Shown here one piece after another: positions 1 through 64,000 of a DNA stretch of 64,000 bases. The notes beneath the pieces are model-generated. The model was not told the DNA's origin. It made no database searches and worked only from the letters and a program-made list of their open reading frames with translations. The stretch is from Sorangium aterium. Lineage in GTDB: Bacteria; Myxococcota_A; Polyangia; Polyangiales; Polyangiaceae. The stretch's first letter is position 1, and each line of letters opens with the position of its first letter. The stretch spans positions 62,001 to 126,000 of the forward strand of contig NZ_JAQNDK010000006.1 in assembly GCF_028368935.1 (NCBI RefSeq). The letters are read 5' to 3'. The position numbers and the translations under genes are program-made.

Positions 1-1941
1 AGGAATTGGCGTCCCGATCCCGGGCCTGTCGCAGGGCCCGTAGAAGCCCTCGGCGTCGTATCGGGTTACGCGCCCGAATAGCGCTCCCGTCTCACCCACC
101 CAGGGGAGTTGCGCGATCTTGTCCACGGTCGCGATCAGGAAGCAGGGCAGCCGTCGGTAGATCGGTTCGTCCACGGCGACGATCGGCAGCGGTCGGCTTG
201 ACCAGCGACACGACGCGGACGCGCAGTACACATGGAGCCGCTCCGGCTTCTCGTCATCAGGGAGCAGCCGGAAACTCAGCGGCTTGAATACCTGATGGCA
301 CCACGGGCAGCGCTCGATGGGGATCGGCGAGGGGTTCCGGCCAGAGTGCAGCCGGAATGCCAGCGTCTTCTCCCGCGCCGAGTGTGGATTCCGATCTCCC
401 GCCCGGCCCATCCGGTTGGGCGTGGCGGCTTCGCCGACCCAGAGCCCGATCTCGAAGGGCCACGTCCCGAGCCGCGGATCGGCTTCCCGGGCGATCTCCA
501 GCGCGCACATCAGGGCCGCAGCCCGCTCGAGCTGATCGAGCGTGAGCAGCCTCAGCGTGTAGCGCATCAGCACGCTCACCCCGGCCCCTCGCACGCCCGG
601 ATGCCGAAGGCGCCGGTACACCAGCGTGAACGCGGCAAGGCCTAGGTACGCCTCCGTCTTCCCGCCGCCCGTCGGGAAAAACAGCAGGTCCACGTCCCTG
701 CGCGTCGTACCCTGTGGATGGACGATTCCGGGCACGTTCATCAGCACGAACGCGAGCTGGAACGGGTACCACGCCGGCGTCACCGTGGGCCGCCGGGCGC
801 GCGCCACCTGGGCCATCACCCGGCAGGTGATTCGCAGCGCCGCGTCGGCCCTCTCGTCCACGAGCGCCGCGATCCCCTCTGCGATGCGCCCCTGCACGCA
901 GCGGGCGTCGCGCAGCAGCTGTTCCAGCATGTGCCGCTGGGCCTCATCTGCGAGGCGCGCCGCAGCCTGCTGCTCGATCCACGCCTTGTAGGCATCGGCG
1001 ATCGGCGAGAGCGCTGCGCGCAGATCTGGCACACTCGCGAGCGCCTCCATGCGAGCATCGAGCCCCTCGAGCGTAGCAGGCACCACCCGCTCGACCTCGG
1101 CACTCGGGATCCACACGGTCTCGACCTGCCGGCAAACCCCATCCGCGTCCAGGCGAGCCGCCGTGGCCACGTTGTGGCCGACCGCATGCTCAACCGCGTC
1201 GCGGTACTGGAGCTCGGCCACCTGCTCGTCCGCATCGACATTATCGCTCCCATCGTCGCGGCCGCGCAGGTTGGGCCTCGCCGTCAGTCCCTCCTTGCAA
1301 TGGAGAGCGAGCGCCGCCTGGAAGGCGAAGGCCGCGTCGCGCGGCGACCCCGGCGGACGCCGGTTGACGAGGAACACGGAGACGGTGAGCCCGTCCCCGT
1401 CGGCGCGGCGCCGGCTCAGCACGACGAGAGTGAGCCCGCTCTCGTCTGCCTCCAGAGGGTAGGACTGCAGCGAGCCGGCCGGGTCGACGAGGAGTTCGCG
1501 CGTGACCTCCCGGGGCGCCCGGCGCCAGGGCCGTGCGACGGGCCGCGTCTCGTCGGCCTCCTCGGAGCAGGATGGGGTAGTTTGACAATCCGGTGGAGCC
1601 TCAGGTGCGTAGTCCCCCCACGTGGCCGTAACCCGGAGGTTGCGCACCGACGACGGCACGAGAACGCTGAGCCCGAGCGATGCAGGAAGCAGCACGCGCC
1701 GACGCGACGTGGGATCCGGCGCGCGGGCGTCGGCGGCCCGGGGATCATCCCCGATCTCGTCCGGCTCCTCCTGCGCCTCGGGATCGACGCGGTCCCCCTC
1801 GTCCCCCTCGAACGGGACGAGGAAGCCGGTGAGATACCAGCGGGACGGCGGAATTGCGAGGCGCTCGTCCGGCACGGCCGGCCCCACGAGGTCCTCGCGG
1901 AGGATCTCCACAAGACGCTCGCGTACGTCCACAGGCTCCAC
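1..1941 (-). CDS. drmA: DISARM helicase-like protein DrmA, partial at 3' end
   Basis: The first 647 codons are visible before the window edge. The start is GTG at 1941, chosen because GGGAGGA lies about 8 bases upstream and no ATG is nearby. The protein has an N-terminal region of about 400 residues, then a Walker A motif PTGGGKTEAYLG with its Lys at residue 428, then VLMRYTLRLLTLDQLERA, a stretch characteristic of DrmA. A CPWC pair followed by CASASC looks like a zinc-binding knuckle. DrmA belongs to the phage-DNA recognition complex (DrmA-DrmB) of DISARM. It is the third gene of a minus-strand operon after drmD and drmMI, the class 1 order; drmB and drmC would lie left of the window. The family call comes from motifs and context. 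Confidence 0.85.
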   Translation of the reverse strand, partial: MEPVDVRERLVEILREDLVGPAVPDERLAIPPSRWYLTGFLVPFEGDEGDRVDPEAQEEPDEIGDDPRAADARAPDPTSRRRVLLPASLGLSVLVPSSVRNLRVTATWGDYAPEAPPDCQTTPSCSEEADETRPVARPWRRAPREVTRELLVDPAGSLQSYPLEADESGLTLVVLSRRRADGDGLTVSVFLVNRRPPGSPRDAAFAFQAALALHCKEGLTARPNLRGRDDGSDNVDADEQVAELQYRDAVEHAVGHNVATAARLDADGVCRQVETVWIPSAEVERVVPATLEGLDARMEALASVPDLRAALSPIADAYKAWIEQQAAARLADEAQRHMLEQLLRDARCVQGRIAEGIAALVDERADAALRITCRVMAQVARARRPTVTPAWYPFQLAFVLMNVPGIVHPQGTTRRDVDLLFFPTGGGKTEAYLGLAAFTLVYRRLRHPGVRGAGVSVLMRYTLRLLTLDQLERAAALMCALEIAREADPRLGTWPFEIGLWVGEAATPNRMGRAGDRNPHSAREKTLAFRLHSGRNPSPIPIERCPWCHQVFKPLSFRLLPDDEKPERLHVYCASASCRWSSRPLPIVAVDEPIYRRLPCFLIATVDKIAQLPWVGETGALFGRVTRYDAEGFYGPCDRPGIGTPIP

Positions 1942-2287
1942 GGCGCGTTCCTCCCTTCTCCCGACCCACCGTCAGGAGCGTACAGTCGGGGTCGGCGAGA
2001 ATACGCGATTGGCGAGCGGAAATATATGGCCGCGACGTGCTCCAGCGGAGAATGAGGTAAATGTCGGTCCGGGAGAGACTTCTGCGAGGAGGTGGGTGGA
2101 AAACCTAGGACTCCGACACAGTTCTGAACCACCGACGTGCTCGGATTCAGCCGTTTTAAAGCGGCACCGGGCGACAGGAGGGAGCAACAGGACCGCGGTG
2201 CGTAGCAACAAGCGGGGGGTGCGGCACTACTGGAGGAGCATTTGAGCAGACGGAACAAAGCGGCCGAGCGGAACTGCACCCGAGAGA
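1942..2287. other. Gap between drmMI and drmA
   Basis: This 346-base spacer is less GC-rich than its surroundings. Reading frames in it are short and lack a convincing ribosome site. It is long for an operon spacer, so it may hold a separate promoter for drmA or the remains of a small gene. I see no definite element. Confidence 0.4.
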
Positions 2288-5200
2288 TCAACGGGTCTTC
2301 TTCGGTGAGGGCACGCCAGCGACACGCTGGGTGGCGGCACAGTCGGCGGCGGCGCGCTCTTGGTTGAGGGCGAGAAGCCGGGCGACGACTTCGTCGCGGA
2401 CGTCGTCGGGCCAGCGATAACGCCAAGGCTTCTTCTTGCGCGGCCGTCCGGCTGACTCGGGCTCATCATCATCGTCATCATCATAGTCAAGGAGAAAAGC
2501 GCACGTGGGGCGAATCTCAGTCCACCCATAAGCGTCAAGAACTGCACGATCCATGATATCGTGAAGTTCGCGAAGCCTCTTAATATCAGGCTCCTCTTCC
2601 TCAGGATCGTGAAAGCGGTTATATGTAGTAGTGAGACCCTGCTGGTTCCTGATCATCAGAGCTGCCCGGTACTCGTAGTAGCACCTGCCCGCCTCGTCGA
2701 TGGCAAGATTATGCTCCCAGCCAGGAGGAAACGCGAACGTCTCAAAGCAATCAGTAGGTGTATAACGAAGTCGATCCTCCAGAGACGATCCAAAGAACCG
2801 CGCCCAAAACTCGTGCAATCGCGACTGAATCACCGCAAACGCGCCATAGCTACACAACGAAAATACATCCAGCTGCTCGGAAAACACCTGCTTCGAGTCC
2901 ACGATTGCAACAGCAAAGTGCTGCGATACGCGCCCAATAACGATCACCTTGTCTTGACGAGCCAGCACCGCACTAAGGCCTGGACGAACCTCTCCGTACT
3001 GCCACCATCGAACTCGATGCGCACCTCTATTTGCAACATCTCGACGAGGCTTGACCTTATTACGAACAATGGTCATCAAGTCGGGCCAAGCGTTTGCCTC
3101 TTCCTCCGTTGCGGTTCCAAAATTGATTACATAGCGATGTGCCGCATGGGTAGGACTTGAGTTGACTTCGTCCCCTCCGAGATAGGAAAATATCTTCTCT
3201 TTGTTGCGGCGATCTTTTACGATCAATCGCTTCATCTCAGAGGTGGGGTTCGCATCCTGGTCAAGATCATCAAACAGAAAGCCTTGGCCCGCTATCTTGT
3301 AACCTTCAAACACTAAGCCACTGCTAGCACGAAGTCGAGCGGGCTCCTCGCTACTGCCGTGTCGGAACAAGTATGCCGTAATCTGATCTGCGCAAATGTC
3401 GTCGATTGTCTTTTTGGCGACCGTGGCATGTTTTGCCAAATGAATTATACTAACTGTTACGGCGGCCCGTCCAGGCCACTTAAGCCGACGACGAGCTCCG
3501 TATATAATGCCTCCGTTTCTGCATATCCAGCCCAGTCCACCTGCTCGCGTGTCCCCTTGGGCAATCGTCTTAGTTGCCACCAGTCCCATGCACGCGCCGC
3601 TTCGTAACTTGTCAAAAGAGCGCCTAAAGAAATAGGCGGCCAGATCCATTCGGTTTCCCGACTCGGGAAAATAATTTGTTATGAATCTGAAGTACTCATC
3701 GGTAATGTTGGTGGATATCATCGTTCCACCCAAAAATGGTGGATTCCCTACGATGGCGTCAAACCCTGGGCTGTTTCTTGAAAACACCTCGGGAAACTCG
3801 ATTTCCCAGTGAAATGGCTTAAATTGCAGGTCCGGCTCAGGCAGCTTCCCAACATCCAACACCAGCCGCTTCGCGTAGTCGTCCAGTCGGTTCACCCGCG
3901 CCTTCTCCTTCGTCTCGGAGAAGAACACCTCCACGACTAGATCGCCAACCCTCCGCACTGCAGCCACGGCGTGATCTGCGTCCCCCAGAAGCCGCTCCTT
4001 TTCCTTCGTGTCATCTGAGTCGGCTAGCTGATGGATCTGCTCCCGCAGCGCCTCTGCCCTCTTCAGCGCCTCGTCGATCCCCTTTCGTAGGAGCGGCACC
4101 TGTGCCTGCTTTCCTGGCGCCCAGTGCAAGCTCGCGATCTGCTCCCGATCCAGGCCCACCAGCGAATCGCCTTCCCGTAGCGCATGGTCCAGGAACGTGA
4201 ACGGATGCTCCCTCGCCAGCGTCACCAGCCACAAGGACAGCTTCGCCAGCGCCACGGCGAACGGGTTCTTGTCTACGCCGTACAGGCACCGCTGCGTCAC
4301 CAGCCGCTGCGCGTGCAGTTCCTCCGTCTCGTCCGGCGGGATGACCGGCCGATCCTCCGGGTAGCGTTTCCAGGCCTCCTCCAGCGCTGCCCCGAGCTGA
4401 CGGCATGCCTCCACCAGGAATGCCCCCGATCCCATGGCCGGATCGCACACCTTGAGGGTCAGAACATCCGATGCCCGGTAGCGCTCGGGGAGCCGCGCCA
4501 GAACGGGCTCTAGCGTCTTGCGTACGATCGGCTCGGTCAGCTCCCGCGGCGTGTAATGGGAGCCTGAGCGCCGGCGCTCCTCGGTCGGCTGCAAGTACAA
4601 GGACCCAGGCGGTAGCACGCCGGGGCGATGCGGAGACGCGCTCTTTGACAGCGCCTGCGCTAGCGCCTCCACCGTCCTGGCCTTCTTGATGTCGGCGGCC
4701 ACCGCGGCGCCAGGCTTGCAACCGACCTCACTAAGGTCCTTCAGACGATCCTCGGGCTTCTTCTTGAGCAGCGTCGCGAGATCCACCGCCGCGTGATGCG
4801 GCTTGACCAGGAGCGTCGGGCCAGACGCCTGCTCCAGCGTGTAGCCCATCATGGCCTCGTACACGCTGCCGATCTGCTCCACGTCCAGGGTCCGGTACGA
4901 AATGCGTTCGCCGTCGAGGAAGAGGAGCTTGTGAAGGACGCGGAATACTACACCATCGGCGACGCTCGGGGGGTCGATGCGCTCGAACCTGCCGCGGGTG
5001 CTGAGATAGGGTCGGCCCTCGAGAAAGGGGTAGGCGTCGGGGTCGAATAGGTCGCCGAGGCGGGCCGGAAGGCGCAGGGCCTTGTACCGCGCGCCGAAGA
5101 AAATCATGGAGAAGAGCGAAACGAGCTGGGCCCAGGCGCCGTAACGCTGATCCATTGTGTCGTGGAATCGCGCATCGTCGTCCCGTAGGCGCTCATACAA

Positions 5201-6211
5201 TCCCGTCGGGGAGTAGCTGCCCGTGAAGATCGGATCGTCCGGCAAGAGGCCCTTGTCCTCGGTATAGAGCAGGAAGACGAGCCGCAGGATCGTGGCCAGG
5301 AGGCCGCCGTAGAGGTGCGGCCGATCTTCGACGAGTTCCCGGGCCATGAGCCTGTCCCCGCCGAGGGATCGCGCCGACTGGAAGCCGACGAGTAGATCCT
5401 GGAGGGCGCTGAGGACTTGATCGGCCAGCTTGCTGGAGACCTCGTTTTGGTAGCGGCGGCTCTCGCGGAGGATCGCGGGAAGCCGGTGCTCCTGAGGACC
5501 CATGAGCAGGCCAGGGCCGAGGAGCATTACCATCGCGCCGAGGACGTCGCGTCCCGCGGTCCGGGTCAGCACCCGCACGGGAAACGTGAGGTGACCGGCG
5601 GTCTCGGTGCGCGGGGCGTAAACGAGGCGGATAGCGCGGGTGTGGACGAGCAGGCCGATCGGAATGTCGCGCTCGCGCAGGAGGCGCTCGAAGCGGGCCT
5701 CAGAGCTCGCGGCCCAGCGCCGGCCCACCTCCGAAAGGGGACGATCGAGATCGGTGCCGGGTGGCTCGACGCGCACGAGGACAAGGGGCGTGGGAGGGGA
5801 TCCGTCCGCGGGAGGCGTGTCGAGCAGGGCGTAGGTGGGCTCAAGGCGATCATCGCCGAAATTGTCGAGGCGGACGACCAGCTCGGGCAGCGGGGGACCG
5901 CCATGCATACCTGCGATGCGGTCGCGTGGCCATTCGAACAGATCGGTGAAGAGCGCCGAAATGTCGGCGATCTGCGGATCGGCATCGTCCCCCGCATTGC
6001 GCTGGGCGCGCTCGGCCTTACGGGTCGTCTGCCCGGCCAAGTCGGGCACCAACGCCAGGAAGCGCTGGTGAAGCTCGGCGAGCACGTTGCGGTCGAAGTA
6101 GGCCTGGGCGCGCACCAGTGCCTGCGCGGTGACGACAAGGCCGACGTGCTCCGCGGTAAGCTCGCCGATCCAGCCTTTATGAAATGAAAGGAGTTCCTTC
6201 TCGGTGGCCAT
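2288..6211 (-). CDS. drmMI: DISARM N6-adenine methyltransferase DrmMI
   Basis: A 1307-residue protein of the Eco57I/PglX-like adenine methyltransferase group. The SAM-binding motif I is DPAMGSGAFL (Asp at residue 590) and the catalytic motif IV is NPPF (Asn at residue 823). About 300 residues precede the methylase core and may be a nuclease-like or structural domain; about 480 residues after NPPF should hold target recognition. The start at 6211 lies 7 bases after the drmD stop, with a weak GGAAG upstream; the frame is open further upstream to 6364 but that part lies inside drmD. In DISARM this enzyme marks host DNA so that it is not attacked. DNA from about 2440 to 3740, coding for the C-terminal third, looks clearly more AT-rich than the rest. 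A second homologue lies at 33517-36906. Confidence 0.88.
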   Translation of the reverse strand: MATEKELLSFHKGWIGELTAEHVGLVVTAQALVRAQAYFDRNVLAELHQRFLALVPDLAGQTTRKAERAQRNAGDDADPQIADISALFTDLFEWPRDRIAGMHGGPPLPELVVRLDNFGDDRLEPTYALLDTPPADGSPPTPLVLVRVEPPGTDLDRPLSEVGRRWAASSEARFERLLRERDIPIGLLVHTRAIRLVYAPRTETAGHLTFPVRVLTRTAGRDVLGAMVMLLGPGLLMGPQEHRLPAILRESRRYQNEVSSKLADQVLSALQDLLVGFQSARSLGGDRLMARELVEDRPHLYGGLLATILRLVFLLYTEDKGLLPDDPIFTGSYSPTGLYERLRDDDARFHDTMDQRYGAWAQLVSLFSMIFFGARYKALRLPARLGDLFDPDAYPFLEGRPYLSTRGRFERIDPPSVADGVVFRVLHKLLFLDGERISYRTLDVEQIGSVYEAMMGYTLEQASGPTLLVKPHHAAVDLATLLKKKPEDRLKDLSEVGCKPGAAVAADIKKARTVEALAQALSKSASPHRPGVLPPGSLYLQPTEERRRSGSHYTPRELTEPIVRKTLEPVLARLPERYRASDVLTLKVCDPAMGSGAFLVEACRQLGAALEEAWKRYPEDRPVIPPDETEELHAQRLVTQRCLYGVDKNPFAVALAKLSLWLVTLAREHPFTFLDHALREGDSLVGLDREQIASLHWAPGKQAQVPLLRKGIDEALKRAEALREQIHQLADSDDTKEKERLLGDADHAVAAVRRVGDLVVEVFFSETKEKARVNRLDDYAKRLVLDVGKLPEPDLQFKPFHWEIEFPEVFSRNSPGFDAIVGNPPFLGGTMISTNITDEYFRFITNYFPESGNRMDLAAYFFRRSFDKLRSGACMGLVATKTIAQGDTRAGGLGWICRNGGIIYGARRRLKWPGRAAVTVSIIHLAKHATVAKKTIDDICADQITAYLFRHGSSEEPARLRASSGLVFEGYKIAGQGFLFDDLDQDANPTSEMKRLIVKDRRNKEKIFSYLGGDEVNSSPTHAAHRYVINFGTATEEEANAWPDLMTIVRNKVKPRRDVANRGAHRVRWWQYGEVRPGLSAVLARQDKVIVIGRVSQHFAVAIVDSKQVFSEQLDVFSLCSYGAFAVIQSRLHEFWARFFGSSLEDRLRYTPTDCFETFAFPPGWEHNLAIDEAGRCYYEYRAALMIRNQQGLTTTYNRFHDPEEEEPDIKRLRELHDIMDRAVLDAYGWTEIRPTCAFLLDYDDDDDDEPESAGRPRKKKPWRYRWPDDVRDEVVARLLALNQERAAADCAATQRVAGVPSPKKTR

Positions 6212-6218
6212 GGACTTC

Positions 6219-9200
6219 CTAACCGGACTGGGGCCAGAGGTAGACGAGGCCGACGGCCTCATGGCGGGTGGAGCGGACGTGGTAGTGCTCTCGGATGCGC
6301 GCCGCCTCGGCGAGTGCCTGCGGCTCGAGCTCGACGAGGCGGCGATCCCAGTAGGCGAGATCATCTAGAATCTGATCGCGTTCATCCTCGGCAAAACCGA
6401 GGAGGAGCTGGTCTCCGCCCCCGATACCGTACCGCTTCTTCAGCTCAGCGCGGTGGCGCGCGAGGCGCTTCGCTTGATCGGTGACGATCTTCACGAGCGC
6501 GGTGGCCTCCTTTTTTCCGCGCTCGGCGAGGAGGCGGTCGGCCTGCCGCTGCTGCTCGTCTAGGCGGCGCTTGAGGCGCGGGCCAAGCGCTTCGAGGTGG
6601 GCGGGGACGCTGGGGAGGAAGGTACGGCGTGCCCAATCGAGATCGACGTCGCGCAGTGCAGGGTCGGCGAGCGCCTCGCGTACGAGGGCAAGTGGCTCGG
6701 CGGGATCGTCCAGGATCGTAAGCGGCTCCCGGCCGTCGAGGCCTCCGACACGGCCTGCGACGGCCGTGATCTCGTTGTGGAGGCGCGCGGCCTCCCGGCC
6801 GTAAAGGGCGACCCGGCCGAACAGTATCGCGTAGGGGACGGCGGCGCGCGTACGGAGGACGCAAGCTCGGTGCAGGTCGTGGTGCACGAATCCCTGGGCG
6901 GAGAAGCGGGCGAGGAGGCGGCGGACCAGCGGGTGCTCGAGGTGGAGGTGAACGACGCCAGCGCCGAGCTTGCCAGGATCCTCGAAGACGACGGAACGGA
7001 GAGACGTGCGGCGGCGCCAGTCCCAGAGGGCCTCGGACGGCTCCCGGGGAGGCCGGAGGAGATCGAGGAGGGGGAGCCAGCTCGGGTCGACCGCGGCGCG
7101 AGCGGCGAGATCAGGGAAGCGATAGGCGCCCCGTAGATCATTCGCTGTGACTGGCTCAAGCTGCCCCGCGCCGAGCAGACCGAGTGCGGCGTCGACTGCG
7201 CGGCGGAGACGGTCCCCCTCGTAATCCAGGTGCCTGCGGGCGCGCTCGAGCAACTCGCGCAGGTCTGCGAGTTCAGCCGCAAGCTGCCGCGGGCGACGCG
7301 CTGCTTCCAGCTCTTCGCGGCGAGCGGCGGCGCGGGACGGCTCCTCGCCGAGTTGCTCGATCGCCGCGCGGAGATCGGCAACCCGGCCAAGTGGGACACC
7401 GCGCTCGAGGAGGGCGGCGAGGCGGCCCTCGACGACGGCGCCGATGCTACCGAGCTCCTTCTGGATGGTGCGGGTCTTGTTGACTATGGTCTCGAGGACT
7501 TGGTCCTCGGGTCTCTGCGTGAAGACGAAGTAATGGCAGCGGACTTCCGGGGCACGCTGAAGGGTGCGATCGATGCGACCGTTGCGCTGCTCGACGCGGG
7601 AGGGGTTCCACGGCAGGTCGAAGTGGAACAGGTCTGCGCAGTGGTTCTGGAGGTTGACGCCTTCGCGGGCGGCGTCGGTGCAGACGAGGATACGCAGTGG
7701 CTCGACGCGCGGATCGGCATTGAAGGCTTCCTTGATCTCCTCGCGCACCTCGTCGGAGATTCCCCCATGAAACGTGCGGATACGCGATCGCACGCGCTCG
7801 GGCTCGCAGATCGCGGTCCGGAGCTGTTGATAGACGTAATCCTTGGTGTCCGCGTACTCGGTAAAGATGAGGACGCGGCGATCGGTCCACGCCTTCGGCG
7901 CGGTACGGACCGGCGCGTCGAGCGGGGCGAGGTCGGGGCAGAGGTGCTCGCGGATCCAGTCGATGAGCTTGCGGATGCGCTCGTCGGGCGCCGTGCGGTG
8001 CCGCTGCGCGATCTCCTGCATGCGGTCGAGGAGGGAGATCTCCTCGGCGGAAGGGACGCTCGGATCGGCGGCGGTGGCCCGAACGATCTGGGCGTCCTCC
8101 TCGGCGCGGATTGATGCCTCGTCGCGCTCTGCGTCCTCGTCGTCCATGCCCGGCGGCTCGGCGAGGAGCGTAAGCTGCGCGGTCGAGGGCGGTGGTGGGG
8201 ACGGCGTGGCGGCAGTGCGGCGCTGCGTGACGGAGCGGCGGTGGACCTCCAGCGTGCGGGCGAAGGCGTGGATGGAGGAGAGGAGCCGCTTCTGCAGCGA
8301 GGTGACGACCAGCGCCGCGCTGGCCTGCGCTCCCTTAGGGAGCGCTGCGAGGCGCGTCTCGCGCAGCTCGCGGTAGCGCCCGAGCAGGCGCGAGAGCTCG
8401 AGCTCGGGAGCGTTGTCCGGGAGACCGGTGATGTCGTGCTGCGGGACGAGCCGCTCGGGGATCTCACCTGGTAGGGCGTCCTTGAGGTCTCGCTTGAGCC
8501 GACGGACGACGACGGCGTCGCGATCCCTGGGATCGATGGGCGCGCCGCGGCAGAAGCGCGTGTCGTCCAGGATCTCGAGCAGCGCCGAGAAGCTATTGGA
8601 GTGGCCGTTGTGCGGGGTTGCCGAGAGGAAGAGGCGGTGCTCGAAGCGGCCGGCGAGATCGCGGATGACACGGGTGAAGCGGGAGTCGACCGCGTATTTG
8701 GCGCCCGAGGAGGGGGCCGCATGATGCGCCTCGTCGAGGATGAGGAGGGACCCGGCGCGAGCGCCGCCCCCCGGCTCGCCCTCGCTACCTAGCAGAGCGC
8801 GGAGGAGGCCGGCGTAGGCCTCGTCGCGCAGCAGCGCATGGGAGACGACGAAGAGCTGGTGGGTCGCCCAGGGGTTCGTGGCGTGGCCTCGCTCTCGGCG
8901 GACGCGGAGGACGTAAGCGCGGTCAAGGACGCGGAAGGCGAGGCCGAAGCGGGTGGCAAGCTCGTCCCGCCACTGGAGGACGACCGAAGGCGGGCAGGCG
9001 ACCACGACGCGGCGGACACGCTGGCGCAGGAGGAGTTCGCGAAGGATGAGGCCGGCCTCGATGGTCTTGCCGAGGCCAACATCATCGGCGATGAGGAGGT
9101 TGACCCGCGGAAGGAGCAGGGCCTTACGGAGCGGCTCGAGCTGGTGAGCCTTGATTGAGATGCCGGCGCGGTATGGGGCCTGGAAGAGCTGCGGATCTGT

Positions 9201-9488
9201 GGAGGTGACGGAGCTCCAGCGCAGCGTGTCGAGGTAAGCGGCGAACAGGTCCGGGCGATCGAAGCCGTCAACGCGGCCAGCTTCGAAGGCGTCGGTCTTC
9301 AGGATGGTGCCGTCGAGCTCGCGTTCCCAGAGGACCTCGAGGGTAGCGCCCGCTGCGTCGTCGTCGACGCAGGCGAGCGTGACGGCCGTGTCCTCATCGT
9401 CGACGCGCTGGACCTTCTCGACGAGGTAGCGCCGGGCGCGGACGCGGACGAACTGGCCTTCTTGAGGGGGTGCTGCGGGCTTTTCCAT
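6219..9488 (-). CDS. drmD: DISARM SNF2-like helicase DrmD
   Basis: About 1089 residues, a superfamily 2 SNF2-like ATPase. Visible motifs are Walker A DVGLGKTIEAG (Lys at residue 141), DEAH in LLILDEAHHAAP, motif III SATPHNGH, and the C-terminal motifs AREGVNLQN and RVEQRNGRIDR. A long C-terminal part beyond the helicase core ends at VYLWPQSG. DrmD defines class 1 DISARM and is the promoter-proximal gene here, followed within 7 bases by drmMI. The start is uncertain: ATG at 9488 fits the conserved N-terminus (QFVRVRARRYLVE soon after), but the frame stays open to a GTG at 9566, and neither has a strong ribosome site. Confidence 0.85.
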   Translation of the reverse strand: MEKPAAPPQEGQFVRVRARRYLVEKVQRVDDEDTAVTLACVDDDAAGATLEVLWERELDGTILKTDAFEAGRVDGFDRPDLFAAYLDTLRWSSVTSTDPQLFQAPYRAGISIKAHQLEPLRKALLLPRVNLLIADDVGLGKTIEAGLILRELLLRQRVRRVVVACPPSVVLQWRDELATRFGLAFRVLDRAYVLRVRRERGHATNPWATHQLFVVSHALLRDEAYAGLLRALLGSEGEPGGGARAGSLLILDEAHHAAPSSGAKYAVDSRFTRVIRDLAGRFEHRLFLSATPHNGHSNSFSALLEILDDTRFCRGAPIDPRDRDAVVVRRLKRDLKDALPGEIPERLVPQHDITGLPDNAPELELSRLLGRYRELRETRLAALPKGAQASAALVVTSLQKRLLSSIHAFARTLEVHRRSVTQRRTAATPSPPPPSTAQLTLLAEPPGMDDEDAERDEASIRAEEDAQIVRATAADPSVPSAEEISLLDRMQEIAQRHRTAPDERIRKLIDWIREHLCPDLAPLDAPVRTAPKAWTDRRVLIFTEYADTKDYVYQQLRTAICEPERVRSRIRTFHGGISDEVREEIKEAFNADPRVEPLRILVCTDAAREGVNLQNHCADLFHFDLPWNPSRVEQRNGRIDRTLQRAPEVRCHYFVFTQRPEDQVLETIVNKTRTIQKELGSIGAVVEGRLAALLERGVPLGRVADLRAAIEQLGEEPSRAAARREELEAARRPRQLAAELADLRELLERARRHLDYEGDRLRRAVDAALGLLGAGQLEPVTANDLRGAYRFPDLAARAAVDPSWLPLLDLLRPPREPSEALWDWRRRTSLRSVVFEDPGKLGAGVVHLHLEHPLVRRLLARFSAQGFVHHDLHRACVLRTRAAVPYAILFGRVALYGREAARLHNEITAVAGRVGGLDGREPLTILDDPAEPLALVREALADPALRDVDLDWARRTFLPSVPAHLEALGPRLKRRLDEQQRQADRLLAERGKKEATALVKIVTDQAKRLARHRAELKKRYGIGGGDQLLLGFAEDERDQILDDLAYWDRRLVELEPQALAEAARIREHYHVRSTRHEAVGLVYLWPQSG

Positions 9489-10186
9489 CGGCTCAGGGCC
9501 GATGTATCGCACGAGGACGACGACTTGGGAACGAGGGTCGACCCTAGGCGAAGGCGGTACCCGCACTTTTCTGGTGGCTGCTCCCTGTTCGCCGCTTCCT
9601 CCCGCGCCCTGCCAGGTGAGGGGCCCGCGAAAATTGGACCCCCCTTCGACCTCGATGTGCGTCGTTGCCTACGGCAGGTCGCGGCCAAGGTGCACTGCCT
9701 GGCCGGAGCCGCATCGGTGACACCTCGAGAAGACACGGACGGGCCATGGCGTGATGCTACCGTCCCCGCCCCTCGTTGCGATGGATGAATTGAACTATCT
9801 CTTCGCGCACGCACCGCCACGCCGTCCTCGCCTTGTAGGGCGCGACTGCGGCTGGTAGAGCAGCGATGTACAGGTGTCGCGGCGGCGCCCATGCGCACGG
9901 CAATCATTAACCCACTCGTGTTCTATCGGTTAATGTTGTACGTGGGCCGTGGATGTCCGGTACATCGTCGATTGCCCTCGGGGAGACGTGCCGAGGAACA
10001 GGCCCCGCGCACACCTTGGCGCTTGCCTCCCCGGCACAGGCCTGCCGCCTGGCGACGTCGCTTTCTCGAAGGCCTCGGGGGCGCTTTCGCACGCATACAT
10101 CGCGCGTGGGCGATCTCAGCAGAGTCTGCAGGCGCCGGCGAGTGGCAGGCCCGGCGGCGACTCAGCGCGATCGGCGAGCTCGACTA
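9489..10186. other. Upstream region of the DISARM operon, no gene seen
   Basis: About 700 bases that should contain the DISARM promoter. All open frames look like chance frames of high-GC DNA. A patch near 9890-9950 is richer in A and T and could be promoter DNA, but no clear -35/-10 pair could be assigned. Confidence 0.4.
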
Positions 10187-10432
10187 TCAGCCCAAGATTG
10201 CTCGCTCCTCCGGTGCTGCTGGCAGCCCAAGCAGCCGACCGATTGCTTCATGAACGACCCGGGCCGCCACGTCATCCCCGAGGGCAACGGCGCGGCTCAA
10301 CGCGTTGGCGAGCGAGGTGACCACGGCGGCGCGAGGCGACGCGTCGGTCGGCGCGAGCTCCGTAGGCCCGGGGCCCGCCGGTTGGGCCCGCGTTGGGCCC
10401 ACGCCTTCCGAGGGGCAGCGATCCGTCGTCAT
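10187..10432 (-). CDS. Small repeat-borne protein, copy A (unknown function)
   Basis: An 81-residue protein starting MTTDR, with GGGGGGA just upstream of the ATG. Its second half (AAVVTSLANALSRAVALG, then ARVVHEAIGRLLGLP) is predicted helical. The same protein with conservative changes is at 19720-19950, where it starts with GTG after a GGGGAGGG site. Keeping frame, start and ribosome site in two diverged copies argues that it is translated, or was until recently. The family is not recognised. Association with IS91 debris at the other copy suggests an accessory protein of a mobile element. Confidence 0.5.
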   Translation of the reverse strand: MTTDRCPSEGVGPTRAQPAGPGPTELAPTDASPRAAVVTSLANALSRAVALGDDVAARVVHEAIGRLLGLPAAPEERAILG

Positions 10433-10513
10433 GTCCCCCCGAAAGCCCGGCCGAACCCACGGATCGCGACGGTTCGCCCCCGCGGAATTGTCCCGCCAGA
10501 GAAGCCGGTCGAT
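10204..10513. repeat. Dispersed ~310 bp element, copy A
   Basis: This stretch aligns nearly end to end with 19721-20026, by eye about 80 percent identical, including an 18-base identical block GGATCGCGACGGTTCGCC upstream of the small ORF. The copies are direct repeats about 9.5 kb apart. Similarity covers both the ORF and its upstream DNA, so the whole unit was copied, not just a gene. Confidence 0.75.
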
Positions 10514-10825
10514 AGCGAGTGGTCGCTGGAAACAGTAGCGATTTTCGTAGTTTCCGCCTGTTTCGCCGCTGAGGGCGGCTCCGGTGTGGCCCAACGCGGC
10601 GCCCTCTTCCGCCGCATCGCCCGCGGTGAAGGGCCCGCGGCATCACCGATCGGGGTCGGCGCCTGGCCTGGCGCCGAAGCGGGCGCGCGCGTCGAAGCAG
10701 GCCCAGCTGGCTGCCGCGGTGCCGGTGGCTGGGGATCGCGCCGAACATCGCCGCGGTGCTGCGCGGCGAGAAGGCTCCCGACGACGCGCTGGCCCGCGAG
10801 CTGGGCGCGATGGGGCTCCTCTGCG
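10514..10825. other. Non-coding or decayed stretch
   Basis: No intact gene. On the plus strand from about 10730 to 10855 a frame reads GIAPNIAAVLRGEKAPDD followed by ALARELGAMGLL and a stop. It looks like the C-terminus of a real protein whose front is missing, but I could not identify it. Confidence 0.3.
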
Positions 10826-11383
10826 TCAGCGCGCGCGCCGGTAGTGCATCGCCACCGCGCCGCAGCGGAGCGGCTTGGCCGAGACCAGCTCGAGCCGCCG
10901 CGTGACGGGCAGCCCGCTCTGGTACAGGGTCGGGCCGTGGCCGGCGAGCTTGGGGTGGACGAGGAACTTGTACTCGTCGATGAGATCCAGCCGATCCAGC
11001 TCGGTCGCGAGCTTGCCGCTGCCGAGGAGCACGCCGGCCGGGGTCGCGTCCTTGAGCTTCTGCACGCCCATGCGCAGATCGCCGGCGATGGGGTGGCTGT
11101 TGGTCCACGGGAAGTCCTTGCGCGTGGACGACACCACGTACTTCGGCTTGGTCTCCAGCTTGACCGCCCACTCGCGCAGCGCCGGAGGCGCCTCCTCGTC
11201 GCCGCGGGCGACCGCCGGCCAGTAGCTCTCCATCATCTCGTAGGTGACGCGGCCCCACAGCATCGCGCCGCTCTCGTCCATGAGGCGGGTGAAGAAGGCG
11301 TGCGTCTCGTCGTCGACGATCCCCTCCTGGTGGTCGACGCAGCCGTCCAGGGTGACGTTGATGGAGAAGGTCAGCAGTCCCAT
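10826..11383 (-). CDS. RibD C-terminal/dihydrofolate-reductase-like protein
   Basis: 185 residues. The start at 11383 is preceded by GAAGGAGA and the protein begins MGLLTFSINVTLDGCVDH, the usual opening of the RibD C-terminal (DHFR-fold) family of NAD(P)H-dependent reductases. Later blocks agree: MLWGRVTYEMMESYWP, YVVSSTRKDFPW, and a C-terminal region with LLGSGKLATELDRLDLIDEY and KLAGHGPTLY. Members are cytosolic single-domain proteins, usually of unknown substrate and often called deaminase-reductase family protein. The gene stands alone; the neighbouring TetR gene is divergent and 364 bases away. Confidence 0.85.
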   Translation of the reverse strand: MGLLTFSINVTLDGCVDHQEGIVDDETHAFFTRLMDESGAMLWGRVTYEMMESYWPAVARGDEEAPPALREWAVKLETKPKYVVSSTRKDFPWTNSHPIAGDLRMGVQKLKDATPAGVLLGSGKLATELDRLDLIDEYKFLVHPKLAGHGPTLYQSGLPVTRRLELVSAKPLRCGAVAMHYRRAR

Positions 11384-11502
11384 GCGGCGAGTCTCCTTCG
11401 GAACGAGGCATCGGTCAATGTTGCGGTAGTGCCATGCGCACCGCGAGGCTCTCGGCTTTGTCGTCTCGCAAGACTCTCGAGTCCGTGGTGTCGAAAAGCA
11501 CG

Positions 11503-11551
11503 TCGTGATGGCTCGGTCCTGGGTCGAAAGAGCGTGGTCCGGGCGCCGCCA
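11503..11551. repeat. 49 bp repeat, solo copy
   Basis: Matches 15549-15597 at nearly every base, sharing the core CTGGGTCGAAAGAGCGTGGT, in direct orientation. The other copy lies just beyond the 3' end of the IS91-type transposase remnant, so this solo copy may be an orphan end of the same element. The rest of the 364-base gap between the reductase and TetR genes shows nothing definite. Confidence 0.6.
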
Positions 11552-11747
11552 CGCATCGCCCAGGCCCTGGCGAGCATCGCGGCCAAGTAGGTCGCCCTCA
11601 TCGCCCAGGGTCAATCCACGTAAACGCCGTCGCATAGCGCACATCGACGGCCGAGAGCGTCGCCCGCGCGGTCTCGTTCAGCGCGCCGTCGGGCTGCCTC
11701 CGGGTCGCGAGGAGCTGCCAGAGGCTAGCTGTGCTAGCCTGACGGCG

Positions 11748-12296
11748 ATGGCCGACGTCAAGGATAAGTTGCTCGCCGTAGCGTACCGGGTACTCGAGAG
11801 CGAAGGCCCAGCAGCGCTCACGACGCGGCGGGTGTGCGAGGAGGCCGGCGTGACGATGCCGACCCTCTACCACCACTTCGGCAGCCGGGACGGGCTCGTG
11901 GCTGCGGTCCACGCCGTCGCGCTCGAGAAGTTCATGGCGAAGAAACGGGCGCTCACGCCGACAGACGACCCCGTCGCGGATCTCCGCACGGGCTGCGAGC
12001 ACGTGCTCGAATTCGTGCAGGCCCACCCCTCCGTCACGGCCGCGTTGATGGCGCGCGGCATCGAGCAGCCGTCGATATTCGAGCCGAGCTACGCCCTGAT
12101 GCGGCACCGCCTCGAGCGTTGCGCCAGGGCGGGCGCCCTGCGCGTGCCGATCGAGCGCGCTGCCGAGCACGTCTGGGCCGTCGTCCAGGGCCTCGCGCTG
12201 AGCATCGTCGCCAGCCCTTCCGGCGCACCACCGAGCCGCGCCACCTCGGCGGGGGCGCTCGACGCGGTGTTCCAAGCGATCGCCGACCAATTGTAG
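11748..12296 (+). CDS. TetR-family transcriptional regulator
   Basis: 182 residues starting MADVKDKLLAVAYRVLE. The helix-turn-helix is TTRRVCEEAGVTMPTLYHHF followed by GSRDGLVAAV, typical of TetR repressors; the rest should be the ligand-binding and dimerisation domain. The stop codon lies inside a 48-base tandem repeat (12293-12340) that looks like an operator, and the next gene, an NAD-dependent epimerase, starts 84 bases downstream on the same strand. The simplest reading is local control of that gene, and perhaps of itself, in response to an unknown small molecule. Confidence 0.85.
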   Translation: MADVKDKLLAVAYRVLESEGPAALTTRRVCEEAGVTMPTLYHHFGSRDGLVAAVHAVALEKFMAKKRALTPTDDPVADLRTGCEHVLEFVQAHPSVTAALMARGIEQPSIFEPSYALMRHRLERCARAGALRVPIERAAEHVWAVVQGLALSIVASPSGAPPSRATSAGALDAVFQAIADQL

Positions 12297-12340
12297 CGCC
12301 GCTATAGACAATACGTGTAGCGATGCTATAGATGATCCTG
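12293..12340 (+). promoter_or_regulatory. Tandem 24 bp repeat, candidate TetR operator/promoter
   Basis: Two adjacent 24-base units of the form GTAGCGNNGCTATAGA, at 12293-12316 and 12317-12340. CTATAG is a self-complementary core in each, so the cores sit 24 bases apart. The AT-rich TATAGA could also act as a -10 element. The repeat lies between the TetR gene end and the epimerase start. Confidence 0.5.
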
Positions 12341-12380
12341 GATGGCGCGCCGGAGCGGGCCCGAACAGGAGAGATTCGTC

Positions 12381-13400
12381 ATGGCAGAGACCGTGTTCGT
12401 CACCGGAGGCAGCGGCTTCGTGGGCCGCGCCATCGTCCGTGCGCTCATCGCGCGTGAGTACCGCGTCCGTGCCCTCGCGCGAAGCGCCGCCAGCGCTGCC
12501 AAGCTCGCCGCTCTCGGCGCCGAGCCCGTCCGCGGCGACCTCCACGACGCCGCCGCGCTCACCGAGGGCTGCATGGGCGCCGCGGTCGTGGTGCACGCGG
12601 CCGCGTCCCTCACCTCGGCCCTGCGCTGGGGCGAGCACGCCCGCACCAACGTCGAGGGCACCGGCGGCTTGCTCGCAGCGGCGCGCGCGGCCGGCGTCCG
12701 CCGCTTCATCTACCTCGGGGCTGCGTCGGTTGTCATCGAGGGCTCTCGGCCGAGCGAAGGGGAGGAGGACGCTCTCCCGCCCAGGGTCGATCGCTCCTTG
12801 CCGTACAGCGCGACGAAAGCGCTCGCCGAGGCGATGGTGCTCGAGGCAGACAGCCCCGCGATGCGCACCGTGAGCCTCCGCCCACCGATGATCTGGGGCC
12901 CGGACGCGCCGACCCTCGACATCATCGCGGAGGCCTTCCGCGCCGGGCGCTTCGCCTACGTCGGCGGGGGCAAACACCTCTACAGCGTCGCCCACGTCGA
13001 CAATGTCGCCGAAGCGGTGAGCTGCGCAGTGCGCAGTGACGTCGGCGGGCGCGCGTATTTCGTGACCGACGACGAGGTCACGCCGATGCGCACCTTCTTG
13101 ACGGAGCTCATGGCGACGCGCGGCGTGGACGCGAAGGCCTGGTCCGTACCCCTCCCCCTGGCGGTGCTGTTCGGGTGGCTCCTCACCAACCTCTTCGGGT
13201 GGTTCGCGCCGCGACGGCGCCCACCGCTCACCCTCGAGGACGTGCGGCTCCTCGGGCAAACGCTTCACCTCTCGTCTGCTCGGGCGAAGAAGGAGATTGG
13301 CTACCGCGCCGTGCGGAGCCGCGCGGAAGGCCTCGCCGCGCTCCGGGCCCATGGCAGCGCCGTTCGGCGGAGCGGCGAGAGCCCCGCGCTCGCGCATTGA
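12381..13400 (+). CDS. NAD-dependent epimerase/dehydratase (extended SDR)
   Basis: 339 residues. The start at 12381 has CAGGAGAG upstream and gives the Rossmann motif VFVTGGSGFVGRAI at once. The catalytic YxxxK is YSATK. Other landmarks are GDLHDAAALTEGC and the substrate-side RPPMIWGP. The C-terminal part has a hydrophobic LAVLFGWLLTNLFGWF stretch, as in 3-beta-hydroxysteroid-dehydrogenase-like SDRs, which may attach it to the membrane. The substrate cannot be read from the sequence. Probably regulated by the TetR protein encoded just upstream. Confidence 0.85.
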   Translation: MAETVFVTGGSGFVGRAIVRALIAREYRVRALARSAASAAKLAALGAEPVRGDLHDAAALTEGCMGAAVVVHAAASLTSALRWGEHARTNVEGTGGLLAAARAAGVRRFIYLGAASVVIEGSRPSEGEEDALPPRVDRSLPYSATKALAEAMVLEADSPAMRTVSLRPPMIWGPDAPTLDIIAEAFRAGRFAYVGGGKHLYSVAHVDNVAEAVSCAVRSDVGGRAYFVTDDEVTPMRTFLTELMATRGVDAKAWSVPLPLAVLFGWLLTNLFGWFAPRRRPPLTLEDVRLLGQTLHLSSARAKKEIGYRAVRSRAEGLAALRAHGSAVRRSGESPALAH

Positions 13401-13467
13401 GGCGCGGTCGGTGCCTGTACTGGTTCTCCGTGAGGGTGACAGCGGCTGGCAGAGAAGAAGAGAGAAG

Positions 13468-14226
13468 ATGGAGAAGGCAAGAGGGCGCACGGTGGCGAGA
13501 GCGAGCTGCCATCGCGCCGAGGAGAATGCCACCGCGCTCGCTTCGGGCAACGTCGCGCCCTCGCCATCCTCGCGGTGCTCGGCAAGCGCCTGCGGGCGGC
13601 TGCGGGCGGCTGCGGGCGCTCGGTTGCCCTGCATTGCGCGCGGCGGCCCCGCGACAGCGCTCCGGCGCTCGCTCGCCGGCGCCGCGCTGGCAGGCGCGCT
13701 CGCCTGGGGCTCCCCCGCCCGCGCCGCGGAGACGCAGAGCCTCGCCGAGGCGGGGATAAGCCCCAACCTCGCCTGGGCCGCGTCGCAGCTCATTCCGAGC
13801 CCCACCTGGCACCTCTACGCCGACGACACGCGCTTCGGCCTGCGCTGGCAGCTCACCCCGCTGCTCTACTCCTTCGGCAGAAATCGGAGGCTGTCTCCCT
13901 GGCGCAGCCTCCTCGCCGAGCCGCTCGCGCGGCATGCCGGAGCGCTCGAGATCCATGTCACGCCCGAATACCTCTTCTCCGGCGCCGGCATCGAAGATCA
14001 CGTGCAGCTGACTGGCGGCGTGCGCGCCTACTTCCCCCTGCTCCACCGCGGAGAGTACCTCTCCTGCTCGCTCGGCGGCTCCGCCTTCACGCTCGGCGGC
14101 GAGGTCGCGGCGGCGTACGAGGCCGGCCTCTACACGCTCTTTGGTGTCATCGGCGTGCAGGTCGCCTACTCTCCGACGCGCGCGCTGCGCGGGACCACGT
14201 TGACGCTCAACCTCAGGTACTTCTGA
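13468..14226 (+). CDS. Exported protein, probable outer-membrane beta-barrel
   Basis: About 252 residues, family not recognised. A hydrophobic signal-like segment (SLAGAALAGALAWG then SPARAAET) ends in an AxA cleavage site. It lies about 75 residues in from the ATG at 13468, so a later start such as TTG at 13622 may be the real one. The mature part is rich in aromatic residues and alternating patterns and ends in LTLNLRYF; a terminal Phe is typical of outer-membrane barrels. The stop is 4 bases before the next gene, so the two are likely cotranscribed. Confidence 0.6.
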   Translation: MEKARGRTVARASCHRAEENATALASGNVAPSPSSRCSASACGRLRAAAGARLPCIARGGPATALRRSLAGAALAGALAWGSPARAAETQSLAEAGISPNLAWAASQLIPSPTWHLYADDTRFGLRWQLTPLLYSFGRNRRLSPWRSLLAEPLARHAGALEIHVTPEYLFSGAGIEDHVQLTGGVRAYFPLLHRGEYLSCSLGGSAFTLGGEVAAAYEAGLYTLFGVIGVQVAYSPTRALRGTTLTLNLRYF

Positions 14227-14230
14227 CCCC

Positions 14231-15172
14231 ATGCTCCGCGCAGCAAGCACCACCGCTCTCATGGCGCTCCTCGCCGCCTCGGCGCTGTCCTGCAACAGCA
14301 TGCCGGGACGCGTCCTGTCAGGCAACACGGGCGCGCTGTTCGGCGGCCCGGCGCCCGTCGCCAACAAGGTGCGAGAGCCCTACCGCAAAGACGCGCGCCT
14401 GGCCGTCCTCTGGGTCGGCCACGCGACGGCGCTCGTCCAGATCGACGACAAGCAGATCCTCACGGATCCGGTCTTCACCTCGACCGTGGGCCTCCTCTCC
14501 GCGCGGCTCGTCGAGCCGGGCCTGGACCCGGAGCACGTGCCGCCCCTCTCGGCGGTGCTGGTCTCGCACACGCACTTCGATCACCTGTCGCTCGGCTCGC
14601 TCGAGATGATCGAGGGGAAGACACCGGTGCTCTTTGTCCCCCGCGGCGCCCTCCCCTACGTGCCCGATTTCGCGTTCGACACGATCGAGCTCTCCACGTG
14701 GCAGCGCTGGGAGCACGACGGGCTGCGGATCACCGCCGTCCCGGTGAAGCACGGGGGAGGCCGCTACGGAGTCGACATCGCCCTCGGCTGGGGTGGATTC
14801 ACGGGGTACGTCGTGGAATATCATGGGGTCACCGTCTACTTCGGCGGGGACACCGCTTACGATCGCAAGGTGTTCACGGAGACGCGGGCGCGGTTCCCCG
14901 CGATCGATCTCGCGCTGATGCCGATCGCGCCGATCGGGCCGCGCGATTTCATGCACTCGCGCCACGTGGACCCGGCAGAGGCGCTAGAGGCCTGCGAAGA
15001 TATGGGCGCGAAATGGGTGGTGCCGATCCACTTCGACACGTTCATCAACTCCTCGGACGAGCCCGGCCAGGCGGTCTCCGAGCTCAAGCGCGTGATGGCG
15101 GCCCGGCGGATCGCGCCTGGGAAGGTCCACATCCTCGCGCCGGGAGAGCAACGGATCTTGCTCGGCCGCTAG
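14231..15172 (+). CDS. Metallo-beta-lactamase-fold hydrolase, lipoprotein
   Basis: 313 residues. A signal peptide ends in the lipobox-like ALSC, so the enzyme is probably membrane-anchored. The metal site is HTHFDH (residues 113-118), with GGDTAYD and VPIHFDTF as later ligands. The layout matches the UlaG/NAPE-PLD-like branch (beta-lactamase superfamily, L-ascorbate-6-phosphate lactonase or N-acylphosphatidylethanolamine phospholipase D relatives). Coupled to the exported protein upstream by a 4-base gap. The substrate is unknown; a lipid or lactone is plausible. Confidence 0.85.
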   Translation: MLRAASTTALMALLAASALSCNSMPGRVLSGNTGALFGGPAPVANKVREPYRKDARLAVLWVGHATALVQIDDKQILTDPVFTSTVGLLSARLVEPGLDPEHVPPLSAVLVSHTHFDHLSLGSLEMIEGKTPVLFVPRGALPYVPDFAFDTIELSTWQRWEHDGLRITAVPVKHGGGRYGVDIALGWGGFTGYVVEYHGVTVYFGGDTAYDRKVFTETRARFPAIDLALMPIAPIGPRDFMHSRHVDPAEALEACEDMGAKWVVPIHFDTFINSSDEPGQAVSELKRVMAARRIAPGKVHILAPGEQRILLGR

Positions 15173-15198
15173 GATCGAGCGCCGGAGGGAGGTCGCTC

Positions 15199-15342
15199 CT
15201 ACGCGCTCGCGAACGGCAACGCGACGCTGAACGTCGTCCCGACATCGAGCTCGATCCGGACGTCGATCATTCCGCCATACAGCGTGACGAGCCGCTCGAC
15301 CATGCACAGGCCCAGGCCCGTGCCGGAGCCCTGCCTCCACCA
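15199..15342 (-). pseudogene. Histidine kinase C-terminal fragment
   Basis: The frame reads GSGTGLGLCMVERLVTLYGG and ends TTFSVALPFASA before a stop. These are the G2 box and final strands of a HATPase_c domain. Nothing upstream in any frame continues the kinase, so only the last ~48 codons remain. The DNA beyond is an IS91-type remnant, suggesting the rest was lost by insertion or deletion. Confidence 0.7.
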
Positions 15343-15548
15343 TCGTGCTCGCCCCGCACCACGCTCGGCAGTCACCCCGGCGGCTTGCACCTCGCGTCTC
15401 CACCCCGCCCTTCGCCGAACCCATCTCGCAGCCTCGTTCCCGCGCCGCGTTCTGAATTGACGCTGTACGCCGTAGCGCGTAGGCAAATCAAGCCGGATCG
15501 CATCGCAAGGAAGTGTAGCGCGGCAGAGCGAAAGGGTGGGACCGCGAG

Positions 15549-15597
15549 CGTCGTGATGCCTCGGTCCTGGGTCGAAAGAGCGTGGTTCGGGCGGCGC
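15549..15597. repeat. 49 bp repeat next to IS91-type remnant
   Basis: Direct-repeat partner of 11503-11551. It lies just outside the C-terminal coding end of the transposase remnant, where an IS91 element would carry one of its ends. Confidence 0.6.
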
Positions 15598-15639
15598 CGC
15601 GCGCGCTAAGAGGCGCATCGGCGTGCCGTGGGCATACGT

Positions 15640-17138
15640 GTCCGTCCGGGCGTTGGTCTGGCCCGGGAGGCGCGTCGCGAGACGCTCTACGGCGTCACCG
15701 AGCGCCTTGCGGCGCACAACGGTGCTTTTCCAGCACGGTGGTCCCCGGTTGGGAGAGCGGGCTGGAACATCGGTCGGCTCGCCGAGCGCGGAGAGGAAGC
15801 GGACGATGTTCCGGGGCTCAGTGACCATGGCGACGAGCCTCATCCGCCCCTTGCAAGCTGGGCACTCGAGGGCATCGATCGCACATATGCGGCGCAAGAG
15901 CTCGGCGCGGTTTGTCGACCGCCCGATAGCCGCCACGCTTGCGTTTCGGAGCGGCGTCATCGTCCGCCTTCGTAGACTCTTCTGGCTTCGCAGGGCGCGG
16001 TCCGATGCGCTTGCGCGCCAACGTGGGCGACTCGCCGACGCGAGCACGCCCGCGTACTTGACGGTGTGAAAGCGCGGCGGCGGAACGCTGGCTGCGAGGC
16101 GGCACAAGAGCGAGAGCGGATCCATGTCCACAAGGGCAGTCCCGTCAGCGAAGGCGCGCCTCCGCGACAGCCGCACCAGGCCGTCCTGCTGCGGCTCGAC
16201 GCGCTCCTTTGCGCTCGGGAGTCGCAGCACGTAACGCAGCAGCGCCTCCCTCGCCGCGGCATGGTGCGCACCGGCGCGCGTCGCTGCGTGCAAGGTGAAG
16301 CCATCGAGCGCAGCGCGCAGCGGCTTGTCGTACGCGAGCGCGCTCGGAGAGGACGGCGAGAGCCCGCGGAGCCATTGCGGGGCGATGACGTGTGGCGCGG
16401 CTCTCGTCCCGAGACGGCGGAGGCGCAGAGCGCTGCCTCGGGCTCGTCGTCCTCCTCGACGTCGTGCTCGATCTCGACATGCCCGTGCCGCCGGAGGTAA
16501 CGGAGCATCCGCCCGACGGCGTGCTCTAGGACCTGACCGACCTAGCGCGTTCGCAGGTGACCGAGTTCGTTCCACACGAGCTCGGTGCCGTCTTCGTGAT
16601 AAGCCCCGTCGAGGAAGACCACGTGCAGATGCGGATTGAGCCGCATGTCGCCGGACGTGCGTTGCACGACGGTCACCGCGCCGCTCTTGACCGCGCCGCA
16701 CGCGCCTCGGCGCGCGGCGCGCTCTTCGTAGAACCGCTCCACGCTCTCGACGAAGATGCGGGTCAGCACGCCGAACGACGCCCCGTCCTGGGCGAGCCTG
16801 CGCCGCCACGGAAACGGAAACGTCAACACCCACGGACGGTGCGCCACCTCGGGCAGGACGTCCTCGATCAGGTTCGCCGCCGTGGCACACATGCGTCGGC
16901 CCAGACACGACGGGCAGAAGCCGCGTCCTTTACAGCTGAAGGCCACCAGCCGACTCTCTTCGCAGCGCTCGCACCGGAGCCGCGCGAACCCGCGGCAGAG
17001 CAGTCCGCAGTCGAGGTAGGCTTCGAGCTCCTTCTTCGCGTGCTTGGGTGTCCGGACGGCGATGGCGCCGTCGTCGATGGCCCCGTACAGCGTCTCCACG
17101 TTGTCGCGGGAGGCGCGGGCGGCGTAGCGCCGGGGGGG
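15640..17138 (-). mobile_element. IS91-type transposase remnant, frameshifted
   Basis: Reading leftwards from 17138, the Y2/HUH transposase begins RRYAARASRDNVETLYGA, with Cys-rich CERCEE and GFCPSCLGRRM zinc-binding parts, the family stretch HRPWVLTFPFPWRRRLA, and the HUH motif in NPHLHVVFLDG. A stop at 16542 breaks the frame. Homology continues in two other frames: DGTALVDMDPLSLLCRL and PPPRFHTVKYAGVLA around 16040-16160, then ECPACKGRMRLVAMVTEP near 15830. At least two frameshifts therefore inactivate it. Its N-terminal end abuts the stop codon of the propeller gene at 17141. Confidence 0.8.
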
Positions 17139-17140
17139 CG

Positions 17141-17560
17141 TCAGTCCTTGTCGTCCGGCTGCGCCACATTGTCCGGCACGCCCAGGGCGACCGGGCCCAT
17201 CCCCTTGCTCTTGAACTGGTTGTGCCAGAGGCTCTTGCCGGTGAGCGAGAAACACTCCACCTCGCCCTGCTTGGCGACGAAGAGCCGGTCTCCCTCCAGG
17301 AGGAGCGTGGCGCGGCCCTGCGTGGCCGCCTTCACCTCCCAGAGCAGCTCGCCCGTCGGGTAATGCAGACAGGCGACGCGGCTGAAGCTCGCCGCGTAGA
17401 TCGCCGCAGGCGTGATCAGGAGCGCTGTGGAAGAGAAACCGACCCCGGCCTGCTTGTACTCCCAGAGCACGCGCCCGGTGGCCGGGTCGACGCCGAAGAT
17501 CTGATCCCGGAACGCCGCCACCAGCACCGGCGCCGCCGTGATTGTTCGGTATTCGCTCAT
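17141..17560 (-). CDS. PQQ-binding-like beta-propeller repeat protein
   Basis: 139 residues with a strong GAGGGGA ribosome site before ATG 17560. It contains three blade-like PQQ repeats: VAAFRDQIFGVDPATGRVLW, then VACLHYPTGELLWEVK, then VECFSLTGKSLWHNQF. There is no signal peptide, so it is probably cytosolic. It is much shorter than full propellers of six to eight blades. The IS91 remnant starts right after its stop, so it could be 3'-truncated, though the acidic tail QPDDKD looks like a natural end. Function unknown. Confidence 0.75.
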   Translation of the reverse strand: MSEYRTITAAPVLVAAFRDQIFGVDPATGRVLWEYKQAGVGFSSTALLITPAAIYAASFSRVACLHYPTGELLWEVKAATQGRATLLLEGDRLFVAKQGEVECFSLTGKSLWHNQFKSKGMGPVALGVPDNVAQPDDKD

Positions 17561-17749
17561 ACGTCCCCTCGCTTCCTGATTGCGTCCAGCGAGCTATCAG
17601 CGGGGGGGCGGCGCGGCAAGCTGCGAGCACGTGCGGGGTCGCGAGCCGCGCGCACGGCGAAGATGCGAGCTCGCATGGGCTCCTGGCGGAAAGGTGATGC
17701 GGGGAGCGAGCTCATCTCAAGCGGCTCCTCGCTGCGCTCCTCCGGCGCA

Positions 17750-17908
17750 ATGGTAGTCTATCGGAACACCTCGGAGAGCGCGGGGGTGGCTCCGCTCGCG
17801 GAGGGCTCGGGGCCGCTCGCGGCGGCGTCACGGGCTCGCGAGGCGGGGACCGATCTCTCGTTCTACGAGGTCGTCCTCGTGGACGAGCTCGAGACCCCGA
17901 TCGCCGGC
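17750..17908 (+). pseudogene. 5' fragment of an unidentified gene
   Basis: From an ATG at 17750 the frame contains FYEVVLVDELETPIAGV, a phrase like the start of carboxypeptidase-regulatory-like or Ig-like segments in myxobacterial secretion-associated proteins. Protein-like sequence stops near 17908, exactly where the primase fragment on the other strand begins, so this is a junction between two broken genes. Identification is weak. Confidence 0.4.
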
Positions 17909-18196
17909 GTGCCCGGCGACCGGCCGGAACTCAAAGGGATCACGGTGCTTTCTCTCCGCCATCACCGGATCGCCGGTCACCACCGCCTTGAACGCTCCAC
18001 CCTCGAGGCGCTCTCCGCTGGGCGTTTTCGACACGAAGTTAGCCAGTTTCCCTTCTGGCGCAGACAGCGCAAATCGCTCGGTCCACCGTTGCGGCAGAAG
18101 GCTCGCGAGTGCTTCCGGCGGAAACATCGCCCTCACGAGGTTGATCCCCGCGCTCTTGCCGTTCCCGCCCTCGCCAAATAGAATCGGGCAGCGCTG
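17909..18196 (-). pseudogene. P4-type phage/plasmid primase-helicase fragment
   Basis: Reading leftwards, the frame gives Walker A in ILFGEGGNGKS, then RAMFPPEALASLLPQRW, GKLANFVSKTPSGE, FKAVVTGDPVMAERKH and DPFEFRPVAGH. These are consecutive blocks of the superfamily 3 helicase part of P4-like (D5/DUF5906) primases of phages, satellites and integrative elements. About 95 codons remain and both ends are missing, so this is a relic of an integrated element. Confidence 0.7.
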
Positions 18197-18557
18197 AAAT
18201 CTGACGGCGTCGCCAGCGCAATGTAGGCAATATTACATATCCGAGTGGACTCGTTGGATCTGTTGGTATTTATACGCGGATCAGTGGATCGTATTTCTTG
18301 TACGTTATGCCAACTGCCGGTCGTTGGCGGAAAATTCTTGACAGGCCGGAATGGCTCCGCGCGGGCTATCCTCGGTGGCATGCCAGCGCGAACGCTTGGA
18401 CGGCCTCGAGCTCGTCAAGGCGAGCCCGCGGCGCCGCGAACGTCGCGACGAGCACCGGCGGTCCCTCGGGCCGCTCCTTTTCGCCGTCGTCCCGTCAGCT
18501 GGAGACAGCCAGTCTTTCGATCCATTCCAATACTTATTACACGGAGTTGAGATTGCC
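18197..18557. other. Upstream region of the SDR gene
   Basis: About 360 bases; 18210-18310 is notably AT-rich with ATATTACATAT-like runs, unlike the neighbourhood. It may contain the SDR promoter or old element-end DNA. No gene is supported. Confidence 0.35.
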
Positions 18558-19307
18558 ATGCTCAGCAATAAAGTCGTTTTGATCACCGGGGCCACATCGG
18601 GAATCGGGGCCGCGACAGCGATCGCGGCGGCGCGGGCCGGCGCCAAGGTGGTGCTGGCCGCGCGACGCCAGGAGATGGGCGACGCGCTCGTGGCCCGCAT
18701 CAAGGTGGAGGGTGGAAACGCGCTGTTCGTCCGCACCGACGTCACCGTCGAGGCGGACATCCAGGCTCTGATCGAGCGCACCGTGGAGGCCCATGGGCGG
18801 CTGGACAGCGTCTTCAACAACGCCGGTATCGCCACCGCGCTCGGGCCGCTCGCGGACGTGCCGGTCGCCGATTACCTCGCTCTCATGCAGGTCAACCTGC
18901 ACAGCATCTATCTGTGCATGAGGTATCAAGTGCCCATCATGAAGAAGGGCGGCGGCGGCTCGATCGTCAACTGCGGCTCGATCGCCTCCACGGTCTCTGC
19001 GCCCGGGTTCGGCGTCTATGCCGCGACCAAGCACGCGATCCTCGGCCTCACCAAGTCTGCGGCCATCGACTACGCGGCGGACAAGATTCGCGTCAACGCC
19101 ATCCTGCCCGGCCCGGTGGAGACCGAGATCTGGGATCATATGCAAAGCGGCGAGCAGGTGCTCGACGCCTTCGGGGCGGCCACGCTGATGAAGCGGTACG
19201 CGCACCCAGACGAGATCGCTCGACCGGCGGTCTTCCTGCTGTCCGACTGGTCGTCGTACATGACCGGCACGCAGCTGACCGTGGACGGCGGCTACACCGC
19301 AGTGTGA
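18558..19307 (+). CDS. Short-chain dehydrogenase/reductase
   Basis: 249 residues with all classical SDR marks: cofactor motif GATSGIG near the N-terminus, NNAG (FNNAGIATALG), catalytic Ser in IVNCGSIAS, YxxxK as YAATK, and the final TGTQLTVDGGYTAV. The ATG at 18558 is preceded by GGAG, giving the expected family length of about 250. An Arg in VLAARRQE after the second strand hints at NADP(H) preference. The substrate is unknown. It is flanked on both sides by gene fragments, so it may have arrived with, or survived, local rearrangement. Confidence 0.88.
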   Translation: MLSNKVVLITGATSGIGAATAIAAARAGAKVVLAARRQEMGDALVARIKVEGGNALFVRTDVTVEADIQALIERTVEAHGRLDSVFNNAGIATALGPLADVPVADYLALMQVNLHSIYLCMRYQVPIMKKGGGGSIVNCGSIASTVSAPGFGVYAATKHAILGLTKSAAIDYAADKIRVNAILPGPVETEIWDHMQSGEQVLDAFGAATLMKRYAHPDEIARPAVFLLSDWSSYMTGTQLTVDGGYTAV

Positions 19308-19431
19308 CCCGGGGCAGCGCGCCTCGGAAGATCCAGGCGCGCTGCCGGCACCTCGCCGCGACGTCGTTCCCGAGGAGCGCATGCTCGCGCAGATCGTGAG
19401 CTGGCCCCCTGAGACGGTTCGTACGATGCTG

Positions 19432-19724
19432 CCGAACATCAGCCGATAGAAGGGCTCGTTGGCGGCGCGCCCGGAGACCCAGGTTGGCGCCGGCGGCATG
19501 GTGGTGCGCATCTCTTCGTGGAACAACGCGACCAGGGCATTCAGGTTCGCCTCCTCGAAGGCGCGCACGTACTGTTCGAGCAGACGCGGATCCACTTGCG
19601 TGGTCCTCGCGATGTCGACCGGCTCCCCCCCGCCGATCTTGCTGCCGGTCGCGGAGCGGGCGCGGAACAACGCGCTGTTCGCGGCCTCCACGCTCGTAGC
19701 GAGCGCTTGCGCCGCGGACTCACC
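19432..19724 (-). pseudogene. ECF sigma factor C-terminal fragment (region 4 plus SnoaL-like)
   Basis: Reading leftwards, SAAQALATSVEAANSALFRA is the end of sigma region 4 as found in ECF sigma factors with SnoaL extensions. LLEQYVRAFEEANLNALVAL and RTTMPPAPTWVSGRAA follow, the opening of the SnoaL-like domain. The 5' part ends where repeat copy B begins (19721), and the 3' part dissolves near 19430. The gene is therefore broken at both ends. Confidence 0.65.
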
Positions 19725-19950
19725 CCTCTGGTGCGACCGGCAGCCCGAGCAGCCGACCGAGCGCCTCGTGAACGACCCGGGCCGCCACCTCATCCCCGAG
19801 GGCGACGGCGCGGCTCAGGGTGCTGGCGAGCGAGGTGACCACGGCCGCCCGAGGCGACGGCCCGGTCACGGCGAGCTCCCCAGGCCCGAGGCTTGACGCT
19901 TGGGCCCGGGTTGGGCCCACGCCTTTCGAGGGGCTGCGATCCGTCGTCAC
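19720..19950 (-). CDS. Small repeat-borne protein, copy B (unknown function)
   Basis: A 76-residue protein starting at GTG 19950 after a GGGGAGGG site. It is the counterpart of 10187-10432, sharing SPRAAVVTSLA, LSRAVALGD, and AARVVHEALGRLLGLP. The N-terminus reads VTTDRSPSKGVGPTRAQ against MTTDRCPSEGVGPTRAQ in copy A. Family and role are not recognised. Confidence 0.5.
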   Translation of the reverse strand: MTTDRSPSKGVGPTRAQASSLGPGELAVTGPSPRAAVVTSLASTLSRAVALGDEVAARVVHEALGRLLGLPVAPEG

Positions 19951-20026
19951 GCCCTCCCCAAATCCCCAGGGATGCACCGGATCGCGACGGTTCGCCACCG
20001 TGGAACAGTCCCGCCAGGATTTACGA
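19721..20026. repeat. Dispersed ~310 bp element, copy B
   Basis: Direct-repeat partner of 10204-10513. Its left edge coincides with the break in the ECF sigma fragment, and its right side is next to a second IS91-type fragment. This fits insertion into, or recombination at, the sigma gene. Confidence 0.75.
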
Positions 20027-20045
20027 TCCAGCATGGCCTGGAGGT

Positions 20046-20130
20046 TCGCGGTCGGGTGCCCCGTACCCGGTAGCTCCGAAGCGAAACGGAAACGTCAACA
20101 CCCACTGCCTCACGAGGCGCAGGGTGGGAT
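20046..20130 (-). mobile_element. Short IS91-type transposase fragment
   Basis: The frame reads LRLVRQWVLTFPFRFGA, the same conserved segment as HRPWVLTFPFPWRRRLA in the larger remnant at 15640-17138, in the same orientation. Only about 30 codons are left before unrelated sequence, so this is a relic of a second element copy. Confidence 0.55.
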
Positions 20131-20343
20131 TTCCTACAACGAACTCCATGGAAGAGAGCCCTTGATGAAACGCTGAGCGATGTCAGGTGGGAGCGTTCTT
20201 GGAACCAGGAAAATGCGCATGGTGCTCGTACCGCGAGCTGACAAACTGGAAAGGCGCGGAAGGGCTGCGTGCGATGTTGAACGGATCCACGCCCAAGACG
20301 CCTCCGCGCGTGCAGCATTCCTTTCTCACGGAGGGGGCCGAGG

Positions 20344-21852
20344 ATGAGCATGGTACGAAGAGCCGTGTCCGCGTTCGTCGCGCTGGCTGTCGTGGTCGCA
20401 GGGTCGCGCGCCGCGCGCGCACGCACCATCGACGTGCCGGAGGACTACCCGACGATCCAAGCCGCCGTCGAGGCGGCCGAAAACCACGACAGGATCCGCG
20501 TCGCCCCGGGCACGTACCCGGAGTCCATCGCGTGGACCGGCAAGTCCATCGCGCTGATCGGCGCCGGGCCGGACGCGACGATCGTGGATCCGAGCCTCGG
20601 GCCGGGCGGCCGGTGTCTGATGCTGGTCGACGTCCCCCCTGGCACCAGGGTGGAGGGCTTCACCTGCCGGAACGGCACGACCGACGCGACCAGCCCGGAC
20701 GGCGGCGGGATGCTGATCCAGGGGGGCCGTCTGCAGGTCAAGAGGGTGGTTTTCCAGAACAACCTCGCGTTCGGGAACGGAGGTGGATTGTGGATCGAGG
20801 GGGCCAACGTGACCCTCCACGACGCCAGCTTCCTCAACAACGAGGCTGATAGCGGCGGCGGCGGCGGCGGCGGCGGGCTGGGCATCACGCTCGGTGGCGA
20901 GGTGAAGGTAGTGCGATCCATCTTCTCCTTCAACTTCGCCAACCCGTCAGGGGGCGGCCTCATCGTCCTCGACGGCAGCAGCGCGAAGGTGGTTGAGTCC
21001 CGTTTCGAGGGGAATTTCGGCAGGAGCGGGGGCGGGATCTGGTCCGTCGACAGCGAGTTGAAGGTCTCCGGCTCCGTCTTCTCCGGCAACGTCAGCGACT
21101 TCAGCGGGGCCGCGCTCGGGGGCTCCAACAGCAGCGTCGAGGTCGCCGATTCGACGATCGACGGCAACGAATCGGACTCACGCCAGCAGCACGTAATCCG
21201 TGTCAGCGGGAGCCTGGCGATGTTCCGGTCGAGCATCACCGGCAACCTGGGTGGCGGGATCGCGTCCATCGGCGACCTCACGGTGCTCGACTGCTCCTTC
21301 GCGAACAACACCGCAACGAGGGGTGGAGGGATCAACACCACGGGCACTGCGCGCGTGACCAACAGTGTCTTCTTCGTCAACACGGCGAACGGCGCCGGCG
21401 GCTTGAACGATATCGAGGCACTAGGCGGCGCGATCTACGCGAACGGCGATCTGCGCGTGACGAACTGCACCTTCTATGGCAACCCGGCCCAAGGCTTCAA
21501 ACTCCCCTCGGATGGCGGCGGGTTGTACGTCGCCTCCGGGACCACAACGGTGCTCAACTCCATCCTCTGGGGAGACTCGCCCAATGAGATCGCGGGCCCC
21601 GGAACGGCCGTGATCACCTACAGCGACGTGATGGGCGGCTATCCCGGCACCGGCAACATCGACCAGGATCCGCTCTTCGTGGCCCCTGCTGAGGGCGATC
21701 TGCACCTCCAGGCTTCCTCGCCCGCCCGGGATGCCGGGCTCTTCACAAGCTCCTTGCCGAAGACGGACCTGGATGGAAATCCGCGCGTCTCGGGGGCCGC
21801 TCCCGACATGGGCGCTTACGAGATCCGCGGAGGGAGAAGGGGGTGTGAATAG
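20344..21852 (+). CDS. Secreted right-handed parallel beta-helix protein
   Basis: 502 residues. A signal peptide (AVSAFVALAVVVAGS, then RAARA) is followed by TIDVPEDYPTIQAAVEAA, the typical opening of pectate-lyase-fold/NosD-like parallel beta-helix proteins. Many short coils follow with Asn, Gly and Ser at turns (for example FQNNLAFGNGGGLWI and FANNTATRGGGINTTG). The end SPARDAGLF with DLDGNPRV and PDMGAYE is the usual C-terminal cap. A GGAGGGGG site precedes the ATG. Such proteins are extracellular and bind or cleave polysaccharides; no catalytic residues can be assigned, so adhesion or carbohydrate binding is as likely as lyase activity. Confidence 0.85.
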   Translation: MSMVRRAVSAFVALAVVVAGSRAARARTIDVPEDYPTIQAAVEAAENHDRIRVAPGTYPESIAWTGKSIALIGAGPDATIVDPSLGPGGRCLMLVDVPPGTRVEGFTCRNGTTDATSPDGGGMLIQGGRLQVKRVVFQNNLAFGNGGGLWIEGANVTLHDASFLNNEADSGGGGGGGGLGITLGGEVKVVRSIFSFNFANPSGGGLIVLDGSSAKVVESRFEGNFGRSGGGIWSVDSELKVSGSVFSGNVSDFSGAALGGSNSSVEVADSTIDGNESDSRQQHVIRVSGSLAMFRSSITGNLGGGIASIGDLTVLDCSFANNTATRGGGINTTGTARVTNSVFFVNTANGAGGLNDIEALGGAIYANGDLRVTNCTFYGNPAQGFKLPSDGGGLYVASGTTTVLNSILWGDSPNEIAGPGTAVITYSDVMGGYPGTGNIDQDPLFVAPAEGDLHLQASSPARDAGLFTSSLPKTDLDGNPRVSGAAPDMGAYEIRGGRRGCE

Positions 21853-22293
21853 AAGTCGGACTCTCGAAGGAGGGAGGGGGGCGCGCAGCGTTGCGCGTGA
21901 TCTGAGCCAGCTCGCCCGGGCTCCCGGCAACCACACGACAGCATGGTGTCGTGATCGCTCGCGAGCGTGAGCGCCTCGATGCGGCGGCTGGCCGTCGGCG
22001 TGCACGTGCACGAGACATTGTGGCTATTGCCGGCACGGCGCGGGTCCTCCGGCGCCGTCGTGGCGGTCACCATGAAGACGGCGACGAGCGGCAGCGGCTC
22101 CGTCACCGCAGCCGGTCCAGCAGAGGCAACGGAGGCGTCGACATCTCTCTCCGGAGCCTTGCCGGACTCCTGCCGGGCGGAACCAGAGGGGCGGTGCGGC
22201 GGGATCGGGGTGGATAGGGGGCGCCGCGGCGGGCATCCAGGACGATCCTTCGCCGCCCAGCCTGCTTTCCGGCGGATCGGCTACTGAAGGAGC
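21853..22293. other. Gap upstream of the ECF sigma gene
   Basis: 441 bases without a convincing gene. A minus-strand frame at 21816-22106 has Cys pairs (CTC, CGC) but no ribosome site. The region probably holds the sigma-factor promoter; I see no clear element. Confidence 0.35.
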
Positions 22294-23001
22294 ATGGGAA
22301 CCGCCGAGCCCCACCCCCCAAGCCGCCGGCTCAGGCTCGTCTCCTCCCAGGGCGCCGCGGGGCAGGGCGCCGGGGGCCCGCCCTCGCCCGCGACCGCCAG
22401 CGACGAGGAGCTCCTGCTCGCCTTCCAGCGGGGCGAACGAGGGATCGGCCTGCGGCTCTACGAGCACCTGCTGCCGGTCGTCGACCGGACCCTCTACCGC
22501 ATCCTGGGTTGCCGCGAGCAGGACCACGCCGACCTCGTGCAGGGCGCGTTCGAGCAAATAGTGAGCACGCTTACCAAACGCAAGTTCGCGGGGGAGTGCA
22601 GCCTGGCGGGCTGGGCGTCGGTCATCGCCTGCCATGTCGGCCTGAGCGCGCTGCGCGCCCGCCGGCGCGAGCGCAAGGTCATCGATCGCACGCCGGGGTC
22701 GCCGGAGCCCGGTGCCGAGCTCGAGCCGCCCTCGCAGGGCGCCGACCCCGAGCGAGAGGTGAGCGCGCAGCGCGATCTCGAGGCCCTGCGCCGGCACCTC
22801 GCGGCGATGGACGGCGACCGCGCGGCCGCGCTGCTGCTCCACGCAATGGGCTATTCCCTCAAGGAAATCGCTGATTTAACAGGTGTTTCCGTGGCCGCGG
22901 CCCAGTCGCGGCTGTCGCGGGGGCGGCGGGAGCTCCAGGCGCGCTTTGAACCCGAGGCGGCGGCGCGACGCGACCCCGCTCGACCCGAGGAGCCACGATG
23001 A
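22294..23001 (+). CDS. ECF-type RNA polymerase sigma factor
   Basis: 235 residues with GAAGGAGC before the ATG. Region 2 spans DEELLLAFQRGERGIGLRLY to AGWASVIACHVGLSALR. Region 4 is YSLKEIADLTGVSVAAAQSR followed by LSRGRRELQARF, a clear helix-turn-helix. An extra N-terminal tail of about 35 residues is low-complexity. The stop overlaps the start of the FecR-type gene (ATGA), so the two proteins are translationally coupled. The pair probably forms a sigma factor and membrane regulator controlling cell-envelope genes, possibly the lipoprotein gene downstream. Confidence 0.85.
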   Translation: MGTAEPHPPSRRLRLVSSQGAAGQGAGGPPSPATASDEELLLAFQRGERGIGLRLYEHLLPVVDRTLYRILGCREQDHADLVQGAFEQIVSTLTKRKFAGECSLAGWASVIACHVGLSALRARRRERKVIDRTPGSPEPGAELEPPSQGADPEREVSAQRDLEALRRHLAAMDGDRAAALLLHAMGYSLKEIADLTGVSVAAAQSRLSRGRRELQARFEPEAAARRDPARPEEPR

Positions 23002-24251
23002 AGCAGGACGACGTTGACGCCACCCCGAACGAGCGCGCCGCGGCGGCCGGCGTGGACGGCGTGGAGGCCTCGCTGCGGGCGCTTGTCGAGCAACCGGTGC
23101 CGCCGCTGCCCAGGGTCCAGGCGCGGTACCTCCAGCAGCGGATCGCCGGCCGCATCGATCAGCTCGCCGCCGAGGCGGCGGAGCGGCGCGCCCGCGGCGC
23201 CCGGCAGAAGCGGGCCGCCCTCGCCGCGGCGGCGCTGGCGGCCGCCCTGACCGCGGCGGCCGCCGGCGTCTTCATCATGGTCCGGACGCGCGAGGCCCCG
23301 CCCGCCGCGGCGCAGGTGACGGCGCTCCAGGGCTCGGTCGAGATCGCGGCAGGGGATGCGACCCGCTCGCCGCCGTCGCTCTCCCTCGTGCCGCTCGCGA
23401 GCGACGAGGAGCTGCGGACCGGCGAGGGCGCGCGGGCGAAGGCGTCGCTCGCGACGGGCGCCACCGTCGAGGTCGGGCCCTCGACCCGCGTGAGGTTCGC
23501 GCCGGTGGGCGCCGGGCGCGACCGCGCAGGCGACGTCGTCGCCCTCGAGCAGGGCAGGATCGCCGTCGAGGTGCCGCCGCTGCCGGCGGGCATGAGCCTG
23601 TCGGTGCACACGTCGGACGCGGTGGTCACGGTGCACGGGACGCGCTTCTCCGTCGAGCGGCGGCCCGACGCGGCGGGAGAGCCGGCCGAGACGCGCGTGT
23701 CGGTCGTGGAAGGGCGGGTCGCCGTGCGCCGCGGCGAGGTCGAGCGCTTCCTCGGCCCAGGCGAGACGTGGTCGTCCCGCGACGAGGAGCGCCGATCGGA
23801 CCGGCCCGCCGAGGGACAGCCGGGCGACGCGCCGGCGCCGCCTCGCGATGGGCAGGACAGCGATGGGCAGGACAGCGCCGCCGGCGAGGGCGGCAGGGGC
23901 GACAAGGCCGGCGAGGGCGGCGCCGGGGAGCCGCGCACGCCGCGCGACGCGCGCGAGGCCCCGGCGCGCACCTCGCTCACGGCCGAGAACGAGCTGCTCC
24001 AGGGCGCGATGGCGGCGCGGCGGCGCGGGCAGCCGAGGCGGGCGATCGAGCGGCTCGATCTCCTCCTCGCCCGCTACCCGGACTCGCCGCTCGCCGAGAT
24101 CGCCCGCGTGGAGCGCCTGCGCGCCGTCGAGATGCTCGGCGACAAGGAACGGACGGCGGCGGAGGCGCGCCGGTACCTCAAGGACTACCCGCAGGGCTTC
24201 GGGCGCGAGGAGGCCACGTCCGCCTCCCGCCCCGGCGGCGCTCGCCCCTGA
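22998..24251 (+). CDS. FecR-domain membrane protein, likely sigma regulator
   Basis: 417 residues. The N-terminal ~70 residues are cytosolic, a membrane helix follows (AALAAAALAAALTAAAAGVF), then a periplasmic FecR-like domain: VTALQGSVEIA, TGEGARAKASLATGATVEVG, and VTVHGTRFSVERR with VSVVEGRVAVRRG. A Pro/Gly/Asp-rich linker (about residues 255-325, including a duplicated DSDGQD) leads to a C-terminal TPR-like part (AIERLDLLLARYPDSPLAEI). It overlaps the sigma gene by 4 bases. By analogy with FecR it would sense a periplasmic or outer-membrane signal and modulate the partner sigma factor. Confidence 0.82.
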   Translation: MKQDDVDATPNERAAAAGVDGVEASLRALVEQPVPPLPRVQARYLQQRIAGRIDQLAAEAAERRARGARQKRAALAAAALAAALTAAAAGVFIMVRTREAPPAAAQVTALQGSVEIAAGDATRSPPSLSLVPLASDEELRTGEGARAKASLATGATVEVGPSTRVRFAPVGAGRDRAGDVVALEQGRIAVEVPPLPAGMSLSVHTSDAVVTVHGTRFSVERRPDAAGEPAETRVSVVEGRVAVRRGEVERFLGPGETWSSRDEERRSDRPAEGQPGDAPAPPRDGQDSDGQDSAAGEGGRGDKAGEGGAGEPRTPRDAREAPARTSLTAENELLQGAMAARRRGQPRRAIERLDLLLARYPDSPLAEIARVERLRAVEMLGDKERTAAEARRYLKDYPQGFGREEATSASRPGGARP

Positions 24252-24254
24252 GCG

Positions 24255-24284
24255 CCCGCGCGCGGGGCCGTCTCGATTTTTTTT
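24255..24284 (+). terminator. Possible Rho-independent terminator
   Basis: The palindrome CCCGCGCGCGGG is followed, about ten bases later, by eight T residues at 24277-24284, just after the FecR-type gene. A wider GCCCC/GGGGC pairing is also possible. A T run of this length is rare in this GC-rich DNA. Confidence 0.45.
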
Positions 24285-24409
24285 GACGAACCCTGCCTGC
24301 TCCCGGCGCCTCCGGCGACTTTCACTTCATCGAGGAGATCATCGCGCCGGCGAGCGGGTTCGCCGGCTGCGCTCCAGGTCGTGCTTGCTTTCGAATTGGG
24401 AGGATCCCG

Positions 24410-25585
24410 ATGCGTTCATTCGCGTTGACAGGGTGGTTCTGTGGTGGGCTGTTGTCGCTCGCGGCCTTCGGAACGGCCTGTAGCCTATCGGGCACAGGAG
24501 GCGCAGACGGCCGCATCGTCTCGGGGGAAGACTGCGTCCCTTCGGACGACGAGGGCAGTGCGCCGGCGCCGAGCTTCCCGGGGTCGGGCATGTCGGGCGC
24601 CGGCGACCCCATCACCGCGGATCTCGATCCGCTCTCGTGCGGCGCGAGCGCGCTGGGCGTCCCCGTGGACGACACCGCCCAGGTCGACTGTTATTACACG
24701 AACAACAACCCGACGACCCCGATGGCCTTCGTCGAGCGGGTCGTCGAGATCGCCGAGAGCGAGGAGCTCGTGCACGTGCGGCTGACGCTCAACCCCGCGT
24801 TCGTCGACAACACGTATGGCGAGACGGCCATCGGGTGGGGCGGCGGCGACCAGGAGCCGGCCGGCCCGCAGCCCGGCGGCCCGCAGCCCGGCGGCCCGCA
24901 GCCCGGCGGCCCGAAGCCCGGCGACGGGCCGAAGCCGAAGGGACATGGGGGCCACACGTTCAAGGATCTCGTGGGCAGCGACAAGGCCCAGTTCCAGCTG
25001 ACGGACGGGAAGGGAGAGCTCGTGCTCGACTTCTACGTCGACTACCTCTCGGTCGACGAGGCGAGCCCCTCGGGTTATGCGTCGCTCGGCGTGCTCGGCG
25101 GAGAGGGCAAGATGCTCCTCGGAGACGCCGGCGCCGTCGTCGCGGCGACCACCTCGCTCGACCGCGATCTCAACGCGTGCGGGTACGGCGCGTACCTCGA
25201 AGACTCCCCGGAGACGGACGAGGGCTACACCCCCAATGCGGAGACACCGAACTGGGATTACCGCGTCGTGTACGACGTGTGGGTGAGCGCCTCGGCGTTC
25301 GGCGCGGCGGGCTTCGGCGACGCGACCATCAGCTACGTGCACGCCTCTCCGAGCAAGTACCCGTCGGACACGGTCACCGTGACGCCGGGGCCGTGCCCCA
25401 CCCCGACGACGTGTGAGGGCGACGACCCGCCCGCCGGCGGCGGGGGCAGCGATGCAGGCGAGGATCCGGGCGGAGACGTGGAATGCAAGGAGTCCGGTGG
25501 AGAGTGCACGGCCAACACGGACTGCTGCTCGGACGGCGACGTGTGCCTGAGCGGGGTGTGCCAGCAGCTCGTGATCCCGCAGTGA
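24410..25585 (+). CDS. Cys-rich lipoprotein, unknown function
   Basis: 391 residues. The signal peptide ends in lipobox GTAC, so it is a lipoprotein. A Pro/Gly repeat (GGPQP units, about residues 152-171) splits the mature chain. A C-terminal linker DDPPAGGGGSDAGEDPGGD leads into a small Cys-rich tail with spacing CKESGGEC, DCC, VCLSGVC, like a knottin or dickkopf-type fold seen at the ends of myxobacterial surface proteins. The central domain is not recognised. It follows the sigma/FecR pair on the same strand after a likely terminator, so it may be a target of that sigma factor. Confidence 0.7.
   Translation: MRSFALTGWFCGGLLSLAAFGTACSLSGTGGADGRIVSGEDCVPSDDEGSAPAPSFPGSGMSGAGDPITADLDPLSCGASALGVPVDDTAQVDCYYTNNNPTTPMAFVERVVEIAESEELVHVRLTLNPAFVDNTYGETAIGWGGGDQEPAGPQPGGPQPGGPQPGGPKPGDGPKPKGHGGHTFKDLVGSDKAQFQLTDGKGELVLDFYVDYLSVDEASPSGYASLGVLGGEGKMLLGDAGAVVAATTSLDRDLNACGYGAYLEDSPETDEGYTPNAETPNWDYRVVYDVWVSASAFGAAGFGDATISYVHASPSKYPSDTVTVTPGPCPTPTTCEGDDPPAGGGGSDAGEDPGGDVECKESGGECTANTDCCSDGDVCLSGVCQQLVIPQ
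24863..24922 (+). repeat. In-frame 15 bp tandem repeat
   Basis: Four copies of GGCCCGCAGCCCGGC, the last with one change (GAAG for GCAG). It encodes GPQPG units within the lipoprotein. The unit is a multiple of three, so copy-number change would keep the frame. Confidence 0.85.
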
Positions 25586-25804
25586 GCCGCGGCTCCTAGG
25601 CGCACTCGGGGCACAGCTCGAGGTGCTGCGCGGCCTCGCGCAGCGCCTCCGGCACCGGCGCCCCCTCCGTGACGAGCTCGGCGTACCGCGGCGCGTCGTC
25701 GCAGGTCAGCTCGTCGGGCTTCGTCGCGAAGACGGCTGTGGCCAGATTCCGGATCTCTTCCCATCGCGCCGCGTTCTCCTACCGCCGAACGTTCACGTTC
25801 ACGT

Positions 25805-26026
<222 letters not shown>

Positions 26027-26077
26027 GGTGACCGATGGTGGGGTGGAGGGGGGCGGGCTTCGCACCGGCTGGTGCGG

Positions 26078-26141
26078 GAGGACGAGGACCCGCCCGCCGG
26101 TGGCGGGGGCGGAGAGACAGGCGAGGATCCGGGCGGAGACG
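26078..26141. repeat. 64 bp copy of the lipoprotein gene's 3' linker
   Basis: Aligns without gaps to 25415-25478, the linker DDPPAGGGG to GEDPGGD of the upstream lipoprotein, with only a few differences. It lies on the other side of the hexanucleotide block and is not in a gene. This points to a local duplication or a decayed second lipoprotein gene. Confidence 0.7.
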
Positions 26142-26179
26142 GGGATGAAAGGGTCGCCGCCCGCGGATCGCGGAAGGCG

Positions 26180-27526
26180 CTACTTGCCCAGCAGGGCGTT
26201 CATCACCCGGTTGTAGGTCTCCTTCTTCCCGTACTGGTCGTTGAAGAGCAGCGACTGCGAGCTTTGCCCGTTGCACAGCGCCCCGCTCCAGCTGTTGAGC
26301 CACGACCTGCCGTCGTTGATGCCCCAGAAGGTGATGGCCGTGCACTTGGGCAGCTTGAAGCAGGCCTCGACGATGTCGTGGTAGTACGCGAGCTGCTCCT
26401 CCGCCGTGACCACGCCGCCGCAGCGGTTGATGTCCATCTCGGAGATCAGCACCTCCAGGCCCAGGTCGGTGAAGCGCTTCATGTTCGCCGCCACGTCCGC
26501 TCCAGTGGCCTCGTTGTTCGGCGGCCCGATGTGCATCTGGAACCCGACGCCGTCGATCGGGACCCCCCGATCGACCATCCCCTTGACCATGTTGTAGACG
26601 AAGTCGACCTTCGCGTTGCGCGCGTCGATGCTGTAGTCGTTGTAATAGAGCTTGGCCTTCGGATCCTGCTCTCTCGCGATCTGGAAGGCGAGGTCGATGT
26701 AGTTCTCCCCGATCTGGTTGAGGAACACCGAGGGCCTCATGCGGGGATTGCCGACCCCGGTGTCGCTGTCGGTCTGGACGGCCTCGTTGACGACGTCCCA
26801 GGTGTCGACCCGGTCCTTGAAGTGCCCCATGACCTGGGTGATGTGCCTTCGCATGGCCGCCGTTACATTGTCCTTGCCGGTCATGGAGCTCATCCAGCCA
26901 GGCAGCTGGTTGTGCCACACCAGGGTGTGGCCCTTGATCTTCATGTTGTTCTGGCGCGCCCAGTTCACGATGTTGTCCGCGGAGCCCCAGCTGAAGTTCC
27001 CCGCGCTGGGCTCGAGCGAGTCCCACTTCATCTCGTTCTCCGCCGTCACGTAGCTGTGCTCGGCGCCGGCGACGCGCTTGTAGTCGTTGTTGCCGAGACC
27101 ACCACCGGAGATGGCCGCTCCGATCAAGATCGGGGGGTTCGCCTTCTCACCGGCCTCCCGCAGCGTGCTGGCGCTCGCCGCAGGGACTCTGGCGCTGGCG
27201 CCGCCGCCCGCGCCATCGCTGCCGCCCGCGCCTTCGCCGCCGGTGCCGCTGCTGGCGCTCGTCGCGCCGCCGCCGCTGCCGCTCGTCGCGCCGCTGCTGG
27301 CGCTCGTCGCGCCGCCGCCGCTGCCGCTCGTCGCGCCGCTGCTGGCGCTCGTCGCGCCGCCGCTGCCGCTCGTCGCGCCGCTGCTGCCGCTCGTCGTGCC
27401 TCCGCCGGTGCCGCCCGTCGCGCCGCCGCTGCCGGTCGTCTCATCTCCATTGCCGTCACCGCTGTCCGAGCAGCCGGCTGCAAACAGGAATGCCGAGAGG
27501 AGAAGTGTGAAGGGTGCTGATCTCAT
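26180..27526 (-). CDS. GH10 endo-1,4-beta-xylanase, lipoprotein
   Basis: 448 residues. The signal peptide ends in lipobox AAGC; a Ser/Gly/Ala/Thr linker of about 85 residues built from repeats of ATSASSGATSGSGGG follows, then a complete GH10 barrel. Landmarks: TAENEMKWDSLEP, GHTLVWHNQLPGW, acid/base Glu248 in WDVVNEA, nucleophile Glu363 in LISEMDI, and TFWGINDGRSWL. The start at 27526 is chosen because GGAG lies 9 bases upstream; an in-frame TTG at 27541 is less likely. The enzyme should cut xylan at the cell surface, in line with plant-polymer-degrading Sorangium. There is no carbohydrate-binding module in the visible chain. Confidence 0.93.
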   Translation of the reverse strand: MRSAPFTLLLSAFLFAAGCSDSGDGNGDETTGSGGATGGTGGGTTSGSSGATSGSGGATSASSGATSGSGGGATSASSGATSGSGGGATSASSGTGGEGAGGSDGAGGGASARVPAASASTLREAGEKANPPILIGAAISGGGLGNNDYKRVAGAEHSYVTAENEMKWDSLEPSAGNFSWGSADNIVNWARQNNMKIKGHTLVWHNQLPGWMSSMTGKDNVTAAMRRHITQVMGHFKDRVDTWDVVNEAVQTDSDTGVGNPRMRPSVFLNQIGENYIDLAFQIAREQDPKAKLYYNDYSIDARNAKVDFVYNMVKGMVDRGVPIDGVGFQMHIGPPNNEATGADVAANMKRFTDLGLEVLISEMDINRCGGVVTAEEQLAYYHDIVEACFKLPKCTAITFWGINDGRSWLNSWSGALCNGQSSQSLLFNDQYGKKETYNRVMNALLGK

Positions 27527-27904
27527 GCTCGCATGCTCCAAAGTAAAATGTATTTACTAACTCACGCGACCTGGTGCCTTGATCATCCGCGGGGCCACGT
27601 CGCGCGCGGGCGGCACCCGAGGTGGTGCCGAACCGGCAGTATATCGGCCGCTGTCTCCCAAGCATACAGCTTCACGAGGCGGACCCGAAGGATAAGGGGG
27701 TCCGGAAGGGAATTCCAGGGCAGTTCGAGAATTTTGACATGGGGATAATGTGCGCCCGAGACCGAGTCGGTAGGGCGCCCCACACGCGGCTCGCCGTGCT
27801 CCTGGGGTGCACCTGCTGCTGGGGCGCACCTGCTCCCCGGAACGACCAGGAGGTCGCCGCAGACCTCGACGATCGCGCGACGAAACGTCCTTTGGCGCCG
27901 TCGT
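27527..27904. other. Gap between xylanase and lectin-like genes
   Basis: 378 bases without a convincing gene. The AT-rich stretch at 27541-27560, just upstream of the xylanase start, is likely promoter or leader DNA. Nothing else was recognised. Confidence 0.4.
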
Positions 27905-29041
27905 TCAGAGGCAGCGGGGCGAGGGGAAAGTGATCTTCACATTCCGGATCTCCTGGCGCGCGGTGGCGGCGCCCGTGCCGGCGGCGAAGCCATAAAAGAA
28001 CTTCGACCCGACGGGGAAGCCGGGGATGGCGAATCCCTGGAACTGGAGCTTGCCGTCGATGTTCAGGCTCACCTTGCCCTTGTCGAGCTCGATCTGCGCT
28101 TTATGGAACGCGCCGTCGCCGAGCGCGACGCCGCTCGTCCCCTGGCCCAGCGAGCCGAGGACGCCCCCGTCGCAAGGCTTTGTGAGATCGTCCACGCCCA
28201 CGTGGTTCTTGTTGGCGTCTGTGCAACCGAGGTTGTGGTAGGTGTCGATCTCGACGCCGAAGCCGGCGAGCCCGGCCATACCGAGGCCGCCGCCGCCGTC
28301 GCCCACGGCCGTCTCTCCTGTCGTCTGGAGCATGAAGCCCATCCCGTCGCCGCCGCCGAGGCGGAACTCGAACGTCGCGGTGAAGACGTCGGCGGCGAGG
28401 GGATTCCGGTAGATGATGGTGCCTGCCTGCCCGTGTTCGGCCTCGGTGAGCACGCCAGCCAGCCTGTCGGCATCCCAGAAGGCGTCCCCATTGAAGGACC
28501 ACCCTTTTGGCAGTGAGGCCATGTCCGCGGCGAGGCTCACGCCGCAGGCGGTTCCAGCGGGGCATATGCCCTCGTCGGTCTGCCCATCGCAATCGTTGTC
28601 GACGAGGTCGCACGCCTCCTCGTGCGCCGGCACGCTCTCGCCGGTGCACGGACCCCAGGCATTGCCGGAGCAGACTTGATCGCCCGCCTTGCACATCCCG
28701 ACGCTCTGGGTGCCCGGAGGGCCCGTGTAACAGCTCCGTCTTTCGCCCTCCGCGCAAACGCAGCCTTCATCGACGATCCGATCACAGTCGTTGTCGAGGC
28801 CGTCGCACACCTCCGGCGTCGGGACACACCCGGGGCCTGGCTCGTCGGGGCCTGGCTCATCGGGGCCTGGCTCCTCCGGGCCTGCCCCCTCGGTGCCTGG
28901 CTCCAGGAGGATATCGCTCCGACCGCCGCACATGGACACGGCGGCGGCGAGCGCCGGGAGCAGGAAGAGGGCCTTTGCGCGCGCTGGCCGGCCTGCGCCT
29001 GCCGCTGCGTGGGAAGAGCGGAGTGGCTGTGAAGATTGCAT
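27905..29041 (-). CDS. Exported MopE-motif and L-type-lectin-like protein
   Basis: 378 residues starting at ATG 29041, with GAGGGGAC directly upstream. A signal segment (ALFLLPALAAAVSMCGG) is followed by a Pro/Glu/Asp repeat (EEPGPDEPGPDEPGPG). Two MopE-type motifs come next: VCDGLDNDCDRIVDEGC and ACDLVDNDCDGQTDEGIC. The second half resembles a bacterial L-type lectin: DAFWDADRLAGVLTEAEHGQ, TFEFRLGGGDGMGFMLQ, GFGVEIDTYHN. The protein is probably surface-attached, binding calcium or another metal and sugar. The frame is open far upstream, to about 31384, but that part is antisense to other genes. Confidence 0.8.
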   Translation of the reverse strand: MQSSQPLRSSHAAAGAGRPARAKALFLLPALAAAVSMCGGRSDILLEPGTEGAGPEEPGPDEPGPDEPGPGCVPTPEVCDGLDNDCDRIVDEGCVCAEGERRSCYTGPPGTQSVGMCKAGDQVCSGNAWGPCTGESVPAHEEACDLVDNDCDGQTDEGICPAGTACGVSLAADMASLPKGWSFNGDAFWDADRLAGVLTEAEHGQAGTIIYRNPLAADVFTATFEFRLGGGDGMGFMLQTTGETAVGDGGGGLGMAGLAGFGVEIDTYHNLGCTDANKNHVGVDDLTKPCDGGVLGSLGQGTSGVALGDGAFHKAQIELDKGKVSLNIDGKLQFQGFAIPGFPVGSKFFYGFAAGTGAATARQEIRNVKITFPSPRCL

Positions 29042-29257
29042 GTCCCCTCGATCCTCGGCGCGACCACGGATCGCGCGGAGGATACAGAACACCCTCGCGC
29101 CAGCACGCCTGCGCCGCAGCCTACCAGATCGAGGCGAGCGCACCTCCAGGAATCCGGAGGGTGAAGGTCGGGATCCTGCCGAGCGCGACGCGGCCGCCCC
29201 GTCTCCGGGCGTTCGACCGACGTGCGCCTCGACGAACGGCGCCGGTCCGTGGCATGG

Positions 29258-29965
29258 ATGGGCCTCATGGCCGAGCGCTCCATCTCGATTCCGATCGTCG
29301 GCAGCAGCCCTGTCTCGGGCGTGATCCACGCTCCGAGGACGCGAGCGAAGCGCTCCGGCCTGGCCGTCGTCCTCGGCCATGGCGCCGGCAACGACATGAA
29401 CGCGCCCCTCGTTGTCGACGTCGCCGGGCGGCTGGCGGCGCGAGGGCACACCGTTCTCCGTTTCAATTTCGTCTACAAGGAGCTCGGCCGGAAGGCGCCC
29501 GATCGGCAGCCGCTCCTCGAGAAGGCGTTCGAGGCGGCGATCGGGAGGGTGCTCGAGGACCGGCCGGAGCGCCTCGTGATAGGCGGCAAATCGATGGGAG
29601 GGCGGATCGCGTCGCTCCTCGCGGCCCGCGGCGTCCGCGCGGACGGGCTGCTGTTCCTCGGCTATCCGCTCCACCCCGCGGGCAAGCGCTCGCCGCTCCG
29701 GGACGCGCACCTGCCCGCGATCCCCGCGCCGCTCCTGTTCCTCCAGGGCACGCGCGACCCGCTGTGTGATCTCACGCTCCTCCGGCCCGTCCTGAAGCGC
29801 CTCGGGGAGCGGCCCAGCCTGCACGTGATCGAGGGCGGCGACCACTCGCTCGATCTCCTCAAGTCCGCGGGGCGGACCAGGGAGAGCGTGCTCGAGGAGA
29901 TCGACCTCGCGATCGACGGTTGGCTGAAGGCGCGGGTCCTCTCCCCGCGCCCGAAGGCGCCGTGA
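29258..29965 (+). CDS. Alpha/beta hydrolase (dienelactone-hydrolase-like/KANL3-Tex30 type)
   Basis: About 235 residues. The nucleophile elbow is GGKSMGG, the acid lies in QGTRDPLCD and the His in EGGDHSLDL, in the right order for the fold. The early loop VVLGHGAGNDMNAPL is the oxyanion region. The length and GHGAG pattern match the KANL3/Tex30-like small hydrolases. The start is uncertain (GTG 29222, ATG 29258 or ATG 29267) because no ribosome site stands out. The substrate is unknown. Transcribed toward the P450 gene but separated from it by 300 bases with a strong inverted repeat. Confidence 0.8.
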   Translation: MGLMAERSISIPIVGSSPVSGVIHAPRTRAKRSGLAVVLGHGAGNDMNAPLVVDVAGRLAARGHTVLRFNFVYKELGRKAPDRQPLLEKAFEAAIGRVLEDRPERLVIGGKSMGGRIASLLAARGVRADGLLFLGYPLHPAGKRSPLRDAHLPAIPAPLLFLQGTRDPLCDLTLLRPVLKRLGERPSLHVIEGGDHSLDLLKSAGRTRESVLEEIDLAIDGWLKARVLSPRPKAP

Positions 29966-29998
29966 CGGCGATCGCCCCCGACCCGCCGGAATGACGGA

Positions 29999-30054
29999 GG
30001 CGCCAAGGCGCCAGGCACAGAATCTTATCTTGGCGTCCTTGGCGCCTTGGCGCC
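29999..30054. repeat. Perfect 14 bp inverted repeat
   Basis: GGCGCCAAGGCGCC at 29999-30012 pairs with GGCGCCTTGGCGCC at 30041-30054, loop 28 bases. Further CTTGGCGC units surround it. It lies 34 bases after the hydrolase stop and could stop transcription, but no T run follows; this may instead be a dispersed non-coding repeat. Confidence 0.6.
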
Positions 30055-30271
30055 TTGGCGGCCCCAGATTCTGCGCTTCTCTGGTGGTGTCAACCTGGTT
30101 GCCGCTCCAGGGGCGTCCGGCCCGAAGGGGCCGGCCGCTGATATGGCGATATCTCCGCCGATCCTGCGACATCGTCTCATCGGACTCGGGCCTGGAGTGC
30201 TCGGCGCGCAGCATCGTAGGATGCTCTCCGGCCGAACGCAGACTCCCGCTGCGGGCCAGGAGAGCGCGACC

Positions 30272-31660
30272 ATGCTCGAACAACTCGAACCTCTGTCCCG
30301 AGCTGCCCCACCCTCGGCGCGCAAGCCATCGCCGCGCGCCCGCGGTTATCCGGTGGTGGGGCTCCTCCCGGCGCTGGCGCGCGACGCGCCGAGCGTCCTC
30401 CGTCGGCTCGCGCGGCAGCACCCGGGTGAGCTCATCGAGCTCGACCTCGGGCTCACCCGGGCCTATCTGGTGACGCACCCCGAGCAGGCCCAGTACGTTC
30501 TCAACGACAACTGGCGCAACTTCACCAAGGAAGGCGGGATGTGGAAGCCGATCGGGAGGCTCGTTGGCAACGGCCTCGTGACGGCCGGGGGTGACGAGTG
30601 GCTCCGGAACCGCCGGCGCATGCAGCCGCTCTTCTCGTCGCGGCAGCTCGCGGGCCTGGTCGATCTCATGTTCGATGTCGTCGAGAGCGATCTGCCGCGG
30701 CTCGAGGAGCGGGCTCGCGCCGGCGCCGTCGTCGACATGGACAGGGAGATGATGCAGCTCACCCAGCGCGTCATCTTGGCGACGATGTTCGGCGTCAGCA
30801 TTGGCCCCCGGGAGGCCGACAGCCTCGGCGAGGCGATCCTCGTCGCGTTCCAGGCGCTGAACGCGAGGATGTTCCTTTACTTCATGCCCGATCGCCTGCT
30901 CCCGGGCGAGCGCGCGCTCAGGGACGCGATCGCCAGGATCGACGCGGCGATCCTGCGCCTCGTCCGGGAGCGCCGCAGGAGCAAGGACGAGCGGGACGAC
31001 CTCCTCTCGCTGCTCCTGCGCGCGCGGGACGAGGCCGGCTCCGGCATGGACGACCGCCAGCTCCGGGACGAGCTCGTCACCATGTTCATCGCCGGCAACG
31101 AGACGACGGCGATCACGATGACCTGGCTCTTCTACCTGCTCGACAGGAACCCCGTCGTCGAGCGCAAGCTGCGCGCGGAGATCGAGGAGGTCGTCGGCGA
31201 CCGGCGGCCGACGACCGCCGACCTGTCGAGGATGGAGTACACGAAGATGGTGATCCAGGAGGCGATGCGCATGTATCCGCCTTCCTGGCTCCTGCCGCGC
31301 ACGGCGAAGGAGGACGACCAGATCTGCGGCTATCCCGTGCCCGCCGGCGCGACCGTCATCGTCAGCCAGTACGTCATGCACCACGACCCGGCGTTCTGGG
31401 AGGCCCCCGCGGAGTTCGACCCCGAGCGCTTCACGCCGGAGCGCTCGGCCTCCCGCCCGCGCTACGCATACATGCCGTTCGGCGGCGGCCCGCGGCAGTG
31501 CATCGGCAACCTGTTCTCGATCATGGAGGCGCAGATCCTGATCGCCGTCCTGCTAAGGCGGCTCCGCGTGCGCCTCGTGCCCGGTCACCCGGTGTCGCCG
31601 CAGGCGCTGACCACCCTCCGGCCGCGCCATGGGCTCAAGATGACGCTCCACGCCGTGTGA
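30272..31660 (+). CDS. Cytochrome P450
   Basis: 462 residues; start 30272 has AGGAG upstream. I-helix oxygen-activation motif AGNETTAITMTW, K-helix ExxR as EAMRMYPP, and heme-binding loop FGGGPRQCIGN with the thiolate Cys at residue 410. The N-terminus has no membrane anchor, so it is soluble. The overall pattern, including RNFTKEGGMWKPIGRLVGNG, is that of CYP102/CYP4-like bacterial P450s often linked to fatty-acid or secondary-metabolite oxidation. No ferredoxin or reductase gene is adjacent, so electrons must come from proteins encoded elsewhere. The substrate is unknown. Confidence 0.93.
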   Translation: MLEQLEPLSRAAPPSARKPSPRARGYPVVGLLPALARDAPSVLRRLARQHPGELIELDLGLTRAYLVTHPEQAQYVLNDNWRNFTKEGGMWKPIGRLVGNGLVTAGGDEWLRNRRRMQPLFSSRQLAGLVDLMFDVVESDLPRLEERARAGAVVDMDREMMQLTQRVILATMFGVSIGPREADSLGEAILVAFQALNARMFLYFMPDRLLPGERALRDAIARIDAAILRLVRERRRSKDERDDLLSLLLRARDEAGSGMDDRQLRDELVTMFIAGNETTAITMTWLFYLLDRNPVVERKLRAEIEEVVGDRRPTTADLSRMEYTKMVIQEAMRMYPPSWLLPRTAKEDDQICGYPVPAGATVIVSQYVMHHDPAFWEAPAEFDPERFTPERSASRPRYAYMPFGGGPRQCIGNLFSIMEAQILIAVLLRRLRVRLVPGHPVSPQALTTLRPRHGLKMTLHAV

Positions 31661-31671
31661 TCGGGCCGAGC

Positions 31672-31719
31672 GCGACGAGCGGCGGGCTCGATGAGCCGAT
31701 GCGCCGCCGCCGTCGTCGC
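31672..31719. terminator. Candidate bidirectional terminator hairpin
   Basis: GCGACGAGCGGCGG (31672-31685) pairs with CCGCCGTCGTCGC (31707-31719) with a one-base bulge. It lies in the 74-base gap between the convergent P450 and lipoprotein genes. No T run is present, so the call rests on position and stem strength. Confidence 0.45.
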
Positions 31720-31734
31720 GCTCGCCGCGGGGCA

Positions 31735-32868
31735 TCAATTGATGATGGCCGGGTCCTCGATCGTGAAGCACTCGACGGACGACGCCGCGTACTTGATCGC
31801 GTTGTACCAGAACTGCGAGATCTGGAAGACCTGCGCCGCGGATCTCTCGTAGCAGGGGCTGTTCGGGTCCGTGTACATCTGCGGATTGAGGCACGCGGCC
31901 GTCCCGCGCCACTGACCCGAATAGGTCACCCACTCGTCGCCGAAGGCGACGACATGGCCCTTGCCGATCTCCTCGTGCACCGCGAAATTGTTCCTGCCGT
32001 CGGTGCTATCGACGGTCGCGATCGTCGACTTGATCGAGCGCGCGATGTAGGCGCCCACGCTCTGGATGTTCCTGCCGATCGGCGTGTCCTGGTTCCAGGT
32101 GCCCACGGCCACGGGGAGGTCGCCGCCGAGCGGCAGCGAGCCGCCCCAGCAGTTGCAGTTCGCGCAGCCGTTCCGCGCAGGGTCAATCAGGCCATCGGAG
32201 TTGAACTGGATGTCCGTGAACGAGAGGAGCTGGTTGGTCGCCGTGATGTCGTGGATGGTGCATCCCTGCCCATTGCACTGATAACCGCTCAGCGCGATGA
32301 GCCCGCCGCCGTTGTTGACCCAGTCCTTGAGCGCGTTCACCTCGTCCGGCGTGAACTCCCACGGCGCCCCGTCGTCGTTCTGGGCTCCCTTCGTCACCAT
32401 CCACTGGAGGAGGATCACGTCGTACTTGGCGAGAAACTCCGCCGTGAGCGTCGGCTTCTCCCTGTTGTAGTTGTCGACCTGGGCCGTGCTCTGCGTGTTG
32501 AGCCAATCCTGGAGCGCCGTGGTGCTGTCGCTGCTGCACGGGCCCCAGACTCCTTCGCGGCCGATCGACGCGATGTTGATGCAGGTGCAGTTGCCCGCGT
32601 CATCGCAGGTCGTCTCGTGACCGGCGTCGGGCGGCGGGTCGCCGCCCGGACCCGTGCTGTTCAGCCCGATGTCGCCCCCGGGATCCTCCCCGGTGCTGGT
32701 GGTGCTGACGCTGCTGACGCTGCTGGCGCCGCCGGAGCCGCCGGCGCCCTGGCCGACCTCGGCGTTCCCCGTGGTGTTGCCGTTGCCGCCCGATGAACAG
32801 GCGATGACGGGCAGCCAGAGGGCGGCGAGCACAGCGCAGCAACGCGTCGCGAAATGAAGTCTTGTCAT
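31735..32868 (-). CDS. Lipoprotein with ThuA/amidotransferase-like fold, unknown function
   Basis: 377 residues from ATG 32868 (a GTG at 32886 is also in frame). Lipobox-like VIAC, then a Gly/Ser/Thr linker with GEDPGGD, then a globular part: SIGREGVWGPCSSDSTTALQ, a strand YDVILLQWMVTKG, PDEVNALKDWVNNGGGLIAL, and near the end GKGHVVAFGDEWVTYSGQW. The strand, then NGGG-loop, then late GKGHVVAFGDEW resembles class I glutamine-amidotransferase-like or ThuA-like folds, but the catalytic Cys cannot be placed. Paired Cys residues suggest disulfides outside the cytosol. Confidence 0.65.
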   Translation of the reverse strand: MTRLHFATRCCAVLAALWLPVIACSSGGNGNTTGNAEVGQGAGGSGGASSVSSVSTTSTGEDPGGDIGLNSTGPGGDPPPDAGHETTCDDAGNCTCINIASIGREGVWGPCSSDSTTALQDWLNTQSTAQVDNYNREKPTLTAEFLAKYDVILLQWMVTKGAQNDDGAPWEFTPDEVNALKDWVNNGGGLIALSGYQCNGQGCTIHDITATNQLLSFTDIQFNSDGLIDPARNGCANCNCWGGSLPLGGDLPVAVGTWNQDTPIGRNIQSVGAYIARSIKSTIATVDSTDGRNNFAVHEEIGKGHVVAFGDEWVTYSGQWRGTAACLNPQMYTDPNSPCYERSAAQVFQISQFWYNAIKYAASSVECFTIEDPAIIN

Positions 32869-33255
32869 GATCCCTGAGACTATCACTTCCCGCGCCTGGC
32901 CGGAGATCCAAAATCATGCGGAGGCGCTCAATCCGAAGCGCTACAGGCTGCTTGATTTCCAGCTCCAGCCGCGCGAGGCCCCGCGCGACAGCTCCGGCTT
33001 GAGCGTCGCCCCCATGCTCTACCGGCCGGGCAAACACGAGCACGATACGAACGTGGCGATAGGTCCGCGCGGTGTCTTGGGCGCAGCTATGCGCACGTGT
33101 GGCTTCGGGTACGTGTGGTGTGGGCGAAAGAAAGCGGTGCTAGGGGAACGGTCGGCGGTGCGGGCGTCGGAAGCGTGCCATGCGGTGTTTGAACTCTCGC
33201 AGGGCTTGCGCCTGGCACACAGCGTCAAACATCGACGCGCCGGGGTTGCCGGTAG

Positions 33256-33445
33256 AATTGAAACTCTATACGACGGGTGTCGACACCTTGCTGGAGAGTT
33301 GAAATTCAATCTGGAGGGTGTCGACGGGTAATGGTCGCGTTTCAGGCAAACGCGACCATTGCCTGTCGACGCCCTCCGGGGACGATTGAAATTCAATCTG
33401 GAGGGGGCGGCGCCTGCCGGGGAGAGTTGCAATTCAACCTGGAAC
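33256..33445. repeat. Degenerate palindromic repeat cluster, ~41 bp period
   Basis: Four related units begin near 33257, 33298, 33385 and 33426. The best two share TTGAAATTCAATCTGGAGGG; the outer two are diverged (TTGAAACTC, and TTGCAATTCAACCTGGA). Each core is itself an inverted repeat, TTGAA and TTCAA around one base. Spacing is about 41, 87 and 41 bases; the double step contains the hairpin at 33330-33360. The cluster is unusually AT-rich for this DNA and lies downstream of the methyltransferase gene. Confidence 0.7.
33330..33360. terminator. Perfect 13 bp hairpin within the repeat cluster
   Basis: AATGGTCGCGTTT and AAACGCGACCATT flank the 5-base loop CAGGC. GTCGAC sites and GGAGGG/CCCTCC arms extend the symmetry outward. 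It lies about 160 bases past the stop of the minus-strand methyltransferase gene. It could act as a terminator, but lacks a T run, so it may equally be part of the repeat. Confidence 0.5.
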
Positions 33446-33516
33446 CTGCGGGTATCTATCGCGCTAGATAATTCGGCTGTGACTATGTTCTGCGCCGTCT
33501 GCCGAGGCTCCTCAGG

Positions 33517-36500
33517 CTACCGCTCGCCCTCGGCTCCAGCCTGCTTCTCCTCCGCGGCGCGCGCCTCGTTCAGCGCGAAGAGCCGGTCGATCAGCGCGTC
33601 CTCGAAGGCGCTCCGCGCCTGCCGCTCTTCCGGCGTCGCTGGCTCCGCGTACGGGGGGACCTCCACGCCGTCGAACCTGTAGGCCGCCAGGACGGCCCGG
33701 TCCATCTCCTCGTGGAGGCCGCGCAGCGCGACGATGCTCGGCTCCTTGCACGTCGGGTCCTTGATGAGGTTGTACGTCTCCGTCAGCCCCAGCCGTGACG
33801 CCAGCATCCACCGCGCGCGGGCCACGTAGAGGCGCTCGCCGGCGGCCTCGACGCGGCCGCCCTCGGCGAGGTGGTCCGGGCGAGGGAAGGGGAACGTCTC
33901 CACGCAGTCGGACGGCGCGTAGCGGAGGCCCTCTCCCATCGTCGAGGAGAGCAGCCGCGCCCAGGACTCGTGCGCGCGCGACTGGAGCACCGCGAAGCGC
34001 GCGTAGTCGTCGATCGCGAAGACGCACAGCTGGTCCGAGAACGTCCGGCCGGCGGGCTGGAAGGCGAAGCACAGGTGCTTCGTCACCCGCGCCGCGACGA
34101 GGCACCGCTCGAGCGGAGCGATCTTGCGCCGGAGCTCTGGCCGCGTGTTGGCGAACTGCCACCACCGCGCCCGGTGGCCCGCGTCGATCCCGGTGCCCTT
34201 CAGGCGATCCCGCGCGGGCTTCACCCGGTTCCGCACGATCGAGAGCAGCGCGGGCCACCGGCCGGCCTCCTCGAGCCCGCGCTCGCCGAAGTCGATCACG
34301 TGGCGGTGCGGGCTGTGCGAAGGGGACGAGTTGACCTCCTCGCCGCCGAGGAACGGGCGGAGCACCTCGCCGGCCGCAGGATCGCCCGCGAGGAGCGCGC
34401 GCGCCTCGCCGTCGGTCAGGACGAAGCCGTCGCCCCGGAGGAAGCAGCCGATGAAGCACAGATCCCGGCTGGCCCCGAGCGGGCGCGGGTCGGGGCGCTC
34501 GGGCATCGCGCGCAGGTGCGAGTTGATGTGGCCCACTGGCACGCCGTCGAGCCGCGGCGGAGGCACGCCGTCGCCCGGCGACATGCCCAGCGCGAGGTGG
34601 ACGACGGCGACGTGGACCGCGGCGTCTCCTGGCCACGGGACGCTGCGCACGGCGTGGTAGATGATCGCGCCCCCCGCCTCCACGAGCGGCCTGAGGCCCG
34701 ACCGCCGGGTGTCGCCCTGAGCGATCGTGTTCGTGGCGATGAGCCCCACCGTCCCGCGGCGCGCTAGCAGCGCGGCCGCGCGGCGGAAGAAGTGGGCGGC
34801 CAGGTCGGTGTTCTTCGTGGCGCCGTGCAGCTGCTCGAGCCACGCGGCGTAGAGCTCGCCGTGATCCGTCGAGATCCGCTTCCCACCCAGGAACGGCGGG
34901 TTCCCGACGAACGCGCAGAGCCGCGCCGGCCGCGGCTCGAGGGCTCCGCTCGGCGCGTCCGGGCGCGGCTCCTGGAACACCTCCGGGAGCTCCAGCGGCC
35001 AGTGGAACGCCGGCAGCGGCGGCGGCCCCCCGGGCGTCCCCTCGCGGAGCGCCCGCTGCATCGACAGGAGCTCTTCCGAAGGCGGCTCGCCGCTTCGGAG
35101 CCACGCGAGCGCGAGCGCGGCCCGCCGGTCGCGCTCCTTCAGCCGGCCACGGTCCTTCTCGTGCGCGAAGAACGCCCCCACCACGAGGTCGCCGAGAAGC
35201 CGCGCCCGGGCGATCGCCTCGTCCGCCTCCTCGGCGAGCCGCGCTCGCCGGCGCGCGGCGTCGTCGCCTTCCGGGACGTCCGGCCCTCCCGGGTTTCGCA
35301 GGCCCGCCGGGAGCTGCGCTTCGGCGCCTTCCGGGACGTCCGGCCCTCCCGGGTTTCGTAGGCCAGCCGGGTGCTCGGCGTCCGCGACGAGCCGCCGCCC
35401 GAGCTCGAGCGCCCGCGCCACCGCGGCGTCTACCGCCTGGCAAAACAGCGGCGCCGGCGCCGCGGGCTTCCAGTGGAAGCCGCGCAGCTGGGCAAGGTCG
35501 AGCCCGACGAGCGAGTCGCCGTGCCGGAGGGCGTGATCGACGAACGTGAACGGCTCGTCGTGCGCGCGCGTCACGAGCCAGAGCGACAGCCTCGCCAGGC
35601 TCACCGCGAAGGGGTTCTTGTCGGCGCCGTACAGGCAGCGCCGCGCGACGAGCCGCCGCGCGTGGCTCACGGCGCCCTCGCCGGGCAGGGCGAGCCGCGC
35701 CGCCGCCGCCGCGTCGCCGCGCGCGGCCTCCCGCGTCCAGGCGGCCACCACCTGGTCGGCCAGGTACCGGCACGCCTCCATGAGGAACGCGCCGGAGCCC
35801 ATCGCCGGATCGCAGATGGTGAGCCGGAGGAGCGCCTCGGACGCGGGTTCCTCGCCCAGCTGCCGGAGCAGCGGCTCCAGCGTCCGCGCGACGATCGGCG
35901 CGGACAGGCTCCTCGGGGTGTAATGCGCGCTCGTCCGCCGCCGCTCGGCGATCGGCTGGAGGAACAGCCGCCCCGCCCCGAGCACGTCGGTGTCCCTCGC
36001 GCGCAGCGGTCCGAGCGCCTCGAGGACGCCGGCCGCGGTCTCGGCGGCCACGAGCGCCTCCCCGAGCTTCCCCGCCTCCCGCCGCGAGATGCCCGCCCGC
36101 TCGGCGAGCCACGCGGTCCGCCGCGCCCTCGGCTGCGCGAGCGCCTCGGCGGCGCCCACCCAGACCCTGTCGGGCCGGACGCACACCGTCGGCCCGGCGG
36201 CGCGCTCGACCCGGTAGCCCATGAGCGCCTCGTAGACGCCGCCGAGCTGCTCGACGTCGATCGCCCGGTACGACAGCGGGCGCCCGTCGAGCACGAGGAG
36301 CCGCTCGAGCACCGCGTGCACCGTGCCGTCGTCCACCGACGGCGCGCGCGGCGCCGCGGGGGCGTTTGGCGCCGCGGGTTTCGCCGGCCTCGCGTGGTCC
36401 TCCGGCGGCCCTGCGCGCTCCGGCGGCCCCGCGTGCTCCAGGAATGGGTATCGCTCGGGGTCGAAGAGCTGCCCGCCCCGCGCCGGCAGGGTCAGCTCGG

Positions 36501-36906
36501 GGCGGCGGAGCCCGCGGAACATGGCGCGGAACAGCGCGACGAGCCGCGGCCACGCCCCGAAGCGACGCCGCAGCGCGCCCGGGCGCGCGCCGCGCTCCGC
36601 CGCGAGCTGCTGGAACAGCGGGCGCACGCCGAGGTGCGCCGCGTAGTACGGGTCCGAGGCCGGCAGGAGCCCGCGGTCCTCCGCGTGCAGCAGGAACACG
36701 AGCCGGAGGATCGCGGTGAGCAGGCCGCCGTGGAGGTGCTCCGGGCCGCGGGCGAGCGCGTCCTCGAGCGCGCCCGCCCCGTCGCGCTCGGCCGCGTCCT
36801 CCAAGCCGCGGAGCAGGACGCCGAGCGCGTCGAAGGCCCGGTCCGCGAGCGCGCCCGCGACGTCTGCCTGCTGCGCCCTGCTGTCCCCGGGGACGGGCTG
36901 ATCCAT
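33517..36906 (-). CDS. Orphan DrmMI-like adenine methyltransferase
   Basis: 1129 residues, clearly homologous to DrmMI at 2288-6211. Shared blocks include LRLVFLL.EDRGLLP, the SAM motif DPAMGSGAFLMEACR (Asp366), NPPFLGG (Asn669) and TIAQGDTRRSGL. It lacks about 220 N-terminal residues present in DrmMI and starts just before the segment HLHGGLLTAILRL; the GST gene ends 65 bases upstream, so there is no room for the missing part. Between motifs I and IV it is about 70 residues longer, partly from an internal duplication of PAGLRNPGGPDVPEG. No drmA, drmB, drmD, restriction nuclease or BREX gene is next to it. The start has no strong ribosome site. Likely role: host DNA modification or a solitary defence or regulatory methylase. 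Confidence 0.85.
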   Translation of the reverse strand: MDQPVPGDSRAQQADVAGALADRAFDALGVLLRGLEDAAERDGAGALEDALARGPEHLHGGLLTAILRLVFLLHAEDRGLLPASDPYYAAHLGVRPLFQQLAAERGARPGALRRRFGAWPRLVALFRAMFRGLRRPELTLPARGGQLFDPERYPFLEHAGPPERAGPPEDHARPAKPAAPNAPAAPRAPSVDDGTVHAVLERLLVLDGRPLSYRAIDVEQLGGVYEALMGYRVERAAGPTVCVRPDRVWVGAAEALAQPRARRTAWLAERAGISRREAGKLGEALVAAETAAGVLEALGPLRARDTDVLGAGRLFLQPIAERRRTSAHYTPRSLSAPIVARTLEPLLRQLGEEPASEALLRLTICDPAMGSGAFLMEACRYLADQVVAAWTREAARGDAAAAARLALPGEGAVSHARRLVARRCLYGADKNPFAVSLARLSLWLVTRAHDEPFTFVDHALRHGDSLVGLDLAQLRGFHWKPAAPAPLFCQAVDAAVARALELGRRLVADAEHPAGLRNPGGPDVPEGAEAQLPAGLRNPGGPDVPEGDDAARRRARLAEEADEAIARARLLGDLVVGAFFAHEKDRGRLKERDRRAALALAWLRSGEPPSEELLSMQRALREGTPGGPPPLPAFHWPLELPEVFQEPRPDAPSGALEPRPARLCAFVGNPPFLGGKRISTDHGELYAAWLEQLHGATKNTDLAAHFFRRAAALLARRGTVGLIATNTIAQGDTRRSGLRPLVEAGGAIIYHAVRSVPWPGDAAVHVAVVHLALGMSPGDGVPPPRLDGVPVGHINSHLRAMPERPDPRPLGASRDLCFIGCFLRGDGFVLTDGEARALLAGDPAAGEVLRPFLGGEEVNSSPSHSPHRHVIDFGERGLEEAGRWPALLSIVRNRVKPARDRLKGTGIDAGHRARWWQFANTRPELRRKIAPLERCLVAARVTKHLCFAFQPAGRTFSDQLCVFAIDDYARFAVLQSRAHESWARLLSSTMGEGLRYAPSDCVETFPFPRPDHLAEGGRVEAAGERLYVARARWMLASRLGLTETYNLIKDPTCKEPSIVALRGLHEEMDRAVLAAYRFDGVEVPPYAEPATPEERQARSAFEDALIDRLFALNEARAAEEKQAGAEGER
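35266..35371. repeat. Internal 60 bp tandem duplication in the orphan methyltransferase
   Basis: A 46-base block starting GCCTTCCGGGACGTCCGGCC recurs exactly 60 bases later with two changes. It codes for a repeated PAGLRNPGGPDVPEG. The period is a multiple of three, so the frame is kept. It lies in a loop between motifs I and IV, where DrmMI has no counterpart. Confidence 0.85.
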
Positions 36907-36971
36907 GCCGAGCGCCCGGAGTGTACGCGAGCGCGGCGCGCTCTGCTGCAGGTTCTACCTGCGCGGGGCCT

Positions 36972-37592
36972 TCAGGGCTTGATCTTGGCCGCGAACGCCC
37001 GTGTCACCGCCGGCCTCGCCTTGATCGCCTGCTCCCAGCGCGCGAGGTTCGGGTACGGCTCGAGCGCTATCCCCATGCGCGCGGCCCCGGAGATCCACGG
37101 AAACGTGGCGATGTCCGCGATCGAGTACTCGTCGGCGAGGTACTCGGACTCGGCGAGGCGGCCGTCGAGCACCTTGTAGATGCGGTCCTGCTCGTTCTGA
37201 TAGCGCTCGATCGCGTAGGGGATCTTCTCGGGCGCGGCGCTGCGAAAATGGCCGAGCTGGCCGAGCATCGGCCCCACCGCGCCCATCTGGAACATCAGCC
37301 ACTCGATGACGCGCGAGCGGCCCGGCTCGCTGGCGGGCAAGAGCTTGCCCGTCTTCTCGGCGAGGTAGATGAGGATCGCGCCCGACTCGAAGACGGTGAC
37401 CGGACCGTTCGGAGGGTCGTGATCCTGGAGCGCGGGGATCTTCCCGTTGGGGTTGATGCGCAGGTACTCGGGCGTTTTCTGCGCGCCGGACCCGATGTCG
37501 ATCGGCTTGATCTGGTAGGCGAGCCCGAGCTCCTCGAGGAGGATGATGGGCTTGTAGCCGTTCGGCGTGGTCCACGTGTACAGGTCGATCAT
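36972..37592 (-). CDS. Glutathione S-transferase (YfcG/Ure2-like)
   Basis: 206 residues from ATG 37592 with a strong GGGAGGGAGAG site. The N-terminal thioredoxin-fold domain begins MIDLYTWTTPNGYKPIILLE, where the TPNG/YK pattern is that of Nu-class GSTs such as YfcG and YghU. NPNGKIPAL and VFESGAILIYLAEKTGKLLP are the glutathione-binding parts. The C-terminal helical domain includes SIADIATFPWI. Likely a disulfide-bond reductase or detoxifying enzyme in the cytosol. Same strand as the orphan methyltransferase, 65 bases upstream of it; probably chance proximity. Confidence 0.88.
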   Translation of the reverse strand: MIDLYTWTTPNGYKPIILLEELGLAYQIKPIDIGSGAQKTPEYLRINPNGKIPALQDHDPPNGPVTVFESGAILIYLAEKTGKLLPASEPGRSRVIEWLMFQMGAVGPMLGQLGHFRSAAPEKIPYAIERYQNEQDRIYKVLDGRLAESEYLADEYSIADIATFPWISGAARMGIALEPYPNLARWEQAIKARPAVTRAFAAKIKP

Positions 37593-38201
37593 CTGGCTCT
37601 CCCTCCCATCCGCGGTGCCCCCGGCACCCGTCTCGGGTGCTGCGGGGATGGTCCTCGGGTGACCCGCGGAGGTCAAGCGATGGCTGAACGGTCCTCGCGC
37701 TCCCCCTCGCCCGGCACGTCGATTTCATCCGAGCGAACTCCCGCGAGCGAGGCGCCGTGCGCGTCCAGCACGCCGCCGATGTCGCGGCCGCCGTATCATC
37801 CTGGCGCGATGCGGTGCGACGCCTCCGGCTGCGCGTCCGCCGTGCCCCCTCCGGGTGCCCCTGATCCCCGGAACGGCGGGGACTGCGGCCGGTGTTGGAC
37901 GAATCTACTCTACGGCCCTGGACAGCATCTGGGCCTTGCGGCGCAGAGCTGGTCTGTGAGATTTTTCGTGGGGTAGGTCCCGAAAGGCGACGAACTGGAC
38001 AGACCCTGTCCCGCGGTCTCTGTTGGCCAATCGACTACTCGTCAGGCAGACACGGCAACCCGCGGCTGAATGTCAACGTGGACGTCTTCGGGGAATGCAG
38101 TTCATGTCCAGAGAAGAAAGGCGCCGTGCCGCAGTGGCGCGAGGCAGTGGCGCGCGATTCGTCGTGATGCCTATGGTTCATGCTCGTTCGGTGACCTGGT
38201 C
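37593..38201. other. Gap with no gene supported
   Basis: 609 bases. Short frames exist but lack ribosome sites and protein-like composition. The patch at 37900-38100 is less GC-rich than its surroundings and may be the promoter region of the small gene that follows. Confidence 0.35.
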
Positions 38202-38768
38202 ATGAAGGTACAGCCATACAAGATTGGTTCATTGACGCCCGATAACCACTGGGTCGAGCATCGATACCCGGACGCGTGGGATCTCCAGCGCACCACGGGC
38301 CCCGATCGCCTGGTGCTCGCGCCGGCCGAACGCCAGATCGACCTCATCCTCGATCTCCTGCGACCGTTGCCGGCGCCGTTCGGTGTTCTCCACGTGCTCG
38401 TGGCGTCCCGCTGCGGCAACACGACTGCGCGGCGGCAGGCACCGACCCCGATGCAGCTGCGAGATGTGGCCGAATTTCTTCGCGAATTCGAAGAGTTCTT
38501 CGAGCGCGATGGCCGCCATCACGTCTGGGTCACATCCTTGTCCTCGCAGAGCACGATCGTTTACGACAACCACAACATCGTCTATGCGTACGGCCCGCTC
38601 GAGCAGCTCGTCGGCCGCGCTGAGACGCGCGGCCTGGCACGGCGTGCGATCGAGATCCCTGTCCCGCACGATCACCGCTTCAATCTTGAATACGACGATG
38701 CGGAGGCAGCGCTGCTCGATCGCTTTGATTGGCTTGAGTTTCCGCTCCAGCCCGGAGACGACCCGTGA
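38202..38768 (+). CDS. Hypothetical protein
   Basis: 188 residues, family not recognised. It begins MKVQPYKIGSLTPDNHWVEH and has balanced, globular composition with HHVWVTSLSSQSTIVYDNHN and RRAIEIPVPHDHRFNLEYDD. There is no signal peptide or membrane segment, so it is cytosolic. Codon use is normal for the region. The next gene on the same strand starts 115 bases on and is also a small unknown protein; such pairs are often immunity or contact-related proteins, but nothing here proves that. The ribosome site is weak, so the start could differ. Confidence 0.65.
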   Translation: MKVQPYKIGSLTPDNHWVEHRYPDAWDLQRTTGPDRLVLAPAERQIDLILDLLRPLPAPFGVLHVLVASRCGNTTARRQAPTPMQLRDVAEFLREFEEFFERDGRHHVWVTSLSSQSTIVYDNHNIVYAYGPLEQLVGRAETRGLARRAIEIPVPHDHRFNLEYDDAEAALLDRFDWLEFPLQPGDDP

Positions 38769-38883
38769 TCGCGGCGGCCCTCGGCGTCGCCGACGCTGGC
38801 CGACCTGGGCGTGCTGCCGATGAGAGGGGGAGCACGCGTCCCCGCTCGCGGCAGAGGCCCCGTTCGGCAGGAAAGGGTAGACG

Positions 38884-39438
38884 ATGCTCTCATGGCCTGA
38901 GGTGAAGCGGCTGATCTCGCAGATCGTCGGCCCGAGACTCGCCGACCTCGGGTTCAACAACCCAGGCCGTGCCATGTGGCGGGTTCGCCCGTACTTCGTC
39001 GACGTCGTCTGGTTCCATTGCCCTCGCGCCGGCATCTTCCAGGTCGAGTTTGGTTGTGGGCTGCGAAACGCGGTCCGAAACAATCCGGCTCCCTCGGATT
39101 GCCAGTTCCGCACGCAACCGGCGCGCTCGTTCAACTGGGAGGATACACCCTGGTCGTTTCGCCTGTCGGAATCGGAGCAGGTCGAGGTCCTTCGGCTGCT
39201 CGCCCCTCGGGTCGTGGCCGCCGCGAAGCGGTGGTTCTCTCACTTCGACACGATCGACAGCGCCATCGGGGCGCTGGAGAGCAATCCGTGGTCGGGTCCG
39301 CGAAATGTAGCGCTCTGCGCCCCAGGCAGTCCTGCATACAACGAAGCGATGTCCGCGCTGCGCGCCGCGGCGGCCGGTGTGGCGGGACAACCCGCTGCGG
39401 TGGACGAGGCCGGGGCTGTGCACCGCCCTCGTCGCTGA
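38884..39438 (+). CDS. DUF4304-like hypothetical protein
   Basis: 184 residues starting MLSWPEVKRLISQIVGPRLA, followed by DLGFNNPGRAMWRVRPYFVD and VVWFHCPRAGIFQVEFGCGL. The pattern of an N-terminal helix, a GF-x-x-x-GR turn and paired strands resembles DUF4304-type proteins, which are small, cytosolic and often near toxin or contact systems. Assignment is by pattern only. Ends 94 bases before the convergent cheW gene. Confidence 0.6.
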   Translation: MLSWPEVKRLISQIVGPRLADLGFNNPGRAMWRVRPYFVDVVWFHCPRAGIFQVEFGCGLRNAVRNNPAPSDCQFRTQPARSFNWEDTPWSFRLSESEQVEVLRLLAPRVVAAAKRWFSHFDTIDSAIGALESNPWSGPRNVALCAPGSPAYNEAMSALRAAAAGVAGQPAAVDEAGAVHRPRR

Positions 39439-39531
39439 GCGCGAACGTCGTCGCCCGCGATGAGCGGCGCGCTGGCCACCGCGCCGGGAACCGAGCCGCT
39501 ACGGCCGATCTCTCCCTCTGGCAGCCGACGC

Positions 39532-40119
39532 CTACGGGAAAGGCCGCGGCCTGCCCTCGCCGGCGCCGAGCGCGGCCGCCCCCGCGGGCTCGCCCTGCGC
39601 CGGCGCGCCCGGGAGCGCCGCGCGGGCGCCGCCTTCGGCCTCGAGCGACGCGGCCGCGAAGAGCTCCTCCGGCGAGAGGATCCGGTCGATGTCGAGCAGC
39701 AAGAGCAGCCTGTCGCCCACCTTGCCGAGGCCGAGGAGGTGATCGAGGCGGGCCCGCGTGCCGAACGGCGGCGGCGGCTCGATCGCCGCTGCGTCGAGGT
39801 CCACGACGTCGCCCACGGCGTCGATGAAGAGGCCCATCCGGGTGAGCTCGCCGTCGAACTCCGTCTCGACGATGAGGATACAGCTCTGCCGCGTGATCAC
39901 CGACGCCGGGAGCCCGAGCCGGACGGCGAGGTCGATGACCGGGATCACCCGCCCCCTCAGGTTGAGCACGCCGAGCACGGCCTGCGGCATCCTCGGCACC
40001 CGCGTGATCGCGGTGATCTCCACGATCTCGCGCGCGCGGAGGATGTCCACCGCGAGCTCGTCCCCGCCAACGAAGAACGAGATGTACTGCGACGATCGAG
40101 GCTCCGGCGCGGCGCTCAC
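39532..40119 (-). CDS. cheW: CheW chemosensory scaffold protein
   Basis: 195 residues, starting at GTG 40119 that overlaps the MCP stop (GTGA). The CheW fold is clear: [20 protein letters not shown], then [37 protein letters not shown], and [16 protein letters not shown]. It links receptors to the CheA kinase under the membrane. A Gly/Ala-rich tail of about 40 residues follows the fold. Last gene of the chemosensory operon. Confidence 0.93.
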
Positions 40120-41873
40120 GGGACCTCCGCGCGCCCGGAGGTAGCCCGATCCGCGCCCCGTGGGGGAAAGCGCTCGAACTCGGCGTCCTCGTGCAGCGCG
40201 GCAGCGCGCCCGGCCCCGTTCGTCCTGGCCCGGGCGAGCGTCGCGAGCACGGCGGCGCCGTTCGAGGCGGCCGGCGAGGCCGGGGAGCCCTCCCGGGACG
40301 GCGGCGGGAGGCGCCGCGCGTCGCCCGCGGCGCGCGGCACGCGGGTGCGCTCGGGGAACGCGAGCTCGTCGCCGACCCGGAAGAAGCGCAGCATGCCCGA
40401 GAGCGCGTCGGCCTGCGCCGCGAGCTCCTCGGCCGTGCTGGCGAGCTCCTCGCTGATCGCGGCGTTGCGCTGCGTCACCTCGTCGACGCGGCGCATGGCG
40501 CTGTTTACCTGGCCGACCGCGTCGGCCTGGCTCACCGACGCGGTCGCCACCTCCTGCGTGAGCGACGAGGTCCGCCGGATCGCGGGCGCCATCTCCTCGA
40601 GCAGCTGCCCCGAGCGATCGGCGACCTGCACGCTCGTCGACGCGCGCGCGCCGATCTCCTTGGCGGCGGCCTGGCTCCGCTCCGCGAGCCGGCGGACCTC
40701 GCTCGCGACCACGGCGAAGCCGCGGCCGTGCTCGCCGGCCCGGGCCGCCTCGATCGACGCGTTCAGCGCGAGCAGGTTGGTCTGGTAGGCGATCTCCTGC
40801 ACGATCGACACCTTCTCGGCGATGTCGCGCATCGCGGCGACGGTGCGCTGGACCGCCTCGAGGCTCTGATCCGCGGCGTCCGCGGCGCCGTTGGCGAGCT
40901 CGCCCGTCTGCTGGCTGCTCTCGGCGTTCTTCTGGATCGAGCCGCTCACCTCCGAGAGGCTCGCCGACGTCTCCTCCACCGCGGCCGCCTGCTCGCTCGT
41001 GCCCTGCGACAGGTTCTGCGAGGTGGCCGAGATCTGCGTCGAGGCGGCGGCGAGCGACTCGGCGCCCGTGCGGATCTCCAGGAGGACGGTCGAGAGCTTG
41101 TCCGCCATCTCCGCCATCGCCTCCTCCAGCTGCCCGAGCTCGTCGCGGCCCGCGGCCACGCCCCGGTGCCTCAGATCACCCTCCGCGATCCGCCTGGCGA
41201 GCCCCACGGCCGAGCTCAGCGGCCCCGTGATGCTGCGCGAGACGAGGACGCTGACGACCACGCCGACCGCCAGGGCCGCGAAGGCGATGAGGCCCATCTC
41301 CCGCGAGGCGCGCTGCGCGTCGCCGCTGAGCGACGCCTGCAGCGCCTCCATATCCCTCGTGCTCGCCTGGGCGAAGCTCTCGGCCGAGTCCTCGAACCGA
41401 TCGATCTCGCCCTTGACGCCGGCCATCGCTGAATTCGCCGCCTGGGCCGTGGGCAGCTGCCCGGCGAGCGCGTCCTGCATCACCCGGCGAAAGCCGACGA
41501 CGTAGCTCGTCACGTCGCGCCGCATCGAGGAGACCGACTCCCGCTCCCGGGGCAGCGTCACGATGCGCTCGAGCTCGTCCAGCCGCCGCAGGATCTCCGC
41601 CTCGGACTCGTTCCATTTCTCCTGATAACCCTGCTGGAGCGGGCGATCGCCCATGCTGAGGAAGCAGTCTTTCTCGTAGCGGCGGAGCTCCATGAGGTCC
41701 CGCTCGAGCTGCATCGCGACCGCGAGCTCCCGGACGTCCGACACGAGGATCTCGTGCGTCTGCTGCGCTACGGACGTCAGGCTGAGGTGCCCCGAGATCG
41801 CGATGGCGACCATGAGCATCGCCATGAACGTGAGCGAGAGCGTCAGACGCATCGCAATCTTGAGCCGGTTCAT
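40116..41873 (-). CDS. Methyl-accepting chemotaxis protein
   Basis: 585 residues. TM1 is about residues 8-28 and TM2 about 190-210 ([20 protein letters not shown]). Between them lies a helical periplasmic sensor domain of the four-helix-bundle or CHASE3-like kind ([20 protein letters not shown]). After TM2 come a HAMP domain and the long signalling hairpin, whose tip is [20 protein letters not shown] followed by [21 protein letters not shown] disordered tail of about 80 residues follows. The start overlaps the cheA stop (ATGA) and the end overlaps cheW. No NWETF-type CheR-binding tail is visible. Confidence 0.93.
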
Positions 41874-43591
41874 CGTGTCCTTCCCTCCGGATCCATCGCC
41901 CCTTCCCGCGCCTTCAAGGGCGGCGCTCGCCGCCGTCGATCCAAGGGCGGGAGCTCGCCCCCGCCGTCGCGGCCGCGGGAGAGGTCGTTCAGCAGAGCGT
42001 CCACATCGAGGATCAGCGCGAGCCGGCCGTCGCCGAGGACCGTGGAGCCGGTGATGCCCCGGGTGCGGCGGAAGAGCCGGCCGAGCGGCTTGATGACCGT
42101 CCTGCCCTCGCCGTCGAGCGAGTCGACGACGAGGCCGGCCTGGCCCCCCTCGTGGGCCACCACCACCACGCTCTCGCGGACCGGCGCAGGCCCGGAGAGG
42201 GCGAAGAGGTCGCGGAGCCGCACGCACGGCAGCGCGCGCCCGTGCACGTGGAGGATGCCGCCAGGGCCCGCGGCGGAGGCGCCGCTCGGGAGCCCGACGC
42301 ACGAGACGACCGCGCGGAGCGGGATGACGTACCGCTCGCCGGCGGCGCTCACCGAGAAGCCCTCGATGGTCGCGAGGGTGAGCGGGAGCCGGAGGATCAG
42401 CGTGGTGCCGACCCCCGCGGCGCTCTCGATGCCTATCGAGCCCTCCAGCGACTCGACGCGGCGCCGCACCACGTCCATGCCCATCCCCCGGCCGGACAGG
42501 TCGGAGACGGTCGCGGCGGTGGAGAAGCCCGGCTCGAACACCATGCCGTAGATCTCGCTGTCGGAGAGCGCACCGGGGTCCGCGCACCTGCCCTGCGCGC
42601 TGGCCCGCGCCGCGATCCGGGCGCGGTCCATCCCCGCGCCGTCGTCGGAGATGCGGAGCGCGATGCCGCCGCCCTCGTGGGTGGCGCGCAGGGTGATGGT
42701 CCCGCGCGGGTCCTTGCCGCACGCCTTCCGCACCTCGGGCGGCTCGAGGCCGTGATCGATGCCGTTGCGGATGAGGTGGGTCAGCGCGTCGCGGAGGCGC
42801 TCGATCACCGCGGTGTCCACCTCGACCTCGCCGTGCACGACCACGAGGCGCGCGAGCTTGCCGTGCGACCGCGCGAGATCGCGCACGGCGCGCTCGTACT
42901 GCCGGAACCAGGGGCCGACAGGCACCATCCGCGCGCGGCGGATCGCCTCCTCGAGCTTGGTGTTCAGCCGATCGAGCTCCTCGAGGCCGTCGCGCAGCGC
43001 CGCGCCGACGGCGCCGCCCGCGAGCTGGACCTCGCGCGCGATCCGGTTCCGGGTGATCGCGACCTCGCCGATGAGATCGACCATGCAATCGAGCTTCTCG
43101 ACCGTGATGCGGACGGTCTTCGCGCCCGAGCCCCGGTTGCCCTCGTCCGCGGCGCTAGAGGTGGCCCCCTTCGACGTCGAGGGGGTCCCCTCGCGCTCGG
43201 CGCGACGGGCGTTCCTGAGCCGCTCGAGCACGCCTGCGGGCAGGGAGGTCGACCCCGGCGGCTCCTCTCCGCCGTCCATCTCCGCGAGCTGGCGGCGCGC
43301 CGAGTCGACCGTCTCGAGGAGCAAGGAGACCACCATGCCGGTCACCGGCAGCGTGCCCCGGTGGAGATCCTCGATCACGTCCTCGGCGGCGTGGGTGAGC
43401 TCGCTCAGCCCGTGGGCGCCGACGGAGCTGGCATTGCCCTTCATCGTGTGGGCGACGCGGAAGATGCGCTCCAGGAGGTGGCCGGCGTCGGGCCGCCGCT
43501 CGAGCTCGAGGAGCGCGCCCTCGAGCTCGTCGAGGTGCTCCGCTGTCTCGGCGGCGAACATCTGCATGAGCGCGGCCCGCTCGGCATCCAT
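41870..43591 (-). CDS. cheA: Chemosensory histidine kinase CheA
   Basis: 573 residues. P1 HPt domain with phospho-His48 in [18 protein letters not shown]. No P2 domain. P3 dimerisation from [21 protein letters not shown]4 kinase with N box [18 protein letters not shown]1 ISDDGAGMD, and the later boxes [20 protein letters not shown] and [13 protein letters not shown]. The C-terminal P5 is a CheW-like domain ([14 protein letters not shown]). ATG 43591 is used; a GTG at 43600 overlapping the cheD stop is also possible. Couples the MCP to the response regulator. Confidence 0.93.
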
Positions 43592-43596
43592 CGCGA

Positions 43597-44121
43597 TCAC
43601 AGGGGCTGGATGGCGGCGCTGCCGTCGTCGGTGCGGAAGATGAGCTTCCGGCCCTGGCTGCCGCCCGTGTCCTGGTGGATGACCCGGATCCCGGCGGCGC
43701 GCAGCATCATGAGCCCGACCGCCACGTTCTGGTGTCCGAGGTGCGAGTCCCGCTCCCGGAAGGCGGAGATCATGCAGGCGCCTCCGACGATCCGGGCCTG
43801 GAGCGAGCGGGGCGTGGCGCCGAAGGCCGCGAGGCGATCGACGAGCTGCTGAAAGGCGGTATCTCCGAAGCGCCCGAGCGCCAAGCCGAGGTTCGGGCAG
43901 CTGGGGAGCACGTAGTGGTTCATGCCGCCCACGCCGAGCGCCGGCTCCCAGAGGCAGATCGAGACGCACGAGCCGACGATCGTGGTGATGATCGTCGGCT
44001 CGTCCGACGCGAAGATGTTGCCCGGCGTGAGGTAGTGGGCCAGCGGGCTGCTCGGGGGGGGCACGCTCAGCCGCGCTCCTCCCGCGCCGAACCGCTGCGA
44101 CGGGGGCTTGAGCATCGTCAT
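43597..44121 (-). CDS. cheD: Chemoreceptor glutamine deamidase CheD
   Basis: 174 residues. Catalytic Cys52 in VGSCVSICLWEP and His69 in GGMNHYVLP, both where CheD has them. Further matches are RIVGGACMI, IGxxN-like LGHQNVAVGLMMLRAAGI, and the end GRKLIFRTDDGSA. The start overlaps the stop of the GAF gene (ATGA). It adjusts receptors by converting Gln to Glu and, in many species, acts with CheC, which is not seen here. Confidence 0.93.
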   Translation of the reverse strand: MTMLKPPSQRFGAGGARLSVPPPSSPLAHYLTPGNIFASDEPTIITTIVGSCVSICLWEPALGVGGMNHYVLPSCPNLGLALGRFGDTAFQQLVDRLAAFGATPRSLQARIVGGACMISAFRERDSHLGHQNVAVGLMMLRAAGIRVIHQDTGGSQGRKLIFRTDDGSAAIQPL

Positions 44122-44867
44122 CGCATCTCCAGGGCGCCGCAGCGCTCCCGCCCCGCGCAGAACGGTCCGGCAGCCAGGGTGCCGAGCGCTTCGAGAAGAC
44201 CCTTGTCGAGCGGCCCGAGCGCGGGTTTCTGCGAGAGCAGGTGGAAGACGGCGATGACGCCGACCACGCGCTCGTCCATCGTGAGCGGGACACAGGCCAT
44301 GACGTCGCCCTCGCCGCGCGCACAGGGGGCCTGGGGGGCGGCCGCGTCGCTGCCGAGCGCGGCGCCCTGCCGGAAATACGGCTCGATCCTCCGCGCCACG
44401 CGCCCCACGACGCCCTCTTCCGGCGCCACCAGGACGGCGGACGACGGATCGACGCCGTAGGCCGCGACGACCCTCGCCGCCCCGCTGCCATCGATCTCGA
44501 AGACGGCGATCTCCTCCGAGCCGACGAGGTTCGCGATGATGTCCTGGAGGGCGTGGCACGCCTCCTCACGGGTCCGGAGCGGCAGGAGCCGGCGGCTCGC
44601 GACATAGAGGCTCGCGAGCTGCGTGCGCTGCTGTTCCTCTGCTGCGCATCGGCCTTCGGCGTGCGCGAGCGCCGCCTCGGCGCGGGCGGCGCGGGCCTCG
44701 AGGCGCCCATGGGCCCTCCGAGCCCGGCCGAGCAGCCGGCCGAGCGCGCGGGCGCGCCGCGCGAGCCTCTTCTTCTGCCCTTCGAGCGCGCTCACGTGCG
44801 CTCTCGGCGATCCCTCGCGGCGCACCGCGTGCTCCACCCCGCGCTCAGCTTGTCCATCACGCGACAT
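44118..44867 (-). CDS. GAF-domain protein of the chemosensory operon
   Basis: 249 residues from ATG 44867 with GGTGGAGA upstream. The first ~85 residues are Arg/Ala/Glu-rich and predicted to form a coiled coil (ALGRLLGRARRAHGRLEARA). A single GAF domain follows: SLYVASRRLLPLRTREEACH, IANLVGSEEIAVFEIDGSG, and MACVPLTMDERVVGVIAVFH. There is no output domain, so it is probably a sensory or adaptor subunit acting on the CheA complex. It is coupled to cheD by overlap. Confidence 0.85.
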   Translation of the reverse strand: MSRDGQAERGVEHAVRREGSPRAHVSALEGQKKRLARRARALGRLLGRARRAHGRLEARAARAEAALAHAEGRCAAEEQQRTQLASLYVASRRLLPLRTREEACHALQDIIANLVGSEEIAVFEIDGSGAARVVAAYGVDPSSAVLVAPEEGVVGRVARRIEPYFRQGAALGSDAAAPQAPCARGEGDVMACVPLTMDERVVGVIAVFHLLSQKPALGPLDKGLLEALGTLAAGPFCAGRERCGALEMR

Positions 44868-44880
44868 GTCGGTCTCCACC

Positions 44881-45249
44881 TCATTCGCCGAGACAGCTCT
44901 TGACCTTCTCGAGGAGCTCCAGGGAGTCGATCGGCTTCGTGATGTAGTCGGAGCAGCCACAGCGAAACCCCTCTTCCCTGTGCGAGACCTCCCCTCGGCT
45001 CGTGACGAGGACAATCGGCGTCTCCCGCGTCGCCTCCTCCGAACGCAGCCTCCGGCAGGCCTCGAATCCATCCATCGCCGGCATGATCACGTCGAGCAGG
45101 ATCAGATCAGGCCGCTCGGCGAGCGCCTTGACCACCCCGGCGCTGCCGTCCTTGGCTGTGACCACGTCATAGCTCTTCCGGAGGATCATCTGCTCCATCA
45201 TCAGGACGGTCTCCGAGTCGTCCACCAGCAGGATCTTCTTTCGAGACAC
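44881..45249 (-). CDS. CheY-type response regulator
   Basis: 122 residues, a single receiver domain. Start GTG 45249 with GGGAGGCGGC upstream. Acidic pocket in ILLVDDSE (Asp10, Asp11), phospho-acceptor Asp53 in LILLDVIMPAMDG, switch Thr83 in VLVTSRGE and Lys105 in YITKPID. First gene of the operon and presumably the target of the CheA encoded downstream. No DNA-binding domain, so the output is by protein contact. Confidence 0.92.
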   Translation of the reverse strand: MSRKKILLVDDSETVLMMEQMILRKSYDVVTAKDGSAGVVKALAERPDLILLDVIMPAMDGFEACRRLRSEEATRETPIVLVTSRGEVSHREEGFRCGCSDYITKPIDSLELLEKVKSCLGE

Positions 45250-45587
45250 CGCCGCCTCCCCTCGCAGGAAACGAAGACCACTCGAGCGCTCGCCCGTGCG
45301 GCTCGAACGCCACCTCTCCCCAAGGGGCGTCGCCTTTCCTGAAGGTACGCTCGGGTCACGCCCCAAGTAAACATCAATCGAGGCGAGACCACTTTGGCAT
45401 ACAGCGTCTTTCCTGCTGGGCCGGCGGTTCGGCCGGCCGGACTCAGCCTTCTCGACAGCGCAGGTGCGAGGCCGGACGCCGCGGCGAGAGCGCCGGTGTC
45501 TGGCGGAGCCTGGCGGTCCTCTGTTCCGGGTTGCGCGCCGCGGCGCAGGAGCTTGGCCGTGCGATCGTCCGGTGGTACCAGGACACG
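45250..45587. other. Divergent promoter region
   Basis: 338 bases between the leftward chemosensory operon and the rightward isochorismatase/AlkB gene, so both promoters should lie here. The AT-richer part is at 45365-45415. I could not assign a -35/-10 pair with confidence. Confidence 0.4.
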
Positions 45588-47105
45588 ATGGACGTGAGAG
45601 CCGGGCCGCCCTCCCAGGATCCTGCGCGCACGGCGCTGCTGATCATCGACATGCAGAACGACTTCCTCGCGGAGGGAGGCGCGTTCTCGAAGCGGCACTG
45701 CGATCCGCGCCAGCTCGCGCAGACCGTGGCCTGGCTCGTGCGCGCGGCGCGCGCGCAGGGGCGGGTCGTCGTGTGGGTGACGTCGGTCTACGGCGAGATC
45801 GACGCGGCCCCGGACGCGCTCCGCGGGCAGACGCACACCGGCAGCGCGTGCTGCGCCCGCGGCACATGGGGCGCCGAGCTGTTCCCGGCGCTCGTCCCGG
45901 TGTGCGCCGAACGCCCCGCGGGGACCGTGGAGTGGCATGTCGAGAAGCGCTGGTATTCGGCGTTCCGCGAGACCGAGCTGCACGCCCGGCTGGAGCAGGC
46001 GGGCGTGGCCGCCGTGGTCCTGTGCGGCGTCGCGACCAACGTGTGTGTCCTCGCCGCCGCCCGCGACGCGCGCCGGCTCGGCTACGACGTCGACATCCTC
46101 GGGGACGCGACCGCGGCGGGCACCGCGGGCAAACACGCCGTGGCGCTGCGCGAGATCGAGGGCCTCGGCGGCCGGCGCCGCAGCTGGGCCGACCTCCTCT
46201 CCGACGGACCCGGGCCAGTGCACATCGCAGGTATCGGCGCGGGCGAGACGGCGCTGTGGTGCGGCGCCCTCGACGAGCGCCTCGCCGGGGAGGCGGGTGC
46301 CTTCGCCGCTGTCGAGCGCGAGGTCGCCTGGACGACGATGCGCCACCGGGGCGGCGAGGTGCCGCGCCTCGTCGCGATCCAGGGCGAGCGCTCGCCCGAC
46401 GGCGCCATGCCGCTCTATCGCCACCCGGTCGACGAGCAGCCCGATCTCTGCCCCTTCACCCCCGCCGTCGACCGCATCCGCAGGGAGGTCGAGCGCCGCG
46501 TCGGGCACCCGCTCAACCATTGCCTGCTCCAGCTCTACCGCACGGGGCGCGACTGGATCAGCGAGCACTCCGACAAGACGCTCGACCTCGTGCGCCCGTC
46601 GTTCATCGTCAATGTCTCGCTCGGACGACAGCGCACCATGGTGCTCCGGCCCAAGCGCGCCGAGGACGGGGACGCTGTCCAGAAGGTCCCTTTGCCGCAC
46701 GGCTCACTGCTCGTCATGGACCTGGAGACGAACGGCCGATTTTATCACGCCATCCGCCAGGAGGGGGACGCGGAGGGCGAGGGCGACGGCCCGACGTCGC
46801 CCTCGCGCATCTCGCTCACGTTCCGGCACATCGGCACGTTTCACGATCCGGCGACCGGGGCTGTCTGGGGCGTCGGCGCGCCCGCGTCCGATCGCGCCGA
46901 GGCCGAGGCGCGCGCCCGAGCCCGATCTGCGCTCCCCGGGCCGGAGCGCGAGGCGAAGGAGCGCGGCGAGGCAGAGCGGATGTTGCAGCTCTTCCGCGCC
47001 GAGAACATCGACCCCACCTTCGACGCCGCCGCGTACCGCCCGGGCTTCGAGGCGCTCAATTTTCGCACGCTCCGCGCGTCGCAGGAGCCTGGAGGCGACC
47101 GATGA
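45588..47105 (+). CDS. Isochorismatase-like/AlkB-like 2OG-Fe(II) oxygenase fusion
   Basis: 505 residues, two enzymes in one chain. Residues about 12-200 are a cysteine hydrolase of the isochorismatase family: Asp21 in LLIIDMQNDF, a Lys in WHVEKRWYSAF, and nucleophile Cys153 in CGVATNVCV. Residues about 225-430 are an AlkB-type dioxygenase: NHCLLQLYRTGRDWISEHSD gives the metal ligands His327 and Asp329, His387 in GRFYHAIRQ is the third, and the 2OG-binding Arg lies in SRISLTFRHI. A charged tail follows. ATG 45588 has AGGACA upstream. The stop overlaps the GST start. Possible role: removing alkyl or other damage, with the hydrolase acting on a product or cofactor. Confidence 0.85.
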   Translation: MDVRAGPPSQDPARTALLIIDMQNDFLAEGGAFSKRHCDPRQLAQTVAWLVRAARAQGRVVVWVTSVYGEIDAAPDALRGQTHTGSACCARGTWGAELFPALVPVCAERPAGTVEWHVEKRWYSAFRETELHARLEQAGVAAVVLCGVATNVCVLAAARDARRLGYDVDILGDATAAGTAGKHAVALREIEGLGGRRRSWADLLSDGPGPVHIAGIGAGETALWCGALDERLAGEAGAFAAVEREVAWTTMRHRGGEVPRLVAIQGERSPDGAMPLYRHPVDEQPDLCPFTPAVDRIRREVERRVGHPLNHCLLQLYRTGRDWISEHSDKTLDLVRPSFIVNVSLGRQRTMVLRPKRAEDGDAVQKVPLPHGSLLVMDLETNGRFYHAIRQEGDAEGEGDGPTSPSRISLTFRHIGTFHDPATGAVWGVGAPASDRAEAEARARARSALPGPEREAKERGEAERMLQLFRAENIDPTFDAAAYRPGFEALNFRTLRASQEPGGDR

Positions 47106-47806
47106 GCGCGCAGCGCGCGGTGTATTTCGTGAACGGCTCGATCTCGAGCTGGCGCGTCCTGATGGCGGTTCACGAGAAGGGCCTCGCCTTCGAGCCACGC
47201 CGCCTGCGCGTGATGCGGGAGCCCCGGGAGACGCGCACCCCGGAGTTCCTGGCCCTCAACCCGCGGGGCCAGGCCCCGGTGCTCGTCGAGCCCGACGGCA
47301 CCGTCATGAACGAGTCGCTGGCGATCCTGACGTACCTCGAGCTGCGGTATCCCGAACCCCCGCTCCTCCCGCCGCTCGCCGAGCCCGGCGCGCTCGCCCG
47401 CGCGCTCGCCTTCGCGCAGGAGTCCGAGGCCACGGCGTGCGTCTACGACCCGCTGGAGAGCCTCTTCGAGGCCGGCGCGGCAGCCATCTCGCCGGACCGG
47501 CGGGCGGCCATCCTGGGCGCGCTCTCGGGCGTGGAGCGGGAGCTCGCGCTGTGGGATGCGCGGGCGCAGGAGACACGGTTCATCGCGTCGGACGCCTTCA
47601 CGCTCGCGGACTGCGCGTTCTACCCCGTGCTCGCCTACATGCAGCGGCGCGGGCTGTCGCTCGCCGGCTATCCAGCGCTCGACGCCTACGAGCGCAGCGT
47701 GCGGGGTCGCCCCTCGGCGGTGGCCTCGTATCCCGAGGGCTGGTCCCACGACCGGGCGCGCCCCGACCTGTTCGCGCAGGCGCGGGCGCTCGCCGCTGCG
47801 ACGTAG
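47102..47806 (+). CDS. Glutathione S-transferase family protein
   Basis: 234 residues. The thioredoxin-fold domain starts AVYFVNGSISSWRVLMAVHE, with NPRGQAPVLVEPDGTVMNES giving the cis-Pro loop and the following E-S that binds glutathione. The C-terminal helical domain contains SDAFTLADCAFYPVLAYMQR, the N-capping-box Asp motif. Closest in style to maleylacetoacetate-isomerase-like or beta-class GSTs. Its ATG overlaps the TGA of the fusion gene, so the two are translationally coupled, suggesting a shared detoxification task. Confidence 0.88.
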   Translation: MSAQRAVYFVNGSISSWRVLMAVHEKGLAFEPRRLRVMREPRETRTPEFLALNPRGQAPVLVEPDGTVMNESLAILTYLELRYPEPPLLPPLAEPGALARALAFAQESEATACVYDPLESLFEAGAAAISPDRRAAILGALSGVERELALWDARAQETRFIASDAFTLADCAFYPVLAYMQRRGLSLAGYPALDAYERSVRGRPSAVASYPEGWSHDRARPDLFAQARALAAAT

Positions 47807-47917
47807 CGCGGCCGCCCCGCCGGCCGTGGGGTGAACGCGGCCCGCTCGATGCGTGGACAGGTCGTCGAGCGCGCCGCCCTCGCGCACGGGCTCGAGCTCA
47901 CGAATCTGTGATTCAAG

Positions 47918-48310
47918 GTGATTGATCACGTTCGCCGGAACAATGCCTCGAACGCCGTCAAGCTCCCGATCGACACGCACGCCCTGATCGCGAGGATGGC
48001 GCCGCGCGGCCTGCTCGTCCTCGAGAACCCGCACCAGGCTCAGATGGGCACCCCCGCGGGTCATACAGCCACGGTGGCCGGAGCAGCGGCCTACAAGGCG
48101 CTGGGCGTGGAGAAGAACGTCAGCTACCACTCGAAGGTCGCCGAAACGGCGCATTGCTCGTACAAGAACGAATACACCGATCTCCTCGTGAAGACTATTT
48201 CGAAATTTCTGAAGCACGAGGGGGAGGCGCCAGGGGAATTCGTCGTGGGCTCGGGCGGCTCGCTCAGCACGGCGGACTGGGTGGACTGGGAAGCTCCAAC
48301 GCTGGAATGA
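47918..48310 (+). pseudogene. Glucuronoyl-esterase (CE15)-like C-terminal remnant
   Basis: 130 codons: PIDTHALIARMAPRGLLVLE, NPHQAQMGTPAGHTATVAGA, and AETAHCSYKNEYTDLLVKTI, ending in ADWVDWEAPTLE. This looks like the last third of a CE15/cellulose-associated esterase, in which the His of TAHCSY would be catalytic. The nucleophile Ser region and signal peptide are missing, and the sequence just upstream does not continue it in any frame. It is therefore probably a 5'-deleted relic of a plant-wall enzyme. The family call is from memory of the pattern. Confidence 0.55.
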
Positions 48311-48696
48311 TGGCGCCGTTCGGAGGGCACAAGGCCCGGACCGACCCGATGGCGCCGAAGCGCGGAGCGGGCTGTCAGACACCGCCTCAGCCCATCTGAA
48401 TTCTCCCACGGCGTGACCTGGGCGGCGCCCGGCACCGCAAACGCGTGAATCCGATGAATTCACGGGGCTTGAGCCGGCGCGGTCGTCGCGAGGGATAGCT
48501 CACCGGAGCGCGCCTGCGCTCTGACGCCGTTGTCATGGAGCAGGCTGGAGCGGCGCGTGGATGCGCGCTCCCGCCAGACGAAGTGCGCGTCGAGGCGTTG
48601 GCACTGAAGCTGCACCTCTCCGCGGCAGGATGCGGGGCGAGGACGTGTCGCGATCCTGCGCGACCCGTCCGCTCAGGCGTTCGAAGGAGTGACGGC
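48311..48696. other. Gap upstream of the VWA lipoprotein gene
   Basis: 386 bases that should hold the promoter of the VWA gene. Open frames here are unconvincing. No clear motif was found. Confidence 0.4.
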
Positions 48697-50175
48697 ATGA
48701 ATCGACTCTTTGGGTTCATCATGACGGCCGCGTCGAGCATCGCGGTTGTCGGCTGCGGAAACGACATGGTTTCGGGCTACGCTGGCGATTTCGGCGCGAC
48801 GCCCGGGGGCGTGAAGGATATGGGCTTCGCGCGAGGCCTCGTCGAGAACGGCAGGGTGCCGCCGCCCGAGGCGTTCGTCGTCGAGGCGATGTTCTCGGAG
48901 CACGATTTGCCGCTCGAGGGCGCGCCGTGCGCGACGCTCCTCTGCGTGCGCGCCGCGATGGGGATAGCCCCGGACGCGCAGGGCGAGAGCGCCGCGTGGG
49001 TACAGGTCGGCATGTCGTCGACGATCGATCCCGAGACCTTCAAGCGGCCGTCGATGGCGATCGTCGCGACGGTCGACGTATCCGGCTCGATGTCGTGGAG
49101 CTACGGCGATGGCGATGGCGGGATGCCCGCCGCGATAGCGCACTCGCTCCTCTGGAACGTGGCGAGCCACCTCGACGCCGACGATCGCTTCGCGCTCGTC
49201 ACGTATGGCTCGTTGGTCGCCACGCGGCTCGACTGGACGCGAGGGAACGACCCCGAGATCAAGGAGGCCATAGGCGAGCTCTCGGAGGGCGGCTCCACCA
49301 ACATGGAGGCGGGCCTCCTTCAGGCGTACGAGCTCGCGCGCGAGGCGAAGGGCACGGCCGACGAGGTCCGCGTCATGCTCTTCACCGACGTTCAGCCGAA
49401 CGTGGGGGCCACCGGCGGCAGCGAGTTCGAGCGCCTGGTCGCGAAGGGCGCGGACGACGGCATCGGGATCAGCGTCTTCGGCCTGGGCCTGGGGCTCGGC
49501 GCCGAGGTCATGAACCGGATGTCGCACCTGCGCGGGGCCAACGCCTTCAGCCTGATGAACGCCGACGACGTGGGCCTCTTCATGCAAGACAACTGGCCGT
49601 GGATGGCGACGCCGATCGCCCATGATCTCAGCCTCGTCGCGACCCCTTCGCCGGGCCTCTCTCTCACGCACGCCTATGGCTTCCCCACGGGGGAGGCCGG
49701 CGCGACGTCGATCGCCTCGCTCGACGTGGCGAGCGTGTTTCTCAGCAAGCGCAAGGGGGCGCTGCTCCTTTCCCTCACGCCGGCGTCGCCAGAGGAGATC
49801 GCTGGGTCGGAGGTGGAGATCGCGCTCAATTACGTCGACCGCTCGGGAGAGCCGGTCACGAGCTCCCTCTCGGCGCGCTATGACGGCGAGGCGCTCGACG
49901 AGCGCGGCGTGGTGATGCCGCAGGCGAGCGTCGACAAGACGGTCGCGCTCGCGCTCCTCGTGCAGGCGATGCACGACGCGGCGCAAGAGTACGGCTCGGA
50001 CCACGCCGCGGCGATTGCCACCCTGGAGCCCGCGCTCGCGCGCTTCGCGGCCGACGCGGCGGCGATAGGAGACGTCGGCATCGACGAGGAGGCGGCGTTC
50101 TGGCCCGCGCTCCTGGACCTCATGAAGGCGGACGCCCCGCGAGGAGACTTTTATGGTGATCTCAGCGGCAACTGA
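48697..50175 (+). CDS. VWA-domain lipoprotein
   Basis: 492 residues; GAAGGAGT precedes ATG 48697. Lipobox VVGC. The von Willebrand A domain has a complete MIDAS: DVSGSMS (Asp127), the Thr in EGGSTNMEAG and Asp in LFTDVQPN, so it should bind a metal and a protein ligand outside the cytosol. The second half, with beta-rich HDLSLVATPSPGLSLTHAYG and EVEIALNYVDRSGEPV, resembles the C-terminal part of YfbK-like VWA proteins. The last 23 bases overlap the next gene in another frame, which suggests coexpression. Confidence 0.88.
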   Translation: MNRLFGFIMTAASSIAVVGCGNDMVSGYAGDFGATPGGVKDMGFARGLVENGRVPPPEAFVVEAMFSEHDLPLEGAPCATLLCVRAAMGIAPDAQGESAAWVQVGMSSTIDPETFKRPSMAIVATVDVSGSMSWSYGDGDGGMPAAIAHSLLWNVASHLDADDRFALVTYGSLVATRLDWTRGNDPEIKEAIGELSEGGSTNMEAGLLQAYELAREAKGTADEVRVMLFTDVQPNVGATGGSEFERLVAKGADDGIGISVFGLGLGLGAEVMNRMSHLRGANAFSLMNADDVGLFMQDNWPWMATPIAHDLSLVATPSPGLSLTHAYGFPTGEAGATSIASLDVASVFLSKRKGALLLSLTPASPEEIAGSEVEIALNYVDRSGEPVTSSLSARYDGEALDERGVVMPQASVDKTVALALLVQAMHDAAQEYGSDHAAAIATLEPALARFAADAAAIGDVGIDEEAAFWPALLDLMKADAPRGDFYGDLSGN

Positions 50176-50401
50176 CCCTCTCCGGAGGCTCGTGATCGTC
50201 CTCGGCTGCGCGCTCGTCACGGCGTGCGGCGCCTCCCCGGATCGAGACGGCGACGGGTTCGACGCGTCGGATGACTGCAACGACGCGAACGCCGAGGTGC
50301 ACCCGGACGCCGCCGAGATCTGCGACGACGGCATTGATAACGACTGCGATCTCATGGTCGACGTCGCCGACGCGGCCTGCTCCGGCGGATCGGGCGCGTG
50401 A
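50153..50401 (+). CDS. Small MopE-motif lipoprotein
   Basis: 82 residues. A signal peptide (LVIVLGCALVTAC) ends in lipobox VTAC. The mature protein is essentially one metal-binding motif: DRDGDGFDASDDCNDANAEV with EICDDGIDNDCD, the Asp-rich pattern shared with MopE-type and thrombospondin-type-3 calcium sites. It overlaps the VWA lipoprotein gene by 23 bases. Both being lipoproteins, they may act together at the surface. Confidence 0.75.
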   Translation: MVISAATDPLRRLVIVLGCALVTACGASPDRDGDGFDASDDCNDANAEVHPDAAEICDDGIDNDCDLMVDVADAACSGGSGA

Positions 50402-50429
50402 GCCAGGCGCCGAGCGAGCGAGCCCGATC

Positions 50430-50467
50430 CCAGCGCCCCGGACGTGTCACGCCGGGCGGGGCGCTGG
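50430..50467. terminator. Candidate bidirectional terminator hairpin
   Basis: CCAGCGCCCC (50430-50439) pairs perfectly with GGGGCGCTGG (50458-50467), loop 18 bases. It lies at the junction of two convergent genes and overlaps the last codons of the CPBP gene. No T run. Confidence 0.45.
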
Positions 50468-51244
50468 CTGCGCCGTGGCGGCGCTTCGCGTCTGTACCTG
50501 CATCCGCCGCGCGGTGATCACCGCGGCCACGAGCGCGACGATCGTCGTGACCAGGAGCGGCGCGGCGCCGTCGCCGGACATGTGCGCGCGAGAGACGTTG
50601 TCGAAGTGGATGCCCAGGTGCGCCGCCCACGCGACGAGCACGCTGCCGCCGGAGCGGAGGTGCAGCGCCGTCATCAGCACGCTGAGCGACGTGATGAACA
50701 GGAGGCTGAGCGGCCACGACCACCACGGGACGCCCGGCAGGCACATGGCGGGCAGGTGCCAGAACGTCCATGCGACGCCGAGGACGAGGCTGGCGCGCAC
50801 GGGTCCTTGCGCCGGAAGGAGCCGCCGGAGGGCATAGCCGCGCCATCCCAGCTCCTCACCCAGCGGGGCGAGGACGGCGATCCCTCGGTGTTCCGGTGTG
50901 ACAGGCATATAGAGGAGCGTCGCCGGCAGGCTCCCGCCGGCGAGCGCCAGCAGCGCGAGGCCGAGGAGGTGCAGCGCCGCCGGCATGCACAGCGCGAGCG
51001 GCGCGTAGCCCCAGCCCGTCGGGGCGCGGTTGGGTGACAGGAGCCCGGAGAGCCCCGCTCGGCCGCCCTCCTTCCAGGCGCACACCGCGGCCGCGAGCGA
51101 GGGGCCGACGGCGCCGAGCACGAGCGGCGCCATGGCGACGCCGGGAGGGATGTCGGCGCCCCACTGCTGGAGCAGCAGGGGCAGCTGGCAGAGCCATGTG
51201 ATGGCGTAGGCGAGGAGGAAGAACCGGGCCACCGGACGAGGCAT
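50447..51244 (-). CDS. CPBP-family intramembrane metalloprotease
   Basis: 265 residues with about seven hydrophobic helices. Motif 1 is EELGWRGYALRRLL (EExxxR), motif 2 is WTFWHLPA with the metal-binding His, and motif 3 is AAHLGIHFDN. These are the three signatures of CAAX prenyl endopeptidase/Rce1-like CPBP proteases, which lie in the inner membrane. Such proteins in bacteria process peptides or give immunity to bacteriocins. The start at 51244 lacks a strong ribosome site. The alpha/beta hydrolase gene ends 44 bases upstream on the same strand, so they may form an operon. Confidence 0.88.
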   Translation of the reverse strand: MPRPVARFFLLAYAITWLCQLPLLLQQWGADIPPGVAMAPLVLGAVGPSLAAAVCAWKEGGRAGLSGLLSPNRAPTGWGYAPLALCMPAALHLLGLALLALAGGSLPATLLYMPVTPEHRGIAVLAPLGEELGWRGYALRRLLPAQGPVRASLVLGVAWTFWHLPAMCLPGVPWWSWPLSLLFITSLSVLMTALHLRSGGSVLVAWAAHLGIHFDNVSRAHMSGDGAAPLLVTTIVALVAAVITARRMQVQTRSAATAQPAPRPA

Positions 51245-51288
51245 GGACCGGCGGGACAGCGGCGCGCGCAGGATGTTCCGCGTGGGGC

Positions 51289-52167
51289 TCACCTCCCGCG
51301 CGTGCGTCCCAGCAGCGAGCGCAGGATCGCCTCCGCATGCGTCCACAGCAGCGACCCTCCCGCCTCCGGGAGCACGCGCCGCTCTGCCGCGCGCAGCCGC
51401 CCGGCGAGCGACGCACCGAAGTCCGGCGAGTGCACCGTGCTCGTGTCCCGCGCGCCGTACCACAGGTCGACCGGCGCGCGGATGCTCCCTGGGTCGAACG
51501 GCCACGGGCTCATCGTCAGCACCGTGTCGCGCGCATAGCCGGCCGGCCCCTGCGAGAACGCCTCATCCATCGCGCGCCGGTAAACGCGCTCGAACACCGG
51601 GGCGGTGTACACCGCGCGGTCGACGTCCGCGAGCGTCGGAATGACGAAGCTCCACATCGCCTCGGCGCTGAACCCGGCGAAGAACGCCTCCGCGCGCCCA
51701 GGGTCGGTCGCCACGAGCTCCACGAGCCGCCGCACGTCCGGCGCCAGCGCATCGGCGAACACCGGATTCGCCAGCTCATCGGTCCCGGCGACCACGGCCA
51801 CGCCAGCCACGACGCCGGCCGCCGCGCAGGCCAGGGCGAACGGCGCGCCCGCCGAGAACCCGACGGCCGCCACGCCGGACAGCTGCCGCGCCTCGAGGAA
51901 GCGCCGTATGTCCTGCGCCCAGTCGCCGAGCGTGCGGTCCGGGGCCTGGTCCGACGCCCCGAGCCCCGGGCGATCCACGGAGATCAGCCGCACGCCGAGC
52001 CCGCCGACGATGTCGCCCCCGAACCCCATCGACCGGCTCGTGGCGCCGCCGGGGCAGAGCAGCACCGGGATGCCGTCCTCCGGTCCCCACTCCGCCCAGC
52101 CCAGCCGCCGGCCGTCTGGAAGCGCCGTCTTCCCGAGCCGGACCGGCTCCACCACGCCGCTGATCAT
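51289..52167 (-). CDS. Alpha/beta hydrolase
   Basis: 292 residues. Oxyanion region VLLCPGGATSRSMG, a strand VRLISVDRPGLGASDQAP typical of the family, nucleophile elbow GFSAGAP, acid Asp in WYGARDTSTVHSP and catalytic His in GGSLLWTHAEA. A lid of about 90 residues (FADALAPDVRRLVELVATDP onward) lies between. No signal peptide, so cytosolic. The ATG at 52167 is the first before the conserved domain. The substrate is unknown. First of two minus-strand genes, with the CPBP protease next. Confidence 0.85.
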   Translation of the reverse strand: MISGVVEPVRLGKTALPDGRRLGWAEWGPEDGIPVLLCPGGATSRSMGFGGDIVGGLGVRLISVDRPGLGASDQAPDRTLGDWAQDIRRFLEARQLSGVAAVGFSAGAPFALACAAAGVVAGVAVVAGTDELANPVFADALAPDVRRLVELVATDPGRAEAFFAGFSAEAMWSFVIPTLADVDRAVYTAPVFERVYRRAMDEAFSQGPAGYARDTVLTMSPWPFDPGSIRAPVDLWYGARDTSTVHSPDFGASLAGRLRAAERRVLPEAGGSLLWTHAEAILRSLLGRTRGR

Positions 52168-52441
52168 GGCCCCAAGGTAGTTGACCTGCTCCGAGGATGC
52201 CAGATGCTCCGTGCGTGTCGGGAAGGCGCCGAGACCGACCGGGGCCAGGACAGTGTACCAGGGAGCACACGTGTACGAGCTGCGCAGTTCCGCATGGAGC
52301 TGCCACGGACTCCCGTGGTACGGTGCTGTTGCCAGGGGGTGAGTGGGGTGAACCTGTGATCGAGCCCGCACCGGCCTTCGGCGCGCAAGTGCCCATGGAT
52401 CAACCGCTCGACGGCGCGCCGGCCGGGGAAGGGGACAGGCC

Positions 52442-53413
52442 ATGATCGCGGTCGCCGAGCCGGGCACGCGCACGCTCAGCGACGACGAGTTCGTCCTGTT
52501 CCAGAGGCTCGTCAAGCGCCTCTCGGGCATCTCGCTGGGCCCGCAGAAGAAGCCGCTCCTGCTCTGCCGGCTCGGGCCCCGGCTCCGCGTGCTCGGCCTC
52601 CGCAGCTTCGGCGAGTACTACCGCCGGGTGACCGCGGCGGGCGGCGAGGACGAGCTCGTGCACATGCTCGACTGCATCTGCACCAACGAGACCCATTTCT
52701 TCCGGGAACGCGAGCAGTTCGCGCTCCTCGAGCGCGAGATCCTCCCGGCGTGGGAGAAGAGCGCGGGGCACGGCGCGCCGGACCGCGGAGCGCCCCGCGC
52801 GCGCGTCCGCCGCCCGCTGCGCGCGTGGAGCGCGGCCTGCTCGACCGGGGAAGAGCCTTACTCGATAGCGATGACGCTGCTCGACAGCCTGTCCTCCTCC
52901 GACGGCGGCGGCGCCGCGGGACGGGCGCCTCGCTGGGCAGGCGGCGCGCCGGCGGGCGTTCCGGGGATCGGCGTCCTGGCGACGGACCTGTCCGTCCGTG
53001 CGCTCGAGCAGGCGCGGCGCGCGGTGTGGCCGATCGAGCGGGCCTCGGAGATCCCGGACGAGCGCCTGCGCGCCTACATGCTCCGCGGGACGGGCGCAAG
53101 CGCGGGCCTGATGAAGGCCGGGCCGGAGCTGCGCCAGATCGTCACCTTCCGGCGCTTCAACCTGCTCGACGCGGCGCCCGAGCGATTCGGCCTGTTCGAT
53201 CTGATCTTCTGCCGGAACGTCTTCATCTACTTCGACGCCGTGACGAAGGCGGAGATCGTGGCGAAGCTCATCGCCAGCCTCGCGCCCGGAGGGTACCTGT
53301 TCCTCGGCCACGCCGAGGGCCTTCACGGGACAGACCCCCGCGTGCGATGCATCGCGCCATCCGTTTATCGGCTCGAGCCTCTGGCAGGGCTCAAGGGAAG
53401 CCGGAACCAGTAG
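52442..53413 (+). CDS. cheR: Chemoreceptor methyltransferase CheR
   Basis: 323 residues with AAGGGGA before the ATG. The N-terminal helical domain has RLVKRLSGISLGPQKK; DCICTNETHFFREREQF follows. SAM binding is AWSAACSTGEEPYSIAM, and FDLIFCRNVFIYFD is the family signature near the C-terminus, with LAPGGYLFLGHAEGL. Loops after positions 105 and 148 carry Gly/Ala/Arg-rich insertions not found in E. coli CheR. It methylates Glu residues of MCPs, probably including the receptor of the operon at 39.5-45.2 kb. Confidence 0.93.
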   Translation: MIAVAEPGTRTLSDDEFVLFQRLVKRLSGISLGPQKKPLLLCRLGPRLRVLGLRSFGEYYRRVTAAGGEDELVHMLDCICTNETHFFREREQFALLEREILPAWEKSAGHGAPDRGAPRARVRRPLRAWSAACSTGEEPYSIAMTLLDSLSSSDGGGAAGRAPRWAGGAPAGVPGIGVLATDLSVRALEQARRAVWPIERASEIPDERLRAYMLRGTGASAGLMKAGPELRQIVTFRRFNLLDAAPERFGLFDLIFCRNVFIYFDAVTKAEIVAKLIASLAPGGYLFLGHAEGLHGTDPRVRCIAPSVYRLEPLAGLKGSRNQ

Positions 53414-53508
53414 CGCTCCTCCGGGGAGCTGCTCCTGAACAGAAGCCCGTCCGACGGAGCCTCTCTCGAGGTGACACGCGACGCTGCTCGGCGGTGCGCG
53501 GTGCGCGG

Positions 53509-56265
53509 TTACGGATGGATGTTGAGCTCGTAAACGCCGGATTCCTGGAACGCGCCGTCGACCACGATGACGATGGTCTGCCCAGCGTCGAGCGACACCG
53601 TGACCTTCGACGTGAACAGGTGCAGCTCCTCCCCGAGCACGTCGTCGCTGCACGCGATCTCCTCGCCGTAGCAGTCTCCGTCGAAGACGGCGAGCACGGT
53701 GTCGTAGTCGGAGCCGGCCGTATCGATCGTGTACGTCCCCGCCTCCGGGGCGGTGAACAGATAGACCACCTCAGGCGCGTCGATGCCGCCGCAGCTCGCG
53801 TCCACCTCGGCGAGGCTCCCCTTGGTCGTCCCCGTCGCGGTCTGGGAGGCGAGGGGCGTGAGCTCGATGGGCTTATCGCACGTGCCGGTGCCGTCGAACA
53901 GGTCCACGTTGAGCATGTAGGCGCCCTCCGCGCCGTGGCTGTCGACGCTGATCAGGGCGGTCTGGCCGGCGTCCAGCCACACGAGCTTGCTCGAGTCCGT
54001 GCTGTCGTTGACGCAGGCCATCTCGTCGCCCTCGCACCCGCCGTCGCGCACGGACAGGACCGTATCGACCGCGGAACCCACGGTGTTCATGCGGTAGAAC
54101 CCCTCCACAGGCGCGGTGAAGCTGTACGTCGCCTCGCCGCCGGGGACCGAGGCGCAGGAGGGCGCCAGGAGATCGGGATAGCCCTCGGTGTTGCCCGTGA
54201 CCGACTGCGGGACCACGGCGTCGAGCTCGAAGAGAGGGCACGGCGGCGCCTCCCGCTGGGTGATGTTGAGCGTGTAATCGCCGCTCGTCGACGCGCTGTC
54301 CACGGAGACGATCACCGTCTGACCGGCGGAGAGGAACAGGCTCGCCCGCGAGTGGGTGACGACCCCCGCGGGGTCCACGTTGTCATTGCACCTGAGCGAG
54401 GGACCAGAGCACGAGCCGTCCAGCACCTCCAGGACCGTATCGAGCGCCGAGCCGTTCGTGTCGAAGACGTAGAGCGCGTCGGCCGGGGCGGTGAAGCGGT
54501 ACGTCGCCTCGGGGGCCCCGCGAGAGGCGCAGTCCGGCGCCAGGTGATCGGCGAGATCCGCGGTCGTCCCCGTGACCGTCTGCGGCACCGTCGAGCCGAG
54601 ATCGATCAACGGGCACGGCACCTCGTCGACCTCGAGCCGGTAGTCGCCCGTCGCGCCCGCGGTATCCACCACGAGGACGACGGTCTCGCCGGCCGTGAGC
54701 GAGAGCGTGATGAGCGCCGGCTCGAACAGGCCGTCGACGCACGCGATGAGCTCGCCGGCGCACGAGGCGTGGCGCGCCTCCATGAGGACGGGGAAGCTCG
54801 AGCCGGACGCGTCGAACGTGTAGAGGCCCTCGCGCGGCGCCGTGAAGCCGTAGGTCGCCTCGCCCCCGGTCGAGAACGTCGCGCACGCCGAGATCAGGTT
54901 GCGGAGGTGCTCGTTGTTCCCGGTCACCGTCTGCGGCAGGGGTCCGCCGATCTGGACGCCCGGGCACGGCGGGGCCTCGAAGAGATCCAGCGTGAAGCTC
55001 GCCAGCGGGCCGGCCGGGTCCGCCACGGCGACGAGCACCGTCTGACCGGCCTCGAGCGTCGCGAACGCGTTCGACTCGCCGGCGCCGTAGCGGCAGCTGA
55101 GCGAGGGGCCCGTGCATGTGCCGCCGTCGAGGACCTCGACGATCAGGTCCGACGGGGCGTGCGCGCTGAACACGTAGGTGCCGTCCGACGGGGCCGTGAA
55201 CGAGTACGTCGCGTCCGGGGTCGCGCTGATGTCGCAGGTCGCGGACACCGTGTCCTCGCGCAAGACGGTCGTGCCCGTCACCGTCTGCGGCACGACGGGA
55301 TCGAGGGCGGTCGGCGCGCACTGGACCGGCCCGGGCTCGGCCACGCGGAGCGTGAAGTCGCCCTGCGCGCCGCGCGCGCCGCTCACCACCACGAGGATGC
55401 GCTCGCCCTCGGCGAGATCGACGGAGAGCTGCGACTGGAGGCTCCCCGCGTTGTCGTTGCAGGCGAGCTCCTCGCACGTGTCGGCCCGCAGCGCGCCGAG
55501 CGTCGTGTCGTAGGGAGACTCGAAGGTGTCGAACAGGTAGGTCCCCGCGCGAGGCGCCGTGAACAGGAACGCCTGATCGGCCGCGCCGGGCCCCGCGCAG
55601 GTCAGCCAGCGGTCGTCGTCGGCGCCGAGCGTCGTGCCGGTCACCCGCTGCGGGACGGCGGAGCCGATGTCCCGGGAGGGCTCGGCGCTGCACGCGCAGG
55701 TGCCGCCTTCGCACGAGCGCCCGGGGTCGCACGCGCGATCGCACCGGCCGCAGTGCTGCGGATCTGCGGCGAGGTCCACGCAGCTGCCGGCGCAGTCGGT
55801 GAGGCCCGGGAGGCAGATCGGCCGGCATGTGGAGCCGGCGCACGCGCGGCCCGACGGGCACTGCGCGCCGCACTTGCCGCAATGGTCCGGGTCGGTGCGC
55901 GTGTCGACGCACTCGTCGCCGCAGCGCTTCACGTAGCGGCCCTCGCGGCACTCGGATGGCCCGCCGCCGTCACCTCCGCCGCCGCTGCCACCGTCGCCGC
56001 CGCCGTCACCGCCGGTCCCCAGCGGCTCGCAGGCGCCCTTCACGCACGCCGCCCCGGCCGGACATTCCTGGCCGCACGCGCCGCAGTGCTCCGGATCGGC
56101 GTGCAGCGCCACGCAGACGCCGTCGCAGACCGAGTAGGGAGCCTCGCAGCGCGGCGCCAGGGCGTCGTCGCCGCCGCACGCGGACGTCGCCGAGAGGACC
56201 GCGGCAGGCACCCAGAGCGCGGCCATCGACAGCGCCTGTCCGACGCGAAAACCGTGTCTGTTCAT
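53509..56265 (-). CDS. Surface protein with Cys-rich modules and six PPC-like repeats
   Basis: 918 residues. The signal peptide ends ATSAC (lipobox-like). About residues 40-190 hold three Cys-rich modules: ADPEHCGACGQECPAGAAC, DPDHCGKCGAQCPSGRAC and DPQHCGRCDRACDPGRSC, the stigma/EGF-like type common in myxobacteria. Six beta-sandwich repeats of about 115 residues follow. Each opens with VPQ.VTGTT, contains a TYSFTAP..GTYVF segment and a Cys pair, and ends AGQTV.I.VD, like bacterial pre-peptidase C-terminal domains. It has no protease domain. Likely a cell-surface or matrix protein. ATG 56265 has AGGGGG upstream. Confidence 0.85.
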   Translation of the reverse strand: MNRHGFRVGQALSMAALWVPAAVLSATSACGGDDALAPRCEAPYSVCDGVCVALHADPEHCGACGQECPAGAACVKGACEPLGTGGDGGGDGGSGGGGDGGGPSECREGRYVKRCGDECVDTRTDPDHCGKCGAQCPSGRACAGSTCRPICLPGLTDCAGSCVDLAADPQHCGRCDRACDPGRSCEGGTCACSAEPSRDIGSAVPQRVTGTTLGADDDRWLTCAGPGAADQAFLFTAPRAGTYLFDTFESPYDTTLGALRADTCEELACNDNAGSLQSQLSVDLAEGERILVVVSGARGAQGDFTLRVAEPGPVQCAPTALDPVVPQTVTGTTVLREDTVSATCDISATPDATYSFTAPSDGTYVFSAHAPSDLIVEVLDGGTCTGPSLSCRYGAGESNAFATLEAGQTVLVAVADPAGPLASFTLDLFEAPPCPGVQIGGPLPQTVTGNNEHLRNLISACATFSTGGEATYGFTAPREGLYTFDASGSSFPVLMEARHASCAGELIACVDGLFEPALITLSLTAGETVVLVVDTAGATGDYRLEVDEVPCPLIDLGSTVPQTVTGTTADLADHLAPDCASRGAPEATYRFTAPADALYVFDTNGSALDTVLEVLDGSCSGPSLRCNDNVDPAGVVTHSRASLFLSAGQTVIVSVDSASTSGDYTLNITQREAPPCPLFELDAVVPQSVTGNTEGYPDLLAPSCASVPGGEATYSFTAPVEGFYRMNTVGSAVDTVLSVRDGGCEGDEMACVNDSTDSSKLVWLDAGQTALISVDSHGAEGAYMLNVDLFDGTGTCDKPIELTPLASQTATGTTKGSLAEVDASCGGIDAPEVVYLFTAPEAGTYTIDTAGSDYDTVLAVFDGDCYGEEIACSDDVLGEELHLFTSKVTVSLDAGQTIVIVVDGAFQESGVYELNIHP

Positions 56266-56591
56266 CGGCATCCCCCTGCGGCACGCGCCGTCGACGCGCG
56301 CGAGCCGGCGGAGAATGCGAGCGCCTCTCCGACGTTCGGCTCCCGGGCTCCGCGCTGGTGGTTGATGGCTGACGTGGCCGCTCCGCTCATCCGACCCTGC
56401 CATCGAGGCCTCGCTGCGCCGGCCGGCGACGACCCGACGGCACCTCGGCCGGGTGGGCCGCTGCACGATCGTGCCTCACGTCGCGAAGCGAGGTCAAGGC
56501 GCGCCGTCTGGCAGGCTCTTCGGGAGGGCGAGCCCGCGCGCGCCAGGTGGTAAGAGCGACAACCGCGCCACCCCTTGCTAGAACCGCCCCC
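56266..56591. other. Divergent promoter region
   Basis: 326 bases between the leftward repeat protein and the rightward U32 gene. Promoters for both should lie here. Nothing distinctive was recognised. Confidence 0.4.
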
Positions 56592-59117
56592 ATGTCGCGG
56601 CCCGCGCGCCCTGAAGTCCTCGCTCCCGCCGGTGATCGCGCCGCCATGGAAGCCGCCGTGCGCGGCGGGGCCGATGCCGTCTACTTCGGCCTCCGGGGGG
56701 GCGCCGCGGGAGGCGGCGCGGCGTCGCCCTTCAACGCCCGCGCGCGGGCCGCGAACTTCGACGCGGCGGAGCTCGAGGAGGCGGTGCGCTTCCTCCACGC
56801 CCACGGCGTGAAGGGCTACGTCACCCTGAACACGCTGGTGTTCGACGACGAGCTCCCGGCGGTCCGCGGCGCGATCGAGGCGTGCGCCGCGGCCGGCGTC
56901 GACGCGGTCATCGTCCAGGACCTCGGGGTGATGCGCCTCGCGCGGGCGCTCGCGCCCGGGCTCCCGATCCACGCCTCCACGCAGATGACCTGCACCGACG
57001 CGGCCGGCGTCGAGCTCGCGCGATCGCTCGGCGCCGCGCGCGTCATCCTCGCCCGGGAGCTCTCGCTCGACGACATCGCCGCCATCCGCCGGGCGACCGA
57101 CGTCGAGCTCGAGGTCTTCGTCCACGGCGCGCTCTGCATCGCCTACTCGGGGCAGTGCCTGACGAGCGAGGCCATCGGCGGCCGCAGCGCCAACCGCGGC
57201 GCCTGCGCCCAGGCCTGCCGCCTGCCGTACCGCCTCGTCGTCGACGGCGCGCTGCGCGACCTCGGCGACGCGGCCTACCTCCTGTCGCCGGAGGACCTCG
57301 ACGCTACCGACGCCATCCCCGACCTCGTCGCGCTCGGCGTCGCCTCGGTGAAGATCGAGGGGCGACTCAAGGGCCCGGAGTACGTCGGCGCCACCGCGCG
57401 GCTCTACCGCGCCGCGATCGACGCGGCGGTCGGCGCGGGAGCGGGCCCCGGGGCCACGGACCGGGAGGCGGCGCTCCAGGCGTTCTCGCGGGGCTCGGGC
57501 CCCGGCTTCCTGCGCGGCGTCGACCACCAGCGCCTTGTCGACGGCCGCACCTGCGATCACCGCGGCATCGAGGTCGGCGAGGCGCGCGGCGCCGGGCGCC
57601 GGCGCGGCCACGAGGTGGTGGTCGTCCGCGCCGCGCAGCCGCTCGCGCGCGGCGAGGGGATCCTCGTGGAGGGCGGGTTCGCCGGCGAGGGCGAGATCGG
57701 CGGCCGCATCTGGGGCCTGTGGGCCGCTGGCCGCGAGGTCGAGCGCGCGCCGGCGGGGGGCGACGTCGAGGTCTGGCTCGGGCCGGACCGGCGCCTGCCG
57801 GAGGACGTGCTGAGCGGCGCGCGGGGGCTGCGCGGGCGCCGGGTCTTTCGCACGAGCGACCCCGTCGCCACGCGCGCGGTCCGCGAGGCGCTCGACCGCG
57901 CCCCGCGGCGGGTGGCGATCGACGTCCGCCTCGAGGGCCGCCTCGGCGAGCGCCCGCGGCTCTCGGCGGCGACGGAGGGCGGGGCGTCGGCCTCGGTCGA
58001 GATCGACACCCCGCTCGGCCGCGCCGATCGATCGCCGCTCGACGAGGCCACGCTGCGGAAGCAGCTGGATCGGCTGGGCGACACGCCGTTCGTCCTCCGC
58101 GGCCTCGGGCTGTCGCTCGACGGGCCAGCGCTCGTGCCGCCGTCGGCGCTCAACCGCGCCCGCCGGGCGCTCGTCGCGGCGCTGATCGAGGCGTCGCACC
58201 GCCCCCATCCGTCGGCGCCGCTGGAGGCCGAGGGGCTCGTCGCCGGGATCGCTCCGCCGGACGCCCCGCCGCCGGCGCCGGGCCTCTTCGTGCTGTGCCG
58301 CAACGTGGTGCAGGCGCGGGCGGCGCTCGACGCCGGCGCGAGCGGCGTCTACCTCGATTTCCTGGAGATGGTCGGCCTCGGCGCCGCGGCGCGCGAGCTG
58401 ATGGCGGCCGGGGCCTCCGTCGGGGTGGCGCCGCCGCGGATCCGCAAGCCGGGCGAGGAGAAGATCGACAGGTACCTGCTCTCGCTCGGGCCGGCGGCGA
58501 TCCTGGTCCGCAGCCTGGGCGCGCTGCTCGACGCCACGCCGGGCGTGCCCCGGATCGGCGATTTCTCGCTGAACGTCACGAACAAGCTGGCCGCGCGCGA
58601 GGTGCTCTCGCGGGGGCTCGCCGCGTTCACGCCGTCGTTCGATCTCGACGCCGCCCAGCTCGAGTCGCTGCTGGACTCGCCGTTCGGGCCGTTCGCCGAG
58701 GTGGTGGTGCACCACCCGATGCCGCTCTTCCACATGGAGCACTGCGTGATCGCGGCGGCCTTGTCCGAGGGCAAGGATCACCGCACCTGCGGCCGCCCGT
58801 GCGAGCAGCACGCGCTGTCGCTGCGGGACCGGGCGGGCATGGATCACCCGCTGGAGGCGGACGTGGGGTGTCGGAACACGGTGTTCCACGCGGCGCCGCA
58901 GAGCGCGGCGCACCTCGTGCCGAGGCTCGCGAAGAGCGGCGTGCGGCGGTTCCGGATCGAGCTGGTGCGGGAGGACGCCGAGGGGGCGCGGCGCGTGGTG
59001 GAGGCGTACCGGCGGCTGCTCGCCGGGGAGGTGGCGCCGGCGGAGGTCGCTCGCGGGCTGCGGGCCGAGGGGAGCTACGGGGTGGTGCGGGGGTCGCTGC
59101 GCGTGCTGCAGGCGTGA
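56592..59117 (+). CDS. U32-family protein with DUF3656 (RlhA-like)
   Basis: 841 residues. It opens with PEVLAPAGDRAAMEAAVRGG then ADAVYFGL, the U32 signature. Further U32 blocks are VKGYVTLNTLV, PIHASTQMTC and VFVHGALCIAYSGQCLTSEA, followed by NRGACAQACRLPY, whose Cys residues are those that hold an iron-sulfur cluster in RlhA and TrhP. A DUF3656-like middle region follows, then more barrel-like sequence with HHPMPLFHMEHCVIAAAL and CGRPCEQH. E. coli RlhA hydroxylates C2501 of 23S rRNA; TrhP modifies tRNA U34. An RNA hydroxylase role is therefore more likely than proteolysis. Confidence 0.87.
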   Translation: MSRPARPEVLAPAGDRAAMEAAVRGGADAVYFGLRGGAAGGGAASPFNARARAANFDAAELEEAVRFLHAHGVKGYVTLNTLVFDDELPAVRGAIEACAAAGVDAVIVQDLGVMRLARALAPGLPIHASTQMTCTDAAGVELARSLGAARVILARELSLDDIAAIRRATDVELEVFVHGALCIAYSGQCLTSEAIGGRSANRGACAQACRLPYRLVVDGALRDLGDAAYLLSPEDLDATDAIPDLVALGVASVKIEGRLKGPEYVGATARLYRAAIDAAVGAGAGPGATDREAALQAFSRGSGPGFLRGVDHQRLVDGRTCDHRGIEVGEARGAGRRRGHEVVVVRAAQPLARGEGILVEGGFAGEGEIGGRIWGLWAAGREVERAPAGGDVEVWLGPDRRLPEDVLSGARGLRGRRVFRTSDPVATRAVREALDRAPRRVAIDVRLEGRLGERPRLSAATEGGASASVEIDTPLGRADRSPLDEATLRKQLDRLGDTPFVLRGLGLSLDGPALVPPSALNRARRALVAALIEASHRPHPSAPLEAEGLVAGIAPPDAPPPAPGLFVLCRNVVQARAALDAGASGVYLDFLEMVGLGAAARELMAAGASVGVAPPRIRKPGEEKIDRYLLSLGPAAILVRSLGALLDATPGVPRIGDFSLNVTNKLAAREVLSRGLAAFTPSFDLDAAQLESLLDSPFGPFAEVVVHHPMPLFHMEHCVIAAALSEGKDHRTCGRPCEQHALSLRDRAGMDHPLEADVGCRNTVFHAAPQSAAHLVPRLAKSGVRRFRIELVREDAEGARRVVEAYRRLLAGEVAPAEVARGLRAEGSYGVVRGSLRVLQA

Positions 59118-59298
59118 CAGGGACGGCCATGGCGCTCGACCTGATCCTCACTTGAGGAGAAGGACACCCAGACCTCGGGACGGCACACCGGGCAGGGTGG
59201 CCGGCGGTCATGATCCGAGTGTCATGTGTCGCGCGCTCCTCGTCGGCCAATCCCGCTCGCTTCTCGCGCCGGCACGTGAGTTGCTGAGCTCCGAGGGC

Positions 59299-59739
59299 AT
59301 GAAAACATCGGGTATGGTGGTGGTGGGGTGTTGGTTGCTCGCTGGCTGCAACGGTCCCGACTTCGACGAAAACCGCGCGAAGTGGCGGGCCGACCGGCCA
59401 GAAGACTATGTCATCTCGATGTGCGGCACAGGCTTCGACCGCGGATGTACGCTCGCCGCGGTCTCCGGCGATACCGTTGTCGCCGCCGCTCACAGCGAGT
59501 TCGACGAGCCGACGAGCGGCGACTGGACGTTCGATGAAGCGCCCGATCAAGCGGATCCGGTGGAAGCCCTGTTCGACCGAGCAGAGCGCGAGAGCGACTG
59601 CGAGCTCCGCGACGTTTTCTTCGACGACCGCTACGGCTACGTGGCGTACTTCTATAAGGACTGCGGCGAAGAAGGGGGCGGCTCGCGAGTCGCTTGCTTC
59701 CAGCCCGACACGAGCGACGTGACGCGCTGCACGGAGTGA
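59299..59739 (+). CDS. DUF6174-like small lipoprotein
   Basis: 146 residues from ATG 59299; the frame is open upstream to 59152 but the signal peptide starts here. MVVVGCWLLAGC is a short type II signal. The mature part reads NRAKWRADRPEDYVISMCGT and then VSGDTVVAAAHSEFDEP, the pattern of DUF6174 lipoproteins, with about ten residues of acidic loop and C-terminal Cys residues. Function unknown; likely in the envelope. Confidence 0.7.
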   Translation: MKTSGMVVVGCWLLAGCNGPDFDENRAKWRADRPEDYVISMCGTGFDRGCTLAAVSGDTVVAAAHSEFDEPTSGDWTFDEAPDQADPVEALFDRAERESDCELRDVFFDDRYGYVAYFYKDCGEEGGGSRVACFQPDTSDVTRCTE

Positions 59740-60063
59740 GCGCAAGGCGAACGCCGGTCAGCAGGCCGAGTCGCCCGCGCTGGCGCCGCGCCGTGCGCTC
59801 GGCTCTGCGGAGCGGCCTCGGACCTCTCGACTCCATTTTCAACCCAGCAGATAACCCATAGAGTTCCCCTCGGCGAGACGAGGGCGAGGGGCGGCGTGGC
59901 CAGGCAGAGCGCCACACCCCGCTGCAACAGCAGCACGGCGTGGGTGTCTTGAGGATGCGCTCGCAGTCTCCCAGGCAGGGGGGCGAGATCGGTCCGGATG
60001 ACAGAGGTCCCGGTCCTCATGACGACCCCAGTCCTGGGCAAAGCCAAAGGGGCCCAGAGGCAT

Positions 60064-60092
60064 AATGTGAACGTTCACAATACCGATGTCAA
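60064..60092 (-). promoter_or_regulatory. Leftward promoter with LacI-family-type operator
   Basis: On the minus strand, -35 TTGACA (60087-60092), a 17-base spacer, and -10-like CACATT (60064-60069). The spacer contains the perfect palindrome TGTGAACGTTCACA (60066-60079), which reaches into the -10. A bound repressor would block this promoter. No gene was identified to the left within about 300 bases. Confidence 0.6.
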
Positions 60093-60341
60093 TTCGAAAC
60101 TGCCGTCAGCGACCGTCCTCGCGCCCCGACGGCGGACAGGTTTCCTCCGGAGCGCCGCGTCAAGAGGGGCGGGCATCGGGCTGCGGTCACACAGGCGCTT
60201 CAGCGCCGTCGCCGCCGGCGCGCGGCGGGCCGGCGATGATCGCGGTAAGGCGCCCGCGCCTCTTGCCGCGGCGCTCCGGAGGAGCCCCTCCAGCCTCGTG
60301 CTCCCTCGGGCTCGGGAACCTTACGGCCCGGTCGATTGGAA

Positions 60342-60370
60342 TTGACGGTGCTCATGTGATCGTTCACATT
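60342..60370 (+). promoter_or_regulatory. Rightward promoter with LacI-family-type operator
   Basis: -35 TTGACG (60342-60347), 17-base spacer, -10-like CACATT (60365-60370). The operator TGTGATCGTTCACA (60355-60368) differs at one base from the left copy and lies in the same place relative to both boxes. It points to the ytfQ-like gene 295 bases on. The match in geometry between the two units makes chance unlikely. The long leader leaves room for further control. Confidence 0.62.
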
Positions 60371-60664
60371 GTCGGCGAGGAGTATCCTTGTTGCTGTGCC
60401 TTGCCCGGGTCGCCACGTGCACCGAGGCGTTCGTCGTCTGAACGATTTTTACACCAGCTCCGTTCGCTCGGTCGTCGCGGAAGCGATCGCTGAACGATGG
60501 GGGTTGGCATCGGGCCGAGGGTGCTCCCAGAGAACACGCCCTACCGCGCTCGTCCGGCGGCTGTCGTGAAATCTCGAGTGCTGTTCACCGGAGATGATTC
60601 CTTACAAAGATCCGGCGGTGCTGGCGACGCGGCCGGCTGACGACCGTCGGGGGTGGCGTGATCT

Positions 60665-61705
60665 ATGTCGAAGAGCATGAACCCTCAAAACCACGTGTCA
60701 CGGAGGCTCTTCCTGGCCATCCTGGGCTCGGCGTCCGTCGCCGCCGGCTGCTCCCGCGAGGAGAGCGACGCGGCGCGCGCCTCCCAGAAGCCGGCGTCGG
60801 AGGCCGATGCCGCGGGGCGGAAGCCGAAGAAGCTGTCCGAGATCGTGGTCGGCTTCTCGCAGACGGGCGCCGAGAGCTCCTGGAGGATCGCGCACAGCAA
60901 GTCGATCCAGGAGGAAGCGGAGAAGCGCCACGTGCAGCTCCTCTTCGCAGACGGCCAGAACGTGCACAACAACCAGGTCAACGCCGTCAACGGGTTCATC
61001 ACCAAGGGCGTCGACGTCATCGTCATCGCGCCGCAAGAATCCGTGGGCTGGAAGCCCACGTTGAAGGAGGCCAAGCGCGCCGGGATCCCGGTGGTGCTCA
61101 CGAGCCGGGGCGTGGACGCCGAGGAAGATCTGTACGCGACGGTGATGGTCGCGGACTTCGTCTGGGAGGGGCGCCGGGCAGGCGAGTGGCTCGCGAAGCA
61201 GACGAACGGCAGCGCGCGCATCATCGAGCTCGTGGGCACGCCGGCGGCGGACGTGGCGGTGATGCGCAAGACCGGCTTCGCCGAGGCCATCGCGAAGCAC
61301 CCGGACATGAAGATCATCGCGAGCCAGAGCGGTGACTTCACGCGCACCAAGGGAAAAGCCGTGATGGAGACGCTGCTCGCGGCCCACAAGGGCGAGATCA
61401 ACGCCGTCTACGCGCACAACGACGACATGGCGCTCGGGGCGATTCAGGCGATCCAGGCGGCGGGGTTGAAACCCGGGCAGGACATCCAGGTGATATCGAT
61501 CGACGCCGTGAAGCCGGCGTTCGAGGCCATGATGGAGGGGAAGCTGAACGCGACGGTCGAGTGCAACCCCCTGCACGGCCCCCTGCTCTTCGATACGATC
61601 GACAAGATCGTGCGCGGTGAGAAGGTGCCGAAGCGCACGATCGTCCCTGGCCAGATCTTCGAACGCGAGCAGGCGGCGGCGGCCATCGGCTCGCGGCCCT
61701 ACTGA
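60665..61705 (+). CDS. ytfQ: Sugar ABC transporter substrate-binding lipoprotein (YtfQ-type)
   Basis: 346 residues. Signal peptide with an RR pair (VSRRLFLAILGSASVAAGC) and lipobox AAGC. The mature protein matches E. coli YtfQ, the galactofuranose-binding protein, block by block: VVGFSQTGAESSWR, VNAVNGFITKGVDVIVIAPQ, SQSGDFTRTKGKAVMETLL, VYAHNDDMALGAIQAIQAAG, LKPGQDIQVISIDAVKPAFE. As in other families of this class it captures the sugar outside and delivers it to the permease. Start 60665 or 60677; the ribosome site is weak. Followed by the ATPase gene after 98 bases. Confidence 0.9.
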   Translation: MSKSMNPQNHVSRRLFLAILGSASVAAGCSREESDAARASQKPASEADAAGRKPKKLSEIVVGFSQTGAESSWRIAHSKSIQEEAEKRHVQLLFADGQNVHNNQVNAVNGFITKGVDVIVIAPQESVGWKPTLKEAKRAGIPVVLTSRGVDAEEDLYATVMVADFVWEGRRAGEWLAKQTNGSARIIELVGTPAADVAVMRKTGFAEAIAKHPDMKIIASQSGDFTRTKGKAVMETLLAAHKGEINAVYAHNDDMALGAIQAIQAAGLKPGQDIQVISIDAVKPAFEAMMEGKLNATVECNPLHGPLLFDTIDKIVRGEKVPKRTIVPGQIFEREQAAAAIGSRPY

Positions 61706-61803
61706 GGAGAGATCGGCGCTGGCGCCCCGCTGGGGCGGCGCGAGCGCCATCACGCTCGTGAGCTCGCTCGTCGCGCGGCGCTCACGTACGGAGCAGCAGC
61801 CGC

Positions 61804-63342
61804 ATGCCTGTCTCGAAAGCCTTGCTCTCTGTCGAGGGCCTCAGCAAATCGTTCCCCGGAGTTCGCGCTCTGCACGACGTGCACGTCGAGGCGCGCGCCG
61901 GCGAGATCCAGGCGTTGATGGGGGAGAACGGGGCCGGCAAGTCGACGCTGATCAAGCTGCTCACCGGCGTCTATTCTCCCGACGCCGGGACCTTGCGCCT
62001 CGGCGGTACGGTGATCCGGCCGACCTCTCCCCGCCACGCTGAATCGCTGGGGATCAGCGCGGTGCACCAGGAAATCAGCCTGATCCCGCACCTCTCCATC
62101 GCGGACAACATCATGCTGGGCCGGCAGCCTCGGCGCTTCGGCCTGATCGACGGGCGCGCCGTCCGCGCGAAGGCGCGTGAGGCCCTCGCGCGCCTCTCGC
62201 TGGATCTCGACGTGTCGCGATCGGTGGCGGCGCTGCCCACCGCGCTGCAGCAGATGGTCGCGATCGCCCGCGCGCTCGCCGTGGACGCGCGGATCCTGAT
62301 CCTGGATGAGCCCACCTCCAGCCTGGATGAAGCGGAGACGCTGCGGCTCTTCGACGTCATGCGGGGGCTGAAGGCGCAGGGGTTGGCGATCCTCTTCGTG
62401 ACTCACTTCCTGGATCAGGTCTACGCGGTCAGCGACACGATCACGGTGCTCAGGAATGGCTGCTTGGTGGGGCAGTACGCGAGCAGCGCGCTGCCTCGCC
62501 TGGAGCTCGTCCAGGCGATGCTGGGCGTCAAGCTCGGCGCAAAAGACAGGGCCGCGCCAGGCGGCCCCGCCGGTCCGGGAGGGGAGGCGAGCGCCGCGGA
62601 GCCGGCGCTCACCGCGCGCGGCCTCGAGAGAAAGGGGGTCATCGGACCCATCGACCTCGCGCTGCGGCCCGGCGAGGTGGTGGGGCTGGCGGGGCTGCTC
62701 GGCTCGGGTCGAAGCGAGACCGCCAGGATGCTCTTCGGGATCGAGCCCGCCGATCGCGGCGAGCTCGCGGTGAACGGACGCGCGACCGAGATCAAGACGC
62801 CGCGGCACGCGATCCGGGCCGGCCTCGCGTACTGCCCGGAAGACCGCAAGGTGGATGGCATCATCCCGAACCTCTCCGTGCGAGAGAACCTCCTGCTCGC
62901 CTTGCAGGCCTCCCAGGGGGCGCTGCGGGTGCTCCCGCGCCACGAGCGGGAGCGTCTGGTCCAGCACTACATCAAGACCCTGAGCATCAAGACGCCGTCC
63001 CCGGAGACGCCCGTCAAGCTGCTCTCGGGCGGCAACCAGCAGAAGGTGCTGCTCGCGCGTTGGATGGCCATGCAGCCGCGGATCCTGCTGCTCGACGAGC
63101 CCACGCGCGGCGTGGACATCGGCGCCAAGCTGGAGATCGAGGCGCTGGTGAAGTCGCTCAGCGAGAAGGGGGTCGCCACGGTCTTGATCTCGTCGGAGCT
63201 CGAGGAGGTCGCGCGCAACTGCTACAGGGTGGTGGTCCTGAGAGACCGCAAGCAGCAGGGCGAGCTCGTGGGAGAGTCCGTGACGCCTTCGTCCATCATC
63301 CAGGCCATCGCCCATCAGAAGGAGGCGCCGTCCGATGCTTGA
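61804..63342 (+). CDS. ytfR: Sugar ABC transporter ATP-binding protein (YtfR-type)
   Basis: 512 residues with two fused ABC domains. First domain: Walker A GENGAGKST, Q-loop VHQEISL, signature in LPTALQQMVAIARAL (degenerate relative to LSGGQ), Walker B ILILDEPTSSLD. Second domain: altered Walker A GLLGSGRSET, signature LLSGGNQQKVLLAR, Walker B ILLLDEPTRGVDIGAK. This asymmetry is normal for the RbsA/MglA/YtfR group. GGAGCAGC precedes the ATG. Drives import through the YtfT-type permease, whose gene overlaps its last 8 bases. Confidence 0.93.
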   Translation: MPVSKALLSVEGLSKSFPGVRALHDVHVEARAGEIQALMGENGAGKSTLIKLLTGVYSPDAGTLRLGGTVIRPTSPRHAESLGISAVHQEISLIPHLSIADNIMLGRQPRRFGLIDGRAVRAKAREALARLSLDLDVSRSVAALPTALQQMVAIARALAVDARILILDEPTSSLDEAETLRLFDVMRGLKAQGLAILFVTHFLDQVYAVSDTITVLRNGCLVGQYASSALPRLELVQAMLGVKLGAKDRAAPGGPAGPGGEASAAEPALTARGLERKGVIGPIDLALRPGEVVGLAGLLGSGRSETARMLFGIEPADRGELAVNGRATEIKTPRHAIRAGLAYCPEDRKVDGIIPNLSVRENLLLALQASQGALRVLPRHERERLVQHYIKTLSIKTPSPETPVKLLSGGNQQKVLLARWMAMQPRILLLDEPTRGVDIGAKLEIEALVKSLSEKGVATVLISSELEEVARNCYRVVVLRDRKQQGELVGESVTPSSIIQAIAHQKEAPSDA

Positions 63343-64000
63343 GAAGATCACGGAAGCGGCGCCCACGAACGCCAACCTCACCGGCATCGCAATCCTCCTC
63401 TTCACCGGGTGCGCCGGCGCCCTGCTGCTCCTGCGCGGGCGCCGCGAGGCCTGGCCTTTGCTCGGCCTCCTGGCGCTCCTCCTGTTCAATTCGGTCCTGT
63501 CCAAGAATTTCTTCTCCATCGTCGAGCGCGACGGGGCTTATTACGGGACGCCCATCAACCTGCTCAACCAGGGCTCGGAGGTGATGCTCCTCGCGATCGG
63601 CCTGACCCTGGTGATCGCCGTGAGGGGCATCGATCTATCGGTCGGCTCGGTCATGGCGTTGTCCGGCGCCACCTGCGTGATCCTGATGAAGGAGGCTCAC
63701 TGCGGGCCGCTCCTGGCTGCGCTCTTGTCGCTCGCCGTCGCCGGCGGCGTCGGTCTGTTCAACGGCGCGCTGGTGACGGCGCTGAACATCCAGCCCATCA
63801 TCGTGACCTTGATCAGCATGGTCGGTGTCCGCGGCGTCGCCATGCTCATCACCCGCGCCGAGCCCGTGACGCACACGGATGCGACGTTTGCGTTCATCGG
63901 CAACGGTCACATCGGTGGCTTGCCGTTCTCCATGGTGCTGGTGGCCGCCGTGTTCGTCGTCGCCGCGCTGCTCTGCCGGAGGACGGCGCTCGGCCTGTTC
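63335..64000 (+). CDS. ytfT: Sugar ABC transporter permease (YtfT-type), partial
   Basis: The first 222 codons are visible; the gene runs off the right edge. ATG 63335 lies 8 bases inside ytfR, with AAGGAGGCG upstream. Hydrophobic helices alternate with conserved loops: the permease signature VIAVRGIDLSVGSVMALSG is the classical segment of RbsC/YtfT/YjfF permeases, and FNGALVTALNIQPIIVTLIS follows it. The protein has an extra N-terminal stretch with two helices before that. A second permease (YjfF-type) would be expected beyond the window. Confidence 0.92.
   Translation, partial: MLEKITEAAPTNANLTGIAILLFTGCAGALLLLRGRREAWPLLGLLALLLFNSVLSKNFFSIVERDGAYYGTPINLLNQGSEVMLLAIGLTLVIAVRGIDLSVGSVMALSGATCVILMKEAHCGPLLAALLSLAVAGGVGLFNGALVTALNIQPIIVTLISMVGVRGVAMLITRAEPVTHTDATFAFIGNGHIGGLPFSMVLVAAVFVVAALLCRRTALGLF

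What the first reader, a model, noticed from the sequence alone, without database searches (positions are those of the whole stretch)
1..9488. Class 1 DISARM anti-phage operon at the window edge
Three adjacent same-strand genes show the diagnostic order drmD, drmMI, drmA, with SNF2-helicase, adenine-methylase (DPAMGSGAFL, NPPF) and DrmA (PTGGGKTEAYLG, VLMRYTLRLLT) motifs. The drmD-drmMI gap is 7 bases; the drmMI-drmA gap is 346.
Basis: partly seen in the sequence, partly recalled or inferred. Interest (0 to 1): 0.6.

Follow-up and report, generated by a model that had tools for sequence, protein, structure and literature searches.

The report
Complete class 1 DISARM phage-defence operon
This is an intact five-gene bacterial defence operon of a known kind (class 1 DISARM) against viruses; its unusual feature is that the part of its methylase that reads the DNA site looks imported, and a related pair of operons shows that this part can be swapped like a cartridge.

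Summary
Observation and interpretation are both right. Extending the contig left shows the complete operon drmD–drmMI–drmA–drmB–drmC, all on the minus strand, ending about 4.1 kb left of the window edge. DrmD, DrmA, DrmB and DrmC pass NCBIfam cut-offs (DrmC by 1.3 bits) and DrmMI matches PADLOC's DrmMI over nearly its full length. This meets PADLOC's type I definition, except that absence of drmE is only weakly tested. It is a new member of a known kind. Two comparisons add interest. (1) Codons 796–1255 of drmMI (end of the methylase domain plus recognition domain) have GC3 0.52 against 0.82 elsewhere in the gene; drmD, drmA and drmB show no such block. The recognition region drops by 0.10 or more in 24 of 34 relatives. 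Two cyanobacterial plasmid operons 96–98% alike differ by a 973-bp stretch inside drmMI, so this part moves as a cassette; for this locus import is inferred, with no donor found. (2) The 346-base drmMI–drmA gap is the empty form of an interval that exceeds 1 kb in 12 of 15 relatives, with Septu, DarTG or HEC-01A homologues in some. Activity is untested.

The parts
6219..9488 (-). drmD: SNF2/RapA-like helicase, 1,089 aa from ATG 9488
   Evidence: NCBIfam NF038317 1059.8 bits, cut-off 610; PADLOC DrmD PDLC02621 1029.4 bits; the only match over that cut-off among 14 helicase matches in the genome
2288..6211 (-). drmMI: adenine methylase, 1,307 aa, with DPAMGSGAFL and NPPF motifs
   Evidence: PADLOC DrmMI PDLC02643 1187.8 bits, residues 9-1296; Pfam Eco57I, MmeI_Mtase, MmeI_TRD, N6_Mtase above gathering
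2447..3826 (-). low-GC3 block in drmMI (codons 796-1255): end of the methylase domain with NPPF, target-recognition domain and what follows; probably an imported cassette
   Evidence: GC3 0.522 inside against 0.819 outside; likelihood ratio 125.2 against a maximum of 25.9 in 100 shuffles; drmD 14.1, drmA 9.6, drmB 16.1, each within its own shuffles
1942..2287 (-). 346-base gap between drmMI and drmA: an interval that holds extra genes in most relatives sampled, here empty
   Evidence: two stops in the drmA frame, so no N-terminal extension of DrmA; no Rfam match; no sigma-70-like promoter pattern, one terminator-like stem at 2283-2264; relatives
1..1941 (-). drmA (5' 647 codons in the window; the gene continues to C6:60600, 1,113 aa)
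   Evidence: NCBIfam DrmAS NF038325 1112.6 bits, cut-off 950; PDB DrmA 7s9v E 8.4e-167. drmB (C6:58697-60727) and drmC (C6:57870-58829) follow outside the window

Best explanation
A complete, probably functional class 1 DISARM operon. Shown here: five open genes of the right families in the canonical order, with catalytic motifs present. Inferred from published work on the Serratia system: DrmMI puts an N6-methyl mark on adenines at its own site and so labels host DNA; DrmA with DrmB stays inhibited until it meets unmethylated DNA with a 5' single strand, then loads and translocates; DrmC or another nuclease may degrade the DNA. Also inferred: the genes form two modules, drmD-drmMI (7-base gap) and drmA-drmB-drmC (about one base between the drmA stop and the likely drmB ATG), joined at an interval where other genes, some of them defence genes, are often inserted. 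The recognition part of DrmMI can be exchanged as a cassette in this family, and the copy here has a block of foreign base composition, so this host's self mark probably changed after the operon was built.
For: Families and cut-offs. PDB hits at E <= 0.001 were DrmA and DrmB of 7s9v/7s9w for DrmA and DrmB, and MmeI weakly for DrmMI (DrmD and DrmC not searched). Serratia DrmA R1294, V1296 and K803 align with R1094, V1096 and K608 here. DrmB cysteines and the DrmC HKD motif are visible. GC3 block in drmMI. GC3 falls by 0.10 or more in the recognition region in 24 of 34 relatives, and in 1 of 33 for the C-terminal tail; 9 of the 12 relatives chosen through DrmA and 15 of the 22 chosen through the recognition part. 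Natural swap: proteins of L130 and L131 are 96.9 / 55.2 / 97.0% identical in N part / recognition part / tail, with edges at residues ~831 and ~1154 of this DrmMI; L113/L123 give 79.0 / 38.1 / 78.1. PADLOC definition.
Against: No activity is shown. DrmC passes its cut-off by only 1.3 bits. Serratia R810 is a valine here (V615), R659 was not placed, DrmA lacks the first ~130 residues of Serratia DrmA, and the stretch aligned with the trigger loop is shorter. On the cassette: low GC3 in this region is widespread in the family, even in low-GC cyanobacteria, so it may reflect AT-rich recognition domains in general and not a recent import here; the block here also runs on into the tail (0.63 at residues 1215-1300), beyond the swap edges of L130/L131; trees of the two parts place this protein differently, but no well-supported set holds it in either; the best relative of the recognition part is 57% identical, no donor. 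L130 and L131 also differ in the 5' part of drmD and between drmD and drmMI.
Confidence: 0.93

Rival explanations
1. It belongs to another helicase-methylase system of the same kin (ARMADA, BREX or Dpd) and not to DISARM.
For: DrmD also hits HmaA, BrxH and DpdE models, and DrmMI hits type IIG and PglX models. [quoted passage not shown]
Against: Those scores are clearly lower in PADLOC and below cut-off in NCBIfam. DrmB is a separate gene, as described for DISARM and unlike the usual fusion. DrmC is present. No ARMADA model was among those tested by name.
Confidence: 0.02
2. It is DISARM but decayed or silent: a relic without defence function.
For: No expression or methylation data. The 346-base gap could be the scar of a lost accessory gene.
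Against: All five frames are open and match their families over most of their length; motifs present; no stop inside DrmA or DrmD in the genome search.
Confidence: 0.07
3. The low-GC block in drmMI is not foreign: recognition domains simply evolve under weaker codon selection or stronger AT pressure.
For: The drop is seen in 24 of 34 relatives and also in low-GC cyanobacteria. No donor was found.
Against: Edges are sharp; a drop of 0.10 in the tail occurs in 1 of 33 relatives. Some relatives (L111, L112, L067, L069) show little or none. A direct swap exists in L130/L131. At fourfold-degenerate codons the value here falls from 0.83 to 0.49.
Confidence: 0.2

Closest known systems
Class 1 DISARM of Trichormus variabilis ATCC 29413 plasmid C (NC_007412; drmD, drmA and drmC so annotated in the record)
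   Same: the same five kinds of gene in the same order on one strand; DrmA of 1,131 aa, also without the long N-terminal part
   Different: the drmMI-drmA interval holds an AAA ATPase and a DUF4435-like protein, and three genes on the other strand lie between drmD and drmMI; its annotated drmD is shorter than that of the sister plasmid (2,574 against 3,243 bases)
Class 1 DISARM of Serratia sp. SCBI (structures 7s9v/7s9w, PMC9142583)
   Same: DrmA and DrmB homologous over their common length; R1294, V1296, K803 kept
   Different: Serratia DrmA has ~130 more N-terminal residues and a longer trigger-loop stretch; its operon also has a cytosine methylase, and no such gene lies in this operon
Type I, III and IIL restriction-modification enzymes that change specificity by exchange of recognition domains
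   Same: exchange of the recognition part within a conserved methylase; Pfam MmeI_TRD and MmeI_Mtase match DrmMI. Such exchange in R-M systems is described (PMC10273834, passages)
   Different: no D/E-x-K in DrmMI residues 1-317 and none shared by more than 2 of 35 rows in residues 1-300; the exchange alters the self mark of a multi-gene system

Membership tests
DISARM class 1 (PADLOC type I) | DrmA, DrmB, DrmC, DrmD and DrmMI all present together | tested here: met
   definition from PMC9252829, passages
DISARM class 1 (PADLOC type I) | no drmE | tested here: inconclusive
   one DrmE model, PDLC02635, no match in the genome, but no control genome rang either; no further large gene within the operon
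DISARM class 1 (PADLOC type I) | catalytic motifs of helicases, methylase and PLD nuclease | tested here: met
   translations; Pfam domains; DrmMI motifs (motif names recalled)
DISARM class 1 (PADLOC type I) | protection against phage; m6A at a DrmMI site | not testable with these tools
   needs culture and long-read methylation data
DISARM class 1, as described in a preprint | EVE-like domain at the N-terminus of DrmA (PMC12458937, passages) | tested here: not met
   DrmA here aligns from Serratia residue 136 on and has an in-frame stop 11 codons upstream of its GTG. The domain cannot be general: 37 of 49 DrmA N-termini held have under 100 open codons upstream (several loci counted twice)
DISARM class 2 | drmE and drmMII in the operon | tested here: not met
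   no such gene among the operon's ORFs; PDLC02635 negative without a positive control; no DrmMII model was run
ARMADA | YprA helicase with fused OB-CON-DUF1998 region | tested here: not met
   the MZB/DrmB protein is a separate gene
Type IIG/IIL restriction enzyme (MmeI-like) | nuclease active site (D...E-x-K) N-terminal to the methylase | tested here: not met
   no D/E-x-K in residues 1-317 of this DrmMI; in residues 1-300 no column has it in more than 2 of 35 rows; a sequence test, not a structural one

The most novel reading that the evidence does not exclude
Class 1 DISARM is a switchable system: its methylase gene exchanges recognition cassettes between the NPPF motif and a conserved D-C-F-E-T-F block, and the drmMI-drmA junction is a plug-in site for second defences. 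The operon here has an empty plug-in site and an imported cassette, so this lineage changed its self mark within a resident operon. How a cell survives such a change (old marks useless, new marks not yet made) would become a testable question.
Probability: 0.5. Interest if true: 0.5.

Novelty: new member of a known kind. Interest (0 to 1): 0.33.

Why it matters
The wider value lies in the comparison. DISARM has been presented as recognising DNA structure, with methylation as a brake (PMC9142583). If the methylase's recognition part is exchanged while the other genes stay, the brake should not depend on one particular sequence. The Nostoc/Trichormus plasmid pair is a natural pair on which to test this. 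The drmMI-drmA interval is also a place to look for further defence genes.

Tried and rejected
Structure prediction of DrmMI residues 531-1245 with four rows gave mean pLDDT 47 and pTM 0.33 and was not used. The gap before drmA was checked as a lost N-terminal domain in the drmA frame: two stops and no recognisable likeness; rejected. Rfam (gathering), tRNA and promoter scans gave nothing except one terminator-like stem after drmMI. The shuffle part had a bug (a starting value of zero) and is not used; one search is the corrected run. Quick trees of the N part and the recognition part differ (the second joins this protein with L130 at support 92, unstarred), but no starred set holds it in either, so they are not used as proof. 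DrmA has no match in the phage collection, and window 1-9600 no near match in plasmids. Synteny: the right flank (pieces within window 10490-19326) matches one G100 stretch at 95.6-98.6%, the left flank (C6:50045-56756) another, distant one at 74-82%, and the operon matches neither of these two stretches (G100's own DISARM lies elsewhere and was not in that comparison). Paralogues of the left-flank sigma factor make that side unsure, so no insertion site is claimed. Literature: the listings show no report of recognition-domain exchange in DISARM; the founding DISARM paper is not held and preprints are poorly covered, so I do not claim that it is unpublished.
Full report
What is there. The window is G000:C6:62001-126000, in a 13.47 Mb genome of 7 contigs. 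A same-genus genome, G100, is one contig of 14,782,125 bases, which I recall as the size of Sorangium cellulosum So0157-2; the host is therefore probably a Sorangium-like myxobacterium (recalled; no call names it). To the left drmA continues to C6:60600, and drmB and drmC follow on the same strand. By my count on the translations, the likely drmB ATG (residue 44 of the ORF) lies about one base after the drmA stop, and likely drmC starts lie within a few bases of the end of drmB.

What it is. Four proteins exceed NCBIfam cut-offs (DrmD 1059.8/610, DrmA short form 1112.6/950, DrmB 514.8/240, DrmC_I 134.3/133), and DrmMI matches PADLOC's DrmMI along residues 9-1296 with 1187.8 bits. Models of kindred systems score clearly lower (for DrmD the best other system is HmaA with 213 bits, for DrmMI a type IIG model with 531) or stay under cut-off. 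PADLOC's type I definition (PMC9252829, passages) is met as far as tested; the drmE test lacks a positive control. The genome holds one DrmA match and one DrmD over cut-off. Among 108 genomes of the family, this one included, 39 have a DrmA match at E <= 1e-3, five of them with a best E of only 1e-15 or weaker; in the genus it is 3 of 6 with this one, the other two at 60% and 47% identity. So the family is common here and the copies have long diverged.

How it probably works. Bravo et al. (PMC9142583; introduction, results parts 1-2 of 3 and discussion read) propose that DrmAB is held inactive by a trigger loop, loads on unmethylated DNA with a 5' overhang, and is restrained by methylation. 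R1294, V1296 and K803 of Serratia DrmA are kept here (R1094, V1096, K608), R810 is V615, and R659 I could not place with certainty. DrmA here lacks the first ~130 Serratia residues, the region where a preprint places an EVE-like domain (PMC12458937, passages). That lack is usual in the set held: 37 of 49 DrmA N-termini have under 100 open codons upstream, several loci being present twice. The stretch aligned with the trigger loop is shorter than in Serratia. DrmMI has the methylase motifs and an MmeI-type recognition domain. It has no D/E-x-K in residues 1-317, and in residues 1-300 no alignment column has one in more than 2 of 35 rows, so it probably marks and does not cut.

The methylase is a mosaic. 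In 60-codon windows GC3 is 0.75-0.88 up to codon 820 and 0.47-0.65 from there to codon 1260. The best segment is codons 796-1255, 0.52 against 0.82 outside. Its likelihood ratio is 125.2, against at most 25.9 in 100 shuffles; drmD (14.1), drmA (9.6), drmB (16.1) and a second DrmMI-like gene in the window (16.4) lie within their shuffles. At fourfold-degenerate codons the value falls from 0.83 (residues 251-790) to 0.49 (840-1125), so amino-acid content is not the cause. Of 36 relatives found two rows were dropped (L048, apparently the same locus as L043, and the truncated copy in the window). In the other 34, GC3 of the recognition part is lower by at least 0.10 in 24, and not lower in 2; for the tail the fall reaches 0.10 in 1 of 33. 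By origin it is 9 of 12 chosen through DrmA and 15 of 22 chosen through the recognition part, so the choice of relatives does not make the trend. In this protein the tail (residues 1215-1300) is still low, 0.63.

A natural swap. DISARM operons on two plasmids typed as conjugative, AP018182 (L130, Nostoc carneum) and NC_007412 (L131, Trichormus variabilis), align at 95.7-97.6% DNA identity from drmD to drmC, except L131:9092-10064 inside drmMI, where only two pieces of about 85 bases align. Other differences: the first ~670 bases of the L130 drmD CDS have no counterpart in the shorter L131 CDS, the interval between drmD and drmMI differs, and there is a short gap near L131:11669-11718. In protein, N part, recognition part and tail of DrmMI are 96.9, 55.2 and 97.0% identical; the edges fall at residues ~831 and ~1154 of this DrmMI, just after NPPFLGG and at DCFETF. 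L113/L123 give 79.0, 38.1 and 78.1%, L116/L128 63.8, 30.2 and 62.8%; in all 22 pairs printed of 595 the recognition part is less alike than the N part, which fast evolution alone could explain for the distant pairs but not for L130/L131. This is direct evidence that the recognition part can move as a cassette in class 1 DISARM. For the window's own copy the case is compositional: the best relative of the recognition part is 57% identical among 377 genomes of the phylum and 56% among plasmids, and the trees give no well-supported place.

The interval between drmMI and drmA. In 15 distinct loci with both genes in view (11 of the 12 fetched through DrmA hits, and 4 distinct of the 9 genome-contig loci put into) the distance between match ends exceeds 1 kb in 12 (1,986 to 9,215) and is 176-461 in 3. 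At 8-9 kb (L062, L073) it is not certain that both genes belong to one operon. Left out: six further loci with no drmMI match in the held sequence, and L026 and L032 (about 150-163 bases), whose short flanks could show only short intervals. I scanned genes, not all of them, from 10 of the 12 long intervals (L063 and L073 not scanned); 8 of the 10 went to PADLOC, and 5 of these 8 gave strong defence names: PtuA in L062, L066 and L071, with PtuB in L066 (Septu); DarG and DarT in L045; HEC-01A in L036, beside a PIN protein. Pfam shows a Schlafen AlbA_2 protein (L067), a protein kinase and a Fic protein (L068), an HD protein (L072) and weak metallo-beta-lactamase matches (L065, L070). L065 has a transposase-like ORF, and L063 and L073 hold ORFs that look unrelated to defence (read). 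The two cyanobacterial operons have an AAA ATPase and a DUF4435-like protein there (the DUF4435 score, 26, is under Pfam's 27). The interval separates drmD-drmMI from drmA-drmB-drmC; in ARMADA the like helicase-methylase pair stands before or after the YprA helicase (passages), which fits two modules. In this window the interval is empty.

Verdict. Ordinary as a system: a complete class 1 DISARM, a new member of a known kind. The cassette exchange in DrmMI and the insertion interval are the parts worth following. The paper searches (listings, and the passages named) showed no account of either for DISARM, in a library that lacks the founding paper.

Noticed in passing
window 33517-36906 (-): A second DrmMI-like methylase (PADLOC DrmMI 992 bits, 1,129 aa) that lacks about the first 250 residues, 24 kb from the DISARM operon; GC3 0.95, no low-GC block. 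No second DrmA match, and no second DrmD over cut-off, in the genome.
   Followed up: partly
G000:C5:280854-282785 (loci L143, L144): A third, partial DrmMI-like match in the same genome (46% identity over residues 257-696).
   Followed up: no
L130 and L131 (AP018182, NC_007412): DISARM operons 96-98% alike on two cyanobacterial plasmids that differ by a 973-bp stretch in the recognition part of drmMI, and also in the 5' part of drmD.
   Followed up: yes
L045:3268-5147: A DarTG pair (Macro/DarG and DarT) sits between drmMI and drmA of a DISARM operon.
   Followed up: partly
L002:11581-12723 (+), C6:54580-55722: ECF-type sigma factor left of drmC, one of a large paralogous set (41 matches in this genome at E <= 1e-3, itself included; the next three 89, 86 and 76% identical).
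   Followed up: no
L035, L041, L042, L044: Relatives with drmA-drmB-drmC but no drmMI match in the held upstream sequence (2-10 kb). For L035 (G006:C384) a recognition-part match lies about 10 kb upstream of drmA on the same strand, beyond the held stretch, so a very long interval is possible there.
   Followed up: no
PADLOC models PDLC02572 and PDLC02626: Two PADLOC models look mislabelled: one named DrmA matches DrmD here with 581 bits, one named DrmD matches the recognition part of DrmMI.
   Followed up: no
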